The notes beneath the pieces were generated by a model. The model had not been told where the DNA came from. It worked only from the letters and a program-made list of their open reading frames with translations, and searched no databases. Below, piece after piece: positions 1 through 52,544 of a stretch of DNA of 52,544 bases. A program made the translations under genes and the position numbers. The first letter of the stretch is position 1, and every line of letters starts with the position of its first letter. The DNA is from an uncultured Bacteroidales bacterium (GTDB taxonomy: Bacteria > Bacteroidota > Bacteroidia > Bacteroidales > F082): the NCBI GenBank assembly GCA_946185535.1, contig CAMHJX010000023.1, positions 1-52,544 of the forward strand, written 5' to 3'.

Positions 1-428
1 ATGGCACCGTCATCGACCATATCCCCGCCGACAAAGTGTTCCAAGTCGTCAAGATCTTAGGCTTGGAGAAAGTCAGCAACCCCGTGTATTTCGGCACCAA
101 CGTGGAGAGCAAGAAATACGGAACCAAGGGCTTCATCAAGGTCTCCAACAAGTACTTCGAGCCCGAGGACGTGAACAAGATCGCCCTCGTCGCCCCCACC
201 GCCTCCATCATCGAGATTAAAGACTTCGAGGTCATCAGGAAGCAGACGGTGACCATTCCCGAGAGCATCGAGCACATCGTGAAGTGCTTCAATCCCAACT
301 GCGTCACCAACAAGGAGCACGACGTGCCTACCAAGTTCACCGTCATCAAGGACGCACAGGGCAACATCAAGCTGCACTGCCACTATTGCGAGAAGAACAC
401 CACTCAGGACAAACTTGAATTCATCTGA
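1..428 (+). CDS. pyrI: Aspartate carbamoyltransferase regulatory chain, 5'-truncated by the window edge
   Basis: Regulatory subunit of aspartate transcarbamoylase (pyrimidine biosynthesis). It carries no catalysis itself; it binds nucleotide effectors and joins the catalytic trimers through a zinc domain. The readable frame begins at base 3 with GTVIDHIPADKVFQVV, the highly conserved N-terminal allosteric segment of PyrI, so only a few codons are missing. The GTG at 36 is internal and not the start. The C-terminal zinc site is visible as CFNPNC (Cys-x4-Cys) and CHYC (Cys-x2-Cys). The stop at 426-428 is 2 nt before the next gene, so the two are probably co-transcribed. The catalytic subunit gene pyrB is expected just upstream, outside the window. 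Family assignment is very secure. Confidence 0.96.
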   Translation, partial: GTVIDHIPADKVFQVVKILGLEKVSNPVYFGTNVESKKYGTKGFIKVSNKYFEPEDVNKIALVAPTASIIEIKDFEVIRKQTVTIPESIEHIVKCFNPNCVTNKEHDVPTKFTVIKDAQGNIKLHCHYCEKNTTQDKLEFI

Positions 429-430
429 TT

Positions 431-1009
431 ATGAGGAAGACCGGGATCATCATAGTTATTATCATAGGTCTCATCCTGCTTTGGGGCTGGTCCATCTACA
501 ACGGATTGGTCAAAAAGCAGGAAGCCGTGGCCTCGACCTGGAGTCAGGTGGAGAACGTCTATCAACGCCGTGCCGACTTGGTGCCCAACCTCGTCGCCGT
601 GGTCAAGAACTACGCTGAATACGAGCAAGAGACCTTGACCGCCGTCACCGAGGCCAGAGCCAAGGCTGCTGCTTCGACGGTCGACATGGAACACTTCGAC
701 GAGACCGACTTTACCCATTTTGAGTCGGCGCAGAAGGAATTGGGCAATTCGATTAACCGCCTCATCGTCTCCATTGAGAACTATCCCGACTTGAAGGCCA
801 GCGAGAACTATCTCAACTTGCAGGCCCAACTGGCTGGATGCGAAAACCGTATCCAGACCGAGCGGCAGCGCTTCAACGAAGCCACCAAAGCCTATAACCA
901 AAGCATCCGAAAATTCCCGAATATGCTAATAGCCAAACTCCTCGGCTTTGAGAACCGTCCTTATTTCGAGGCTGATGAAGGGGCTGACAGGGTGCCGGAG
1001 ACGTTTTGA
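431..1009 (+). CDS. lemA: LemA family protein
   Basis: A 192-aa membrane-anchored LemA protein. One N-terminal transmembrane helix (about residues 4-22, very Ile/Leu rich) is followed by the family signature: WSQVENVYQRRADLVPNLV, then a long helical domain with YAEYEQETL and a conserved tail (RQRFNEATKAYNQSIRKFP) ending in LGFENRPYFEA. Length is normal for the family. The molecular function of LemA is not established; it is a widespread helical inner-membrane protein with the soluble part outside the cytoplasm. It follows pyrI after 2 nt and is closed by the terminator at 1031-1070, so pyrI-lemA looks like the end of one operon. Confidence 0.93.
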   Translation: MRKTGIIIVIIIGLILLWGWSIYNGLVKKQEAVASTWSQVENVYQRRADLVPNLVAVVKNYAEYEQETLTAVTEARAKAAASTVDMEHFDETDFTHFESAQKELGNSINRLIVSIENYPDLKASENYLNLQAQLAGCENRIQTERQRFNEATKAYNQSIRKFPNMLIAKLLGFENRPYFEADEGADRVPETF

Positions 1010-1030
1010 ATACTTTATTTGCATAAAACA

Positions 1031-1070
1031 AAAACGGGCGGAATCCTAATGGGTTTTGCCCGTTTTTTTT
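1031..1070 (+). terminator. Rho-independent terminator after lemA
   Basis: A 9-bp stem (AAAACGGGC at 1031-1039 pairing with GCCCGTTTT at 1058-1066) followed by a run of T to 1070. It lies 22 nt after the lemA stop and closes the pyrI-lemA transcript. Confidence 0.85.
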
Positions 1071-1165
1071 CCAAAAATATTGCCTGAATTTGAAGCACCT
1101 TCTTTCATTCAATTGCACCCAACCCAAAATAGCCTTGCCCATATTGTTGAATACAATCAACCGTC

Positions 1166-2485
1166 TTAAAAGCGCACCAGATTAGGGTCCAGCATAAATG
1201 GTATCACCCCCATATAGTTCACGCCGTCTTCATCAGTCCAGGGACGGGCATTGCCGTCTAATACGACAACCTTACGGAACGAATCGCGGGTATTGCGCAA
1301 CGGAAAAGATTCCTGCTCCCTTTTTTCAGCGGTATCAACATGAAGTGCAGATTGGACATAAATCTTCTCCGAACCTTTATTTATCACAAAATCTATCTCA
1401 TATCGCACTTGCTTCCGCTTACCGTCAATCATCCGTTCAACCTCTACAACACCCACATCCACACGATAGCCTCGACAAATCAATTCGTTGTAAATCATAT
1501 TCTCCATCAGGTGTGAGCGTTCCAGCTGGCGAAAATTGAGGCGAGCGTTGCGCAACCCCAAGTCCATAGCATAGTATTTCTTGATATTCTCAAAATACCG
1601 CTTGCCTTTTACATCGTACCGCTCTGCAGCAGCAAAGAGAAAGGCATCCTCCAAATAATCCAAGTATGTTTTAATAGTTGGATCTGTTGTCTTCAACGAC
1701 ATCATCGTACCGATGGTATTCACTAATTTATGTGGATTGGTCAGAGAACCCACCGACGAATAAAGCACATTCGTCAAAGCATCAATAACCACATCATCTT
1801 TCAAGTGGTAACGCTCAACTATATCTTTAACGAACACATTTTTATGCAAATCGGCCAGGTACTTTTGCTTTTCGTTTTCGTCCGTCTCCAACACAGCAAG
1901 AGGCATTCCTCCAAAGGTCATGTATTGTTCCAAAGCATCAGATTTCTCCAATCCAGCAAAAGCATAGTACTCCGCAAATGATAATGGATAAACCTTGATT
2001 TCGCTTCCTCGGTCGCGAAAATTGGTTACAATGTCTTTGGAGAGCATCTTGGAATTGCTGCCAGTTACATACACATCCATATTGGGTTGTGTGCGCAAAT
2101 CATTCAAGACATCATAAAATGTAGTACAAAGCAGGTCTTGATCTTCTTCATACACCAATGAAGCATCTATATTTGGATTCCTGACTTTGGCGCACAATTG
2201 TATCTCATCAATAAAGACATAATACTTGCGTTGCTTGTCTTTGCACTTTTCCATGACATACTCATACAACGTATTTGGATTACGATAGGCGATATTGCTC
2301 TTCAGCTCCAAATCTATCTCCGCAAAACAGTCTTCCTCCACTCCGTTCTGAAGCAGATATTGTTTATATAGATGAGATAACAAGTAAGACTTACCAGAAC
2401 GACGAATCCCCGTGATAATCTTCACTTTGCCATTCCAACTTTTGGCCACCAATTGTGCGACATAATCATTTCTTGCAATATCCAT
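1166..2485 (-). CDS. AAA ATPase with C-terminal DUF4143 domain
   Basis: A 439-aa P-loop ATPase of the AAA_14/DUF4143 class common in Bacteroidetes and archaea. The Walker A motif GIRRSGKS is at residues 26-33, Walker B YVFIDEIQ at about 88-95, and a sensor-like VTGSNS follows. The C-terminal third carries the DUF4143 fold with ENMIYNEL and a PD-(D/E)xK-like YEIDFVI segment, which in relatives resembles a nuclease core. The biological role of the family is unknown; members are often in accessory regions. It is monocistronic with its own Bacteroidetes-type promoter. The frame is intact and full length for the family. Confidence 0.9.
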   Translation of the reverse strand: MDIARNDYVAQLVAKSWNGKVKIITGIRRSGKSYLLSHLYKQYLLQNGVEEDCFAEIDLELKSNIAYRNPNTLYEYVMEKCKDKQRKYYVFIDEIQLCAKVRNPNIDASLVYEEDQDLLCTTFYDVLNDLRTQPNMDVYVTGSNSKMLSKDIVTNFRDRGSEIKVYPLSFAEYYAFAGLEKSDALEQYMTFGGMPLAVLETDENEKQKYLADLHKNVFVKDIVERYHLKDDVVIDALTNVLYSSVGSLTNPHKLVNTIGTMMSLKTTDPTIKTYLDYLEDAFLFAAAERYDVKGKRYFENIKKYYAMDLGLRNARLNFRQLERSHLMENMIYNELICRGYRVDVGVVEVERMIDGKRKQVRYEIDFVINKGSEKIYVQSALHVDTAEKREQESFPLRNTRDSFRKVVVLDGNARPWTDEDGVNYMGVIPFMLDPNLVRF

Positions 2486-2544
2486 AACTCGGCATTTATT
2501 TTAACTTTAGTCGGGTTTACGACTGTTTTTAAAGTAAAACGATG

Positions 2545-2576
2545 CAAAGATAAACACATTTTTTACATAAATGCAA
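2545..2576 (-). promoter_or_regulatory. Bacteroidetes-type promoter for the DUF4143 ATPase gene
   Basis: On the minus strand, -7 TATCTTTG (2545-2552) and -33 TTG (2574-2576), separated by 21 nt, about 60 nt upstream of the start codon. This matches the TAnnTTTG consensus; the spacing is slightly long. Confidence 0.6.
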
Positions 2577-2612
2577 GTGTTTTTAATACTCTCTTAGACT
2601 TTTTATCCATTC

Positions 2613-2654
2613 GTTCACCCGTTTGGCCAAAATTTGTTCACCCGTTTGGCCAAA
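2613..2654. repeat. Short tandem duplication, two copies of a 19-bp word
   Basis: GTTCACCCGTTTGGCCAAA occurs at 2613-2631 and again at 2636-2654, separated by 4 nt. It lies between the ATPase promoter and the degenerate regulator fragments and appears non-coding. Confidence 0.8.
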
Positions 2655-2675
2655 TAGGTCGCACCTTAACCCGAT

Positions 2676-2894
2676 TCAAGTTTTGCGAACCCCTTCTATT
2701 TGCCCAATGTGGCGTTGAAGATGGCAATAAGCTACAATAGCTTTCGAAACGGTTTTTGCGTCTGAAATCCCGTTATCGGCGATAAAATCGATGATTTGTC
2801 GCCGATTTTCTTCATTTCGATTTCGGTTTTCCGTTTTTAAAGTAGTTTTATCAGGCTCCTCTTCATTCATCGAAGCTATCGGTTCGAATACCAA
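2676..2894 (-). pseudogene. Truncated duplicate of a C-terminal helix-turn-helix segment
   Basis: A 72-aa frame whose first half (MNEEEPDKTT, then RNRNEENRRQIIDFIAD) is nearly identical to the intact segment at 3963-4205. The homology stops abruptly at base 2741, and the remaining residues (from about VAYCHLQ) are unrelated. The recognition half of the winged helix is therefore missing. It reads as a broken copy of the C-terminal DNA-binding tail of an AlbA_2/HATPase-type regulator rather than a working gene. Confidence 0.6.
2741..2880. repeat. Imperfect direct repeat, copy A (about 140 bp)
   Basis: Copy A matches 4076-4216 at high identity (scattered substitutions and one single-base indel). 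It covers the conserved part of the helix-turn-helix fragment and about 20 nt upstream of its ATG. The two copies bracket the decayed regulator pseudogene at 2964-3696. Confidence 0.8.
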
Positions 2895-2963
2895 ATACTT
2901 GCAGAATGGGCACGAAAAGCTCTATTATGCATGTCCTTTTAAGGCTGTAAATATAGCCTTTTT

Positions 2964-3696
2964 TCAATTATGGTCACCTATCACTTCCCAATGTCCATTC
3001 TTGCGGCCACCAATACGCTTCAACACCCTATATTGCTGCAATCGACCAATGTTGTACTTAACACCATCCTCGGTAATGCCGTCGATAGCCTCAGCCACTT
3101 CCTGTCGGGTTGCTGTCGGATGTTCTTGCAGGTATTATAAGATTTCCTTTTGGGTAGTTGTCAAAGGCTTTTGGGTAGTAATTTCGCTCTTTTGGGTAGT
3201 GGATTCATCCTTTTGGGTAGCGGAAATCAGCTCTTCATTGGCCTTTTGGGTAGTGGTTTCGTCCTTTTGGGTAGTCCTCCAAATGCGAGCAATGAACTGA
3301 TTGCCGTCGGGACGGTCTATCAGTTCCACGTCACAATTCTCAGCCATCACTCGCGGAATGCCCGAGCCAAGTCCCCTGTAGGGCATCGTCTTGGATCCAA
3401 ATTGTGCCAGTTGGGGATTGCGTGGGTCTGAATTGCCAAGCAGGATTTCATCGATGGTCTGTCCGTCTGGCAGACATCCAGGATTCACAATCTCAACCCT
3501 GTTGTCAAAAACAAGCAACCTAATGGCTGCTGGCTTTAGAAGGTCCAAATGAACCAATGCGTTCTGGACAAGTTCTTGCAATACCACCATTGAACTCGTC
3601 AACCCTCTTTCCGAAAACTTTGTTGAAGTATTCGTCAAGAGCCTTTGTGTCAATGTCAGCCTCGCTACTGCCGTCAACAAGTTCTTGCTCTGTCAT
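2964..3696 (-). pseudogene. Decayed AlbA_2/HATPase_c_4-type transcriptional regulator
   Basis: A family of DNA-binding, ATPase-fold regulators frequent in Bacteroidetes. Reading on the minus strand: an N-terminal piece opens at an ATG (3696-3694, MTEQELVDGSS...). A frameshift around 3600 leads into the conserved core VLQELVQNALVH ... FDNRVEIVNPGCLPDGQT ... SKTMPYRGLGSGIPRVMAE. Then comes a Thr-Thr-Gln-Lys repeat linker, then an in-frame TAA at 3137-3135. After that stop the same frame continues for 56 more codons (YLQEHPTATRQEVAEAIDG ... WEVIGDHN) with the family's winged-helix tail, ending at TGA 2966-2964. The AlbA_2 DNA-binding domain is largely absent. Nonsense codon, frameshift and N-terminal deletion together make it a pseudogene. 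Confidence 0.8.
3146..3275 (-). repeat. TTQK-coding repeat inside the regulator pseudogene
   Basis: The + strand word TTTTGGGTAGT (or a one-base variant) recurs six times with irregular spacing. On the minus strand it encodes (T/A)TQK units in a linker between the ATPase-like core and the winged helix. Such TTQK runs are seen in intact relatives, so this is a natural flexible linker and not a CRISPR-like array. Confidence 0.8.
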
Positions 3697-3962
3697 ACGA
3701 TTCCGATTTCTGTTTTTCAGCCCACAAAGTTACAACTTTTATACAAACCAGCCATTTCGTGAATTAAGTAGATGAGCATATTTAGTTTACACAAAAGGCA
3801 AGAGGATTTGGCAGTCAGCGGTCAGCCATCAGCAGTCAGCCCTGGTGCTACCAAGCTGATAGCTGACGGCTGATAGCTTACAGCCAAGTTAATTTTAAAC
3901 GATTACTTACTCCCAATTACTTTCCAGTATCTCTGTACTAAATCCCTACCCATGCCATCCAT
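3697..3962. other. Non-coding gap
   Basis: No supportable gene. The first 110 bp are AT-rich; 3810-3885 holds a structured heptamer repeat listed separately; the remainder shows nothing recognisable. Confidence 0.6.
3810..3885. repeat. Heptamer-period inverted repeat
   Basis: The left half is a run of 7-nt words ending in TCAG (CAGTCAG, CGGTCAG, CCATCAG, CAGTCAG). The right half is a run of the opposite orientation (CTGATAG, CTGACGG, CTGATAG, CTTACAG). A 14-nt loop separates them. The arms can pair in many registers. It lies in a gene-free gap. Confidence 0.75.
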
Positions 3963-4205
3963 TCACTTCTTAATCCTATACTTCCTGTTTTTATACTCCC
4001 CCTCCACCTCAAGGATGCCTTCGTCCACAAGTTGTTTGAGGTAATCGCGGGTCCTTGAGGGTTTGAGTCCGATGGCTTTCGAAATGGATTTTGCGTCTGA
4101 AATTCCGCTATCGGCGATAAAATCGATGATTTGTCGCCGATTTTCTTCATTTCGATTTCGATTTTTGGGTTTTATGGTCGTTTTATCAGGCTCCTCTTCA
4201 TTCAT
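3963..4205 (-). pseudogene. C-terminal winged-helix remnant of a regulator (possibly a small gene)
   Basis: An 80-aa open frame: a charged N-terminus, a helix-turn-helix (RQIIDFIADSGISDAKSISKAIGLKPSRTRDYLKQL), then a wing (ILEVEGEYKNRKYRIKK). This is the C-terminal DNA-binding tail found in AlbA_2-type and Fic-type regulators. No upstream domain precedes it, so it is most likely the surviving end of a longer gene, although translation as a free small DNA-binding protein from ATG 4205-4203 is possible. It shares its first half with the truncated copy at 2676-2894. Confidence 0.5.
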
Positions 4206-4216
4206 CGAAGGCTATC
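4076..4216. repeat. Imperfect direct repeat, copy B
   Basis: Partner of 2741-2880; see that entry. This copy continues into a complete winged-helix coding segment, so it is likely closer to the parent sequence. Confidence 0.8.
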
Positions 4217-4290
4217 AAATACAGAGTCTCATCTATTTTTTCAGGAACTATTGACGTGACGGCACAAAGACATTTCTATTCATCATCATT

Positions 4291-4833
4291 TTATGTCGCT
4301 GTCAAAATTAAGATGTTGGCATCGTTAGACATGTTGGTGGCTTTGATATCGTACTTCCTCAAATAATCCTTAACCAACAAAATACTAACGGATATTTCGT
4401 CAAATTTAATCCAATAATAGACGGTGTTGTCCACTTTCATGCTAGTATGAATAAAACAGCAAAATTGCTTAAATGCTATATCAAGTATTTTTTCAAAATA
4501 AATGAATTCCTTTATTTCTCTTCCTTTAAGAGTTGTAAGTTTCTTCCACAGTTCATCGTCCTCTGTTTTGTATATTGATTCGTGTTCTCTTACATCTGCA
4601 TCCTGCAATACGCTTTTTTCTTTTACCAAAAGAAAAGAATAGAATGAAGGGTTTTCTGTAAATGGTTCATATAAGCATAATGAAACACCACAATCACAAT
4701 ACTTTGAAATGAATTTGCTCGCAATTTTGTCGTGCAAATCCAACAAATCGGAATCAAGTATTCCACGATTTTGCAATAATTTTGTAGGCTTTTCAAAGAT
4801 TAAACCGTATTTGGTTAAGTCCGTGCATTTCAT
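4291..4833 (-). CDS. Hypothetical protein, 180 aa
   Basis: Not recognised. An intact 180-aa frame with no signal peptide or membrane helix; predicted to be a soluble mixed alpha/beta protein. It has several cysteines (CDCGVSLC near residue 46, FCCF near 124) without a clear metal-binding spacing. Base composition is markedly more AT-rich than the core genes, which suggests acquired DNA. It is the last gene of the minus-strand cluster running from 8512, 58 nt after the 102-aa gene. Confidence 0.6.
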   Translation of the reverse strand: MKCTDLTKYGLIFEKPTKLLQNRGILDSDLLDLHDKIASKFISKYCDCGVSLCLYEPFTENPSFYSFLLVKEKSVLQDADVREHESIYKTEDDELWKKLTTLKGREIKEFIYFEKILDIAFKQFCCFIHTSMKVDNTVYYWIKFDEISVSILLVKDYLRKYDIKATNMSNDANILILTAT

Positions 4834-4891
4834 TGTTCTTCTTAAGTTTTATAATTTTATTCGTCAAAATCTATGTTATACTTATTATACC

Positions 4892-5200
4892 TCACAGCTC
4901 CAGATTTTCCAAATCCTCCTTCAACTTTTTTCTCGTTTCCTCCTTCAGCGATGCGCGTACCAAGCCACTCACCCGCCTATGTCCGCCTCGTCTTGGCCGA
5001 TGTCCTTCACAATAGCCAGGATGATTCAGCCATTCCACATCAGCGGCACAATGCATGTAAACCAGCTTTGATGCTCTGTTTTTCGGCATCTCGTCTTGGC
5101 GATGCTTGTTTCTCACTTCGTCAAACATCTTTGCAGCGAAATACGACTGACCGGTCGTGCGTTTCTGCATCCATTTGTCTCTTAAATAGCTTCTACTCAT
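4892..5200 (-). CDS. Hypothetical protein, 102 aa
   Basis: Not recognised. A small basic protein with an Arg/Lys-rich start (SRSYLRDKWMQKRTTGQSYFAAKMF), a central VYMHCAADVEWLNHPGYCEGHR segment with His/Cys residues, and an Arg/Lys/Glu-rich C-terminal helix. It lies 42 nt downstream of the ADP-ribosylglycohydrolase gene on the same strand, so a linked function is possible, but nothing in the sequence identifies one. Confidence 0.55.
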   Translation of the reverse strand: MSRSYLRDKWMQKRTTGQSYFAAKMFDEVRNKHRQDEMPKNRASKLVYMHCAADVEWLNHPGYCEGHRPRRGGHRRVSGLVRASLKEETRKKLKEDLENLEL

Positions 5201-5242
5201 TATATTTCTGTTTTGTGATATAACTCAAAACGTTTCATTCCC

Positions 5243-6085
5243 TTATTGTCCCCAGCACCTTTTAAGTTGTTCTCTTTGGCAGCAATAAGCCGAGTTTTCT
5301 GCCATTCTGATAATGGTTTCCTTAAAATACTGTGGTATGCGACTCGAAGCTTCAATGATAATATCATCAGGTATTCCATAAAAAGCTTCTGCGATACCAC
5401 ATGCAATGCAAGCTTGTGTGTCGCTGTCACCTCCAAGAGATACCGCCAACCTTACTGTGTTTTCATAGTCCTTGCTGTCGAGGAAGGCAATGATGGACTC
5501 CGGCACCGATTTCTGACACGACACCTCAAAACCATAAAAAGGCCTGATTTGGTCGCAAGTCCTATTGAGGTTATACTTGAACTTCTTTGAGATATAGTCT
5601 TTTATTTCCTCCTTGCTGGCCCCATGTCGCGCCATAAAGATGGCCGCCGCCGTAGCTTGCGCTCCTTTGATACCCTCTGGATGGTTGTGAGTGATGCTGG
5701 CCGAGATTTCCGCCACGCGTTCCGTCTCTTCTAACGAATCAAACATCCAACCAACCGCGCTAACACGCATCGCTGAACCGTTGCCGAAGCTGTTGTAAGG
5801 CTTCCGCTTGCCATCAGAGAAGATGGCATCAGGAAAAAACAGCCAGCGAAGAAAAGTGCCGCCATATCCGACATTGGAATTCAAATTGCCGTATTTCACC
5901 ATTTTTTCTTCAAGGACCTCGTGTATGTGCATAGGATCCTCAAGCAGCCATTCCGCCACGGCCATAGTCATCACGGAATCGTCCGTGTAACGACTACGTG
6001 GATTGAACAGCTCAAATCCCGTTGTTTTGATGCTGTTGAACTCATAACATGAGCCAACAATGTCTCCAATAATTGCTCCTAACAT
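5243..6085 (-). CDS. ADP-ribosylglycohydrolase family protein
   Basis: A 280-aa DraG/ARH-type hydrolase that would remove ADP-ribose from modified targets using a binuclear magnesium centre. Metal-ligand motifs are in place: GDIVGS at residues 7-12, TDDS at 34-37, GNGSAMR at 101-107 and GGDSDTQA at 218-225. Length and motif order are normal. No ADP-ribosyltransferase is visible nearby, so the substrate is unknown. The gene sits 32 nt after the WG-repeat gene in a same-strand run with the LRR/esterase gene. A -7-like TATATTTG (6106-6113, minus strand) lies just upstream and could give it extra transcription. Confidence 0.92.
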   Translation of the reverse strand: MLGAIIGDIVGSCYEFNSIKTTGFELFNPRSRYTDDSVMTMAVAEWLLEDPMHIHEVLEEKMVKYGNLNSNVGYGGTFLRWLFFPDAIFSDGKRKPYNSFGNGSAMRVSAVGWMFDSLEETERVAEISASITHNHPEGIKGAQATAAAIFMARHGASKEEIKDYISKKFKYNLNRTCDQIRPFYGFEVSCQKSVPESIIAFLDSKDYENTVRLAVSLGGDSDTQACIACGIAEAFYGIPDDIIIEASSRIPQYFKETIIRMAENSAYCCQREQLKRCWGQ

Positions 6086-6117
6086 AATACATTAATTAAA
6101 CCTCACAAATATACACA

Positions 6118-6966
6118 TTATTTATCCAAATCATACCAGCTGCCGAACGACGCTTCTGATCTTTCACTTGTGAATTTGCCATCGCTGTCAATCCAGCCCC
6201 ACTCCCCGTTCATCAGCACGCGGGTGTAGTTTTCCGATTCGATGACAACTTTGTCGAAAACCGGCTTGGTGTCGGTTTTGCCCCACACAAAACCGACCTT
6301 ACCGTCTTTCATGTATGGCACAGCTCCGTCATTGTCCAGCATCTCGTAAACCTCGTCCAAGTCGACAGGGGTGACCTCCGCGCCGTTATAGCTGTCAAGG
6401 ATGCCTTTCTTGCCATTTTCCACCGCCACAAAATAGACCAAACTGGCCCAGAAATAACGGAAGATGCGGTCGTAGCACTTGGTCAGTATTTTGCCGGCCT
6501 TAATATCGTACAGATAGTAGCGTCCATCAAGCATAACTGGAATTAGGCTGGTTCTCTCGAAGCAGGTGTAGAGTTCGGGAATGTCATCAAACTGCGGCTC
6601 GATTAGAACTTTTCCGCAAACATCGCGAAGGCCTTTCTTCCCGTTAGTGCCAGTGAAAATCTGGTCACGCATATCTGGATGTGTTTTCCTGATTCTGTCC
6701 TCAGTTTTGGAATACTCACACACCTCTTCCGATGTGTAATGACGGTCGAGCAGATAAGGAGTTCCGCCGTAACAACAATCACATATGCGCCGTGCCACGA
6801 TGTATGCCTTTGCAGTTTCAGCATCCGGCACAATACATTCAACTTGTCTTTCCGTTTTATTTTCCCAGAGATACGGGCATTCGTGCCACATATTAAACAG
6901 GGCGCATTCGTTGACTTTTTCCGCTGTCCAAAGATCGGAAAGACCGTTATCCTCGGTTGTTTTCAT
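6118..6966 (-). CDS. WG-repeat (KWG) containing protein
   Basis: A 282-aa cytoplasmic protein. The C-terminal half has WG-type repeats: KGLRDVCGKVLIEPQFDDI, KKGILDSYNGAEVTPV, KVGFVWGKTDTKPVFDKV, EWGWIDSDGKF. The N-terminal half (about 1-110) is unassigned and contains a CDCC cysteine cluster. I place the start at ATG 6966-6964 (MKTTEDNG). This is 1 nt after the stop of the upstream gene; the longer frame from 6999 would overlap that gene by 32 nt. WG repeats are presumed protein-binding, with no established activity. It is translationally coupled to the esterase/LRR gene. Confidence 0.8.
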   Translation of the reverse strand: MKTTEDNGLSDLWTAEKVNECALFNMWHECPYLWENKTERQVECIVPDAETAKAYIVARRICDCCYGGTPYLLDRHYTSEEVCEYSKTEDRIRKTHPDMRDQIFTGTNGKKGLRDVCGKVLIEPQFDDIPELYTCFERTSLIPVMLDGRYYLYDIKAGKILTKCYDRIFRYFWASLVYFVAVENGKKGILDSYNGAEVTPVDLDEVYEMLDNDGAVPYMKDGKVGFVWGKTDTKPVFDKVVIESENYTRVLMNGEWGWIDSDGKFTSERSEASFGSWYDLDK

Positions 6967-6967
6967 T

Positions 6968-8512
6968 TCAATTCGTTTGTTTGTTGTTTTCGACAACAAT
7001 TAACGGCAACCAATTGCTAGCCGACTTCCCACACCCAGGATAGGCGCCATAACCGCCCAAGAAGTTTGTCTTTTTGAGATTGGAATTGCCGGCAAATGTG
7101 TCAGAATCCATAATCTCAACGTACTGCCTTACGGTGATGGTTTCCACAAAGTCATTAAGACTGAAATCGGCAATCCGTTTGACACATTCGGGTACGACAT
7201 AGTCCTTCTGTGTGGTCCAACAGCAAAGCATTTCTCCACTGCTATCGTCAATCAAGGCATCGTTCTCGACATGATAGCCTGGCGCGTTGCACACAATGCC
7301 TTCAAAACCTTCATGAGCCGTGACAATGCCCCAGCCAATGCGGGTCACGTTTTTAGGAATGACAAGGGATTTCAAGTGCTCGCACCCATAAAACGCGCAA
7401 TACCCAATCTCTTGGATGTTCTCGCCTATCTCGATGGATTCGATGCCACTAAATTGTAAAATCGAGGGGGCAATCCATTCGAGTTTGCTTGGCAACTTGA
7501 TGTGCTTCAACGACAAGCATCCGGCAAAAGCATTGTCGTCAATGTATTCAATGCTTTCGGGAAGCTCGATGGCTTTCAGTTTTGAGCAACCATTGAAAGC
7601 ACCTATTTGGATTTTTTTAATGGTTGGCGGCATACTAACGGTTTTCAATTCCTTGCAACACTCACATAAGGATGCACTGATTTCGGTGACACCCGACGGA
7701 ATCTCGATGGACTCAATCGGACAATGAATGAACATGTTGTCGCCTATTTCTCGCAAAGTGCTCGGCAAATGGATTCGTCGAAGATTAGATTGACCATAAA
7801 AGGAGTCATATTCCATGACTTCCACACCTTCTGGAATGGTGTATTCCTCGCAGGTGAAAAGGTCTTTGTCAACGCTCTTCAACACTCTGCCATAGCTGCT
7901 GTAGGTAACACCACACTCGTCGGTTTGTTCCTCGTTGATGAGCATTTTCGCAAAAGGCACAATCACCTCGCGCAGTATGGCATTGTTCATTCTGTGTCCT
8001 CCGTTAAAGTCGATGATGTGCGGATAGTATTGACGCTGGAACTCATCCTTGCAATTGACTGTAGTGTCCTCTTTACCAAAGAATCCCCAACACAAGCGAC
8101 GGCTTTCGTCTGTGAGCCCGTCATACAGATGCTGTTCCATTTCCCTGAAGTGTTGGATAGTTTCTTCTGTGACGGTAAAACTCGTTTTGCCCGATGCTGT
8201 GGGCTGGAAATAGTCGAATGTGCCGACTTTCAACACCTCGGGCTGCTCCGACATTCGCAGTGCAGGATTCACGCAGATGCGTCGGCATTTCAGCATTTGC
8301 ATGGCATACATGGCACCCATGCTTGTGCCTATGACCAAGTCCGGTTTTTTTGTTTCACAGAGCAATTTCAAAAAAGGCAAAGCCTCTTTCGGATCAACGG
8401 GAATGTCGGGTGCAATGACTTCGCAATCGGGCATCTGCTTTCTCAGATAGCTCACGGTGTTGCTCAAACCCGAAGAGCCGTAACCGTGAAAGTAAAGGAT
8501 GGTTTTCTTCAT
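6968..8512 (-). CDS. YqiA-like esterase fused to BspA-type leucine-rich repeats
   Basis: A 514-aa two-domain protein. Residues 1-185 are a UPF0227/YqiA-type alpha/beta hydrolase: HGYGSSG at 9-15, nucleophile elbow GTSMG at 62-66 (Ser64), acid in FGKED (Asp149) and GGHR (His173). Residues from about 203 on are BspA-like LRR_5 repeats (for example LRRIHLPSTLREIGDNMF, LKAIELPESIEYIDDNAF). There is no signal peptide, so unlike classical surface BspA proteins it should be cytoplasmic. YqiA homologues are carboxylesterases of unknown natural substrate; the LRRs probably add target binding. It is preceded by the island promoter motif at 8560-8589 and followed after 1 nt by the WG-repeat gene. Confidence 0.88.
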   Translation of the reverse strand: MKKTILYFHGYGSSGLSNTVSYLRKQMPDCEVIAPDIPVDPKEALPFLKLLCETKKPDLVIGTSMGAMYAMQMLKCRRICVNPALRMSEQPEVLKVGTFDYFQPTASGKTSFTVTEETIQHFREMEQHLYDGLTDESRRLCWGFFGKEDTTVNCKDEFQRQYYPHIIDFNGGHRMNNAILREVIVPFAKMLINEEQTDECGVTYSSYGRVLKSVDKDLFTCEEYTIPEGVEVMEYDSFYGQSNLRRIHLPSTLREIGDNMFIHCPIESIEIPSGVTEISASLCECCKELKTVSMPPTIKKIQIGAFNGCSKLKAIELPESIEYIDDNAFAGCLSLKHIKLPSKLEWIAPSILQFSGIESIEIGENIQEIGYCAFYGCEHLKSLVIPKNVTRIGWGIVTAHEGFEGIVCNAPGYHVENDALIDDSSGEMLCCWTTQKDYVVPECVKRIADFSLNDFVETITVRQYVEIMDSDTFAGNSNLKKTNFLGGYGAYPGCGKSASNWLPLIVVENNKQTN

Positions 8513-8532
8513 ATTGTTTTCTGTTTATGGGC

Positions 8533-8552
8533 GGAGCATGTAAGCCCCGCCC
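8533..8552 (-). promoter_or_regulatory. Leader hairpin upstream of the esterase/LRR gene
   Basis: On the minus strand, a GC-rich stem (GGGCGG ... CCGCCC) with an internal loop lies between the putative -10 of the 8560-8589 motif and the ATG. It would be at the 5' end of the mRNA and could affect its stability or translation. Confidence 0.45.
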
Positions 8553-8559
8553 TGTTACT

Positions 8560-8589
8560 AAATAGTTCCTTCATTTGGATTTTTCAACC
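8560..8589 (-). promoter_or_regulatory. Island promoter/operator motif, copy 1
   Basis: Minus strand: GGTTGAAAAATCCAA (8589-8575), 9 nt, CTATTT (8565-8560). Read as a sigma-70-like promoter it is TTGAAA - 17 nt - TATTTA, about 45 nt before the ATG of the esterase/LRR gene. The same 15-mer with the same spacing occurs at 10532-10561, 19370-19399 and 20564-20593. Confidence 0.65.
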
Positions 8590-8608
8590 GGCAAAGCGAA
8601 AAAGTTTT

Positions 8609-10315
8609 TTATGCCCTGAATCCTATCGCTCTGCGGGAGGATTCCTTGTCGAGCTTTTCTTCTTCACAAAGTTCAACAAGTCGGGTGATGCCAATCTCCT
8701 TGCTGAACAGCAGCTTCTCCACAAACACCTTCCTCGCCACATTCTCAATCTGTCCACCGCTGAAGTCATAGTTTTGGGCGAGTGATGCGGCGTCGGTTTC
8801 CTCCAAGTCATTGAGTTGCGATTTCCAGATGAATGTCTTTGCTTCAACGGAAGGTTGCTCGAATCTGACTTTGTAGATGAACCTGCGCTCGAAAGCCTTG
8901 TCGAAGTTGTCAGCCAGGTTGGTGGTGGCAATCATGATGCCGTCGAGGTTCTCCATTTCCTGAAGCAGGATGTTTTGGATGGCATTCTCAGTCTTGTCCG
9001 TGCTGTGCGAGTTGCTTAGATCGGACCTCACCGAAAGGATAGCGTCCGCCTCATTGAACAACAGGATGGGTGTGCGCTTGCTTTGCTTCACCAGCTTTCC
9101 GTATTGGACGAAGATGTCCTTGACAATCTTCTCCGTTTCGCCAAACCATTTGTCGCGCACGGTGGAGATGTCAACCTGCATGATGTCTCTGCCCGTCTTT
9201 CTGGCAAGCTGAAGCACGGTTTCCGTCTTGCCCGTACCGGGTGCGCCATGAAACAGACAGTTGAAGCCTTGCCGCATACCGTTTTCCTTCAGGTTGTTGC
9301 GCACCTCAAGCCACTTCGCTTCCGAAAGCAACTCGCTGATAACCTCCAATTCCTTCTGGTTTTGCTCGGAGTAGAACAGATGCTTTTCCTTGATGTCCTT
9401 AGCCTTGACGACTTTGAACCGGCTGCAATCGACTTCTTCCTGCTGCTCCTCCACGATGTCATAGTCCTTCAGCAGCTTCTTCTTGGCGTAGGTTGTCAAG
9501 GTGAACATGTCACGCATGAGTTGTTCGCCGCCACTGGGTTGAACCAGCTTTTTCTTGATGAGCACATGCTTCCCCTTGGCAAAAGCCCAGCCGTGCGTTG
9601 AAAAGTCTTCAACCAATTCCGACAAAGTGTCAAGGCAAACATTAGGCTGCGATTCGTAAACAAGTCGTTTGCAAAAATACAGCAGGAAAACGATGCTTTC
9701 ATAATCCAATTCAAGGTTTTCAATGGCTTTCACGATGGGCAGCTTGCGGTTGCCGTCGATGAGAATCTGTAATTCTTGGTTGAACTCTTCGGGAAGAAGG
9801 TGCCTCTTGCCTATAAACTCTTCATACAATTCGTTAACCGCCTTCATGAAATCATTCGGGCTGAGATTTGCCATTGACACCTCACGCAAGCCATGCCCTT
9901 CTGTCAAGGCATTTCCGGCTTTTTTGGTAAGAGACAAACCGATAGTCCCATATTGGTTTCTGTGGAAAAGATACCTACGATGAACCAGTTGAGTCAAATC
10001 CTCGCTGTAACGCATAATCGTTGTGGGTGAGCACTCAAAGAAGCACCTGAGGTCGCGGTGCTTCACCGTCTCTTCGGCATTGGCAATGAATGGCATTAGC
10101 AACACTGCCTGTTCCATACTCAATTGGAGATTGACGGCGATGGAAAGAATCAAATCACGGTATTTGGCAAACAGGTTGTCGTCTAGTTTGCTGCCTCTTG
10201 CCGCCTCGATGAGCATATCGATGCGGTCCAGCAACGGGGCGTAAATGTCGACTGGGAATTGGTTTTCGATTGGGGCGTCCATGCTGTGGTTTCTGTAATG
10301 GTTAGATTTTGCCAT
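8609..10315 (-). CDS. AAA+ ATPase with long N-terminal helical region
   Basis: A 568-aa ATPase. Residues 1-340 are an unassigned helical/winged-helix-like region (CSPTTIMRYSEDLTQLVHRRYL near 95 resembles a helix-turn-helix). Residues 345-560 are a single AAA module: Walker A HGAPGTGKT at 356-364, Walker B ILLFNEADA at 417-425, sensor-1 MIATTNL, and arginine-finger-like FERRF. The usual Asp of Walker B (hhhhDE) is Asn here, with the catalytic Glu kept. No protease or nuclease domain is attached. It looks like a remodelling or regulatory ATPase acting on partners encoded nearby. It follows the sigma-factor gene on the same strand across a 260-nt gap that contains a promoter motif and a long hairpin element. 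Confidence 0.87.
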   Translation of the reverse strand: MAKSNHYRNHSMDAPIENQFPVDIYAPLLDRIDMLIEAARGSKLDDNLFAKYRDLILSIAVNLQLSMEQAVLLMPFIANAEETVKHRDLRCFFECSPTTIMRYSEDLTQLVHRRYLFHRNQYGTIGLSLTKKAGNALTEGHGLREVSMANLSPNDFMKAVNELYEEFIGKRHLLPEEFNQELQILIDGNRKLPIVKAIENLELDYESIVFLLYFCKRLVYESQPNVCLDTLSELVEDFSTHGWAFAKGKHVLIKKKLVQPSGGEQLMRDMFTLTTYAKKKLLKDYDIVEEQQEEVDCSRFKVVKAKDIKEKHLFYSEQNQKELEVISELLSEAKWLEVRNNLKENGMRQGFNCLFHGAPGTGKTETVLQLARKTGRDIMQVDISTVRDKWFGETEKIVKDIFVQYGKLVKQSKRTPILLFNEADAILSVRSDLSNSHSTDKTENAIQNILLQEMENLDGIMIATTNLADNFDKAFERRFIYKVRFEQPSVEAKTFIWKSQLNDLEETDAASLAQNYDFSGGQIENVARKVFVEKLLFSKEIGITRLVELCEEEKLDKESSRRAIGFRA

Positions 10316-10357
10316 AGTGATATTGTTTTTGAAGGGTTGTCGGAATGGTTTTTTAAA

Positions 10358-10495
10358 GACGCGAGACTGCGGGACTTTTTTGACTATGACCGATGACGAT
10401 GACTATGACCACTTTCACGGGAAAGCTGAAATTTCAGCCCTTGGTTGAAGTGGTCATTGTCATAGTCACAAGTTATGGTCCCTCAGGCTCGTGTC
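10358..10495. repeat. Long inverted-repeat element, copy A
   Basis: A 138-nt palindromic element with arms of about 55 nt. The outer ends are GACGCGAGACTGCGGGAC (left) and the complement of GTCCCTCAGGCTCGTGTC (right). The inner arms are 33 nt (10382-10414 and 10448-10480), built of GACTATG/GACGATG words. A related element with the same ends but a different loop is at 17268-17457. It lies between the sigma-factor gene and the AAA gene. Confidence 0.8.
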
Positions 10496-10531
10496 AAAAG
10501 ATTTCACAATTCATGGTAAGCAACTACTTAC

Positions 10532-10561
10532 TATTAGAATCTTCAATTGGATTTTTCAACC
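10532..10561 (-). promoter_or_regulatory. Island promoter/operator motif, copy 2
   Basis: Minus strand: GGTTGAAAAATCCAA (10561-10547), 9 nt, CTAATA (10537-10532), equivalent to TTGAAA - 17 nt - TAATAG. It lies immediately downstream of the sigma-factor stop and about 220 nt upstream of the AAA ATPase start. The long hairpin element would be part of the 5' leader. Confidence 0.62.
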
Positions 10562-10575
10562 AGCATTTCATTTTA

Positions 10576-11157
10576 TTAAGCGCAGAGGCTATATTCGGGG
10601 CGGCTCAGCCAGGCATGCATTTTTTTCATTCCTCTGTTGCAAGCTTTTCTGGCACCTTCAATAGAGCACCCTAATTCTTCACCAATACATTCTAGTGAAC
10701 GCTCATAGAGTCCGTCGAAGCCAAAGAGTAAACTCACGGCTTTACACTCCTTGTCGGGCAACTGTTTGACAAGTTTTCTTACCGCCGCACGGGTATTCGC
10801 CAACTCATATCTTTCGTAGGGCGTCGGGGGTTCGCAATCGCAAATGTCTCTTTGCGGGTAGTCGTCGTCACCGTCAATCGGGATGATGGGACAGATGTCG
10901 AACTCCTCTTCCAACGAGACTGACAACACCTGATGGATATTCCTTGCAGCTTTTGACATGGCGTGACTAAGGACGATTTTGGCATAGCCCAAGAAAGTCA
11001 CACCCAGTTGGGGATTGTAGGATTCGACGGCATTAATCAGTGCCAGACACCCCTCTTGGAACAAGTCGTCACGCAAGTCTTTGCGGTAGCCGGCTCTTTC
11101 ATTTGCAAGTTCGCTCACGAGTTTCAGGTTTTCAGCGGTGAAGATGTTTTTTGCCAT
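10576..11157 (-). CDS. RNA polymerase sigma factor, sigma-70 family
   Basis: A 193-aa sigma factor. Region 2 is clear (DLFQEGCLALINAVESYNPQLGVTFLGYA, about residues 31-59), with the core-binding and -10 recognition helices. Region 4 (VKQLPDKECKAVSLLFGFDG ... SLECIGEELGCSIEGARKACNRGMKKM) carries the -35-binding helix-turn-helix. An acidic linker (IDGDDDYPQRDICDCEPP) replaces region 3, so it is a short group 3/4 type rather than the housekeeping factor. No anti-sigma gene is adjacent. Being inside an accessory island with several copies of a shared promoter-like motif, it is a good candidate for the regulator of those units, but this is inference. Confidence 0.9.
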   Translation of the reverse strand: MAKNIFTAENLKLVSELANERAGYRKDLRDDLFQEGCLALINAVESYNPQLGVTFLGYAKIVLSHAMSKAARNIHQVLSVSLEEEFDICPIIPIDGDDDYPQRDICDCEPPTPYERYELANTRAAVRKLVKQLPDKECKAVSLLFGFDGLYERSLECIGEELGCSIEGARKACNRGMKKMHAWLSRPEYSLCA

Positions 11158-11610
11158 AATAATTAATTTTTATTGGTGATAATTTAGAGATTTTCGATTT
11201 TGATGGCCCCGCTATACGGAAAAAGATTAGACTTTGCAACGTGTTAATGTAATTTTCACTTTTGTACAATCCATTCGAGAAGCGAGACAAGCCATGCTCC
11301 CTTAATTATTTAAGGTATTACCAATTCCATTTTTAGGCGTTTTCAACTTTGATGCCACTAATATGAGTAGTCTCGATGGTCTCGAAACGTTTATGCGTTG
11401 ATCAATTAAATGTTTTGTAATTCCATTGACTCTATAGACATAATTACACTACCAATCATGTTTATTACAACCTGTTTTGTTACATCGTTCGACCGGAAGA
11501 AGCAAAAAAAGAAATTAAAAAACAACTTTTTTTGTCAATTTATAGAATTTTTCAGTTCAATTTTTCTCTTTTTACGAAAAACATATTGAAAATCAGATAG
11601 ATAATAAAAC
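11158..11610. other. AT-rich non-coding gap upstream of the sigma-factor gene
   Basis: About 450 nt with no supportable gene on either strand. It must contain the sigma-factor promoter. I see no strict TAnnTTTG box; the nearest candidate on the minus strand is TTGCAA - 17 nt - TATAGC around 11207-11235. A partial match to the island motif (GTTGAAAACGCCTAA, minus strand, near 11330-11345) lacks a -10 box. Confidence 0.5.
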
Positions 11611-11651
11611 AAAAAAAAGACTATTACTCAAAATGATGATAGTCCTTTTTT
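11611..11651 (-). terminator. Terminator downstream of the 255-aa gene
   Basis: A hairpin, GACTAT paired with ATAGTC, flanked by an A run on the left (11611-11618) and a T run on the right. It can serve either strand. On the minus strand it follows the stop of the 11687-12454 gene by 36 nt and would end that transcript. Confidence 0.7.
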
Positions 11652-11686
11652 CCAACTAAAGAAAGCCTTTTTCAAAAAACGGTGTG

Positions 11687-12454
11687 CTACATTCTACCTT
11701 CCAAAAAGTCTATCAGTTCTTGTCCAGTAATAGTTCTAACCTCTGGTTCGGCATTATTACATGCAATTTTCCACACAGCATTGATTGTCAACAGCCAAGG
11801 ACATGCCTCGCATATCATTGTAACTTTATCAGCATTCCAAATTACGGGTTTCCCCTTCGTTTTCGGTTGTTCGAACCAATTTGAATCAACTTGCATTTCC
11901 ACATCCGTTTCTTGCTTTTTTTCTTGTCTGATTGCAATGACCGTATTGCTGTTATTACGACACACCCATATTACATCATCTTTCGTGTCGATCTTATTCT
12001 CTTTCAGTAGAGTCCCGTCATCGTGCTTGAAATACCACTGTTTCTTCAGTTTTTGTCTTTCTGAAATCACGACGCACAAAGTATCATCTGTTTTTTCGTA
12101 TGAAACGACACATCGTTTCTTGAACTTAAGTGATGATTCAGAAAGGTCACCTTTCAATAGTGAGTTGAATGCCTTTTCCCATGCCTTTGTGGTAATGATG
12201 CTATCCTTACCTGCACGCCAATCTTTAATCTGTATCGGTCTATTGCTGTCTTCAAACCATACTTTTCCTGTATTACCATCTCCTATTTCAACACGAACCG
12301 CTTTCCTCCACGAATTTGTATGTTGTCTTTTCTCCTCATTAGTGTATTGTTTAACATACACTTCATCGCCAACAACAACGGCATTTTTATCGTGTCGGAT
12401 TTCCTGATAGTCAGATAATAGGAAATCCTTTTCTTCCTTTTTGTTATTTGTCAT
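11687..12454 (-). CDS. Hypothetical protein, paralogue of the N-terminal region of the adjacent LRR protein
   Basis: A 255-aa soluble protein of no recognised family. It aligns along its length with residues 1-245 of the next gene upstream: HDKNAVVVGDEVYV versus HEKNAFVAGDKVYI, KVWFEDSNR versus KLYFEDGKR, IITTKAWEKAF versus IITTDAWEKAF, CVVISERQ versus CVIISNKK, and CPWL near the C-terminus. This copy ends with ITGQELIDFLEGRM and has no LRRs. The gene is 39 nt downstream of its paralogue, on the same strand, and closed by the 11611-11651 terminator. AT-rich relative to the core genes. Confidence 0.75.
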   Translation of the reverse strand: MTNNKKEEKDFLLSDYQEIRHDKNAVVVGDEVYVKQYTNEEKRQHTNSWRKAVRVEIGDGNTGKVWFEDSNRPIQIKDWRAGKDSIITTKAWEKAFNSLLKGDLSESSLKFKKRCVVSYEKTDDTLCVVISERQKLKKQWYFKHDDGTLLKENKIDTKDDVIWVCRNNSNTVIAIRQEKKQETDVEMQVDSNWFEQPKTKGKPVIWNADKVTMICEACPWLLTINAVWKIACNNAEPEVRTITGQELIDFLEGRM

Positions 12455-12493
12455 CGTAATACTAAATCTTTGTTTGACGACAACACTGGTTAC

Positions 12494-14122
12494 TCATTCT
12501 TCAATTAGGATGATGTTTCCGCCATCAAGTCCCATTGCTTTGAAACGGTCTTTTTCGCCTTTCGGAACAAAAACTCTTCGAGTTATGTATCCATCTATAG
12601 GATCGTTCTCAAAAATGGAGGGACCTATTTCCATAATACTTGATGGTAAATGAATTTCTAGTAGTGCGGAACAAAAGCCAAAAGCCTCTTCACCTATTTC
12701 TTTCACTCCTTCTGGAATAACGATTGACTTCAGTGACGAACAACCTCTAAAAGCGGATCTCCCAATCTTTTTAACAGTCTTTGGAATTATTGTATTTTTA
12801 CAACCAGCAATAAGAATATTGTTTTTGGTCTCAATAATAGCATTACAATTCTCTCGAGAGTCAAAACTATTATTCTTATCAGAAACGATTATTCTTTCAA
12901 GAGAAGAACCAAAATCCGAACAATTTATTATATCAACACTTTCTGGAATACTTATTTCTTTTAAGGAGCAGCCCTCAAATGCACCCTCGTCAATAACTTG
13001 TACGCCGTTTGGTATTTTGCTTGAAGAACAAGCATGGCTAAGATGAATAACTGGTAATTCTTCAATCTCTTCTCCATCATCTTCTATGTAATAACCCCCA
13101 CTTACAGTTTCGATAATTGCATTACAATTTTCTCTTGAATCATAAACTTTATTCTTTGGAGATATAACGATTATTCTAAGCAAAGGACATTCAGAAAAAA
13201 TATTATAAGAGAAACTTCCATTCCCATTACTATCAGCTATTGTTGTAACTGTTGAGGGCAAGTAGACCTCCTGAAGGTTTGGGCATTCTAGGAAAGCTTC
13301 TTCAAATATCGTTGTAACTCCTTCGGGTACTTCGAATTTTTCAACATTGGGACAACGCTCAAGTGTTTTCCCATCAGCAGAAAAACAAGCGTCAAAAAGC
13401 CCTTTGGTTGCATCCACCTTAAACGGGTTGTAATCCTTCAAGTTGCCGATTTCAGTAGCCCAAGGAGCCTTCATATCCTTAAGCCATGGACAAAGATATC
13501 CGATAACATAGATTGATTTGAAATTCCATGCATAAAACTTCCCTTTTGTATCAGTAATGATACAATCTTCAGGCAATTCCACATATAATCTCGGATTAGC
13601 ATTTACGGTGGTCTTTACCGCTTTTGGTTCGCCAACCTTACCTTTATAGATGCTTTTTCTCTCAAGGGAAGTGTCTTCTTTCTTCAGAAGCGACCACCAG
13701 TCACGTCTAACAAACCACCTCTTTTGAACATTTTCTTTTTTATTACTAATAATAACACAAGGAATTCCATCAATTGTTTCGCACGAAACAACACTGTTCA
13801 TTCTATTTTCTCTAGCCTCTTTCTTAGTCCAAACTTCATCTAGCAATGCAAAAGCTTTTTCCCACGCGTCAGTTGTAATGATATTATCATGCTTATTTTC
13901 TTTTGGGTCGCAAACCGTTACCCCTCTCTTACCGTCTTCAAAGTATAGTTTACCTTCAACGACGTCAACAGATTTGACTGTTCGCCATACTCTTATGGGC
14001 TTACCCTTGATGTTCTTCCAGATATACACTTTGTCTCCTGCAACAAAGGCATTTTTTTCGTGGTTAATTTGCTGGTAATGTTCTTGTTCATTACTGCTTT
14101 GGTTGTCATTTTTTGTGCTCAT
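12494..14122 (-). CDS. Unknown N-terminal region plus BspA-type leucine-rich repeats
   Basis: A 542-aa protein without a signal peptide. Residues 1-245 are the unrecognised region shared with the 255-aa neighbour. From about residue 255 it has LRR_5 (BspA-like) repeats, such as VEKFEVPEGVTTIFEEAF, LKEISIPESVDII and LKSIVIPEGVKEIGEEAF. It ends in a family-like cap (FVPKGEKDRFKAMGLDGG). Two internal segments contain a near-identical DSRENCNAIIET phrase, typical of BspA repeat units. It probably acts in the cytoplasm as a binding protein; the target is unknown. It has its own Bacteroidetes-type promoter at 14184-14216. Confidence 0.82.
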   Translation of the reverse strand: MSTKNDNQSSNEQEHYQQINHEKNAFVAGDKVYIWKNIKGKPIRVWRTVKSVDVVEGKLYFEDGKRGVTVCDPKENKHDNIITTDAWEKAFALLDEVWTKKEARENRMNSVVSCETIDGIPCVIISNKKENVQKRWFVRRDWWSLLKKEDTSLERKSIYKGKVGEPKAVKTTVNANPRLYVELPEDCIITDTKGKFYAWNFKSIYVIGYLCPWLKDMKAPWATEIGNLKDYNPFKVDATKGLFDACFSADGKTLERCPNVEKFEVPEGVTTIFEEAFLECPNLQEVYLPSTVTTIADSNGNGSFSYNIFSECPLLRIIVISPKNKVYDSRENCNAIIETVSGGYYIEDDGEEIEELPVIHLSHACSSSKIPNGVQVIDEGAFEGCSLKEISIPESVDIINCSDFGSSLERIIVSDKNNSFDSRENCNAIIETKNNILIAGCKNTIIPKTVKKIGRSAFRGCSSLKSIVIPEGVKEIGEEAFGFCSALLEIHLPSSIMEIGPSIFENDPIDGYITRRVFVPKGEKDRFKAMGLDGGNIILIEE

Positions 14123-14183
14123 AAGTGCTGTTTTTTATTATACCTTTTCCTAATAAACAGTGTCTGTTTGGAATATGACGGTG

Positions 14184-14216
14184 CAAATATAACGAAAAAG
14201 TGGTTTGACTATCAAA
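14184..14216 (-). promoter_or_regulatory. Bacteroidetes-type promoter for the 542-aa LRR gene
   Basis: Minus strand: -7 TATATTTG (14191-14184) and -33 TTTG (14216-14213), 21 nt apart, about 65 nt before the ATG. Confidence 0.6.
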
Positions 14217-14304
14217 GTTCTAACAATTGTATGAGAAATGTAGAGTCCTATACATTTCCCCTTGTAGCTTTACACCCAAGGCATCGGGATAGTGATGCAA
14301 AGAA

Positions 14305-14420
14305 TCATCTATTAATCGTTTTGTAAACGATTTTATCACGAGCCTTCGTGAATCCCACTCTTCGGATGATTTCTACGGAACTGAAGTCATTCACGTCAAA
14401 CCAAAAATAATCGAAGAGGC
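14305..14420 (-). pseudogene. Duplicated 3' end of the 148-aa gene, left by insertion of the R-M unit
   Basis: Minus-strand translation gives FDYFWFDVNDFSSVEIIRR, then VGFTKARDKIVYKTINR and a stop. This is the C-terminus of the gene at 16764-17210 with only a few changes. No start codon or N-terminal part is present. It directly abuts the restriction-enzyme stop codon. Confidence 0.85.
14314..14419. repeat. Direct repeat flanking the R-M unit, copy 1 (106 bp)
   Basis: Matches 16770-16875 with 9 substitutions by eye over about 103 aligned bases (about 91% identity) and no gap. The right end stops within 2 nt of the endonuclease stop codon. Confidence 0.9.
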
Positions 14421-15503
14421 TCATTTCACCACAAATACCACATCAGCCAAACTGCTGTAATCTCTATCCTTAAAAGTGAAGTCAATTTTACTCAAGGATG
14501 CTTTTGTGAAGCCGTCGAGATAGTTTGTGACTGCGGGTTCAATCTGTTCGAAGGCGCGTTTCATTTTCCAGGATTGCGTCATGTCAGACGAATCCACCAA
14601 AATCAGGAATAGCCGATTCTCCGCTCCAAAACGCATTTCGCCTTGGTTTTCATACAACCACTTCATAAGATCTTCCTTGTTCCTTTCAGCATCGTCAATG
14701 ACCGCTTTGCGTTTGCTTCTCAGTTCCGATAAAACGTCGTCATGGCCTGCTGCACCAAGTTTTTCCATGGCAACTGCGACTGAATCCACACCGTGCATGT
14801 TCATTTCCCGTTCTTTTGCCTTCAGTTTCAGCCATGCCAACTCGCTTTTGCTGCCAAGTTCAGCTTTTAACTTTTCATTCATGTATTGGTTGGGGAAGTA
14901 GGTCACTTTCAGGTCGATAGGAGTGTCATCAAGAAAGAAATCCACACTTTTAATCTCGCCAACTGCTGAAATGACTTTTGGATGGTGCTTGAAAATGGAT
15001 TCAATTAAGAACGAAGTCCAATTGTTGTACCAGCTGGTACGGACATAATTCCAAGCATTTGCCTGTATCTCCATTTGTTTGCCTTGCAGTTCATCGTATT
15101 TGCTGATGACTTTTACAAATCTGCTTATCAAGTGTTTGTCAAGAGAATTGTTCTGATCACCACCCCATTCGTAGGTATTAATTTTATATAGGTCTTCTTT
15201 CAGTTGCTCCTCGTTCACTCCCATTTGGCGATACCATTCGTTGTTGACGTCGCACAAATAAGCATCCAACAATTCCAAAGAGCGTTTTGGGTTCCTTTCC
15301 AAAATGGTAAACAACTCTATGTTCTGGTCTTTGATGCTGGTCGATTCAAGCTGAATGTCGTTCTTCTCCAGGAACTTTGTCATGGGTGCTTTCTTTGAGA
15401 TTGCCTTGACTTTCAGCCATAACAATGCTTCATCGGTGTTGAAATCAAGAAACTTCTGGTTTTGGTACAGCTTTTTCCATTTGTCGTAACGAGCGTTGTT
15501 CAT
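14421..15503 (-). CDS. Probable type II restriction endonuclease (partner of the D12 methyltransferase)
   Basis: A 360-aa protein. I place the start at ATG 15503-15501 (MNNARYDKW), which overlaps the methyltransferase stop as ATGA; the frame extends 9 codons further upstream into that gene. A PD-(D/E)xK-like core is visible as VDFFLDDTPIDLKVT, with Asp188 and Asp197-x-Lys199 in suitable spacing. The family is not one I can name. The role is inferred from tight coupling to a DNA adenine methyltransferase and from this nuclease-like core. The recognition site cannot be read from sequence. The pair is bracketed by a 106-bp direct repeat. Confidence 0.7.
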   Translation of the reverse strand: MNNARYDKWKKLYQNQKFLDFNTDEALLWLKVKAISKKAPMTKFLEKNDIQLESTSIKDQNIELFTILERNPKRSLELLDAYLCDVNNEWYRQMGVNEEQLKEDLYKINTYEWGGDQNNSLDKHLISRFVKVISKYDELQGKQMEIQANAWNYVRTSWYNNWTSFLIESIFKHHPKVISAVGEIKSVDFFLDDTPIDLKVTYFPNQYMNEKLKAELGSKSELAWLKLKAKEREMNMHGVDSVAVAMEKLGAAGHDDVLSELRSKRKAVIDDAERNKEDLMKWLYENQGEMRFGAENRLFLILVDSSDMTQSWKMKRAFEQIEPAVTNYLDGFTKASLSKIDFTFKDRDYSSLADVVFVVK

Positions 15504-16582
15504 CTTGTATTTGTTTTTTGTTTGGTGCAAATCAACAGAATCTCACTACTGCCGGCCACACTGCCTTTTCCCCCTCTTGATTGCTGATAGGTTTTGTACT
15601 CAACCCTGACATCTCTGAAGGGTTTGATAAGCTCTACCATAGTGTCGATAGTCGGATAGCTGCGGTTGTTGTAGCTGATAATCCAATTGGGGATAGAGTC
15701 TGACAGTTCGAACAATCTACGGAACGAGAGAATAATCTCGGTCTTCTTGTCGAACCCGCTATGGCGTTGTGGTTCATAACGTTTGATTCCGTTCACAAAC
15801 TGTTTATCCTTCCAATACTCTGTATAGGTCTCCAATAGGTGATAGAATCCTTGATAGTCGGCGTGGCTATCGCAATAAGGAGGATCGAAATACACCAAGT
15901 CGATTCCACTCAACGTAGGTAGCAAATCAAGGATGTCATTACGAAAGCTGATGTTCTCCTTTCCATTGTCGAAGACCGCCGCATTGTACTTTGGCAGCAG
16001 TTCCATAAATAACTCTTTAACAGGACGTGTCAAACTTCTGTTCCGTTTCACCCTTTCGGGGTCGTTGGCATAAACCAAGGCTTGCGTATGTCCGAAATGC
16101 CCCATGGTGATTTTGCGGGTCAGACTCCGATTCATCACGGCAAAGGCCAAAGCTTGCTTATAGGGATTGCCCAGTCGTGGAATATTGGCCCTAAAATTGT
16201 CAATAAATACGGCATCCTCTTTTTGGAAAAAGACCCCAGTAAAGATGTCGTCCATCAGTGTAAAGTCCGCCTTATTGGAAGCGTCAGCAAACAAGGTCTC
16301 AAGATCGTTTTCATCCAACTTTTCCCCCTTGTTCTCTATGAGCGCCTTGCCAATCTGGTTGTTGAAACTCAAAAAGTCGTTGGTTATGGTCCTGTATCCC
16401 AGTTGCTTGAAATAATAGCCAACAGATTGTGAACCCGCAAAAGCATCCAAAGCCGTTTCGACGTTTTCAGGTAGAAACCGTGTTATCCATGGTAAGAGAT
16501 TCGCTTTAGCCCCAAGATACTGAGGCTCGGGAAACTTGTAAGCGAAGTTCTTGTACTCGTCGAATAGGGCACCTTCAAACAT
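15500..16582 (-). CDS. D12-class N6-adenine DNA methyltransferase
   Basis: A 360-aa SAM-dependent DNA methyltransferase of the MT-A70-independent D12 (Dam-like) class. The substrate-entry segment PQYLGAK is at residues 20-26, SAM-binding motif I DAFAGSQSVGYYF at 46-58, and catalytic motif IV DPPY at 233-236. The large insert between motifs I and IV is longer than in E. coli Dam, so the target is not necessarily GATC. It protects host DNA from the adjacent endonuclease, with which it overlaps by an ATGA. A -7 box (TATATTTG, 16604-16597, minus strand) lies about 15 nt before its ATG, suggesting its own promoter, as expected for a mobile R-M unit. Confidence 0.9.
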   Translation of the reverse strand: MFEGALFDEYKNFAYKFPEPQYLGAKANLLPWITRFLPENVETALDAFAGSQSVGYYFKQLGYRTITNDFLSFNNQIGKALIENKGEKLDENDLETLFADASNKADFTLMDDIFTGVFFQKEDAVFIDNFRANIPRLGNPYKQALAFAVMNRSLTRKITMGHFGHTQALVYANDPERVKRNRSLTRPVKELFMELLPKYNAAVFDNGKENISFRNDILDLLPTLSGIDLVYFDPPYCDSHADYQGFYHLLETYTEYWKDKQFVNGIKRYEPQRHSGFDKKTEIILSFRRLFELSDSIPNWIISYNNRSYPTIDTMVELIKPFRDVRVEYKTYQQSRGGKGSVAGSSEILLICTKQKTNTR

Positions 16583-16596
16583 TGGATAATTTTTTG

Positions 16597-16604
16597 CAAA
16601 TATA
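16597..16604 (-). promoter_or_regulatory. -7 promoter element upstream of the methyltransferase gene
   Basis: Minus strand TATATTTG followed by GC matches the Bacteroidetes -7 consensus. No good -33 TTTG is seen at 19-21 nt, and the 5' leader would be very short. Confidence 0.4.
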
Positions 16605-16763
16605 CATAATTATTGAGAAATCTATACTTGATAGTTAATGTTTTTCATGCATAAGGCAATAGACAAGCGCATGCGTGATATCAATGCTTGCGGCTTGTAG
16701 GCTTTTTGCTTTTTGAGTTGATGAACAAGTGCTTTAAAAAGTAATACTGACTCAAAAGAAAGA

Positions 16764-17210
16764 CTATCTAAGCGTTTTATAAACAATCTTGTCACAAGCC
16801 TTCGTGAATCCCACTCTTCGGATGATTTCGACGGAACTGAAATCATTCACGTCAAACCAAAAAAAATCGAAGAGGTGTTCGCCCTTTTCGTCGCAGCCAT
16901 TCGTGATGCGCGTCATGACATCATTAAGCATAGGCAGCAGCCTGTCCGTGTAGCCGTTTTCGCTGGTTGGGAGCAAATCGGGATGGGCATAGAACATCAA
17001 CACCCGGCCTCCTTTTTCCTTGCGTTCCAATTGGGGAATGTGAATGTTGGGGTTTTCTTTTGTAAGAGCGATATACATTACCATGCGGTTGCCTTCTTTG
17101 TTCCAACACTGAATGGAAAGCGATTCTTTCGCCATGGAATAAAAACTACCGTTTACCAACTCCTTTGGAGTTTGATCTTCGAATGATGCGATGCTGTTTT
17201 CTGGTTTCAT
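16764..17210 (-). CDS. Hypothetical protein, 148 aa (target gene of the R-M insertion)
   Basis: Not confidently recognised. A soluble protein with a beta-rich centre (RMVMYIALTKENPNIHIPQL, RVLMFYAHPDLLP) and an aromatic C-terminal segment (FDFFWFDVNDFSSVEIIRRVGF). The last segment resembles the end of acetyltransferase-like folds, but an acetyl-CoA-binding motif is not evident. The 3'-terminal 106 bp are repeated on the far side of the restriction-modification pair, showing that this gene was the insertion target and that its reading frame was preserved. It lies downstream of rmuC. Confidence 0.6.
   Translation of the reverse strand: MKPENSIASFEDQTPKELVNGSFYSMAKESLSIQCWNKEGNRMVMYIALTKENPNIHIPQLERKEKGGRVLMFYAHPDLLPTSENGYTDRLLPMLNDVMTRITNGCDEKGEHLFDFFWFDVNDFSSVEIIRRVGFTKACDKIVYKTLR
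16770..16875. repeat. Direct repeat flanking the R-M unit, copy 2 (106 bp)
   Basis: The 3' end of the intact 148-aa gene; partner of 14314-14419. Together they bracket 14420-16769, which contains only the methyltransferase and the endonuclease. Confidence 0.9.
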
Positions 17211-17267
17211 TGTCGTTAATTATTAAGTAACTATTCAGAATTAAACTGCTATATCTTTTGACTTCTG

Positions 17268-17457
17268 GACGCGGGACTTCGGGACTTTTTGACTATGGCC
17301 AATGACGATGACTATGACTGCTTTGGGTAGGCTGTTAGCTTTTTAGCCGTTAACTATTAGCTTTGTAGCTCGTTAGCTAAAGGCTAATTGCTAATAACTA
17401 ACAGCCATGCCAGGTCATTGTCATAGTCACAAGTCATAGTCCCTTAGTCTCGCCGTC
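17268..17457. repeat. Long inverted-repeat element, copy B
   Basis: A 190-nt palindrome related to 10358-10495. It has the same outer ends (GACGCGGGACTTCGGGAC left; complement of CCCTTAGTCTCGCCGTC right) and the same GACTATG/GATGACTATGAC inner arms (17291-17318 and 17414-17441). The loop is replaced by a second inverted repeat of TAGCT-type heptamers running from GGCTGTTAG (17330) to CTAACAGCC (17406). It lies directly downstream of rmuC and could form a very long hairpin in its transcript. Confidence 0.8.
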
Positions 17458-17466
17458 AGCATGGAT

Positions 17467-18876
17467 TCAGTTTTCAATCAATTCCACACCTTCCACCTCG
17501 TCGATATCAAGCATGGTTGGAAGAGGGTTCTTGCTGTTTTTGGCGCCAAGCTTGATCAGCTTGTTGGCCGACATTACGATGCTTTGGCCGTGGTCCTCAA
17601 GCTTCGCCTTGCCACCTTCGTATGCTTTTTGCGCCTTGTTAAGTGCGTCACCAATATCCTCATACTTTTTCACAAACTGTCCTACGCGTTCAACCATTTC
17701 GTTAGCCAATTTATAGACTTCCTCATGGTTCTGCGCCTGTTTGATTTGCGTCCAAGTCATGTTGATGATTTTCAATGCGGCATATAGCGACTGCTCGTCG
17801 GCGATGAAGACGTTCTGCTCCATAGCTTTGCGCCATAAATCAGGTTGTTCGTTGAGTGCAGTCCATAAGGCACCGGTGTGAGGCACAAACATGATGACAT
17901 AGTCCATTCTAACCTTTGGTGCCTGGATATATGACGAATAGTCCTTCTTGGCAAGCTCCTTCACATGTTTCTGCAAACTATCAATGTGGGCTTTCAGATA
18001 CTGCTGGCGTTCCGACTCGTTTTCTGCATTGACAAAGTCGAAGAATGCGGTCAGTGAGACCTTGGAGTCGATGATTACCTCTCGCTTCTGGTCGAGGTGA
18101 AGGATGACGTCGGGACGCATGATGTTTCCGTCCTCGCTCTTGATGGTGTCGCCCTTTGCATTGCGAATGGTGGCCTGTGTGTCAAACTGGACACCTTCGG
18201 TAAGCCCTTGCGAGGTGAGCAATTCGGTAAGCACTGTCTCGCCCCAGTCGCCTTGCACTTTACTCTGATGCTTAAAGGCTTTGGTCAATTCCTCCGTCGT
18301 GGATTGAGTTGCCTTGCTTTGCTCCAGCATTTGCTTCAGGTTCTCCTGCATTGCACTGTTGATGGACACCGCTTCCTTTGAGGATTTCTGCATGGCTTCT
18401 TCCATTTTGGCGATGGTCTCCTTCAAAGGGTTGACAATCTGTCCAATGTTGGTGCTGCTGCTTTCGGCAAATTCTTTCTGCCGTGCTTTCAGCAAGTCCT
18501 CTGTGGCGGCTTTGTTCTCTGTGACGATGCGCGACATGGTGGAGTCGAAACGCTCTTGCTGGTCTTTCACGGCTTCTTCATAATGCGCTTTGAGGGTTTT
18601 CAAGGCCTCTTCGTTGGCCTTGTCTTTAGCTTCCAAAGCCGACTCGTAGTGACGTTGTTCGTCGGCTTTCATGTCAGCCAATCGCTGCTCAAAATTGTCC
18701 TTGGCTTCTTGCAGGTCAGTCTGCGATTGAAGTTTGGTTTCTTCCAACAGATGGTTGGCACTTTCGAGGTTGGCTTTCACGCTGCTGTTCTTGCTGTTGA
18801 AGATAAGGCCGGTAATGACAGCGCCTAAAACAATGCCCACAAGGGCTACGATGATGGTGGTAAGATTGATAATCAT
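17467..18876 (-). CDS. rmuC: DNA recombination protein RmuC
   Basis: A 469-aa RmuC homologue. It has an N-terminal membrane anchor (about residues 5-27), a long coiled coil (about 35-190, Glu/Lys/Ala rich with SSTNIGQIVNPLKETI at its end), and the conserved RmuC nuclease-like domain with QGDWGETVL, FDTQATIRN, MRPDVILHL, IIDSKVSLTAFFDF and YVIMFVPHTGALWTAL. RmuC proteins limit recombination at inverted repeats and are linked to the PD-(D/E)xK nuclease fold. Length is normal for Bacteroidetes. Two long inverted repeats lie close by, a suggestive but unproven association. Confidence 0.94.
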   Translation of the reverse strand: MIINLTTIIVALVGIVLGAVITGLIFNSKNSSVKANLESANHLLEETKLQSQTDLQEAKDNFEQRLADMKADEQRHYESALEAKDKANEEALKTLKAHYEEAVKDQQERFDSTMSRIVTENKAATEDLLKARQKEFAESSSTNIGQIVNPLKETIAKMEEAMQKSSKEAVSINSAMQENLKQMLEQSKATQSTTEELTKAFKHQSKVQGDWGETVLTELLTSQGLTEGVQFDTQATIRNAKGDTIKSEDGNIMRPDVILHLDQKREVIIDSKVSLTAFFDFVNAENESERQQYLKAHIDSLQKHVKELAKKDYSSYIQAPKVRMDYVIMFVPHTGALWTALNEQPDLWRKAMEQNVFIADEQSLYAALKIINMTWTQIKQAQNHEEVYKLANEMVERVGQFVKKYEDIGDALNKAQKAYEGGKAKLEDHGQSIVMSANKLIKLGAKNSKNPLPTMLDIDEVEGVELIEN

Positions 18877-18926
18877 GCGTATTGTTGGTTTTGACTAGAT
18901 TAACGAATGGTATTTTATATTATTAC

Positions 18927-19301
18927 TTACGCCACTCTGGCAATCAAGCTTTTGGCATAGTTGAAGACAACCTGTCGGGCGCGGGCTTTCTGCTCTTTCG
19001 AGCTGATGGGCAGATGGTAATAAAGCACCGTCTTGCCACCACATACGAGAGCCAAAACTTCGCCTTGGGCACTCTCTTTGAGGCGAATGGGCAGGGTGCC
19101 TGGCTGAATGGCTTGCACCTTCCTGTCAAGCGCCTCTTTGCTCAGGGGACGTACAGAAAGCAACTTGTGACGATACTGGATGTTGTCGACAGTCACTTGC
19201 TCATACATTACGCCATTTTCAATTACGAATTGGCGTGCCTCTTTGCTGTTTTGCTTGACGACAGCCTTGAAGTCGGTTTTGTTCAAATCTTTAATCTCCA
19301 T
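18927..19301 (-). CDS. Hypothetical protein, 124 aa
   Basis: Not recognised. A basic, soluble alpha/beta protein with no cysteine-rich or membrane region; the C-terminus is Lys/Arg/Ala rich (SSKEQKARARQVVFNYAKSLIARVA). The frame is open back to 19397, but I choose ATG 19301-19299 (MEIKDLNKTDF). The longer version would begin inside the promoter motif at 19370-19399, and its first 32 residues look non-coding. It lies 50 nt upstream of rmuC on the same strand and may be co-transcribed with it. Confidence 0.65.
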   Translation of the reverse strand: MEIKDLNKTDFKAVVKQNSKEARQFVIENGVMYEQVTVDNIQYRHKLLSVRPLSKEALDRKVQAIQPGTLPIRLKESAQGEVLALVCGGKTVLYYHLPISSKEQKARARQVVFNYAKSLIARVA

Positions 19302-19327
19302 AGTTAAGTTGTTTATATTGTTTTTCC

Positions 19328-19343
19328 CCGGGGTTAAACCCGC
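19328..19343 (-). promoter_or_regulatory. Short leader hairpin upstream of the 124-aa gene
   Basis: A GGGTTTAACCC-type palindrome with adjacent CCGG sits between the putative promoter at 19370-19399 and the ATG at 19301. It would lie in the 5' untranslated region. Confidence 0.35.
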
Positions 19344-19369
19344 ATACTGGCACCCTGCCGTACAATGAT

Positions 19370-19399
19370 ATATAGTCCCAGTTTTTGGATTATTCAACC
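19370..19399 (-). promoter_or_regulatory. Island promoter/operator motif, copy 3
   Basis: Minus strand: GGTTGAATAATCCAA (19399-19385), 9 nt, CTATAT (19375-19370), equivalent to TTGAAT - 17 nt - TATATA. It lies about 70 nt upstream of the 124-aa gene, just after the stop of the 361-aa gene. Confidence 0.65.
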
Positions 19400-19434
19400 A
19401 AAACGCTTTTTATTTGGCGTTTTTTTTAGGAAAC

Positions 19435-20520
19435 TCAGCTTCGGGTTTTCACAGAACCTGCTGAACGAGGATCCTTGAAAAACGCTTCCACGTCACTTAT
19501 GGTGTAACCCAAGTCGGGAAACAACGGCTCAAGCGCGGATCTGCGGTATTCTCGCAGCAAATAAATGTTGTTTTCTTTTTCCTTTTTCAGTGGCGTGAGT
19601 CGCTTCTGATACTGTTTGTTGTCAATCTCACCCGACTTCAGCTGTCTATACAGTTCTTTGCATTCTTCGTCGATTTCCTTTTCTCTCTTTTCCTTCTTCT
19701 CCTTCTTCTCTTCATAGATGGCCATGATGGCTTTCAGATTGTCACGATACGCATATAACAACCTGAATTTGAGATGTTCAATCATGTCTTCCAAATTCCG
19801 TATCTTAGCCGGCATATCCTTTGTCTTCCAGTAAAGCTCGCTCCTCAAATATATATTCTCCAGCTCCATGTCGTCAATCAAGGAAAGGCTTTCTTTTTCC
19901 AAAATATCAACGACCTGTTTCAACGAGTAAGCTTGATACAGGCTCTTTGCCTCATCATAGCGACTGTTAATCCTCATGAAGTTGGGCCACAACGACGAGA
20001 ACGGATAGATGGATTCCGTTTCGGTTTTGCCGTTTTCGTCGACAACGCCACAGCTATTTCTGCCTGATAAGGGGCTGCCAGCGATTTGGTAAACCAGTTT
20101 TTTCATTCCGTTTCCATCGCAAATCAAGGCGGTTTCGCAATTCAGCCACCATTCCAGATAAACGCCCAAGGTAGGACAGTGGAATCCACTGGTCCCCGTG
20201 TAGGCAATGCCGTTTTGGATAGGCACCGGGCAAAGGAACATGCGGCTATCCGACATAATCCTGTTCCTGTATTGAAGGAACCTGAAAGCATTATCAAAGA
20301 AGAGCAATCTCTCTTCTGATTTTTCCTCCTCAGTAACAGGTGTTGGGGCTAACATTCTCTTACCAATGGCAAAATAAGTGCCGGTAGCGTCCAGCTTCAC
20401 TTCGTTGTCCACCTGCTCACCAGTTTGTTCCAAGGGATAGCAATCAAGAACATTGCCGTTCAACAGTTGGATTTTCCCTTCAGGATGCTCGAAGTCGTCG
20501 TGTGTTTTAATGATTCCCAT
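19435..20520 (-). CDS. Hypothetical coiled-coil protein, 361 aa
   Basis: Not recognised. The N-terminal 180 residues look globular (DATGTYFAIGKRML; FHCPTLGVYLEWWLNC; ALICDGNGMKKLVYQIAGSPLSGRN). Residues about 210-320 are strongly helical with a Lys/Glu coiled coil (EEKKEKKEKREKEIDEECKE). The end (LFPDLGYTISDVEAFFKD) is probably a small helical cap. No signal peptide or membrane helix. It is preceded by the island promoter motif at 20564-20593, about 45 nt from the ATG. Confidence 0.65.
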   Translation of the reverse strand: MGIIKTHDDFEHPEGKIQLLNGNVLDCYPLEQTGEQVDNEVKLDATGTYFAIGKRMLAPTPVTEEEKSEERLLFFDNAFRFLQYRNRIMSDSRMFLCPVPIQNGIAYTGTSGFHCPTLGVYLEWWLNCETALICDGNGMKKLVYQIAGSPLSGRNSCGVVDENGKTETESIYPFSSLWPNFMRINSRYDEAKSLYQAYSLKQVVDILEKESLSLIDDMELENIYLRSELYWKTKDMPAKIRNLEDMIEHLKFRLLYAYRDNLKAIMAIYEEKKEKKEKREKEIDEECKELYRQLKSGEIDNKQYQKRLTPLKKEKENNIYLLREYRRSALEPLFPDLGYTISDVEAFFKDPRSAGSVKTRS

Positions 20521-20563
20521 GATGATTGATTTTATTAATGGAAGTTTGTTCTTGTCTATAGTG

Positions 20564-20593
20564 TTATAGCATTGCTGATTGGATTATTCAACC
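20564..20593 (-). promoter_or_regulatory. Island promoter/operator motif, copy 4
   Basis: Minus strand: GGTTGAATAATCCAA (20593-20579), 9 nt, CTATAA (20569-20564), equivalent to TTGAAT - 17 nt - TATAAC. It is about 45 nt upstream of the 361-aa gene. Confidence 0.65.
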
Positions 20594-20651
20594 AGCAAGG
20601 AAGATTTTCTTGAGGAAATGTACAGAGTTTTAGGTTTAACGGGCTTCAAGT

Positions 20652-20784
20652 GAGATTCCCCTTCGGGTAATGAAGTTGATACACGGTTTATTAAGCGGTG
20701 GCATGAACATGTTGATTCCTCGTAAGATCCACAAACCGCCGAGGGAAACACCAAGGACTATTTCCATTCCCGTAAGGGAATCTC
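20652..20784. repeat. Inverted repeat in the gap between the 176-aa and 361-aa genes
   Basis: The left arm GAGATTCCCCTTCGGGTAAT (20652-20671) pairs with the right arm ATTCCCGTAAGGGAATCTC (20766-20784), with about 3 mismatches. The 90-nt interior contains further short complementary runs (AAGCGGTGG, ACAAACCGCC). No coding potential is seen. It could be a small mobile (MITE-like) remnant or a structured RNA. Confidence 0.6.
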
Positions 20785-20822
20785 GCCAAGTCTTTTAACT
20801 AACCGATTACATCACTTCAACG

Positions 20823-21353
20823 TCATTTTATCTTGCCTCTCTCAAACCAACGGCTGTTGTCGAAATAGATGCTTATAGAATAGCCGCCTTCCTCTTCAAG
20901 TTCAAGGCAATCAATATGTCCTGGAAGCAAGCGCTGGCTCACCACCTTCATGGTCGGATAGTATCTTCTGAGAAACTCGTATTCATGCCCCACGCAGATG
21001 ACACAAAACGGATTGTCGAGCGTGCCATTCCCCGTACTCTCTATTGCCTCGCAAATCAGTGGTCCTTGACCAAGGTATTCGGCAAGGGAAAGGCCAGTAT
21101 ATCTTTCAATAATATTGGGGTTATGCGTTTTTTGTTTTTTGCCTTCTTCTTGGCGCCAATACTTCGCGCTGAGGACGTCTGGAATAATGCCCTTCGCATA
21201 ATCCTCAGTAAAGATGTAGCCATACACCAAGCCGCGCATGGTTTCTGTGTCGAAATCACGCAGTTGGCCTTCCACAAATTTTTTCAGCCAATAGCTGTTG
21301 AAAGCGTGTTCGTAGTCTTGGTAGTTGACTTTCTTGGGGTAGTCTGTGCTCAT
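20823..21353 (-). CDS. Hypothetical protein, 176 aa
   Basis: Not recognised. A soluble, acidic alpha/beta protein; segments that may be structural are VYGYIFTEDYAKGIIPD, PLICEAIESTGNG, FCVICVGHEYEFLRRYYP and a beta-rich end (YSISIYFDNSRWFERG). No motif identifies an activity. It is the most upstream gene of the minus-strand island and is preceded by a divergent copy of the shared promoter motif at 21405-21434. Confidence 0.62.
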   Translation of the reverse strand: MSTDYPKKVNYQDYEHAFNSYWLKKFVEGQLRDFDTETMRGLVYGYIFTEDYAKGIIPDVLSAKYWRQEEGKKQKTHNPNIIERYTGLSLAEYLGQGPLICEAIESTGNGTLDNPFCVICVGHEYEFLRRYYPTMKVVSQRLLPGHIDCLELEEEGGYSISIYFDNSRWFERGKIK

Positions 21354-21404
21354 ATCAGATACAATTTGAACCTTTCAAATCTTTTATGTGAAGCTTTCAA
21401 TGAG

Positions 21405-21434
21405 ATATTAGCTCCTTTTTGTGATATTTTCAAC
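21405..21434 (-). promoter_or_regulatory. Island promoter/operator motif, copy 5 (divergent)
   Basis: Minus strand: GTTGAAAATATCACAA (from 21434), then CTAATAT, giving TTGAAA - 17 nt - TAATAT. The -35-like and -10-like parts and the spacing match copies 1-4, but the ATCCAA part is imperfect. It is about 55 nt upstream of the 176-aa gene. Confidence 0.45.
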
Positions 21435-21436
21435 TA

Positions 21437-21780
21437 ATGCCAGCTTTTTTATTGGGGCACATCTCGTGCATCACAGTAGTTCCATGGACAGGAAAACATC
21501 TCTTTCCTCGCCAAAGTATTCCATCCCCAGCGAAGCGTTTGTCTTGTGACATCATTGCCAAAGTCCCGAAGGGATGCCCCCACCCCACCCCGATATGCAA
21601 TGTCGGGTTTTCATATTGAGATGGGCGGATTCCTGTATGCCGCAGCCATAGATGCCCGCCGTCGCACAAACCCACGTCGGCATGACATGGCTGCTGAAGC
21701 TTACCTTTACCCATCGTAGACTTGCCAGAGACCAAGCTATTGCAGCATCTAACCTACCCTATCCAATAAAATGGTATATC
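21437..21780. other. GC-rich non-coding stretch of unknown nature
   Basis: About 340 nt with open frames on both strands but no protein-like composition in either (for example Pro/His/Cys-rich reading). It contains several small dyads, such as CCCGA ... TCGGG near 21588-21606. Composition differs sharply from the AT-rich sequences on both sides. It may be a dispersed non-coding repeat; I cannot classify it. Confidence 0.4.
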
Positions 21781-21820
21781 GTATCGTAAACAACATTTTT
21801 TCATTTTTTTCTTTCAAAAG

Positions 21821-21851
21821 TTTATACTATTTCAAAATTTTTGTATTTTTG
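21821..21851 (+). promoter_or_regulatory. Bacteroidetes-type promoter for the XRE/ImmA operon
   Basis: -7 TATTTTTG (21844-21851) with a -33-like TTTA (21821-21824) 19 nt upstream. It is about 100 nt before the ATG at 21953; the leader between is very A-rich. Confidence 0.6.
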
Positions 21852-21952
21852 CAAACCTAAAGACTATGGAAATAATCACAAACAAGAATAATGCACATAA
21901 AAGAACAAGCATAAATGCAAAAGTAAAAAGAAAAGACTAGTTCAACAACAAA

Positions 21953-23023
21953 ATGAAAAAAATGAATGAAGGAACGAACACGGTATTTGCGCAACGCCTG
22001 GTCAACGCCCGGAAGATGCGGTGCCTCTCGCAACGTGAGCTGAGCGAGAGGCTCGACATCCCGCTGTCGGCCAACGCCATCGCCAAGTACGAAACGGGCA
22101 AGATGATGCCGACAAGCGAGGTTCAGGCGGCCCTCGCCATCGCCTTAGGAGTGGACGTCGATTATTTCCACCACCCCTTCACCGTCAGCATCCCTGCCAG
22201 CGCCTGGGAGTTCCGCAAACGCAAATCCCTTGGCAACAAACAAATCGCCGCCATCCAACAATCCGCCACCGACCAGATGGAACGCATCAACGACATCGAA
22301 CTGGTGTGCAACATCAACCAACCTTTCCAACTCGATTACAGCGACACCACCGTCGCCACCTACCTACAAGCCGACGCCATGGCACGACGCCTGCGCCGCG
22401 AACTCGGTCTGGGCAACGCGCCCATCTTCGCCCCCATCGAACTGCTCGAATCACTCGGCGTCCGCATCGTTGAGGTGGAGGCCGACGAGAAATTCGACGG
22501 CACCAGCACCAAGGCTGGCGACACCCCTTTGATCGTCCTCAACGCCACCTACACCCCCGAGCGCAAGCGCTTCACCCTATTCCACGAACTGGCACACCTC
22601 ATCCTCCATTTCGAAATCGGGGCCGACGTCGAACACCTCTGCAACACCTTCGCCAGAGAGATGCTCATCCCCATCTCAGTGCTGTACACCCGGTTGGGCA
22701 ACCATCGCAAGACCCTCACCCTCGAAGAACTGAAAGGCTTGCAACGCGACTACGGCATCTCCGTCGAGGCGCTGATGTACAAAGCCCACCAACACGGCAT
22801 CATCGACGATGCCTATTTCAAACATTTCAACATTAAGTTAAAAAAGAAAACCAACGTAGACTACCGCGATCAGGTGCGCGAAAGCCTTTGGCAACCTGAA
22901 ACAACCACCTACTTGCGTCGCCTCGTGCTGCAAGCCCTTAGCAACGAACTCATCACCCACGCCAAGGCAGCTTCGCTGCTCGGCGTTGAGGTGGATTCCA
23001 TTCAACAATTAGTATTTGTATAA
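21953..23023 (+). CDS. XRE-family regulator fused to an ImmA/IrrE metallopeptidase domain
   Basis: A 356-aa protein. The N-terminal helix-turn-helix is XRE-type (LVNARKMRCLSQRELSERL; AIAKYETGKMMPT, residues 16-54). The central and C-terminal part is an ImmA/IrrE (COG2856) zinc peptidase with HELAH at residues 211-215 and a downstream helix (CNTFAREMLIP) supplying the third ligand region. ImmA-type proteins cleave or sense partner regulators; XRE-ImmA fusions often act as antitoxins next to a short toxin gene. The stop is 5 nt before the PIN-like gene, so the two form an operon. Codon use is strongly C-ending, unlike the neighbouring AT-rich island. Confidence 0.92.
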   Translation: MKKMNEGTNTVFAQRLVNARKMRCLSQRELSERLDIPLSANAIAKYETGKMMPTSEVQAALAIALGVDVDYFHHPFTVSIPASAWEFRKRKSLGNKQIAAIQQSATDQMERINDIELVCNINQPFQLDYSDTTVATYLQADAMARRLRRELGLGNAPIFAPIELLESLGVRIVEVEADEKFDGTSTKAGDTPLIVLNATYTPERKRFTLFHELAHLILHFEIGADVEHLCNTFAREMLIPISVLYTRLGNHRKTLTLEELKGLQRDYGISVEALMYKAHQHGIIDDAYFKHFNIKLKKKTNVDYRDQVRESLWQPETTTYLRRLVLQALSNELITHAKAASLLGVEVDSIQQLVFV

Positions 23024-23028
23024 ACAAA

Positions 23029-23538
23029 ATGAAGATTATTTGCTCTATAGAAACGCTTTGCGAACTGATTGCCAAGGACATGCCCAAGAGGGGCAAAGCC
23101 ATCGGCATCACCCTATTCACCCTCGACCTCTACCAAGGTGCCAAACTGAGCCGCGGCACCAAGGAACGTCTCCAACAACACAAAGAAGCCCTTGCCGAAA
23201 TCACACTTCCCTTGAAGGAATGGGAGACCTACCATCAAGAGTTCACGCAGTGCAAAGAAAGTCGGCGCCTCACCATCGAAGACTACATCGCGGTGACCTT
23301 GGCCAAAAGCAACGGCTGCATGCTGCTAACCGACTCCGGCTGTCTGGGCCGATATGCCGAGAGCAACGGCGTGGAAGCCATAAGCCTCGACGAACTTGAA
23401 CGCTACTGCGAACGGCGACAACGGCAAGTGCGCAACCGCAAGGAACGCTTGCAGTCGCATTTCTCAAGGCAAGAGAACAAATGCCTACCTGAAGAAGAAC
23501 CCAATCAACAACCTATAGACGATGATACTACATTTTGA
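23029..23538 (+). CDS. PIN-like domain protein, probable toxin partner
   Basis: A 169-aa protein. The central part, RRLTIEDYIAVTLAKSNG then CMLLTDSGCLGRYAESNGVEAISLDEL (residues about 79-124), matches the second half of PIN-type nucleases, with an acidic helix start and a TDSG acidic position. The first PIN strand here is KIICSIETL, lacking the usual Asp, so the active site is incomplete or altered. A basic Arg/Lys/Gln-rich tail follows. Pairing with an XRE/ImmA gene 5 nt upstream suggests a type II toxin-antitoxin arrangement. The domain call is by pattern only and moderately secure. Confidence 0.6.
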   Translation: MKIICSIETLCELIAKDMPKRGKAIGITLFTLDLYQGAKLSRGTKERLQQHKEALAEITLPLKEWETYHQEFTQCKESRRLTIEDYIAVTLAKSNGCMLLTDSGCLGRYAESNGVEAISLDELERYCERRQRQVRNRKERLQSHFSRQENKCLPEEEPNQQPIDDDTTF

Positions 23539-23866
23539 CATCACTACCACGGCAACTCTATATGCCTCTGCCCGAAGCCCCATTCCGGCTACCGGCGGGG
23601 ACGCCGCATCGTGCCCGCTCGGAGCGTGCATGGGAAGACCTTTTGCCGGTTTGGCCTTTTCACGACAGAAAAGGGCCAGCCAGACCACAGCGCAAGTTTT
23701 TTGCGCGGGAAAAGTGCAGCCCCGACAACGGTTGGGGCGTTTGCACGCGAAAAACGTGGAAAATCTCTCCGCTTGCCTTTTTGACCACGGAAAAAAGCCA
23801 ACCTGCGTTCCGCTGGGCAAGAGAGATGGAAATATATCAAAGGTGGCGGTCATAATCTCTTTTAAT
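23539..23866. other. GC-rich hairpin-rich non-coding gap
   Basis: No credible gene. Open frames run through it on both strands, but the composition is not protein-like. It holds several hairpins: GGCCTTTTC ... GAAAAGGGCC (23653-23677), CGCAA ... TTGCG (23691-23705) and CCCC ... GGGG around 23720-23736. It separates the XRE/PIN pair from the downstream helical gene and could include a terminator and a dispersed repeat. Confidence 0.5.
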
Positions 23867-24607
23867 ATGAAGAATATGACTTCCTTAATGAGAGGGCTGA
23901 AGGTCGCCGAAGTGGCGGGCCTGGCCCACAACTTGTGCGGCTCATACGAGAGCTGCGCAACCGAGCTAAATGCAGACATACGTCTGCGCAACGTGATGGC
24001 AGACCTGAAAGACCTGTCGGATCGTATCCTGGATTCGTTACGGAACAACCGTCTCATCAACTCGCTTGAGGTACAAGACACGCATCGCAACCGCTGCGTC
24101 AGCGCCTTGGTCAACCTCAAGAAGGGTTACGACAAGCTGTCCGACGAAACCGTCCAGTCCCATTGGACTGTGTTACGTCCTGTGTTCGAGAACTTCCTTT
24201 CTTCGATACAGGAAGGCAATTACCAGAGCAAGACCGCTCTGATCACCGCGATGCTCCGTCGCCTCTCCGAAGCCGACATAGTCTCCCACCTGGAAGGCTT
24301 GGTCGATCTGAAGACTGCGGTGGATAAGCTTCGTGAGGCACAAAAGGCATTCGACAGCTCGCTGTTGGAGTATCAGCTCCAACTACAGAAGGACAAGACC
24401 CTATCGGCCACCGACCTGAAGGACGAGATTGTCGAATACATCAACCAGAAGCTGGTGGTGCATCTCGAAGCCAAGTGCAACGAGGACCTCGCCACTTACA
24501 CGGCATTTGCCCGGCTCGTCGATGCCCAAATCAGGGCAGAGAACGCCAAGGTGCGCCGCCGTAAGGGCAAAAAAGAAACGCCGTCTGAAATTCCCGCGAA
24601 AGAATAA
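23867..24607 (+). CDS. All-helical protein, DUF6261-like
   Basis: A 246-aa soluble protein made almost entirely of helices, with repeated amphipathic segments (VMADLKDLSDRILDSLRNN, VSALVNLKKGYDKLSDE, LKTAVDKLREAQKAFDSSLLEYQLQLQKDK) and a very basic C-terminus (KVRRRKGKKE). It resembles Bacteroidetes proteins of the DUF6261 type, which have no known function; this attribution is tentative. I choose ATG 23867 (MKNMTSLMRGL). The frame is open further upstream to 23522, but that part is the non-coding repeat region. Confidence 0.65.
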   Translation: MKNMTSLMRGLKVAEVAGLAHNLCGSYESCATELNADIRLRNVMADLKDLSDRILDSLRNNRLINSLEVQDTHRNRCVSALVNLKKGYDKLSDETVQSHWTVLRPVFENFLSSIQEGNYQSKTALITAMLRRLSEADIVSHLEGLVDLKTAVDKLREAQKAFDSSLLEYQLQLQKDKTLSATDLKDEIVEYINQKLVVHLEAKCNEDLATYTAFARLVDAQIRAENAKVRRRKGKKETPSEIPAKE

Positions 24608-24635
24608 AGCAGACGACGCTTCTATGTGTTGAGTC

Positions 24636-24716
24636 AAGGTGCCGAACCAACCAAAGAATGATCAACCGACTGCCGCCTTTGATATGACAGGAGGTTTTCT
24701 CCAGGTTCGGTGCCTT
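24636..24716 (+). terminator. Hairpin downstream of the helical gene
   Basis: AAGGTGCCGAACC (24636-24648) pairs with GGTTCGGTGCCTT (24704-24716), 11 of 13 positions, followed by GTTTC. The loop is long and there is no strong T run, so the terminator role is probable rather than certain. Confidence 0.45.
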
Positions 24717-24839
24717 GTTTCATTCACAAGGGACTTCAAAAGTACACAAAAGGTCTGATATTCAGACTAAATCAACAAAGAATTTTGCGAATTATAACAT
24801 AAAACACAAATAATCAACTCGTTATAAAATTGCTTTTTA

Positions 24840-25013
24840 TCATTTCGAATGATAATGTTTGTGAACCTTCTCAAGTAGCAACCGCTTTGACTCTTCCAAA
24901 GAAAGGCATTCCCTTTCGATTTCCACAGAGTCCACTTGAGGTGTTAATACCTCATAAGCAACGGCAGGCTCCGATGCCTTGGTTATCACATTATCATTCT
25001 GATTGTATTCCAT
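24840..25013 (-). CDS. Small protein, 57 aa
   Basis: A complete short frame, ATG 25013-25011 to TGA 24842-24840, starting MEYNQNDNVITKASEPAVAY and ending in a charged helix (LSLEESKRLLLEKVHKHYHSK). The composition is protein-like and the helix is amphipathic, resembling small unannotated Bacteroidetes proteins often found near regulatory genes. A good Bacteroidetes-type promoter (25034-25063) sits about 20 nt before the ATG. Function unknown; the promoter is the main argument that it is real. Confidence 0.62.
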   Translation of the reverse strand: MEYNQNDNVITKASEPAVAYEVLTPQVDSVEIERECLSLEESKRLLLEKVHKHYHSK

Positions 25014-25033
25014 TTTCAAGGATAATTAGATTG

Positions 25034-25063
25034 CAAAAATATAAATTATTTCGATGAATGCAA
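25034..25063 (-). promoter_or_regulatory. Bacteroidetes-type promoter for the 57-aa gene
   Basis: Minus strand: -33 TTG (25063-25061), 19 nt, -7 TATTTTTG (25041-25034), followed by C. Ideal spacing and sequence. Confidence 0.7.
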
Positions 25064-25065
25064 CC

Positions 25066-25860
25066 TTAATACAATTCTTTCCTTTTCCCAAACAACCACT
25101 CAAACAACCCTGGCGTGGAAAAAGCCTCATCCCAACACAAATGACCCAATTCGGGATATGTAACTAGAATGGCCTCTTTGCTGCCGACTTCTTTCAATGC
25201 ATTATACATCTGTATGCTCCGCGAAGGCATGACCACCTCATCGAGCAAACCATGAAAGATATATACGGGAATGTCCTTCATGGCCTCGGCGTATGCTGGG
25301 TCTCCCCCACCGCAGATGGCAATAGCCGCCGCAAACTTCCCAGGCCAACGCTGCAAGGCATCCCAAGTGCCAAAGCCTCCCATGGAAATGCCACAAATGT
25401 AAATCCGAGTTGAATCAACGACACCAACACCAACAAGGCTATCATGCACAGCCATCACGCCAAGCAGCTCTGCCGTGGGCATGCTGTCCATCGTGTGCTC
25501 TGCCAAACTCCAATCGGTGTTCACCCATCGTCTGTCATTTGGGCATTGCGGAACCATCAACAGGAAGGGATAACGGCTTGTCACAGTGTCATCAAGGAAA
25601 TACTTGATGCAGTGCTTCAACTGCATACAATTGTCGTTGCCACGCTCTCCTGCACCATGCAGGAAGATGACCAAAGGCAAGGCTTCAGTCATCGTATCGG
25701 CTTTCTGAGAACGATAAAGCCGATATGGAAGCGTATCATTGCCTTCGATACGATGATGGGCCTCAAACAGGCTTGTATCGGGCAACTGACTTTCGTTTTC
25801 TTGAGCCAACAAAAGAGGGCCGACCATCAACGCTAGCAGTAAAAAGAGGACATGTTTCAT
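25066..25860 (-). CDS. Secreted alpha/beta hydrolase (PHB-depolymerase/carboxylesterase-like)
   Basis: A 264-aa exported hydrolase. ATG 25860-25858 begins a signal peptide (MKHVLFLLLALMVGPLLLAQ); the frame is open 8 codons further but that start would spoil the signal. The fold signature includes LVIFLHGAGERGND (oxyanion region), nucleophile elbow ICGISMGGFGTWDAL, acid in FHGLLDEVV, and the catalytic His in ELGHLCWDEAF. It matches the family of feruloyl-esterase/PHB-depolymerase-like enzymes that hydrolyse ester bonds in the periplasm or outside. The substrate is unknown. It is downstream of the DUF3467 gene, separated by a strong dyad. Confidence 0.88.
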   Translation of the reverse strand: MKHVLFLLLALMVGPLLLAQENESQLPDTSLFEAHHRIEGNDTLPYRLYRSQKADTMTEALPLVIFLHGAGERGNDNCMQLKHCIKYFLDDTVTSRYPFLLMVPQCPNDRRWVNTDWSLAEHTMDSMPTAELLGVMAVHDSLVGVGVVDSTRIYICGISMGGFGTWDALQRWPGKFAAAIAICGGGDPAYAEAMKDIPVYIFHGLLDEVVMPSRSIQMYNALKEVGSKEAILVTYPELGHLCWDEAFSTPGLFEWLFGKRKELY

Positions 25861-25884
25861 TGCATTACAGATGCTTATATTCAC

Positions 25885-25935
25885 GAAATCGACCGCCTAT
25901 AGATTCCCGAGGGAATGACATAGACGGTCGATTTC
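25885..25935. repeat. Nested dyad between the DUF3467 and hydrolase genes
   Basis: A perfect 11-bp outer stem (GAAATCGACCG 25885-25895 with CGGTCGATTTC 25925-25935) encloses a second perfect dyad, TTCCCGAGGGAA (25904-25915). There is no T run. It lies 20 nt after the DUF3467 stop and 25 nt before the hydrolase ATG, so it could terminate or attenuate transcription or form a leader structure. Confidence 0.65.
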
Positions 25936-25955
25936 ATATTGACACGTGATTTTGA

Positions 25956-26267
25956 TCAAGCTTGTGCCGTAGGCGTGCCTATCGGGAACTGGGCGACATT
26001 GCTACCCAAATCCTGAATGGTGCCAAATTGCTGTTCGTACTTGGCGATGTTGTCGGCCAAAGCCTTATACAGACGCTTGGCGTTCAAGGGATTCATAATC
26101 ACTCTTGAACGGACTTTTGCCTTAGGTGTGCCAGGCATCATCTGGGCAAAGTCGACAATGAATTCATTGGGCGAGTGGGTAATGATGGCCAGATTGGAGT
26201 ATTTGCCTTCAGCCACCTCGTCGCTGATTTCGATATTCAGTTGGTTTTTTTGATTGTTGTTTTCCAT
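25956..26267 (-). CDS. DUF3467 domain protein
   Basis: A 103-aa small protein of the DUF3467 family. The typical start is LNIEISDEVAEGKYSNLAII, then HSPNEFIVDFAQMMPGTPKAKVRSRVIMNPLNAKRLYKAL. Its position directly downstream of rpoC is conserved in Bacteroidales. Function is unknown; a role linked to the transcription operon is only suggested by position. It lies beyond the rpoC terminator, so it depends on read-through or its own start site. Confidence 0.92.
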   Translation of the reverse strand: MENNNQKNQLNIEISDEVAEGKYSNLAIITHSPNEFIVDFAQMMPGTPKAKVRSRVIMNPLNAKRLYKALADNIAKYEQQFGTIQDLGSNVAQFPIGTPTAQA

Positions 26268-26278
26268 TATTTTTCTAT

Positions 26279-26314
26279 TTAAAAAGCGGGGACAGCTGAC
26301 AAGCCGTCCCCGCT
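26279..26314 (-). terminator. Rho-independent terminator after rpoC
   Basis: A 9-bp GC-rich stem on the minus strand (AGCGGGGAC ... GTCCCCGCT) followed by TTTTT, 14 nt after the rpoC stop. Confidence 0.9.
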
Positions 26315-26328
26315 CAGTTCAATACTTG

Positions 26329-29300
26329 TTAGAGTGCGGCCTTTTCTTGCAGCTCTTCGTACTCTTCACGAGAGCCCACAATCAAGTCCTCATACTCACG
26401 CAGACCTGTGCCGGCAGGAATCTTGTGACCGACGATCACATTCTCCTTCATACCGAGCAGGAAGTCGCTCTTAGCGGCAATGGCAGCATTGGTCAGCACC
26501 TTGGTGGTCTCCTGGAAGGAGGCAGCCGAGATGAAGCTGTCGGTAGCCAAAGCAGCGCGGGTGATACCTTGCAGCACCTGTGTAGCCGTTGCCGGACGTG
26601 CAGGACGCACGGTAGGCAGAGTCAAGTCCTTACGCTTCAAGGCGGACTCTTCCTCACGCAACTTCATGGCCGAAACGATTTCGCCCTTCTGCAGCTTTTC
26701 GGAAGCACCATTGTCCTCCACGAAGAACTTGCCGTAGATGTCGTCGTTCTCCTCTTGGAAGGTCAGCTTGTTGACCAGCTCGCCTTGCAAGAAGCGGGTG
26801 TCGCCTGGGTCGAGGATTTCGACCTTACGCATCATCTGACGCACGATGACCTCAAAGTGCTTGTCGTTGATGACCACACCTTGCTGACGGTACACGCTCT
26901 GAGCCTCGTTGACGATGTATTCCTGCACCTTCATCGGACCCATAATAGCCAAGATGCTGTTAGGCGTGATGACACCTTCGGAAAGCGGTTGACCTGCCTT
27001 CACGAAGTCGTTCTCCTGAGCCAGAATCTGCTTCGAAGTCGGGATGAGGTAACGCTTCTCCTCGCCCGTCTTGGCCGTCACGACAACCTCACGGTTGCCG
27101 CGCTTCAGTTTCTTCTCGAGATGGACGATACCGTCGATTTCGGAAACAACAGCCGGGTCGATGGAGTTACGAGCCTCAAACAGCTCTTGCACACGCGGCA
27201 GACCACCGGTGATATCACCACCGCCAGAGACATTACGCGGGATACGCACCAGCTGATCGCCAGCCGAGATGGCATCACCTTCGCTAACGATGACGTGGGC
27301 ATCGACAGGCAAGTCGTAGGAAACCAAGGTCTCACCGTTCTCATCAACGATGTCGATGAGCGGGTTCTTGGCACCTCTCTTACCTTCGATGATGACGCGC
27401 TCGATAAAGCCGGTCTCAGCGATGGTCTCATTACGATAGGTCACACCTTCAATCACGTTCTGGAAACGAACCTTACCGCTATGCTCTGAGATGATAGTGG
27501 CATTGTAGGGATCCCATTCGCAAATCTTGTCGCCCTTCTTCACCTGATCGCCAGCCTTGAAGAACAACTTGGCACCGTAAGGAATGTTGGTCGTCATCAA
27601 AACGACGTCGGTGTGGTTGTCGTGCAGTTTCAATTCAGCCGAACGACCGATGACAATCTGATACTTGTCGCCTTCCTTGTCTACCTCGACAGAACGCAAT
27701 TCTTCGATTTCAAGATAGCCGTCATACTTGGCTTCGGTGCTGTTGGCCACCAAACCCTTCGAAGCCTTACCACCAGAGTGGAAGGTACGCAGGGTCAGCT
27801 GGGTACCAGGTTCACCGATGGACTGTGCGGCGATGACACCCACAGCCTCACCTTTCTGAACCAGCTTGCTCGACGACAGGTTGCGGCCGTAGCAGTTGGC
27901 ACACACACCACGCTTCGACTCGCAAGTCAACACGGAACGGATTTCAACGCTCTCCAACGGCGATTCATCGATGGCCTCGGCAAGGGTTTCGTTGAGCTCT
28001 TGACCACTAGCAGCGATGAGTTCGCCCGTCTGAGGATGGAACACATCGTGCAAGGCCACACGGCCAAGGATGCGGTCGTACAACAAGGAGTGCTTGCCCG
28101 GCTCCTTGATTTCTTCACCACGTGAGATGGTCATACCACGGAGGGTTCCGCAGTCCTTCTCGGTGATGATGACATCGTGAGCCACGTCGACCAGACGACG
28201 GGTCAAGTAACCAGCGTCAGCGGTCTTCAGAGCGGTATCGGCCAAACCCTTACGGGCACCGTGCGTAGAGATGAAGTACTCCAACACAGACAGACCTTCC
28301 TGGAAGTTCGACAGAATCGGGTTCTCAATGATTTCGGAGCCGCCTGAACCAGCCTTCATAGGCTTGGCCATCAGACCTCTCATACCGCAGAGCTGTGACA
28401 CCTGAGCTTCAGAACCACGAGCACCAGAGTGCAACATCATGTACACCGGGTTGAAACCTTGGTCGTCGCTCGACAACACCTTCATCACCTCTTGGGTCAG
28501 TTTGGCGTTGACATCGGTCCAAAGGTCAACAATCTGGTTGTAACGCTCGTTCGGGCCCATGAAGCCCATCTTCTCGTATTCACGGATTTGTGCGGCTTGT
28601 GCATTAGCTTCACCGATGAGGTTGCCCTTCATTTCGGGCACGAGCACGTTACCCAAGTTGAACGACAAGCCACCTTTATAAGCTTGGTAGTAACCCATGT
28701 TCTTGATGTCGTCCAAGAACTTGGTGGTGACGGCAGTGCCTTCCATACGCACCATGTCGCCGACTATGGAACGGAGCGACTTCTTGGTCAACAGCTCGTT
28801 GATGAAGCCGTAGTCTTCAGGAACCACTTGGTTGAAGATGACACGACCCACAGTGGTTTCGACAAGCTTGGTGACAAGTTGGTCGTTCTCACGAACCTTC
28901 ACGCGCACCTTAATGACTGCATGCATATCAGCACGGCCTTCATTATGGGCAATAATCACCTCTTCCGGCGAATAGAACGACATACCTTCACCCTTTACAG
29001 GATGATCAGGCGTGCTCTTACGCGGCTTGGTGATGTAGTACAGACCCAAAACCATGTCCTGCGAAGGCAGCGTGATAGGTGCACCATTCGAAGGATTCAG
29101 GATGTTGTGCGAAGCCAGCATCAGAATCTGAGCTTCCAACACAGCGGCGTTGCCCAACGGTACGTGGACAGCCATCTGGTCACCGTCGAAGTCAGCGTTG
29201 AATGCCGTACACACCAAGGGGTGCAGACGGATGGCTTTACCTTCGATGAGCTTCGGCTGGAAGGCCTGGATACCCAGACGGTGCAGCGTAGGAGCACGGT

Positions 29301-30633
29301 TCAACAGGATCGGATGACCTTTCAGGATGTTTTCCAAAATGTCCCACACAACGGGATCCTTGCGGTCGACAATCTTCTTGGCCGACTTCACGGTCTTGAC
29401 GATGCCGCGCTCGATGAGCTTACGGATCACAAACGGCTTGAACAGCTCGGCGGCCATGTCCTTAGGCAGACCGCATTCGTTCATGTTCAGGTCGGGACCA
29501 ACCACGATAACGGAACGACCAGAGTAGTCGACACGTTTACCAAGCAGGTTCTGACGGAAACGGCCTTGCTTACCTTTCAGGCTGTCGCTCAATGACTTCA
29601 GCGGACGGTTCGAGTCGGTCTTCACCGCGCTCGACTTACGCGAGTTGTCGAACAACGAGTCGACGGCCTCCTGCAGCATACGCTTCTCATTACGCATGAT
29701 GACATCTGGAGCGTTGATTTCAATCAAACGCTTCAGACGGTTGTTGCGGATGATGACACGACGATAGAGGTCGTTCAAATCGGAAGTGGCGAAACGGCCA
29801 CCATCCAACGGGACGAGAGGACGCAACTCCGGAGGAATCACCGGAACCACCTTCACAATCATCCATTCAGGACGGTTCTCGATATGGTTGTTGGCCTCAC
29901 GGAAAGCCTCAAACACTTGCAAACGCTTCAGAAGCTCTTGTTTCTTCTGCTGGGCCTTCACCTCGTTGGCTTCGGCACGCAAACGATTGGCTTCCTCGTC
30001 AATATTCAGGCGGGAAAGGAGGTCATAAATGGCCTCAGCACCCATCTTGGCGATGAACTTGTTCGGGTCGTCCTCAGGTAGATACTGATTCTCAATCGGA
30101 ATCATCTCCATAAGGTCGAGATACTCTTCCTCGGTGAGGAATTCCAACTTCGTGACCTTACGGCCATCGTTGTCGTTCGGAATCTCCTTACCCTCAAGGA
30201 TACCGCCTTGAATCACCACATAACGCTCGTAATAGATGATGGCATCCAGCTTCTTGGTAGGAATACCGAGCAGGGCACCAATCTTATTGGGCAGTGAACG
30301 GAAATACCAGATGTGGGCGACGGGCACCACCAATGAGATGTGACCCATACGCTCGCGTCTGACCTTCTTCTCCGTCACCTCCACACCGCAGTGGTCGCAG
30401 ATGATGTTCTTGTAACGGATTCTCTTGTACTTACCGCAGTGGCACTCCCAGTCCTTGACGGGACCGAAGATGCGCTCGCAGAACAGACCATCGCGTTCGG
30501 GTTTATAAGTACGGTAGTTGATGGTTTCGGGTTTCAACACCTCACCGTGTGAACGGGCAAGAATCGATTCCGGCGAAGCCAAACTCACCGTTATGCTAGC
30601 GAAGTTGCTATTGACTATATTGTTAGTTGCCAT
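26329..30633 (-). CDS. rpoC: RNA polymerase beta' subunit
   Basis: A 1434-aa largest subunit of RNA polymerase. Visible are the N-terminal zinc site ([21 protein letters not shown]), the rudder/lid region, the absolutely conserved [12 protein letters not shown] magnesium-binding loop, the second zinc site ([13 protein letters not shown]), and the trigger-loop neighbourhood [21 protein letters not shown]. Length is normal for Bacteroidetes, which have the beta' insertions. It lies 33 nt after rpoB. Essential core gene. Confidence 0.99.
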
Positions 30634-30666
30634 ATTTCTGTTTGTTTTATCCTAGCATTATTCAAC

Positions 30667-34512
<3,846 letters not shown>

Positions 34513-34568
34513 GGTATTATTGTTTTTTAGGTGATGTATTGAGAAAGACGAACAAACTAAAAGAGGAA

Positions 34569-34625
34569 TTTCGCATAAAGCGAAAAATCGGCACAAACCT
34601 CAGCCCCTATTTCGGGACTGAGGTT
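34569..34625 (-). promoter_or_regulatory. Two hairpins in the rplL-rpoB leader
   Basis: Minus strand: AACCTCAGTCCC/GGGGCTGAGGTT (34625-34596) with a 6-nt loop, then TTTCGC/GCGAAA (34585-34569), 55 nt before the rpoB start. In many bacteria the rplL-rpoB gap holds an attenuator or RNA-processing site that lowers rpoBC expression relative to ribosomal protein L7/L12; these hairpins fit that place. Confidence 0.6.
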
Positions 34626-34653
34626 GAATGCCGTTATTAACGGGAATGAATCC

Positions 34654-35031
34654 TTATTTCACTTCCACTTCTGCACCGGCCTCTTCGAGTTGAGCCTTCA
34701 GTGCATTAGCTTCGTCTTTGCTCACGCCTTCCTTCAGCGGTTTGGGAGCTGCGTCAACCAGTTCCTTGGCTTCCTTCAGGCCGAGGCTGGTGAGTTCCTT
34801 CACCAACTTCACGACTGCCAGCTTCTGAGCACCAGCGCTCTTCAGGATGACGTCGAAAGAAGTCTTTTCTTCAGCAGCGGCAGCGGCGCCACCAGCAGCA
34901 GGAGCAGCAACAGCAACAGCGGCGGCTGCGGGTTCAATACCGTACTCTTCCTTCAGGATGTTAGCGAGTTCGTTCACTTCCTTCACGGTAAGATTGACTA
35001 ATTGTTCAGCAAAAGCTTTAAGATCTGCCAT
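34654..35031 (-). CDS. rplL: 50S ribosomal protein L7/L12
   Basis: A 125-aa acidic stalk protein. The N-terminal dimerisation domain ([21 protein letters not shown]), an Ala-rich hinge (about residues 35-55), and the C-terminal factor-binding domain ([20 protein letters not shown] and [20 protein letters not shown]) are all present. It recruits translation factors to the ribosome. Separated from rplJ by about 65 nt, same operon. Confidence 0.99.
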
Positions 35032-35096
35032 TTTTAATTCTATTTTAAATTGTTAATACTTGCTTTTAATGGTTTGAATGATACACATTCGATATA

Positions 35097-35618
35097 TTAT
35101 TCCGGTCTTTCGGACAGGGTTTCGAGAATACCGCTCAGTTTGTGACCACCTGACTGCAGGCCGCTGATGACATTCTTCATCGGCGATTGCAGCAAGGCAA
35201 TGACGTCGGCGATGAGGTCGTTCTTCGACTTGATGCTGCAGAGAGCGTCGAGCATGTCGTCGCCGATGTAGCAGCACTCCTCGATGAAGGCACCCTTCAG
35301 GATGGGACGGTCACTGGTCTTGCGGAAGTTCTTGATCAGCTTGGCGGGAGCGTTGCCGGTCTCGCAAAGCATCAATGCAGTTGATCCTTTCAGAACGTCG
35401 TACAGACCTTCATAGTCCTTCTCCATCTGCTGCATAGCCTTATGGAGCAGAGCGTTCTTCACAACGATCATTTTCACACCACTGTTAAAGCACTGCCTTC
35501 TGAGCTGGCTGGTCTTCTCGGCATTGAGGTCGGAGACGTCTGTCAGGTAGAAGTTGGGGCAGGCTTTCAGTTCACTCAGGATGGAGTCGATGAGGACTTG
35601 TTTATCTTCTTTTCTCAT
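35097..35618 (-). CDS. rplJ: 50S ribosomal protein L10
   Basis: A 173-aa base of the L7/L12 stalk. It has the typical N-terminal RNA-binding region (KQVLIDSILSELKACPNFYLTD, LRRQCFNSGVKMIVVKNALL) and a C-terminal helix that binds L7/L12 dimers. In many bacteria L10 with L7/L12 represses its own operon by binding the leader RNA. Confidence 0.98.
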   Translation of the reverse strand: MRKEDKQVLIDSILSELKACPNFYLTDVSDLNAEKTSQLRRQCFNSGVKMIVVKNALLHKAMQQMEKDYEGLYDVLKGSTALMLCETGNAPAKLIKNFRKTSDRPILKGAFIEECCYIGDDMLDALCSIKSKNDLIADVIALLQSPMKNVISGLQSGGHKLSGILETLSERPE

Positions 35619-35638
35619 TTCAACAAATTCCTTTCAAT

Positions 35639-36334
35639 TTAGTTTGACACTGATTTGACATCGATCTGCACACCCGGGCTCATCGTGCTAGAAATATAGA
35701 TGCTCTTCACATATGTACCTTTAGCAGCGGCTGGTTTCAACTTGATAACGGTTTGGATCAGCTCCTTGGCGTTATCAAAAATCTGTTCCGGAGAGAAGCT
35801 CACTTTGGCGACTCCAGCAGCAATGATACCGTACTTGTCGACCTTGAAGTCGATCTTACCGGCTTTCACTTCTTGAACAGCCTTTGCGACGTCCATCGTA
35901 ACAGTACCAGTCTTGGGGTTCGGCATCAAGCCGCGAGGACCGAGGATACGGCCCAGAGCACCCACTTTAGGCATGATGTTAGGAGTGGTGATCACAATGT
36001 CAATATCGGTCCAACCGTCCTTGATCTTTTGGATGTATTCATCCAGACCAACGTAATCAGCACCAGCGTCTAAAGCTTCTTGAGCCTTGTCAGGGTTGCA
36101 GAGCACCAAGACGCGGACGACTTTACCAGTACCGTGAGGCAGCGTCACCGAGCCGCGGACCATTTGATTGGCCTTACGGGGGTCGACACCCAAACGGATG
36201 TTCAAGTCAACCGAAGCATCAAACTTGCTGTAAGTGATCTGTTTTACGATATTAACTGCTTCATTCAAGGAGTAACTCTTGCTTTTGTCGAACTTAGCTA
36301 AAGCTTCTTTCCTCTGTTTGGATACTTTTGACAT
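35639..36334 (-). CDS. rplA: 50S ribosomal protein L1
   Basis: A 231-aa L1 protein of the ribosomal L1 stalk. Conserved motifs include [29 protein letters not shown], and the signature region [23 protein letters not shown]1 also typically represses the rplK-rplA transcript. It lies 20 nt upstream of rplJ. Confidence 0.99.
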
Positions 36335-36375
36335 TTAACTAACTTTTTTGTTGTTCTACAAATGCACGAAAGATC

Positions 36376-36822
36376 TTAGTCTTTCTTTAAAGGTGATTCG
36401 CCGGATATCTTCACGCCCATGCTGCGTGCCGTTCCAGCCACCATTGACATGGCGGACTCAACGGTAAAGCAGTTCATGTCCTTCATCTTGTTGGTGGCGA
36501 TTTCACGCACTTGGTCCCAAGTCAACGAACCGACTTTCGTACGGTTAGGTTCCTTGGAGCCGCCTTTGATCTTCGCAGCCTCGATGATGGAGACAGCCAC
36601 GGGAGAAGCCTTAACGATGAAATCGAAAGACTTATCTTTATACACAGTAATAATGACGGGCAAAACCTTGCCAGCCTGATCCTGTGTACGGGCATTGAAC
36701 TGCTTGCAGAATTCCATGATGTTCACACCCTTAGAACCCAGAGCGGGACCAACGGGCGGGGCGGGATTCGCAGCTCCTCCTTTGATTTGCAATTTAATTA
36801 ATCCGCTTACTTCTTTTGCCAT
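36376..36822 (-). CDS. rplK: 50S ribosomal protein L11
   Basis: A 148-aa L11 protein of the GTPase-associated centre. It has [20 protein letters not shown] at the N-terminus and the C-terminal rRNA-binding domain with SVEIIEA-like [17 protein letters not shown] and ARSMGVKI. It is followed by rplA after 41 nt. Confidence 0.99.
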
Positions 36823-36878
36823 TTCTTTAATCCTTAATTAAGTGTAATTAGGCAACAATTTAATTCGCAAAAACCAAC

Positions 36879-37427
36879 TTAGCTTTCTAACTTCACTTGG
36901 AAGAAACTCAGCTCCAAAGGCGTCTTGCGACCGAAAATCTTCACGGCGACCTTCAATTTCTTCTTTTCCTCGTTCACCTCTTCGATGATACCTTGGAAAG
37001 TGCTGAACGGTCCGTCGTTGACAATGACCGACTGACCCACCATGAACATGACATCGCTGCCAGCGCCCATGCCTTGGAGTTCGTCGACCTTGCCCAAGAT
37101 TCGCTTCACCTCTTGAGGGCGCAGCGGGTCGGGCTCACCTTTCGTGCCTAGGAAGCCTAGCACATTCGGAACATTTTTGATTACATGAACGACCTCACCT
37201 ACCAATACCGCCTCCACAAGCACATAACCCGGCAGGTAGTTGCGCTCTTTGCACACCTTCTTGCCGTTCTTCACCTCGAAGTACTTCTCGGTCGGAATCA
37301 AGACTGTCGGGATAAGGTCTTGCAGGTTTAGCCTCTTGATTTCGGACTCAAGGTATTCCTTAACCTTCTTTTCCTTACCAGAGATGGCCTTGACCACATA
37401 CCACTTCAGCTCGTTCGTGTCGCTCAT
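36879..37427 (-). CDS. nusG: Transcription antitermination factor NusG
   Basis: A 182-aa NusG. The NGN domain is [20 protein letters not shown] with [10 protein letters not shown] and the NVLGFLG loop; the KOW domain is [20 protein letters not shown]. It binds RNA polymerase and couples it to Rho or the ribosome. Standard position between secE and rplK. Confidence 0.98.
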
Positions 37428-37484
37428 CTTCCAATCAAATTAAAAAGTTTGCCGATAAATGCTCATCAAGATTCAATCCATCTA

Positions 37485-37673
37485 TCAGAACAGTCCGTAA
37501 AACGCTTCTAACAGATTTTTGAATGAAATGTCCATCAAGAACACCACGAGTGCGATGATCAGGGAAGCAATGGACACAACCAACACGCTACTTCTCAGCT
37601 CTTGCCAAGTCGGCCAAGTGACCTTCTCTTTGAGCTCAGTGTAGCACTCCTTAATGTAGTTTACAATTTTCAT
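37485..37673 (-). CDS. secE: Preprotein translocase subunit SecE
   Basis: A 62-aa single-span SecE (the short Bacteroidetes form). The amphipathic helix YIKECYTELKEKVTWPTWQEL precedes one transmembrane helix (SVLVVSIASLIIALVVFLMD). It clamps SecY in the membrane translocon. It lies between tRNA-Trp and nusG. Confidence 0.97.
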   Translation of the reverse strand: MKIVNYIKECYTELKEKVTWPTWQELRSSVLVVSIASLIIALVVFLMDISFKNLLEAFYGLF

Positions 37674-37697
37674 CTTCTATTGAACCTTAATAAAAAG

Positions 37698-37770
37698 CAC
37701 GGGCGGAAAGGCTCGAACTCTCGACACTCGGTTTTGGAGACCGATGCTCTACCAACTGAGCTACGCCCGT
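37698..37770 (-). tRNA. tRNA-Trp (CCA)
   Basis: A complete cloverleaf on the minus strand: acceptor ACGGGCG/CGCCCGT, D arm TAGCTCAGTTGGTAGAGC, and an anticodon stem-loop with CTCCAAA giving anticodon CCA. The T arm is AGTTCGAGC-like. CCA is not encoded. It sits between tuf and secE, as usual in Bacteroidales. Confidence 0.97.
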
Positions 37771-37819
37771 AGAATAAGGGTGGGGGTTGAGCCCACCCTT
37801 ACATTGATTTGTTTGTTGA

Positions 37820-39010
37820 TCAATCGTCGATAATCTCGATGACTTGACCGGAACCCACGGTACGGCCGCCTTCACGGATAGCGAAGCGGAGACCCTTGTC
37901 CATGGCGATGTCGGCAATCAACTTAACGTCGATGGTGACGTGGTCGCCAGGCATGACCATTTCCATACCTTCAGGAAGGGTGATTTCACCGGTAACGTCG
38001 GTGGTTCTGAAGTAGAACTGAGGACGATACTTGTTACGGAACGGGGTGTGACGGCCACCTTCTTCTTTGCTCAGGACATAGACCTGACCCTTGAAGTGGT
38101 GGTAAGGCTTCACCGAACCGGGCTTGGCAATAACCATACCACGGCGGATTTCGTCCTTGTCGATACCACGGAGCAACAGACCAGCGTTATCGCCAGCTTC
38201 ACCTTCGTCCAAAATCTTGCGGAACATTTCCACACCGGTAACGACTGACTTCAGCTTCTCAGCACCCATACCGAGGATATCGACGGGGTCACCAACGTGG
38301 ATGACACCAGTCTCGATACGACCGGTAGCAACGGTACCACGGCCAGTGATGGAGAACACGTCCTCGATAGGCATCAGGAACGGTTTATCAACGGCACGCT
38401 GAGGCTCAGGAATCCAAGTGTCGCAAGCGTCCATCAGTTCGTCGATGGCGGGAGTCCACTTCGGGTCGTCGTTCAAGGCACCCAGAGCAGAGCCACGGAT
38501 GATAGGCGTATTGTCGGCATCGAATTCGTACTTGCCAAGGAGGTCGCGGACTTCCATCTCAACCAACTCCAGCAATTCTTCATCGTCAACAAGGTCGCAC
38601 TTGTTCAGGAACACCACGAGGCGCGGCACACCAACCTGACGAGCGAGCAGGATGTGCTCACGGGTTTGAGGCATGGGACCGTCGGTGGCGGCAACAACGA
38701 TGATAGCACCGTCCATCTGAGCAGCACCAGTAACCATGTTCTTCACATAGTCAGCGTGGCCAGGGCAGTCGACGTGTGCATAGTGACGCTTCTCAGTCTG
38801 ATACTCGACGTGAGCGGTATTGATGGTGATACCTCTCTCCTTCTCTTCCGGAGCGGAGTCGATGGAGTCGAAGCTCTTGACCTCTGACAGACCCTTCTTA
38901 GCAAGGTGAAGGGTGATAGCAGCGGTCAAAGTGGTCTTACCGTGGTCAACGTGGCCAATCGTACCAATGTTGACGTGCGGTTTAGTTCTTTCGAATTTTT
39001 CTTTTGCCAT
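37820..39010 (-). CDS. tuf: Elongation factor Tu
   Basis: A 396-aa EF-Tu carrying aminoacyl-tRNA to the ribosome. G1 GHVDHGKT, the switch-I region [12 protein letters not shown]3 [13 protein letters not shown]4 NKCD and G5 GSAL are intact, as are domains 2 and 3 (GRGTVATGR ... [10 protein letters not shown]). Flanked by tRNA genes on both sides on the same strand. Confidence 0.99.
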
Positions 39011-39055
39011 TTTGTTTTCTATTTAAGGTTATGAACTCTATTCCATAAAAAATCG

Positions 39056-39127
39056 AGCCGATGGGGAGAATTGAACTCCCGACCCCTTCCTTACCAAGGA
39101 AGTGCTCTACCGCTGAGCTACATCGGC
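39056..39127 (-). tRNA. tRNA-Thr (GGT)
   Basis: Acceptor GCCGATG/CATCGGC. The anticodon arm CTTCCTTGGTAAGGAAG gives anticodon GGT; the T loop is GTTCAATTC. First tRNA upstream of tuf. Confidence 0.97.
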
Positions 39128-39142
39128 TTGTTGTTTCATCTG

Positions 39143-39215
39143 AGCGGAAGACGGGGCTCGAACCCGCCACCTAAAGCTTGGAAGGCTTTCGCTCTGCCAA
39201 ATGAGCTACTTCCGC
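39143..39215 (-). tRNA. tRNA-Gly (TCC)
   Basis: Acceptor GCGGAAG/CTTCCGC. The anticodon loop CTTCCAA gives TCC; the T arm is GGCGGGTTCGAGCCCCGTC. Confidence 0.97.
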
Positions 39216-39230
39216 TTGTCCGCTTGACTG

Positions 39231-39312
39231 TGGGGGAGGGTGGACTCGAACCACCGAACGGATTCCCGGACAGATTTACAGTCTGTTGCAATTGCCACTA
39301 TGCGACTCCCCC
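39231..39312 (-). tRNA. tRNA-Tyr (GTA)
   Basis: An 82-nt class II tRNA with a long variable arm (CCGGGAATCCGTTCGG). Acceptor GGGGGAG/CTCCCCC; the anticodon loop CTGTAAA gives GTA. Confidence 0.97.
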
Positions 39313-39322
39313 GTCTTAACTG

Positions 39323-39395
39323 AGCCGGTAGACGGACTCGAACCGCCGACAGGCTGATTACAAATCAGCTACTCTACCAACTGAGTTATACCGGC
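39323..39395 (-). tRNA. tRNA-Thr (TGT)
   Basis: Acceptor GCCGGTA/TACCGGC. The anticodon loop TTTGTAA gives TGT. First gene of the tRNA-tuf transcript, 59 nt downstream of the promoter. Confidence 0.97.
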
Positions 39396-39453
39396 ATGAT
39401 GTGAAAGAACGATTTGCTTCTTTTAGCCGCCTTTTCTCCTCTGAAAAGGTGTG

Positions 39454-39483
39454 CAAAAATACTGCTTTTTCCCGAATTGACAA
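39454..39483 (-). promoter_or_regulatory. Promoter of the tRNA-tuf operon
   Basis: Minus strand: -33 TTG (39483-39481), exactly 19 nt, -7 TATTTTTG (39461-39454) then C. It matches the Bacteroidetes housekeeping consensus and is placed just ahead of tRNA-Thr. Confidence 0.8.
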
Positions 39484-39571
39484 TGCGTTTTCTGTTTTTT
39501 TTCGAAAAAAAATCGATTATTTTTTGTATCTTATTAAAAATCAACTTATTAAATATTGCTCTTTTTAGGCC

Positions 39572-39609
39572 AAAAAGAAGCCGACTCATGGTTTCCGGGC
39601 CGGCTTCTT
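39572..39609 (-). terminator. Rho-independent terminator after hpf
   Basis: Minus strand AAGAAGCCG ... CGGCTTCTT stem (39609-39601 with 39583-39575), followed by TTTTG, about 37 nt after the hpf stop. Confidence 0.8.
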
Positions 39610-39646
39610 ATGCTAAATGTTGGTTTTTGGGATTTTTTGGCAGGTA

Positions 39647-39943
39647 TTATTTGCCAGTTTTACCCTTGTATTTCTCCAATTGTTTCTTGAGTGCGTCGAT
39701 GGAGGTGTCGATGGATTCCTCAAATGTCTTGCTCTGCTTGCTGGCATACAGGTCATCGCCACGCAATACCAGTCGGACATCAGCGATCTTGTTTTCGGGA
39801 GTGTCAGTGTTGTCGAGCTTCAGCGAAACCTCGGCATTGATCACCTCGCTGTACTTGGCGCAAAGCTTTTCCACTTTCTGCGTAATGAAGTCTTCAAGTT
39901 TTTGGTCAGCCTTGAAGTGAACTGAATTGATCATAACTTTCAT
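39647..39943 (-). CDS. hpf: Ribosome hibernation-promoting factor / RaiA family
   Basis: A 98-aa short-form HPF/RaiA protein that binds the 30S decoding region in starved cells and inactivates ribosomes. Typical: MKVMINSVHFKADQKLEDFI, KYSEVINAEVSLKLDN and RLVLRGDDLYASKQSKTFEESID. I choose ATG 39943-39941; the frame continues 8 codons upstream into the xerC stop region (MIKRKEFI), which is less likely. It lies 20 nt downstream of xerC, so the two are co-transcribed. Confidence 0.95.
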   Translation of the reverse strand: MKVMINSVHFKADQKLEDFITQKVEKLCAKYSEVINAEVSLKLDNTDTPENKIADVRLVLRGDDLYASKQSKTFEESIDTSIDALKKQLEKYKGKTGK

Positions 39944-39963
39944 AATAAACTCCTTTCTTTTAA

Positions 39964-40839
39964 TCATCCTTTCGGATGGGCTTGTTTATGAATTTTCTTG
40001 AGTTGTTCTATTGTATTGTGGGCATAAATCTGGGTCGTGGCCAGGTTCTCATGCCCTAGAAGTTTCTGTATGGCTACCAGGCTTGCGCCTTCGTCCAACA
40101 GGTGGGTGGCAAAGGTGTGGCGCAACACGTGCGGGCTCTTTTGCTTCAGCGTCGTCACCCCTTCAAGCATGTGATGCACCTTATTATATACATACGAGGG
40201 CGACATCTCCTCCCCTTTGTCGTTCAAAAGGAGCCGGTCGGCCTTGGTCGTGAAAGTAGCATCGCGCAAAGCTTGGTATTGAACTATCAACTGTATCATC
40301 TCCCTTGATAACGGAACCAGCCGGTCTTTATTGCGTTTGCCGTGTATTTTCAGCTGCATGTCCATCTTATCGACATCGCCGTCCTCCAATCCGCGCAGCT
40401 CTGCCTGCCGCATGCCCGTCTGATACAGCATTTCGAAGAGCAGGTGATCGCGTTGAGTCGAAAAATCGGCTTCCTCACCAAACGACACCTTATTAATATC
40501 TGTCTCGGTGACGAACTTGACGAGGGTCTTGGGGTGTTTCAACGCCTTGATGCCCGTCATTGGCGATTTCTCTATCAGGTTCTCGCGCAGGCAATATTTA
40601 TAAAAGGTACGAAGTGTAGAAGTCTTGCGGTTGATGCTCCGATTGACCAGTCCTTCCTCTTTCAGATGGACGATGTACGACTTCACCATTGTCGTTTTCA
40701 CTTGAGTCAAGTCATCGATACCCAACTCATCTTTCAGAAAATGAGCAAATTGATCCATGTCGCTCTGGTAGGCTTCGACAGTGAGCGGCGAGAATCGTTT
40801 TTCCGCTTCGATGTAGGATATGAACTGATCGATGAGCAT
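39964..40839 (-). CDS. xerC: Tyrosine recombinase XerC
   Basis: A 291-aa site-specific recombinase of the Xer type, which resolves chromosome dimers at dif. The N-terminal SAM-like DNA-binding domain (FISYIEAEKRFSPLTVEAYQ) is followed by the catalytic domain with Arg in TGMRQAELRGL, His-x-x-Arg in HVLRHTFATHLL, LGHENLATTQIYAH holding His and the nucleophile Tyr. Association with hpf and rpsU is typical for Bacteroidales, so it is the housekeeping enzyme, not a phage integrase. Confidence 0.94.
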   Translation of the reverse strand: MLIDQFISYIEAEKRFSPLTVEAYQSDMDQFAHFLKDELGIDDLTQVKTTMVKSYIVHLKEEGLVNRSINRKTSTLRTFYKYCLRENLIEKSPMTGIKALKHPKTLVKFVTETDINKVSFGEEADFSTQRDHLLFEMLYQTGMRQAELRGLEDGDVDKMDMQLKIHGKRNKDRLVPLSREMIQLIVQYQALRDATFTTKADRLLLNDKGEEMSPSYVYNKVHHMLEGVTTLKQKSPHVLRHTFATHLLDEGASLVAIQKLLGHENLATTQIYAHNTIEQLKKIHKQAHPKG

Positions 40840-40840
40840 A

Positions 40841-40894
40841 ACAAAAAACTTCGCTGTAAAATTAGTAATAAATTACCAATTCACAGCGAAGTTT
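40841..40894 (-). terminator. Terminator between rpsU and xerC
   Basis: A perfect 12-bp stem (AAACTTCGCTGT 40894-40883 and ACAGCGAAGTTT 40857-40846, minus strand), 25-nt loop, then TTTG. It ends directly before the xerC ATG. It would reduce transcription from rpsU into xerC. Confidence 0.75.
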
Positions 40895-40925
40895 GCCTAA
40901 AAAATTATTTTCCTAAGCGGGCGAA

Positions 40926-41123
40926 TTACATATTCTGTTCAGCCTCACGGAGTTTCTGCACATAGATAGCCTTCATCAGCTGTGCACGCTTGATGACTGA
41001 GGGCTTGGTGAACTGTTGGCGAGCGCGCAATTCTTTCACGACGCCGGTCTTTTCATACTTTCTCTTGTAGCGCTTCAAAGCTCTGTCGATGCTTTCGCCT
41101 TCTTTTACAGGAACAATAATCAT
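40926..41123 (-). CDS. rpsU: 30S ribosomal protein S21
   Basis: A 65-aa basic protein: MIIVPVKEGESIDRALKRYK, RKYEKTGVVKELRARQQF and KPSVIKR. Full length for the family. In Bacteroidetes S21 helps shape the mRNA exit site that sequesters the anti-Shine-Dalgarno sequence. Confidence 0.97.
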   Translation of the reverse strand: MIIVPVKEGESIDRALKRYKRKYEKTGVVKELRARQQFTKPSVIKRAQLMKAIYVQKLREAEQNM

Positions 41124-41179
41124 TTTAAAACACTTCCTTCTTTTAAATGGTTAGTACTAATGGTTTAATTTTGAGGCCG

Positions 41180-41208
41180 CAAAAATACAACTTTTTCTTT
41201 TTCCCCAA
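41180..41208 (-). promoter_or_regulatory. Promoter of rpsU
   Basis: Minus strand: -33 TTG (41208-41206), 18 nt, -7 TATTTTTG (41187-41180) followed by C, about 57 nt before the rpsU ATG. Confidence 0.72.
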
Positions 41209-41255
41209 CAAAAAAGTGCAGAAAAAAGCAAAAGTTTCGAAACTGCAACGAAACA

Positions 41256-41286
41256 TTTGTCAAAAACCATCTTTTTTCTAATTTTG
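41256..41286 (+). promoter_or_regulatory. Promoter of the tatA-tatC operon
   Basis: -33 TTTG (41256-41259), exactly 19 nt, -7 TAATTTTG (41279-41286). It is 31 nt before the tatA start and divergent from the rpsU promoter. Confidence 0.78.
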
Positions 41287-41316
41287 CAGTTTCAATCAAC
41301 TAAACGTTTAGAATAT

Positions 41317-41502
41317 ATGCAATTACTTACTATCGGATGGCCTGAGATTCTCCTCATCGCATTGATTGTTCTGTTGCTCTTCGGCGCAAAGAAGATCCCG
41401 GAACTGATGAAGAGTTTGGGCAAAGGTGCAAAGAGCTTCAAGGACGGCATGAACGGCGTGGAAGAACCTGAAATCAAGGAAGACAAGGAAAAGAAGGAAT
41501 GA
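41317..41502 (+). CDS. tatA: Sec-independent protein translocase TatA
   Basis: A 61-aa pore-forming Tat component. It has a short periplasmic start, one transmembrane helix ([23 protein letters not shown]), the conserved FGxKK/P hinge, an amphipathic helix ([16 protein letters not shown]) and an acidic/basic tail. The start is ATG 41317 ([10 protein letters not shown]); the frame extends upstream, but that part contains the promoter. No tatB is present, as is usual in Bacteroidetes. It overlaps tatC by ATGA. Confidence 0.95.
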
Positions 41503-42317
41503 GCGAGCGGGAGGTCAGCAGTTTCTGGGACCACTTGGATGTGCTTCGGAAAGTGCTGTTCCGCTGTCTGATTGCCTGGTTTGTCGGGGCGGTGGCTGCG
41601 TTCTGCTTCAAGAATCTGCTGTTCGACCTGCTGTTTGCCCCCTCGCGCGACGACTTCATCTCGTACCAAGGCTTGGCATGGCTTTGTGAGCGCACAGGTT
41701 GGCAGTCGCTCTGCCCAGGCAATTTCCAGGCTCAGTTCATCAACACGGAGTTGGCGGCACAGTTCATGACCCACATCAAGGTGGCCCTCGGGGCGGGACT
41801 CGTGGTGGTTTCGCCTTATCTCATCGTGCAACTTTACGGCTTCATCGCACCTGCGCTCTATGAAAAGGAGAAACGCCATGCTGCACCTATTATAATATGG
41901 GGCACGCTACTCTTCATCTTAGGTGTACTGATGAACTATTTCATCATCTTCCCCTTCGCCTTCCGTTTCCTCAACGATTACCAAGTGTACGAAGAGGTGA
42001 AAAACCAGATCTCCCTCTCGTCCTACATCTCCAACCTACTCATGCTCAGCCTGCTGATGGGCATACTCTTTGAGATTCCAATCGTCAACTACCTCTTGGC
42101 CAAGGCCGGACTGCTCCAAGCGGCGACCTTGAAGAAATATCGTCGACACGCCATCGTGGCCATTGCCATCGTGGCGGCTGTCATCACTCCCACCGGCGAC
42201 GCCGTGACGCTGACGCTCGTGACTTTGCCGATTTATTTGTTGTATGAAATAAGCATCCACATCGTCAGTAGAACTTCAAAGCGACAAGCCGGCGGTTCGA
42301 CAAGCTCAACGACCTAA
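41499..42317 (+). CDS. tatC: Sec-independent protein translocase TatC
   Basis: A 272-aa six-span receptor for twin-arginine signal peptides. The N-terminus has [17 protein letters not shown], matching the family's HLxELRxRL segment; further motifs are the conserved periplasmic [11 protein letters not shown]-like loop ([11 protein letters not shown]) and [11 protein letters not shown]. Starts at the ATGA overlap with tatA. The last residues (GGSTSSTT) are encoded by an intergenic repeat sequence rather than by native tatC. Confidence 0.95.
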
Positions 42318-42361
42318 GGTCCCTGAGCCTGCGGTCCCTGAGGCCCATCGAAGGGCCGACC
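42293..42361. repeat. Intergenic palindromic repeat of the CCTGAGC-TTCGA type
   Basis: GGTTCGACAAGCTCAACGACC (42294-42314) is followed by GGTCCCTGAGCCTGCGGTCC and AAGGGCCGACC in inverted orientation. This is a form of the widely dispersed GGTCCCTGAGC...CGAAGGG element. The left part overlaps the tatC 3' end. Confidence 0.65.
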
Positions 42362-42409
42362 TAATCATAAAAAAAATCAGTATAATATCAATAACTAACT
42401 CTAAACAAT

Positions 42410-43882
42410 ATGTTACGAAAAATCAGAATCTGTCTACAAGTGGTCATGATGACCTTAGTGACCCTGTTGCTACTCGGCATCGGTTTCCGAGTGCATCTCT
42501 GGGCGGGTTGGGCGGCCAAAATCCAGTTTTTGCCTGCCTTCCTTGCCTTCAACTCAGTTGTGGTGATTGCCATCATCTTAGTCACCATTTTTTTCGGAAG
42601 AATCTATTGTAGCGTGGTTTGCCCTTTGGGCATCATGCAAGACATCTTCTCGTGGCTTGGCGGCAAGGCCAAAAAGAACTGTTTCAGCTATGCCAAGGAA
42701 ATCAAATGGCTGCGTTATGGCTTCTTTGCCGTTTTCGCCATCATGCTCATCATCGGTTTTGCGCCGCTGACGACCTTGTTTGCGCCCTACAGTGCATACG
42801 GCCGCATCGTCAACAGCCTGTTCAAGCCACTGTATGACCTGCTCAACAACTGGCTCGCTGGCCTCGATGCCGCCAACGACCGCTACAACTTCACCGAGGT
42901 CCAAATCTGGACCCGTAGCGTGACGACCTTCGTGGTGGCCATCCTTACTTTAGTCATATTAGGCTTCCTCGCCTGGCGCAAAGGGCGTCTCTATTGCAAC
43001 ACGATTTGTCCTGTGGGTACTTTCCTCAGCTTCTTCTCGCGTTTCTCCTTGCTTCGCGTCCGCTTCGACAAGGACAAGTGCAAGAACTGCGGCATGTGTG
43101 AGAAGAACTGCAAGGCACAAGCCATCGACTTCAAAGAAGGAAAAATCGATTATTCACGCTGCGTGGTTTGTGGCGACTGCCTCGACAAATGCAAATTCGA
43201 CGCGCTGAAATATGGTAGGGACTTATCCGCTTTTAAAACCGAATCGAAGCCCGTCGATACTGAGCGTCGTGCCTTCCTCGTAGGTGCAGCAGTGGCCGGC
43301 ACTTCGGCAGCTTTGGCCCAGACCGAAATGAAGGTCGATGGCGGCTTGGCGGTCATCGAGGACAAGGTTGCTCCCAAACGGAATACGCTCATCACGCCTC
43401 CCGGCTCAGTGTCGGCTCGCCACATGCAACGCCATTGCACGGCTTGTCAACTCTGTGTTTCAAGTTGCCCGAACAATGTGCTCCGTCCTTCCACCGATTT
43501 ACAGCACTTCATGCAACCCACGATGTCGTTTGAGCGCGGCTATTGCCGTCCCGAATGCACGCGATGCAGCGAGGTCTGCCCCGCTGGTGCCATCAAGCCC
43601 ATTTCCCGTGAGGAAAAAACTGGTATCCATGTGGGTCATGCCGTTTGGATTAAAGATAATTGCGTCGTATTGACCGACGGTGTGAGTTGCGGCAACTGTG
43701 CGCGCCACTGCCCCACAGGTGCCATTCAGATGGTGGACTACGAAGGCCCGAACGGCAAGGTACAAGTGCCTGCCGTGGACGAGAACAAATGCATCGGCTG
43801 CGGTGCATGCGAGCACCTCTGCCCTGCCCGACCGTTTAGCGCAATTTACGTGGAAGGAAATGAAATGCATCATATCGGATAA
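42410..43882 (+). CDS. Membrane polyferredoxin (NapH/NosR-like plus periplasmic ferredoxin, internal Tat motif)
   Basis: A 490-aa electron-transfer protein. The N-terminal 190 residues carry about four transmembrane helices with two CxxxCP motifs (YCSVVCPLG at 67, YCNTICPVG at 196), as in NapH/NosR/CcoG-like proteins. Two 4Fe-4S clusters follow (CKNCGMCEKNC; CVVCGDCLDKC). At residues 284-303 comes TERRAFLVGAAVAGTSAALA, a twin-arginine-like hydrophobic segment. It is followed by four further ferredoxin-type clusters (CTACQLCVSSCP; CTRCSEVCP; CGNCARHCP; CIGCGACEHLCP). This resembles a NapH-NapG fusion spanning the membrane. It lies in the tat gene cluster and upstream of a Tat-type reductase, to which it may pass electrons. 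Confidence 0.88.
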   Translation: MLRKIRICLQVVMMTLVTLLLLGIGFRVHLWAGWAAKIQFLPAFLAFNSVVVIAIILVTIFFGRIYCSVVCPLGIMQDIFSWLGGKAKKNCFSYAKEIKWLRYGFFAVFAIMLIIGFAPLTTLFAPYSAYGRIVNSLFKPLYDLLNNWLAGLDAANDRYNFTEVQIWTRSVTTFVVAILTLVILGFLAWRKGRLYCNTICPVGTFLSFFSRFSLLRVRFDKDKCKNCGMCEKNCKAQAIDFKEGKIDYSRCVVCGDCLDKCKFDALKYGRDLSAFKTESKPVDTERRAFLVGAAVAGTSAALAQTEMKVDGGLAVIEDKVAPKRNTLITPPGSVSARHMQRHCTACQLCVSSCPNNVLRPSTDLQHFMQPTMSFERGYCRPECTRCSEVCPAGAIKPISREEKTGIHVGHAVWIKDNCVVLTDGVSCGNCARHCPTGAIQMVDYEGPNGKVQVPAVDENKCIGCGACEHLCPARPFSAIYVEGNEMHHIG

Positions 43883-43888
43883 TTGGAT

Positions 43889-43955
43889 GTAGGGCTGTCA
43901 CACCGTGGCAGCCGCAGGAACAAACAAAACGGCTGCCACACTGTGACAGTCCTAC
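43889..43955. repeat. Long near-perfect hairpin between the polyferredoxin and aldo/keto reductase genes
   Basis: 26-nt arms (43889-43914 and 43930-43955) match at 23 of 26 positions, with the arm sequence GTAGG-CTGTCACA-GTGGCAGCCG; the loop is 15 nt. There is no T run. In an mRNA it would form a very stable stem just after the polyferredoxin stop. Confidence 0.85.
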
Positions 43956-43978
43956 AAAACAAACAAAATACAAACAAA

Positions 43979-45376
43979 ATGGATAGAAGAGAATTCCTAA
44001 AACATATAGGCGGCGCGGCAGTAGCGACCTCGGTGGTGCTCTCCGCCTGCAAAAACAACGATGAATCACCCATCGTCCCCAAAAACGTCATTGATGGCCA
44101 AGGCGAGATGACCTATCGCACCAATCCCAACACGGGCGACAAGGTGTCGCTCTTGGGCTATGGCATGATGCGTCTGCCCATCGAAAACGGCGCAGATATG
44201 CGAAAAGACCCCAACGCCCGCGTCGACCAGGAAATGGTCAACGAGGAGGTGGACTATGCGTTGGCACATGGTGTCAACTACTTCGACACCGCCCCCGTTT
44301 ATACACGAGGCTATTCCGAGACCGCCACTGGCATCGCTTTGTCGCGGCACCCGCGCAACAGCTATTACATCGCCACCAAACTCTCCAATTTCAGCCAATC
44401 GACATGGGGTGAAGAAGCTTCGAAAGCCATGTTCGAGAACTCACTCAAGCAACTACAGACCGACTACATCGACTATCTGCTCATGCACAGCATCGGTGGT
44501 TCGAACAAAGAAATGACCAGCATGGAGATGTTCAATGCCCGCTTCATGGACAATGGTATCCTCGACTGGCTCGTGGAACAGAAAAAGGCTGGCCGCATCC
44601 GCAACCTCGGCTTTTCGTTCCACGGCGACCCGAAACTATTCGACACCATGATGCAATGGCACGATGAAGGCCGCTATCATTGGGACTTCGTACAAATCCA
44701 GCTGAACTATGTGGACTGGAGCTTCGGTGAGATAGAAGGCGAAGGCGTCAACTCATCATACCTTTACGAAGAACTGCACCGTCGTGGTATCCCTGTAGTG
44801 ATTATGGAACCGTTGCTCGGAGGAGGTCTTGCAAAACAGCCCGACCACATCGTGAAGCAAATGAAAGAACGTGAGCCAGAGACACCTGTCGCCCGCTGGG
44901 CCTTCCGTTTTGCCGGCACGCCTGAAGGCATCCTCACCATACTAAGTGGCATGACCTACATGGAACACCTGGTGCAAAATGTGGAAACCTATTCACCCTT
45001 GCGGCCCATCACACCCGAAGAAGACGAGTTCTTGATGCAGGTAGCCGAACTGTTCATCAAACTGAAAACCGTGCCGTGCACCGCCTGCAACTATTGCATG
45101 CCCTGCCCTTACGGATTGAACATTCCGGCTGTGTTTGGCTACTATAACGAGAGCATCATCCATGGCAATATGCCCACCGGCAATCGCGAGGCAAAAGCAT
45201 ATTGGGAAGCAAGGAAACGTTTCCTTATCGGCTACGATCGCAACATTCCTGGATTGCGACAAGCCAGCCATTGCATCGGCTGCAACCAATGCACTGAGCA
45301 CTGCCCACAAGAGATCGACATCCCCGCGGAAATGCACCGCATCGATGAATTTGTGGAGCAACTTAAACAGATGTGA
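43979..45376 (+). CDS. Tat-exported aldo/keto reductase with C-terminal ferredoxin domain, probable lipoprotein
   Basis: A 465-aa protein. The N-terminus MDRREFLKHIGGAAVATSVV is a twin-arginine signal. It is followed by LSAC (Cys24), a lipobox, so the protein is probably folded with its clusters inside, exported by Tat and lipid-anchored. The aldo/keto reductase barrel follows (GYGMMRLP, NYFDTAPVY, LLMHSI, RNLGFSFHGD), then a ferredoxin domain (CTACNYCMPCPYG; CIGCNQCTEHCPQ). ATG 43979 is chosen because the upstream in-frame sequence is the hairpin repeat. Its physiological substrate is unknown. It is clustered with tatAC and the polyferredoxin. Confidence 0.9.
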   Translation: MDRREFLKHIGGAAVATSVVLSACKNNDESPIVPKNVIDGQGEMTYRTNPNTGDKVSLLGYGMMRLPIENGADMRKDPNARVDQEMVNEEVDYALAHGVNYFDTAPVYTRGYSETATGIALSRHPRNSYYIATKLSNFSQSTWGEEASKAMFENSLKQLQTDYIDYLLMHSIGGSNKEMTSMEMFNARFMDNGILDWLVEQKKAGRIRNLGFSFHGDPKLFDTMMQWHDEGRYHWDFVQIQLNYVDWSFGEIEGEGVNSSYLYEELHRRGIPVVIMEPLLGGGLAKQPDHIVKQMKEREPETPVARWAFRFAGTPEGILTILSGMTYMEHLVQNVETYSPLRPITPEEDEFLMQVAELFIKLKTVPCTACNYCMPCPYGLNIPAVFGYYNESIIHGNMPTGNREAKAYWEARKRFLIGYDRNIPGLRQASHCIGCNQCTEHCPQEIDIPAEMHRIDEFVEQLKQM

Positions 45377-45380
45377 CAAC

Positions 45381-46061
45381 CTAAGGACAGCGGCAAGGCT
45401 GAGCACTCGGTATAGGCTCAATCTTGCCCAAGAAATGCGGCTGTTTGTTGACCAACAAATCAAGGACCACCTTCACCTTGGCCAAGGCCTCGCGGAGGTG
45501 GTTCTTCAGGTATATCTTTCTGCCCGCAGTGTAGTCCTGGGCACAAAAAGCGATGGCATCAAGGTCAAAATGCTCGGCAATGTAAATGGCACGCTCGTTG
45601 TGCCATTGCTGCGAGACCACCGTTACTGAGTCCTGGGCAAAGACCTTCTTAGCTCGCACCATGGAATCAAACGTTCGGAATCCAGCACAGTCAAGATAGA
45701 TGACCGAATCGGGCACACCTCTATCAACGAGCGACTGACGCATCGACTCGGGCTCGTTGTAATGGCTTATGTGGTTGTCGCCGCTGAGCAGCAAATAGGA
45801 TACTTTGTGAGCAAAAAAGAGTTCTGCCGCAGCATCCATACGATATTGGTAATATCTGTTCGGACGGCCATTCACAAGGGGAATAGTCCCTAAAACCAAC
45901 CCAACCTTACGGTATGGCACCTCGCTTACCTCAGCATACACCCTGCCCTTGGCCTGATGTTTCACCAAACCATTGCAGATACCCATCGTACCTCCACCGA
46001 TAGCCAATACCAAAAGAAGGGCTACGAAAATGATTCTGCCCCAACGACGCTTTGCTTTCAT
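45381..46061 (-). CDS. SanA/ElyC-type DUF218 protein
   Basis: A 226-aa envelope protein. A basic N-terminus and one transmembrane helix (IIFVALLLVLAIGGGTMGI) precede a DUF218 domain: VGLVLGTIPLVNGRPNRYYQYRMDAAAELFFAHKVSYLLLSGDN, PESMRQSLVDRGVPDSVIYLDCAGFRTFDSM, and VTVVSQQWHNERAIYIAEHF. It is like E. coli SanA, involved in envelope barrier function by unclear means. ATG 46061-46059 is chosen because the longer frame runs into the small gene upstream. It lies 10 nt after that gene's stop. Confidence 0.9.
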   Translation of the reverse strand: MKAKRRWGRIIFVALLLVLAIGGGTMGICNGLVKHQAKGRVYAEVSEVPYRKVGLVLGTIPLVNGRPNRYYQYRMDAAAELFFAHKVSYLLLSGDNHISHYNEPESMRQSLVDRGVPDSVIYLDCAGFRTFDSMVRAKKVFAQDSVTVVSQQWHNERAIYIAEHFDLDAIAFCAQDYTAGRKIYLKNHLREALAKVKVVLDLLVNKQPHFLGKIEPIPSAQPCRCP

Positions 46062-46071
46062 TTTTGAGTGT

Positions 46072-46251
46072 TTATTTCGCAGGCTCCCACTTGCAGCGGA
46101 CGGGTGACACAATGGCGCCTTCCTTCTTCAAGGCATCGAAAGCCTTGTCGACCACTTTACGGTCAAGGCCAGTCATTTCGGCCACTTTGCCGGCATTCAC
46201 GGGAGCGCCAGCCTCACGCATGGCTTGCAGCACTTGTTCTTTTGCTTCCAT
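46072..46251 (-). CDS. Small winged-helix DNA-binding-like protein, 59 aa
   Basis: A complete short frame, ATG 46251-46249 to TAA 46074-46072: MEAKEQVLQAMREAGAPVNA, then GKVAEMTGLDRKVVDKAFDA and LKKEGAIVSPVRCKWEPAK. The pattern helix - GKVAEMTGLDRKVVDKAFDAL - short beta wing is that of a minimal winged helix. It has its own promoter at 46283-46311 and is followed 10 nt later by the SanA-like gene. A specific regulatory role is not known. Confidence 0.82.
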   Translation of the reverse strand: MEAKEQVLQAMREAGAPVNAGKVAEMTGLDRKVVDKAFDALKKEGAIVSPVRCKWEPAK

Positions 46252-46282
46252 TTTTCGAATATTTAAGGTTAAGAATAGACGG

Positions 46283-46311
46283 CAAAGATAGCATTTTTAT
46301 TGTTGCCGCAA
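46283..46311 (-). promoter_or_regulatory. Promoter of the 59-aa gene / SanA-like operon
   Basis: Minus strand: -33 TTG (46311-46309), 18 nt, -7 TATCTTTG (46290-46283) then C, 32 nt before the ATG. Confidence 0.7.
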
Positions 46312-46342
46312 CCCTCTCGTTACAACGTTTTCGCAAAACCCC

Positions 46343-46350
46343 TATCTTTG
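46343..46350 (+). promoter_or_regulatory. -7 promoter element of the CDF transporter gene
   Basis: TATCTTTG followed by C, 18 nt before the ATG at 46369. The -33 position has only TTAC, a weak match. Divergent from the promoter at 46283-46311. Confidence 0.5.
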
Positions 46351-46368
46351 CACCAAGATTCTATTCCT

Positions 46369-49300
46369 ATGAAAAGCGAGAATAGAGAACGGGAAATTTA
46401 CAAAACCACCCTTGTCGGCGGAGCCGTGAATGTGATCCTACTGCTGTTCAAGTTCATCGCAGGCATATTAGGGCACAGCTCCGCCATGATTGCCGACGCT
46501 ATCCACTCGCTTTCCGATTTCGTTACGGACATCATCGTGCTGGTCTTTGTCAAGATCAGTAACAAGCCTCAAGACAAGTCACATGACTATGGGCACGGCA
46601 AATACGAAACTCTGGCGCTCACCATCATCGGCATTGCCTTGATGGCAGTCGCCATTAGCATCATTGTGAAAGGTGCCATCAAGATTGCCGCCTGGGCCAA
46701 CGGCGAGGTGTTCAAAGCACCTGGAATGCTGGCTTTCTGGGCTGCCATCGTGTCGATTGTTCTGAAAGAGGCCGTTTACCGCTATTCCATCGTCAAAGCG
46801 AAAAAGTTGAACTCAAAGGCTTTGGAAGCCAATGCGTGGCATCATCGCAGCGACGCGCTGTCATCAATAGGTACAGCCGTGGGCATTGGTGGTGCCATCT
46901 TCCTTGGTGAGCGTTGGACTATCCTCGACCCCGTTGCTTCGGTGGCGGTGGGAGCCTTCATCGTCAAGGTGGCCTTCGACCTGCTCAAGAACGGCATCGG
47001 TGACCTGATGGAGCAGTCACTGCCCGATGAAGTGGAAAATGAAATCCTAAAACTGGTCGCTGAAGTGCCCGGTGTCGCTGAGCCCCACGACCTACGCACA
47101 CGACGCATCGGCAACCACTATGCCATCGAATTACACATCCTGATGGACGGCGACATCAGCCTCAAGGAAGCCCACGACAAAGCCTCAGAAGTGGAAGACC
47201 TGCTCCGTCAACATTACGGAGAAGAGACCCATGTGGCTGTTCACGTGGAGCCAAAGGAGAAGCCCTCAAATAAGGCCACATTGAAAAGCATTTTGGCCCT
47301 GCTTTTCCTTGCCCTTTCCTTTGGCACACAAGCCCAAACGGTTGATAGCCTTTCACTTGGTCCCATCTTTGTCAACGAAGGCGAGACCACCATCTACCAC
47401 ATCAGCCGCGACCCGAAGGCAAGACAAGGCACCATCTCAGATGCCCTGCAAAACGTTCCAGGCGTTAAAGTCGACACCGAAGGCAACATCACCTTGCGTG
47501 GAGTGGACAATGTAGAGCTATTCATCAACGGGCGCCCTTCACATTTCGATGAAGAAAGCCAGAAAAACTACCTTCAACAGGTGAAGGCCATCTCCATCGA
47601 ACGCATCGAAGTAATGACCAATCCCTCGGCACAATACACTTCAGCCTCCGACACAGGCGTCATCAACATCATCACAGATACTGGCGACAGTTCTGAGCAG
47701 CACCTCAGCATCGGCCTGCAATCCAACACCCGCCCCAATGTTTCGCCTTGGCTGTCTTACATCTGGAGCAACAAAAAATGGTCGTTCAACGCCAATCTGA
47801 AAGGCGGCTATTCAGGTGTCAAAGAGCATTCTCATGGCTACAGCTACTCCTTTGTGGACCATTTAGAGAGCGGCTTGCCTGGCGGCCTCGACACGACCAG
47901 CATCACGCGCTATTCCAGAAACGACACCTCGTTTAATTATGAGGTCGAAGCCTTCCTCAAAGCCGAATACCGCCCCAATCGACAAAACGATTTCACAGTC
48001 TACTTCGGCATCAGCCCAAGCATGAGCCATGCTTCTTCATTCTCCAACACCTATCGGAAGGAGTACATCAACGACATCGGAGAATACGACTATGCCATCC
48101 ACAACGAAAACCATCAAAACTACTCCGTTGGTGCCACAGGCATCGGTTGGCAGCATCGTTTCGCCCAACCTGGACAATCCTTAGGTGTTTTCTTGAACTC
48201 TGAATATGATTTCGGCAATGGCATCGCAAAAGAACAGCGTACCTTCAAGAACCAGCCCCACCTCAACCGCGATATCATCAGCACCAACGACTTCACAGAC
48301 ATAGGCTACGATGCCAAAGTGGAATACACCCACCCCTATCGTTTTCCAAAAACTGAAGGAAAGGCCCCGCATTTCGGAGAAATCTACCTGAGCCTCACTG
48401 ACTACATGAAGCCTGACAACAACATCGGCATATACGACACCCTTGGAGCAGATGGCTACGTCACCGACTGGAACCGCTCCGAAAACCGCCGTTTCAGCAC
48501 CAACAAAGCGGCTGCCACTTTAATGGTATTGCATCATATCGGGAACTCCATCACTATCAAGCCTGGAATAAGTTGGGAAAACGCTTGGATCAAGTCACAC
48601 TACCTTGACACCCCTGCATATGATACCCTTTTGCGGCATGCCTATTGGAGACCTTCATTGCACATCAGCTACCGGACACCGTCAATGCACAACTTCAGTT
48701 TCAGCTACACCCGCAAAACTTATTATCCTTGGGTGCGCTATTTCACCAGAAAGAAAATGTATGACGAAGAATCGTTCTCGGTTGGCAATCCCACACTGAA
48801 GCCCACACTGATAGATGTTTTCGAACTGTCATGGGCCAAATATGCCGACCAACTAGGTTCGATAAGTGTGAAAGGCTATTTCAACAACTCCGTCAACGCC
48901 ATCAACATGGTGAGCGATGTGGCATACGACTCGCTATGGGATCGTGTGGTACCTTTCAGCATACCCGTCAACCTAAACAAATACTATGAAACAGGTGGAG
49001 AATTCAATGTCACCTACCGGCCAAACGCCACCTTCAACATCAGATTGGAAGCCAACATCTATGATTCGCACATCGAGACCTACTACAACAAAACCTTAGA
49101 CAGTCTGATTCTCAGTAATATGTGGGCCTACAACTTGCGTCTCAGCACATGGGTCAAACTATGGGACAAACTCGAACTACACGCCACCGCCTATTACAAT
49201 TCACCCACGCAAACGCTCTTCGCCACCAAACAAACCGCCTACGGCATCGACTTTGGCCTTCGCGCCGACTTCTTCGAAAATCGGCTCTCCTTCCTCCTTA

Positions 49301-49428
49301 ACGCTTTCGACATCTTCAACTGGAACAAAGAAGACAACTATACCTACAATCCCTATTACATTTCCTACAAATCTAACAAGGCCAACAGTCGTTATGTCAG
49401 CGTTGAGTTGATCTATAAAATTTGGTGA
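46369..49428 (+). CDS. Cation diffusion facilitator in frame with a TonB-dependent-receptor-like outer-membrane barrel
   Basis: One uninterrupted 1019-codon frame with two incompatible halves. Residues 1-300 are a complete FieF-like CDF metal-ion exporter of the inner membrane (HSSAMIADAIHSLSDFVTD metal site, DYGHGKYE, HHRSDALSS, cytoplasmic C-terminal domain ending in HVAVHVEPKEKP). Residues 305-1019 begin with a signal peptide reading (L)KSILALLFLALSFGTQAQ, then a TonB plug (ISDALQNVPGVKVDTEGNITLRGVDNVELFINGRPS; IERIEVMTNPSAQYTSASDTGVINIITD), then a beta-barrel of the PF14905 type ending in YKIW. The second half could start at TTG 47281, or the stop of the first gene may have been lost. A TAA exists one frame over at 47271. 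Confidence 0.85.
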   Translation: MKSENREREIYKTTLVGGAVNVILLLFKFIAGILGHSSAMIADAIHSLSDFVTDIIVLVFVKISNKPQDKSHDYGHGKYETLALTIIGIALMAVAISIIVKGAIKIAAWANGEVFKAPGMLAFWAAIVSIVLKEAVYRYSIVKAKKLNSKALEANAWHHRSDALSSIGTAVGIGGAIFLGERWTILDPVASVAVGAFIVKVAFDLLKNGIGDLMEQSLPDEVENEILKLVAEVPGVAEPHDLRTRRIGNHYAIELHILMDGDISLKEAHDKASEVEDLLRQHYGEETHVAVHVEPKEKPSNKATLKSILALLFLALSFGTQAQTVDSLSLGPIFVNEGETTIYHISRDPKARQGTISDALQNVPGVKVDTEGNITLRGVDNVELFINGRPSHFDEESQKNYLQQVKAISIERIEVMTNPSAQYTSASDTGVINIITDTGDSSEQHLSIGLQSNTRPNVSPWLSYIWSNKKWSFNANLKGGYSGVKEHSHGYSYSFVDHLESGLPGGLDTTSITRYSRNDTSFNYEVEAFLKAEYRPNRQNDFTVYFGISPSMSHASSFSNTYRKEYINDIGEYDYAIHNENHQNYSVGATGIGWQHRFAQPGQSLGVFLNSEYDFGNGIAKEQRTFKNQPHLNRDIISTNDFTDIGYDAKVEYTHPYRFPKTEGKAPHFGEIYLSLTDYMKPDNNIGIYDTLGADGYVTDWNRSENRRFSTNKAAATLMVLHHIGNSITIKPGISWENAWIKSHYLDTPAYDTLLRHAYWRPSLHISYRTPSMHNFSFSYTRKTYYPWVRYFTRKKMYDEESFSVGNPTLKPTLIDVFELSWAKYADQLGSISVKGYFNNSVNAINMVSDVAYDSLWDRVVPFSIPVNLNKYYETGGEFNVTYRPNATFNIRLEANIYDSHIETYYNKTLDSLILSNMWAYNLRLSTWVKLWDKLELHATAYYNSPTQTLFATKQTAYGIDFGLRADFFENRLSFLLNAFDIFNWNKEDNYTYNPYYISYKSNKANSRYVSVELIYKIW
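47281..49428 (+). CDS. Alternative separate gene: outer-membrane beta-barrel receptor with TTG start
   Basis: If the fusion is not translated as one chain, this is the natural second gene. TTG 47281 starts a 715-aa protein with a classic signal peptide (KSILALLFLALSFGTQAQ), TonB-plug domain and barrel. An AAAGGAGA tract at 47253-47260 lies 20 nt upstream. It would be an outer-membrane receptor-like protein without the usual N-terminal carboxypeptidase-regulatory domain. This entry overlaps 46369-49428 and is offered as the competing gene model. Confidence 0.5.
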   Translation: MKSILALLFLALSFGTQAQTVDSLSLGPIFVNEGETTIYHISRDPKARQGTISDALQNVPGVKVDTEGNITLRGVDNVELFINGRPSHFDEESQKNYLQQVKAISIERIEVMTNPSAQYTSASDTGVINIITDTGDSSEQHLSIGLQSNTRPNVSPWLSYIWSNKKWSFNANLKGGYSGVKEHSHGYSYSFVDHLESGLPGGLDTTSITRYSRNDTSFNYEVEAFLKAEYRPNRQNDFTVYFGISPSMSHASSFSNTYRKEYINDIGEYDYAIHNENHQNYSVGATGIGWQHRFAQPGQSLGVFLNSEYDFGNGIAKEQRTFKNQPHLNRDIISTNDFTDIGYDAKVEYTHPYRFPKTEGKAPHFGEIYLSLTDYMKPDNNIGIYDTLGADGYVTDWNRSENRRFSTNKAAATLMVLHHIGNSITIKPGISWENAWIKSHYLDTPAYDTLLRHAYWRPSLHISYRTPSMHNFSFSYTRKTYYPWVRYFTRKKMYDEESFSVGNPTLKPTLIDVFELSWAKYADQLGSISVKGYFNNSVNAINMVSDVAYDSLWDRVVPFSIPVNLNKYYETGGEFNVTYRPNATFNIRLEANIYDSHIETYYNKTLDSLILSNMWAYNLRLSTWVKLWDKLELHATAYYNSPTQTLFATKQTAYGIDFGLRADFFENRLSFLLNAFDIFNWNKEDNYTYNPYYISYKSNKANSRYVSVELIYKIW

Positions 49429-49526
49429 ACAACTTCACAATAACAGATGATTTTTCAAGTTATATACAACATAATAAAGACAAATTTCAACAACCCAAAA
49501 TAATCAACAACTAAAACCAATTCAAA

Positions 49527-50123
49527 ATGAAAAAAGCATTAGCTATCGTGGCGCTCATCGCCGCAATGTTCGTTGCCGGAAAAGTGCAGGCACAATCAAT
49601 GATCTATGCAGGTTACGCTCCCGAATCCTTCGTTTCAGGGAATAATAGCAGCAACTATCAAGGTTTCTTCGCTGGATTCACCAAGAATTTTGGCCTCTCA
49701 AAAGGCATTGGTGTTGCCGCTGGCGCAGAATTCCGTATGAATACCAAGAGTGGAGACGCCTTCTTTGGATTTGGAACGGGTAAGAGTACCCAAGCCCTTA
49801 TCGATGTTCCGATCCTGCTCAACTATGGCATCGGTATTAACCGCGACCTTGCAATCACACCTTTCGTTGGTCCCATGGTGAGCTTAGCTCTTGTAGGCAA
49901 TACCAAAACAACAATTGGCAACAATACTACTACATCCAATTGGTATGGCGACAACAGCAGATTGAACCGTTTCAATCTCTACGCCGTGTTTGGAGTCGAC
50001 TTGAAATTCAGCCAATTCAATTTATTCGGCGGCTATCGTCTCGGCCTGCTTGACCTCAACTCAAGTGACAATGTCACTTTAAAGGCCAACGGCTTCTTTG
50101 TTGGCCTTGGCTATACCTTATGA
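49527..50123 (+). CDS. Small outer-membrane beta-barrel protein
   Basis: A 198-aa exported protein. The signal peptide is MKKALAIVALIAAMFVAGKVQA, followed by an eight-strand-like porin-family barrel with alternating hydrophobic strands (GFFAGFTKNFGLSKGIGVAAGAEF, FNLYAVFGVDLKFSQFNLFGGYRLGL) and a terminal aromatic/hydrophobic strand GFFVGLGYTL. It belongs to the broad OMP_b-brl class; specific function is unknown. It has its own start 98 nt after the CDF/barrel gene and a strong terminator. Confidence 0.88.
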   Translation: MKKALAIVALIAAMFVAGKVQAQSMIYAGYAPESFVSGNNSSNYQGFFAGFTKNFGLSKGIGVAAGAEFRMNTKSGDAFFGFGTGKSTQALIDVPILLNYGIGINRDLAITPFVGPMVSLALVGNTKTTIGNNTTTSNWYGDNSRLNRFNLYAVFGVDLKFSQFNLFGGYRLGLLDLNSSDNVTLKANGFFVGLGYTL

Positions 50124-50145
50124 TTTGAGGTTTACAGACAAAAGC

Positions 50146-50177
50146 AAAAGCGAGCGACAAATATCGCTCGCTTTTTT
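50146..50177 (+). terminator. Rho-independent terminator after the barrel gene
   Basis: A 12-bp stem (AAAAGCGAGCGA 50146-50157, TCGCTCGCTTTT 50164-50175), 6-nt loop, then TT. It may serve both strands, as the DPP IV gene converges on it. Confidence 0.88.
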
Positions 50178-50199
50178 GTTATCCAAAGCACAAAGCCCT

Positions 50200-52419
50200 T
50201 TACTCGCCCAAGAGGTGCTTAAACAAGAAATTGTCGATCTTATTGAACAAATGCATACGGCACTCGCCATCGCCATATTCATAGCCGCCGTAGATGCCGT
50301 GGTTCTTGTTGGGATAGATCATCAGGTCGAACTGCTTGCCGTTGGAAATCATGGCCTTGATGAGTTCCATGGCGTTCTGGTAGTGTACGTTGTCGTCGCC
50401 GCTGCCGTGGCACAGCAGGTAGTTGCCCTTAATCAAAGCCGTGTTGTGGACGGGTGAATTGAGGTCGTAGCCGTCGGGATTTTCCTGAGGTGTGCGCATG
50501 AAACGCTCGGTATAGACATTGTCGTAATAGCGCCAGTTGGTCACAGGAGCCACCGACACAGCCGTGCTGATGACATCAGCGCCCTTGGTGATGCCGTTGG
50601 CTGCCATGAAACCACCGTAGCTCCAACCATAGATACCGATACGGTCTGCATCCACATAGGGTTGTTTGGCCATGTACTTGGCGAGGGTAATCATATCCTC
50701 GGTCTCATATTTACCCAATTGCAAGTAAGTCATCTTCTTGAAGACCTCACCCTGAGAACCGCTGCCACGATTGTTGATGGACACGCTGATGATGCCATGC
50801 TGCGCCAGCAGCTGCATCCACCAGTAATCGCTGTCGGCCCATGAATTGTTAACCGTCTGATGGCCAGGACCGCCATACACATAAATCAAAACAGAGTATT
50901 TCTTCGAAGGATCAAAGTCGGGAGGCAGGATTTGCCAAGCGTCCACATCAACTTGAGTGCCATCAGGCAATGTGAAAGCAGGGTCGCTGATCTTCATGAG
51001 TTTCTTCTCGCCGAGGTTGAAGGTCTTCAACTTTTCGGCAAACTCATGGTTATCCTCAAGTACACGCACCAGTTTACCCTTATTGGTGTAAAGCTCGAAT
51101 TGGCGCGGCTGATTGATGGTGCTGTTTATATTAATAAGGTAGCTGAAGTCTTTGCTGAAAGTGGCTTGGTTGGTGCCTTCGCGACCTATCACCTCGCGCA
51201 TTTTGCCTTTCAGGTTGACGGCATAAATCTGGCGGTCGACGGGCGTGTTCTTCGCGGCTTGGAAATACACTTCCTTGCCGTCGAAGCCATAAACGCTGGT
51301 CACGTCCCAAGGGCCGTTGGTGAGTTGTTTTGCTTCCGTGCCATCGAGGTTGCAAAGGTAGATATGGTTGTAGCCACTTCTCTCCGAGGTCATGAGGAAA
51401 CGCTTGCCGTCCTCGAGGAAATGCCAATCATCGGTGATGTCGATGTAGTAGTCGTTGGTCTCATCGTAGAACACACGGCTCTTACCCGTGGTAGCATCGG
51501 CGGCCAAGATTTCAAGATGGTTTTGATGACGGTTGAGGCGTTGGATGGCCAGCACATTGGCATCCTTGGTCCAGGCGATGCGAGGCAGATAGATGTCGGT
51601 TTCCTTACCCGTATCCATCTTCACCGTCTTACCGCTTTCGAGGTCGTAGACATAAATCTCGACGATGGAATTGTCCTCGCCTGCCTTGGGATACTTGAAG
51701 CTGTACCAGTCGGGATAAAGGCCCTCGAACTCCTCCATCTGAAACTCGCGCACATTGCTCTCGTCAAACTTCATGAAGGCAATCTTCTTGCTGTCAGGCG
51801 ACCAGTAGAAGCCCTGCGAAAAGCTGAATTCTTCCTCGTAGACCCAGTCGGGAGCACCGTTGATGATATGGTTATAGAGGCCATCGTTCGTGAACTGCTT
51901 CTCCTCCCCTGTCTTCAAATCCTTGATGAACAAGTTATTGTCCCGCATAAAGGCCACCTTGGTGGCATCAGGCGAGAAACTAGCGAGACGCTGCTTGCCA
52001 TTCTTCGAAAGAGGTTGTAAAGTCTTTGTGGCGAAGTCGTAGACGTAATAATTGGCGTGGAAAGAGTGACGGTAGATGCTTTCCATATCCGTGAGGCAGA
52101 GCATCTTATCCTCATTATCGCTCAACTCATAGTTCTGCAATCCAATAGGCAACGAGTCGGGATGCATAGTAAGGTCCGTGATGCCGAACAAGGTCTTTTC
52201 AAGCTTTCCTGTCTTGTAGTTGTAAATGTTGAGTTGGCCTTTCTCGAAGGAGCCGTAGGTCTTTCCGTCCTTCATCGAGTTCATGCCTCTTACGCTCTTG
52301 GCATAGAACGTGGGGCGCATGTAAAGGTCTTCCAAATCGAAATTCTTCTTCTCTTGGGCCGTAGCCGAAAGCGTTCCGAAAACAAGGAACAAGCTGACTA
52401 ATAGGTATTTAAACTTCAT
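50200..52419 (-). CDS. Dipeptidyl peptidase IV (S9B)
   Basis: A 739-aa secreted/periplasmic serine peptidase releasing X-Pro or X-Ala dipeptides from peptide N-termini. The signal peptide is MKFKYLLVSLFLVFGTLSATAQ (ATG 52419-52417; the frame extends 7 codons further). The beta-propeller domain includes the double-Glu motif DWVYEEEF (about residue 195), which binds the substrate amine. The catalytic domain has GWSYGG with nucleophile Ser600, Asp in HGSGDDNVH and His in NKNHGI. Length is typical. A -7 box TACCTTTG (52447-52440, minus) lies 20 nt before the start. Confidence 0.96.
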   Translation of the reverse strand: MKFKYLLVSLFLVFGTLSATAQEKKNFDLEDLYMRPTFYAKSVRGMNSMKDGKTYGSFEKGQLNIYNYKTGKLEKTLFGITDLTMHPDSLPIGLQNYELSDNEDKMLCLTDMESIYRHSFHANYYVYDFATKTLQPLSKNGKQRLASFSPDATKVAFMRDNNLFIKDLKTGEEKQFTNDGLYNHIINGAPDWVYEEEFSFSQGFYWSPDSKKIAFMKFDESNVREFQMEEFEGLYPDWYSFKYPKAGEDNSIVEIYVYDLESGKTVKMDTGKETDIYLPRIAWTKDANVLAIQRLNRHQNHLEILAADATTGKSRVFYDETNDYYIDITDDWHFLEDGKRFLMTSERSGYNHIYLCNLDGTEAKQLTNGPWDVTSVYGFDGKEVYFQAAKNTPVDRQIYAVNLKGKMREVIGREGTNQATFSKDFSYLININSTINQPRQFELYTNKGKLVRVLEDNHEFAEKLKTFNLGEKKLMKISDPAFTLPDGTQVDVDAWQILPPDFDPSKKYSVLIYVYGGPGHQTVNNSWADSDYWWMQLLAQHGIISVSINNRGSGSQGEVFKKMTYLQLGKYETEDMITLAKYMAKQPYVDADRIGIYGWSYGGFMAANGITKGADVISTAVSVAPVTNWRYYDNVYTERFMRTPQENPDGYDLNSPVHNTALIKGNYLLCHGSGDDNVHYQNAMELIKAMISNGKQFDLMIYPNKNHGIYGGYEYGDGECRMHLFNKIDNFLFKHLLGE

Positions 52420-52439
52420 AACAAATAGATTTGATTGCA

Positions 52440-52447
52440 CAAAGGTA
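52440..52447 (-). promoter_or_regulatory. -7 promoter element of the DPP IV gene
   Basis: Minus strand TACCTTTG; no clear -33 TTTG at 19-21 nt, where the sequence is T-rich. Confidence 0.5.
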
Positions 52448-52477
52448 GAATTTTTTTGAAAAAAAGCAGAAAAAATC

Positions 52478-52507
52478 TTGTAGGTTTCAGAAAAAGCCGT
52501 ATTTTTG
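52478..52507 (+). promoter_or_regulatory. Promoter of the terminal tRNA gene
   Basis: -33 TTG (52478-52480), 19 nt, -7 TATTTTTG (52500-52507) then C, 12 nt before the tRNA 5' end. Confidence 0.78.
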
Positions 52508-52518
52508 CACCCGCATTT

Positions 52519-52544
52519 GGGACGGTAGCTCAGTTGGTTTAGAG
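52519..52544 (+). tRNA. tRNA gene, 5' part only (cut by the window end)
   Basis: GGGACGG acceptor strand, then TAGCTCAGTTGGTTTAGAG, the standard D arm. The anticodon is beyond the window, so the amino acid cannot be assigned. Confidence 0.85.

What the first reader, a model, noticed from the sequence alone, without database searches (positions are those of the whole stretch)
8560..21434. A shared promoter-like motif upstream of four or five island transcription units, with a sigma factor encoded in the same island
GGTTGAAWAATCCAA followed by exactly 9 nt and CTA(A/T)(A/T)(A/T) is found on the minus strand at 8560-8589, 10532-10561, 19370-19399 and 20564-20593, with a weaker copy at 21405-21434. 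All lie upstream of island genes (esterase/LRR, AAA ATPase, 124-aa, 361-aa, 176-aa), four of them about 45-70 nt from the start codon. They can be read as TTGAA(A/T) - 17 nt - TA(A/T)(A/T)(A/T)-type promoters, unlike the TAnnTTTG boxes of the other genes. The sigma-70-family factor at 10576-11157 is the obvious candidate reader. Alternatively TTGAA-N3-TCCAA is a near-dyad for a dimeric regulator. Either way it ties otherwise unrelated unknown genes into one putative regulon.
Basis: partly seen in the sequence, partly recalled or inferred. Interest (0 to 1): 0.82.

Follow-up and report, generated by a model that had tools for sequence, protein, structure and literature searches.

The report
Island sigma factor with promoter array
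Several unrelated genes on one DNA island of a Bacteroidales bacterium carry the same two-part sequence just upstream; it is likely a promoter read by a small sigma factor encoded on that island, which would let these genes be switched on together.

Summary
All four sites match exactly (0.01 expected); the weak fifth is an exact copy in three related genomes. In 24 related loci the boxes occur 43 times at exactly this spacing and 0-1 times at each of 14 other spacings; 15 of the 43 could not have been found by the patterns that chose the loci. Sites precede a recurring gene set: AAA ATPase, a gene before an SbcCD-like pair, rmuC, PARG-type hydrolase, unknowns. All 15 of 99 genus genomes with the short sigma carry the motif, against 21 of 84 without, mostly coding hits.

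The sigma as reader is plausible, not shown. An htrA operon has the same boxes in 12 of 19 loci from genomes lacking the short sigma, and the short sigma lacks residues RpoD-type sigmas use for such boxes (roles recalled). I give the island sigma 0.5 and the htrA-linked core sigma 0.25. The dyad and recombination-site readings are not supported. New variant of a known kind: an island-borne sigma with its own promoter array, here beside an AAA ATPase and repair/defence-type genes.

The parts
8560..8589 (-). Promoter-like site of the esterase/LRR gene, GGTTGAAAAATC-N12-CTATTT, 49 nt before ATG
   Evidence: also before the same gene in G058
10532..10561 (-). Promoter-like site between sigma and AAA genes, 218 nt before the AAA ATG
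   Evidence: a site with 0-1 mismatches lies between sigma and AAA in 8 of 9 loci with this order
19370..19399 (-). Promoter-like site of the 124-aa gene (rmuC follows), 70 nt before ATG
20564..20593 (-). Promoter-like site of the 361-aa gene, 45 nt before ATG
21405..21434 (-). Decayed promoter-like site of the 176-aa DUF4919 gene, 54 nt before ATG
   Evidence: exact in G014, G053, G058
11213..11240 (-). Possible degenerate site (2 mismatches) 55 nt before the sigma gene itself; suggestive only
   Evidence: 2 or fewer mismatches upstream of 5 of 16 short-sigma genes, 6 of 118 control genes
10576..11157 (-). Short sigma factor, 193 aa, candidate reader; ends in CA
   Evidence: Pfam, NCBIfam; 92-93% identical copies in G014, G053, G058
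8609..10315 (-). AAA ATPase, 568 aa, partner gene of the short sigma
6968..8512 (-). Esterase-like (UPF0227) and LRR protein, 514 aa
18927..19301 (-). 124-aa protein, no Pfam match for the ORF tested
19329..19363 (-). Two predicted hairpins at the start of the 124-aa leader
   Evidence: no shuffle control was run
17467..18876 (-). RmuC protein, 50 nt behind the 124-aa gene; has a site of its own in G058
19435..20520 (-). 361-aa protein, no Pfam match
20823..21353 (-). 176-aa DUF4919 protein

Best explanation
The motif is a two-box sequence, GGTTGAAAA-N15-CTATA, that recurs at fixed spacing upstream of the genes of a family of islands in one Bacteroidales genus, and it likely works as a promoter to which the island's own short sigma factor would guide RNA polymerase. 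Shown: the boxes, the spacing, the position before start codons, and co-occurrence with the sigma gene. Inferred: that it is a promoter (TTGAAA, 17 nt, TATA), that transcripts start roughly 7-12 nt after the C of CTATA, and that the short sigma reads it. On this model a signal raises the amount or lifetime of the sigma, which then switches on the AAA ATPase, 124-aa/rmuC, 361-aa, 176-aa and esterase units together, beside ordinary housekeeping promoters such as the TAnnTTTG-type boxes seen before sbcD. The nearly constant C-terminal CA of the short sigmas suggests control by proteolysis (inferred).
For: 49 of 70 candidate sites (up to 2 mismatches, at most 260 nt from a called start) lie 23-81 nt before that start. 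All 15 short-sigma genomes have the motif against 21 of 84 others, 13 of those 21 judged coding; with CTATA required, 15 of 15 against 13 of 158 in the family; 3 hits against 4 reversed-pattern controls in the 74 genomes of other genera. AAA gene beside 11 of 16 short-sigma genes held, with a site between them in 8 of 9 loci of the window order. rmuC, 50 nt behind the 124-aa gene in the window, has its own site in G058. In the distant genomes G026 and G065 the islands and short sigma occur while the htrA operon lacks the boxes.
Against: The htrA operon has the exact boxes in 22 of 30 loci, including 12 of 19 from genomes without the short sigma. G024 (99% complete, no short sigma) has the motif 35 nt before sbcD. 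AAA paralogues in the negative genomes G064 and G069 have it (82% and 79% complete). Short sigmas lack the RER..RQ and WW residues present in RpoD and the 288-aa sigma, and the window type and the 222-aa type differ in the recognition helix although the boxes are alike (roles of residues recalled). Motif and sigma share an island, so co-occurrence is confounded. No clear site precedes the sigma gene itself in 11 of 16 cases. No expression data.
Confidence: 0.5

Rival explanations
1. The promoters would be read by the 288-aa RpoD/RpoS-like sigma encoded behind htrA, which also drives its own operon; the island genes have plugged into this host regulon and the short sigma does something else.
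For: Exact boxes before htrA in 22 of 30 loci, with or without the short sigma; htrA in 87 of 99 genomes, with the 288-aa sigma behind it in the 4 loci opened wide enough; this sigma keeps the RpoD residues; motif before sbcD in G024.
Against: In 20 more distant genus members only 2 htrA upstream regions come within one mismatch, and G026 and G065, which have motif islands, lack it. The htrA sites rarely have the C at position 11 (7 of 26; island sites 74%).
Confidence: 0.25
2. A DNA-binding activator or repressor would bind GGTTGAAAA and housekeeping polymerase do the rest; the N-terminal part of the AAA protein is one candidate.
For: The first conserved block is longer than a usual -35 hexamer; AAA paralogues without a neighbouring short sigma also have the motif.
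Against: CTATA at exactly 15 nt is as conserved as the first block and is not the housekeeping TAnnTTTG box; the dyad half is not conserved.
Confidence: 0.15
3. The motif would be a recombination or gene-cassette junction rather than a promoter.
For: Two of the four strong sites lie about 15-20 nt after the stop codon of the preceding gene and a third about 36 nt after one.
Against: Sites stay with the downstream gene and keep a promoter-like distance to its ATG; where the AAA gene is absent behind the sigma (G014, G053) no such site was found there; a core htrA gene has the same boxes.
Confidence: 0.02

Closest known systems
CASP-sigma of type III-E CRISPR loci (PMC10028731, passages read)
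   Same: A small sigma factor encoded in a defence locus, with predicted binding sites inside that locus.
   Different: No Cas7-11, Csx29 or Csx30 was seen among the genes identified here; NCBIfam CAS_III-E_sigma scores 28.9 bits against a cut-off of 100 for the 194-aa relative.
MzaA, sigma-like protein of the MZA anti-phage system (NCBIfam entry)
   Same: Sigma-70 domain in a defence-associated protein.
   Different: Window sigma 40.4 bits against a cut-off of 800, and a 193-aa protein against a 726-position model.
IetA/IteA anti-phage ATPase
   Same: The AAA half of the partner ATPase is most like IetA among the PADLOC models it matched.
   Different: 79.6 bits against the NCBIfam cut-off of 510; only residues about 299-540 match.
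Housekeeping promoters of Bacteroidota, TAnnTTTG (PMC9723704 and PMC7366714, passages and one section)
   Same: A two-box promoter layout.
   Different: Different -10 box and fixed rather than variable spacing; PMC9723704 also reports sigma-54-like, TAnnTTGY and ECF-like CGT classes, none of them this one. The sequence of promoter motif 2 of PMC7366714 was not given in the text I saw.

Membership tests
sigma-70 family (TIGR02937) | Curated family score | tested here: met
   65.5 bits, cut-off 42.9
sigma-70 family | Region 2 domain (PF04542) | tested here: met
   33.4 bits, cut-off 24
sigma-70 family | Region 4 domain (PF04545) | tested here: inconclusive
   20.6 bits, cut-off 24.1; profile of ten short sigmas aligns over both domains of solved SigA and FliA chains
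sigma-70 family | Directs core RNA polymerase to promoters | not testable with these tools
   Needs transcription assays
ECF (group 4) sigma | Only regions 2 and 4 | tested here: met
   Matched stretches 9-72 and 131-180 of 193 aa
ECF (group 4) sigma | Promoters with a CGT-type -10 box | tested here: not met
   The motif has CTATA; CGT feature from PMC9723704
ECF (group 4) sigma | Neighbouring anti-sigma gene | not tested
   No search for anti-sigma domains was made
Housekeeping Bacteroidota promoter | TAnnTTTG at -7 | tested here: not met
   Absent within 200 nt of the five motif genes
CASP-sigma | NCBIfam CAS_III-E_sigma cut-off | tested here: not met
   28.9 bits against 100 for L109 sigma; not among the 25 families shown (of 36) for the window sigma
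MzaA | NCBIfam cut-off | tested here: not met
   40.4 against 800 bits
IetA/IteA | NCBIfam cut-off | tested here: not met
   79.6 against 510 bits

The most novel reading that the evidence does not exclude
A portable transcription system: each island brings its own compact sigma factor, a dedicated AAA ATPase and a promoter attached gene by gene, so that repair, ADP-ribose-processing and defence genes fire as one programme in any host of the genus, with the sigma held down by proteolysis through its C-terminal CA until a signal arrives.
Probability: 0.25. Interest if true: 0.8.

Novelty: new variant of a known kind. Interest (0 to 1): 0.62.

Why it matters
The two Bacteroidota transcriptome papers I looked into report only a few non-housekeeping promoter classes, and genes on such islands are hard to assign one by one. 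A defined promoter sequence turns a set of unknown proteins into one testable regulon, predicts further members, and asks directly whether an island can carry its own transcription specificity.

Tried and rejected
Dyad for a dimeric regulator: rejected because the TCCAA half is not conserved across island sites. Recombination or cassette site: rejected because sites stay with the downstream gene. Chance or AT-rich artefact: rejected (the reversed pattern gave 13 hits against 70 and 6 against 49).

Test in trans with an unlinked gene: the gene behind the C18 site occurs in only 2 of 99 genomes, both with the short sigma, so it decides nothing. sbcD upstream regions: the 30 best of 70 matches were fetched, 28 readable. 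Of 20 readable from negative genomes one (G024) has the exact motif; G078 has a similar pair of boxes one nucleotide closer together; of 8 from positive genomes 6 have it about 600 nt upstream, before the 167-aa gene. AAA paralogues: 3 of 20 upstream regions fetched have it within one mismatch. Viral contigs: no relative of the short sigma, one of the AAA protein, not studied. Plasmids: three records with AAA relatives over 95% of the query at 34-36% identity, no sigma gene annotated in the stretches with 4 kb flanks opened (the gene tables are incomplete). Phages: only partial AAA matches in the 10 rows shown. Rfam on window 1-26000: none. Literature: the listings showed no title or abstract start describing this motif; three papers were opened, by passages and one section. 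The ten hits sharing a ..ATyGACGA.. stretch in negative genomes, and G089, were taken as coding from their sequence, not opened.
Full report
Observation. In the own genome the 15-mer occurs exactly only in these four places; the single 1-mismatch hit elsewhere lies in a repetitive stretch that looks coding. In 99 genus genomes the exact 15-mer occurs in three: four times in the own genome, twice in G014 and three times in G058, each time on one contig and one strand.

Real consensus. Loci from related genomes were fetched and genes called by a simple longest-ORF script. Scanning for GTTGAAAA-Nk-CTATA in 24 loci (397 kb) gave 43 exact sites at k = 15 (37 unique) and 0-1 at each other k from 8 to 22. 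Many loci were chosen through similar patterns, so I counted the sites that none of the genome-search patterns could have found: 15 of 43 (13 unique), against 4 sites in all over the 14 other spacings. Collapsed to 35 dissimilar sites, the conserved positions are GGTTGAAAA, a C at position 11 (74%) and CTATA, with a weak TAGA-like stretch 11-14 nt after the C of CTATA (the sites were selected with one mismatch allowed to GTTGAAAA-N15-CTAT, so those columns are conserved partly by selection, position 11 and the preceding G are not). Read as a promoter this is TTGAAA, 17 nt, TATA. Of 70 candidate sites (up to 2 mismatches, within 260 nt of a called start), 49 lie 23-81 nt before it.

Genes served. 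Downstream of the sites lie the same gene families in different genomes: AAA ATPase, 124/137-aa protein, 167-aa protein before an SbcD/SbcC-like pair, 361-aa protein, WG-repeat-type protein, DUF4919 protein, PARG-type hydrolase, rmuC and others. Neighbours in related islands include a C5 DNA methylase, an AddA-like helicase and a type IIG restriction-like enzyme; the window has a weak Dam-like match below its cut-off. Of the 16 short-sigma genes held as loci, 11 have the AAA gene as neighbour. In nine the order is sigma then AAA, and in eight of these a site with 0-1 mismatches lies between, as in the window; L115 has none. In G084 a site follows the sigma although only a remnant of the AAA gene is left. 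rmuC, 50 nt behind the 124-aa gene in the window, stands alone in G058 with a site 67 nt before its start.

Footprints. For the 361-aa gene, identity upstream of the first box is 0.33-0.40, while consensus positions agree 14 of 14. For the 124-aa gene, window against G058, 13 of 14 consensus but 6 of 13 spacer positions agree. For the fifth site, 13 of 14 consensus positions agree although flanks agree only 0.17-0.20. The AAA pair is uninformative, as its flanks are also 0.77-0.90 alike (all).

Leader. The 124/137-aa gene has in 12 of 12 leaders folded two predicted hairpins close together; in 11 the first begins 11-12 nt after the start of CTAT, and in the twelfth (L131) it is irregular. No shuffle control was run. 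This fits a transcript starting there but does not prove it.

Sigma distribution. A profile of ten short sigmas finds the family in 15 of 99 genus genomes and in none of the 74 other family genomes searched. All 15 have at least one exact GTTGAAWAAHC-N12-CTAW, 48 hits in all; 21 of 84 others have 22 hits (p = 2.6e-8); the reversed pattern gave 13 hits in the 99. Of the 21 negative genomes, ten share one peptide-like stretch and three more are coding (G066, G069 opened; G089 same sequence as G066). The rest are the htrA operon (G024, G037, G070), sbcD (G024), an AAA paralogue (G064), and four unexplained (G001, G009, G021, G090), of which only G001 was opened. With CTATA required it is 15 of 15 against 13 of 158 family genomes (p = 2.5e-14). 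Only part of the 36 hits in positive genomes is clearly unlinked to a sigma island (for example C18 in the own genome and C7 in G075). These tests treat genomes as independent and do not separate island from sigma.

Against the sigma as sole reader. htrA is in 87 of 99 genomes; in the 4 loci opened wide enough a 288-aa sigma follows, scored as RpoS/RpoD-like below the cut-offs. In the 30 best-matching htrA loci the upstream region has the exact boxes in 22: 10 of 11 short-sigma-positive and 12 of 19 negative. In 20 more distant members 2 come within one mismatch. G024, 99% complete and without the short sigma, has the motif 35 nt before sbcD; the other 19 readable negatives do not. The short sigmas lack residues that RpoD-type sigmas use for TTGA and TATA (roles recalled). 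So the promoter class is wider than the short sigma, and either both sigmas read it or the core one does. I keep the short sigma ahead because in G026 and G065, distant members, motif-bearing loci come with it while their htrA operons lack the boxes.

What it resembles. Sigma factors carried by defence loci are known (CASP-sigma, PMC10028731, passages; MzaA as an NCBIfam entry). Non-housekeeping promoter classes are known in the phylum (PMC9723704, PMC7366714). The combination here, a compact sigma beside an AAA ATPase with a repeated promoter over repair/defence-type islands, was not seen in the listings, which cover an open-access library only. That these are defence islands is inferred from gene content. 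Three relatives carry metagenome names with RUG and are labelled Bacteroidales or Bacteroidia; that RUG stands for rumen genomes is recalled.

Noticed in passing
10576-10581 and relatives: 15 of 16 short sigmas end in CA and one in AA, across proteins only 21-27% identical to the window's; the RpoD-type ones do not. Possible degradation signal.
   Followed up: partly
19329-19363: Two hairpins with a GGCAGGG(C/T)GCC core at the start of the 124/137-aa leader in related genomes; no Rfam match in the window.
   Followed up: partly
L105 3010-3267, L109 10320-10575 and similar: The 222- and 194-aa sigma genes have leaders of about 150 nt with stretches shared between genomes, unlike the window type.
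   Followed up: no
L107 5683-8752: PARG-type, NADAR, kinase and ADP-ribosyltransferase-like genes stand together; the window has an ADP-ribosylglycohydrolase at 5243-6085.
   Followed up: no
L316, L317, L318: AAA relatives on Prevotella and Segatella plasmids without an annotated sigma gene nearby; HAD-domain and WYL genes near the two Segatella ones.
   Followed up: no
L128 7826-7852: Exact motif 35 nt before sbcD in a genome without the short sigma.
   Followed up: partly
26329-39010: The island lies beside the rpoC/rpoB, ribosomal protein and tuf-like region (read by eye).
   Followed up: no
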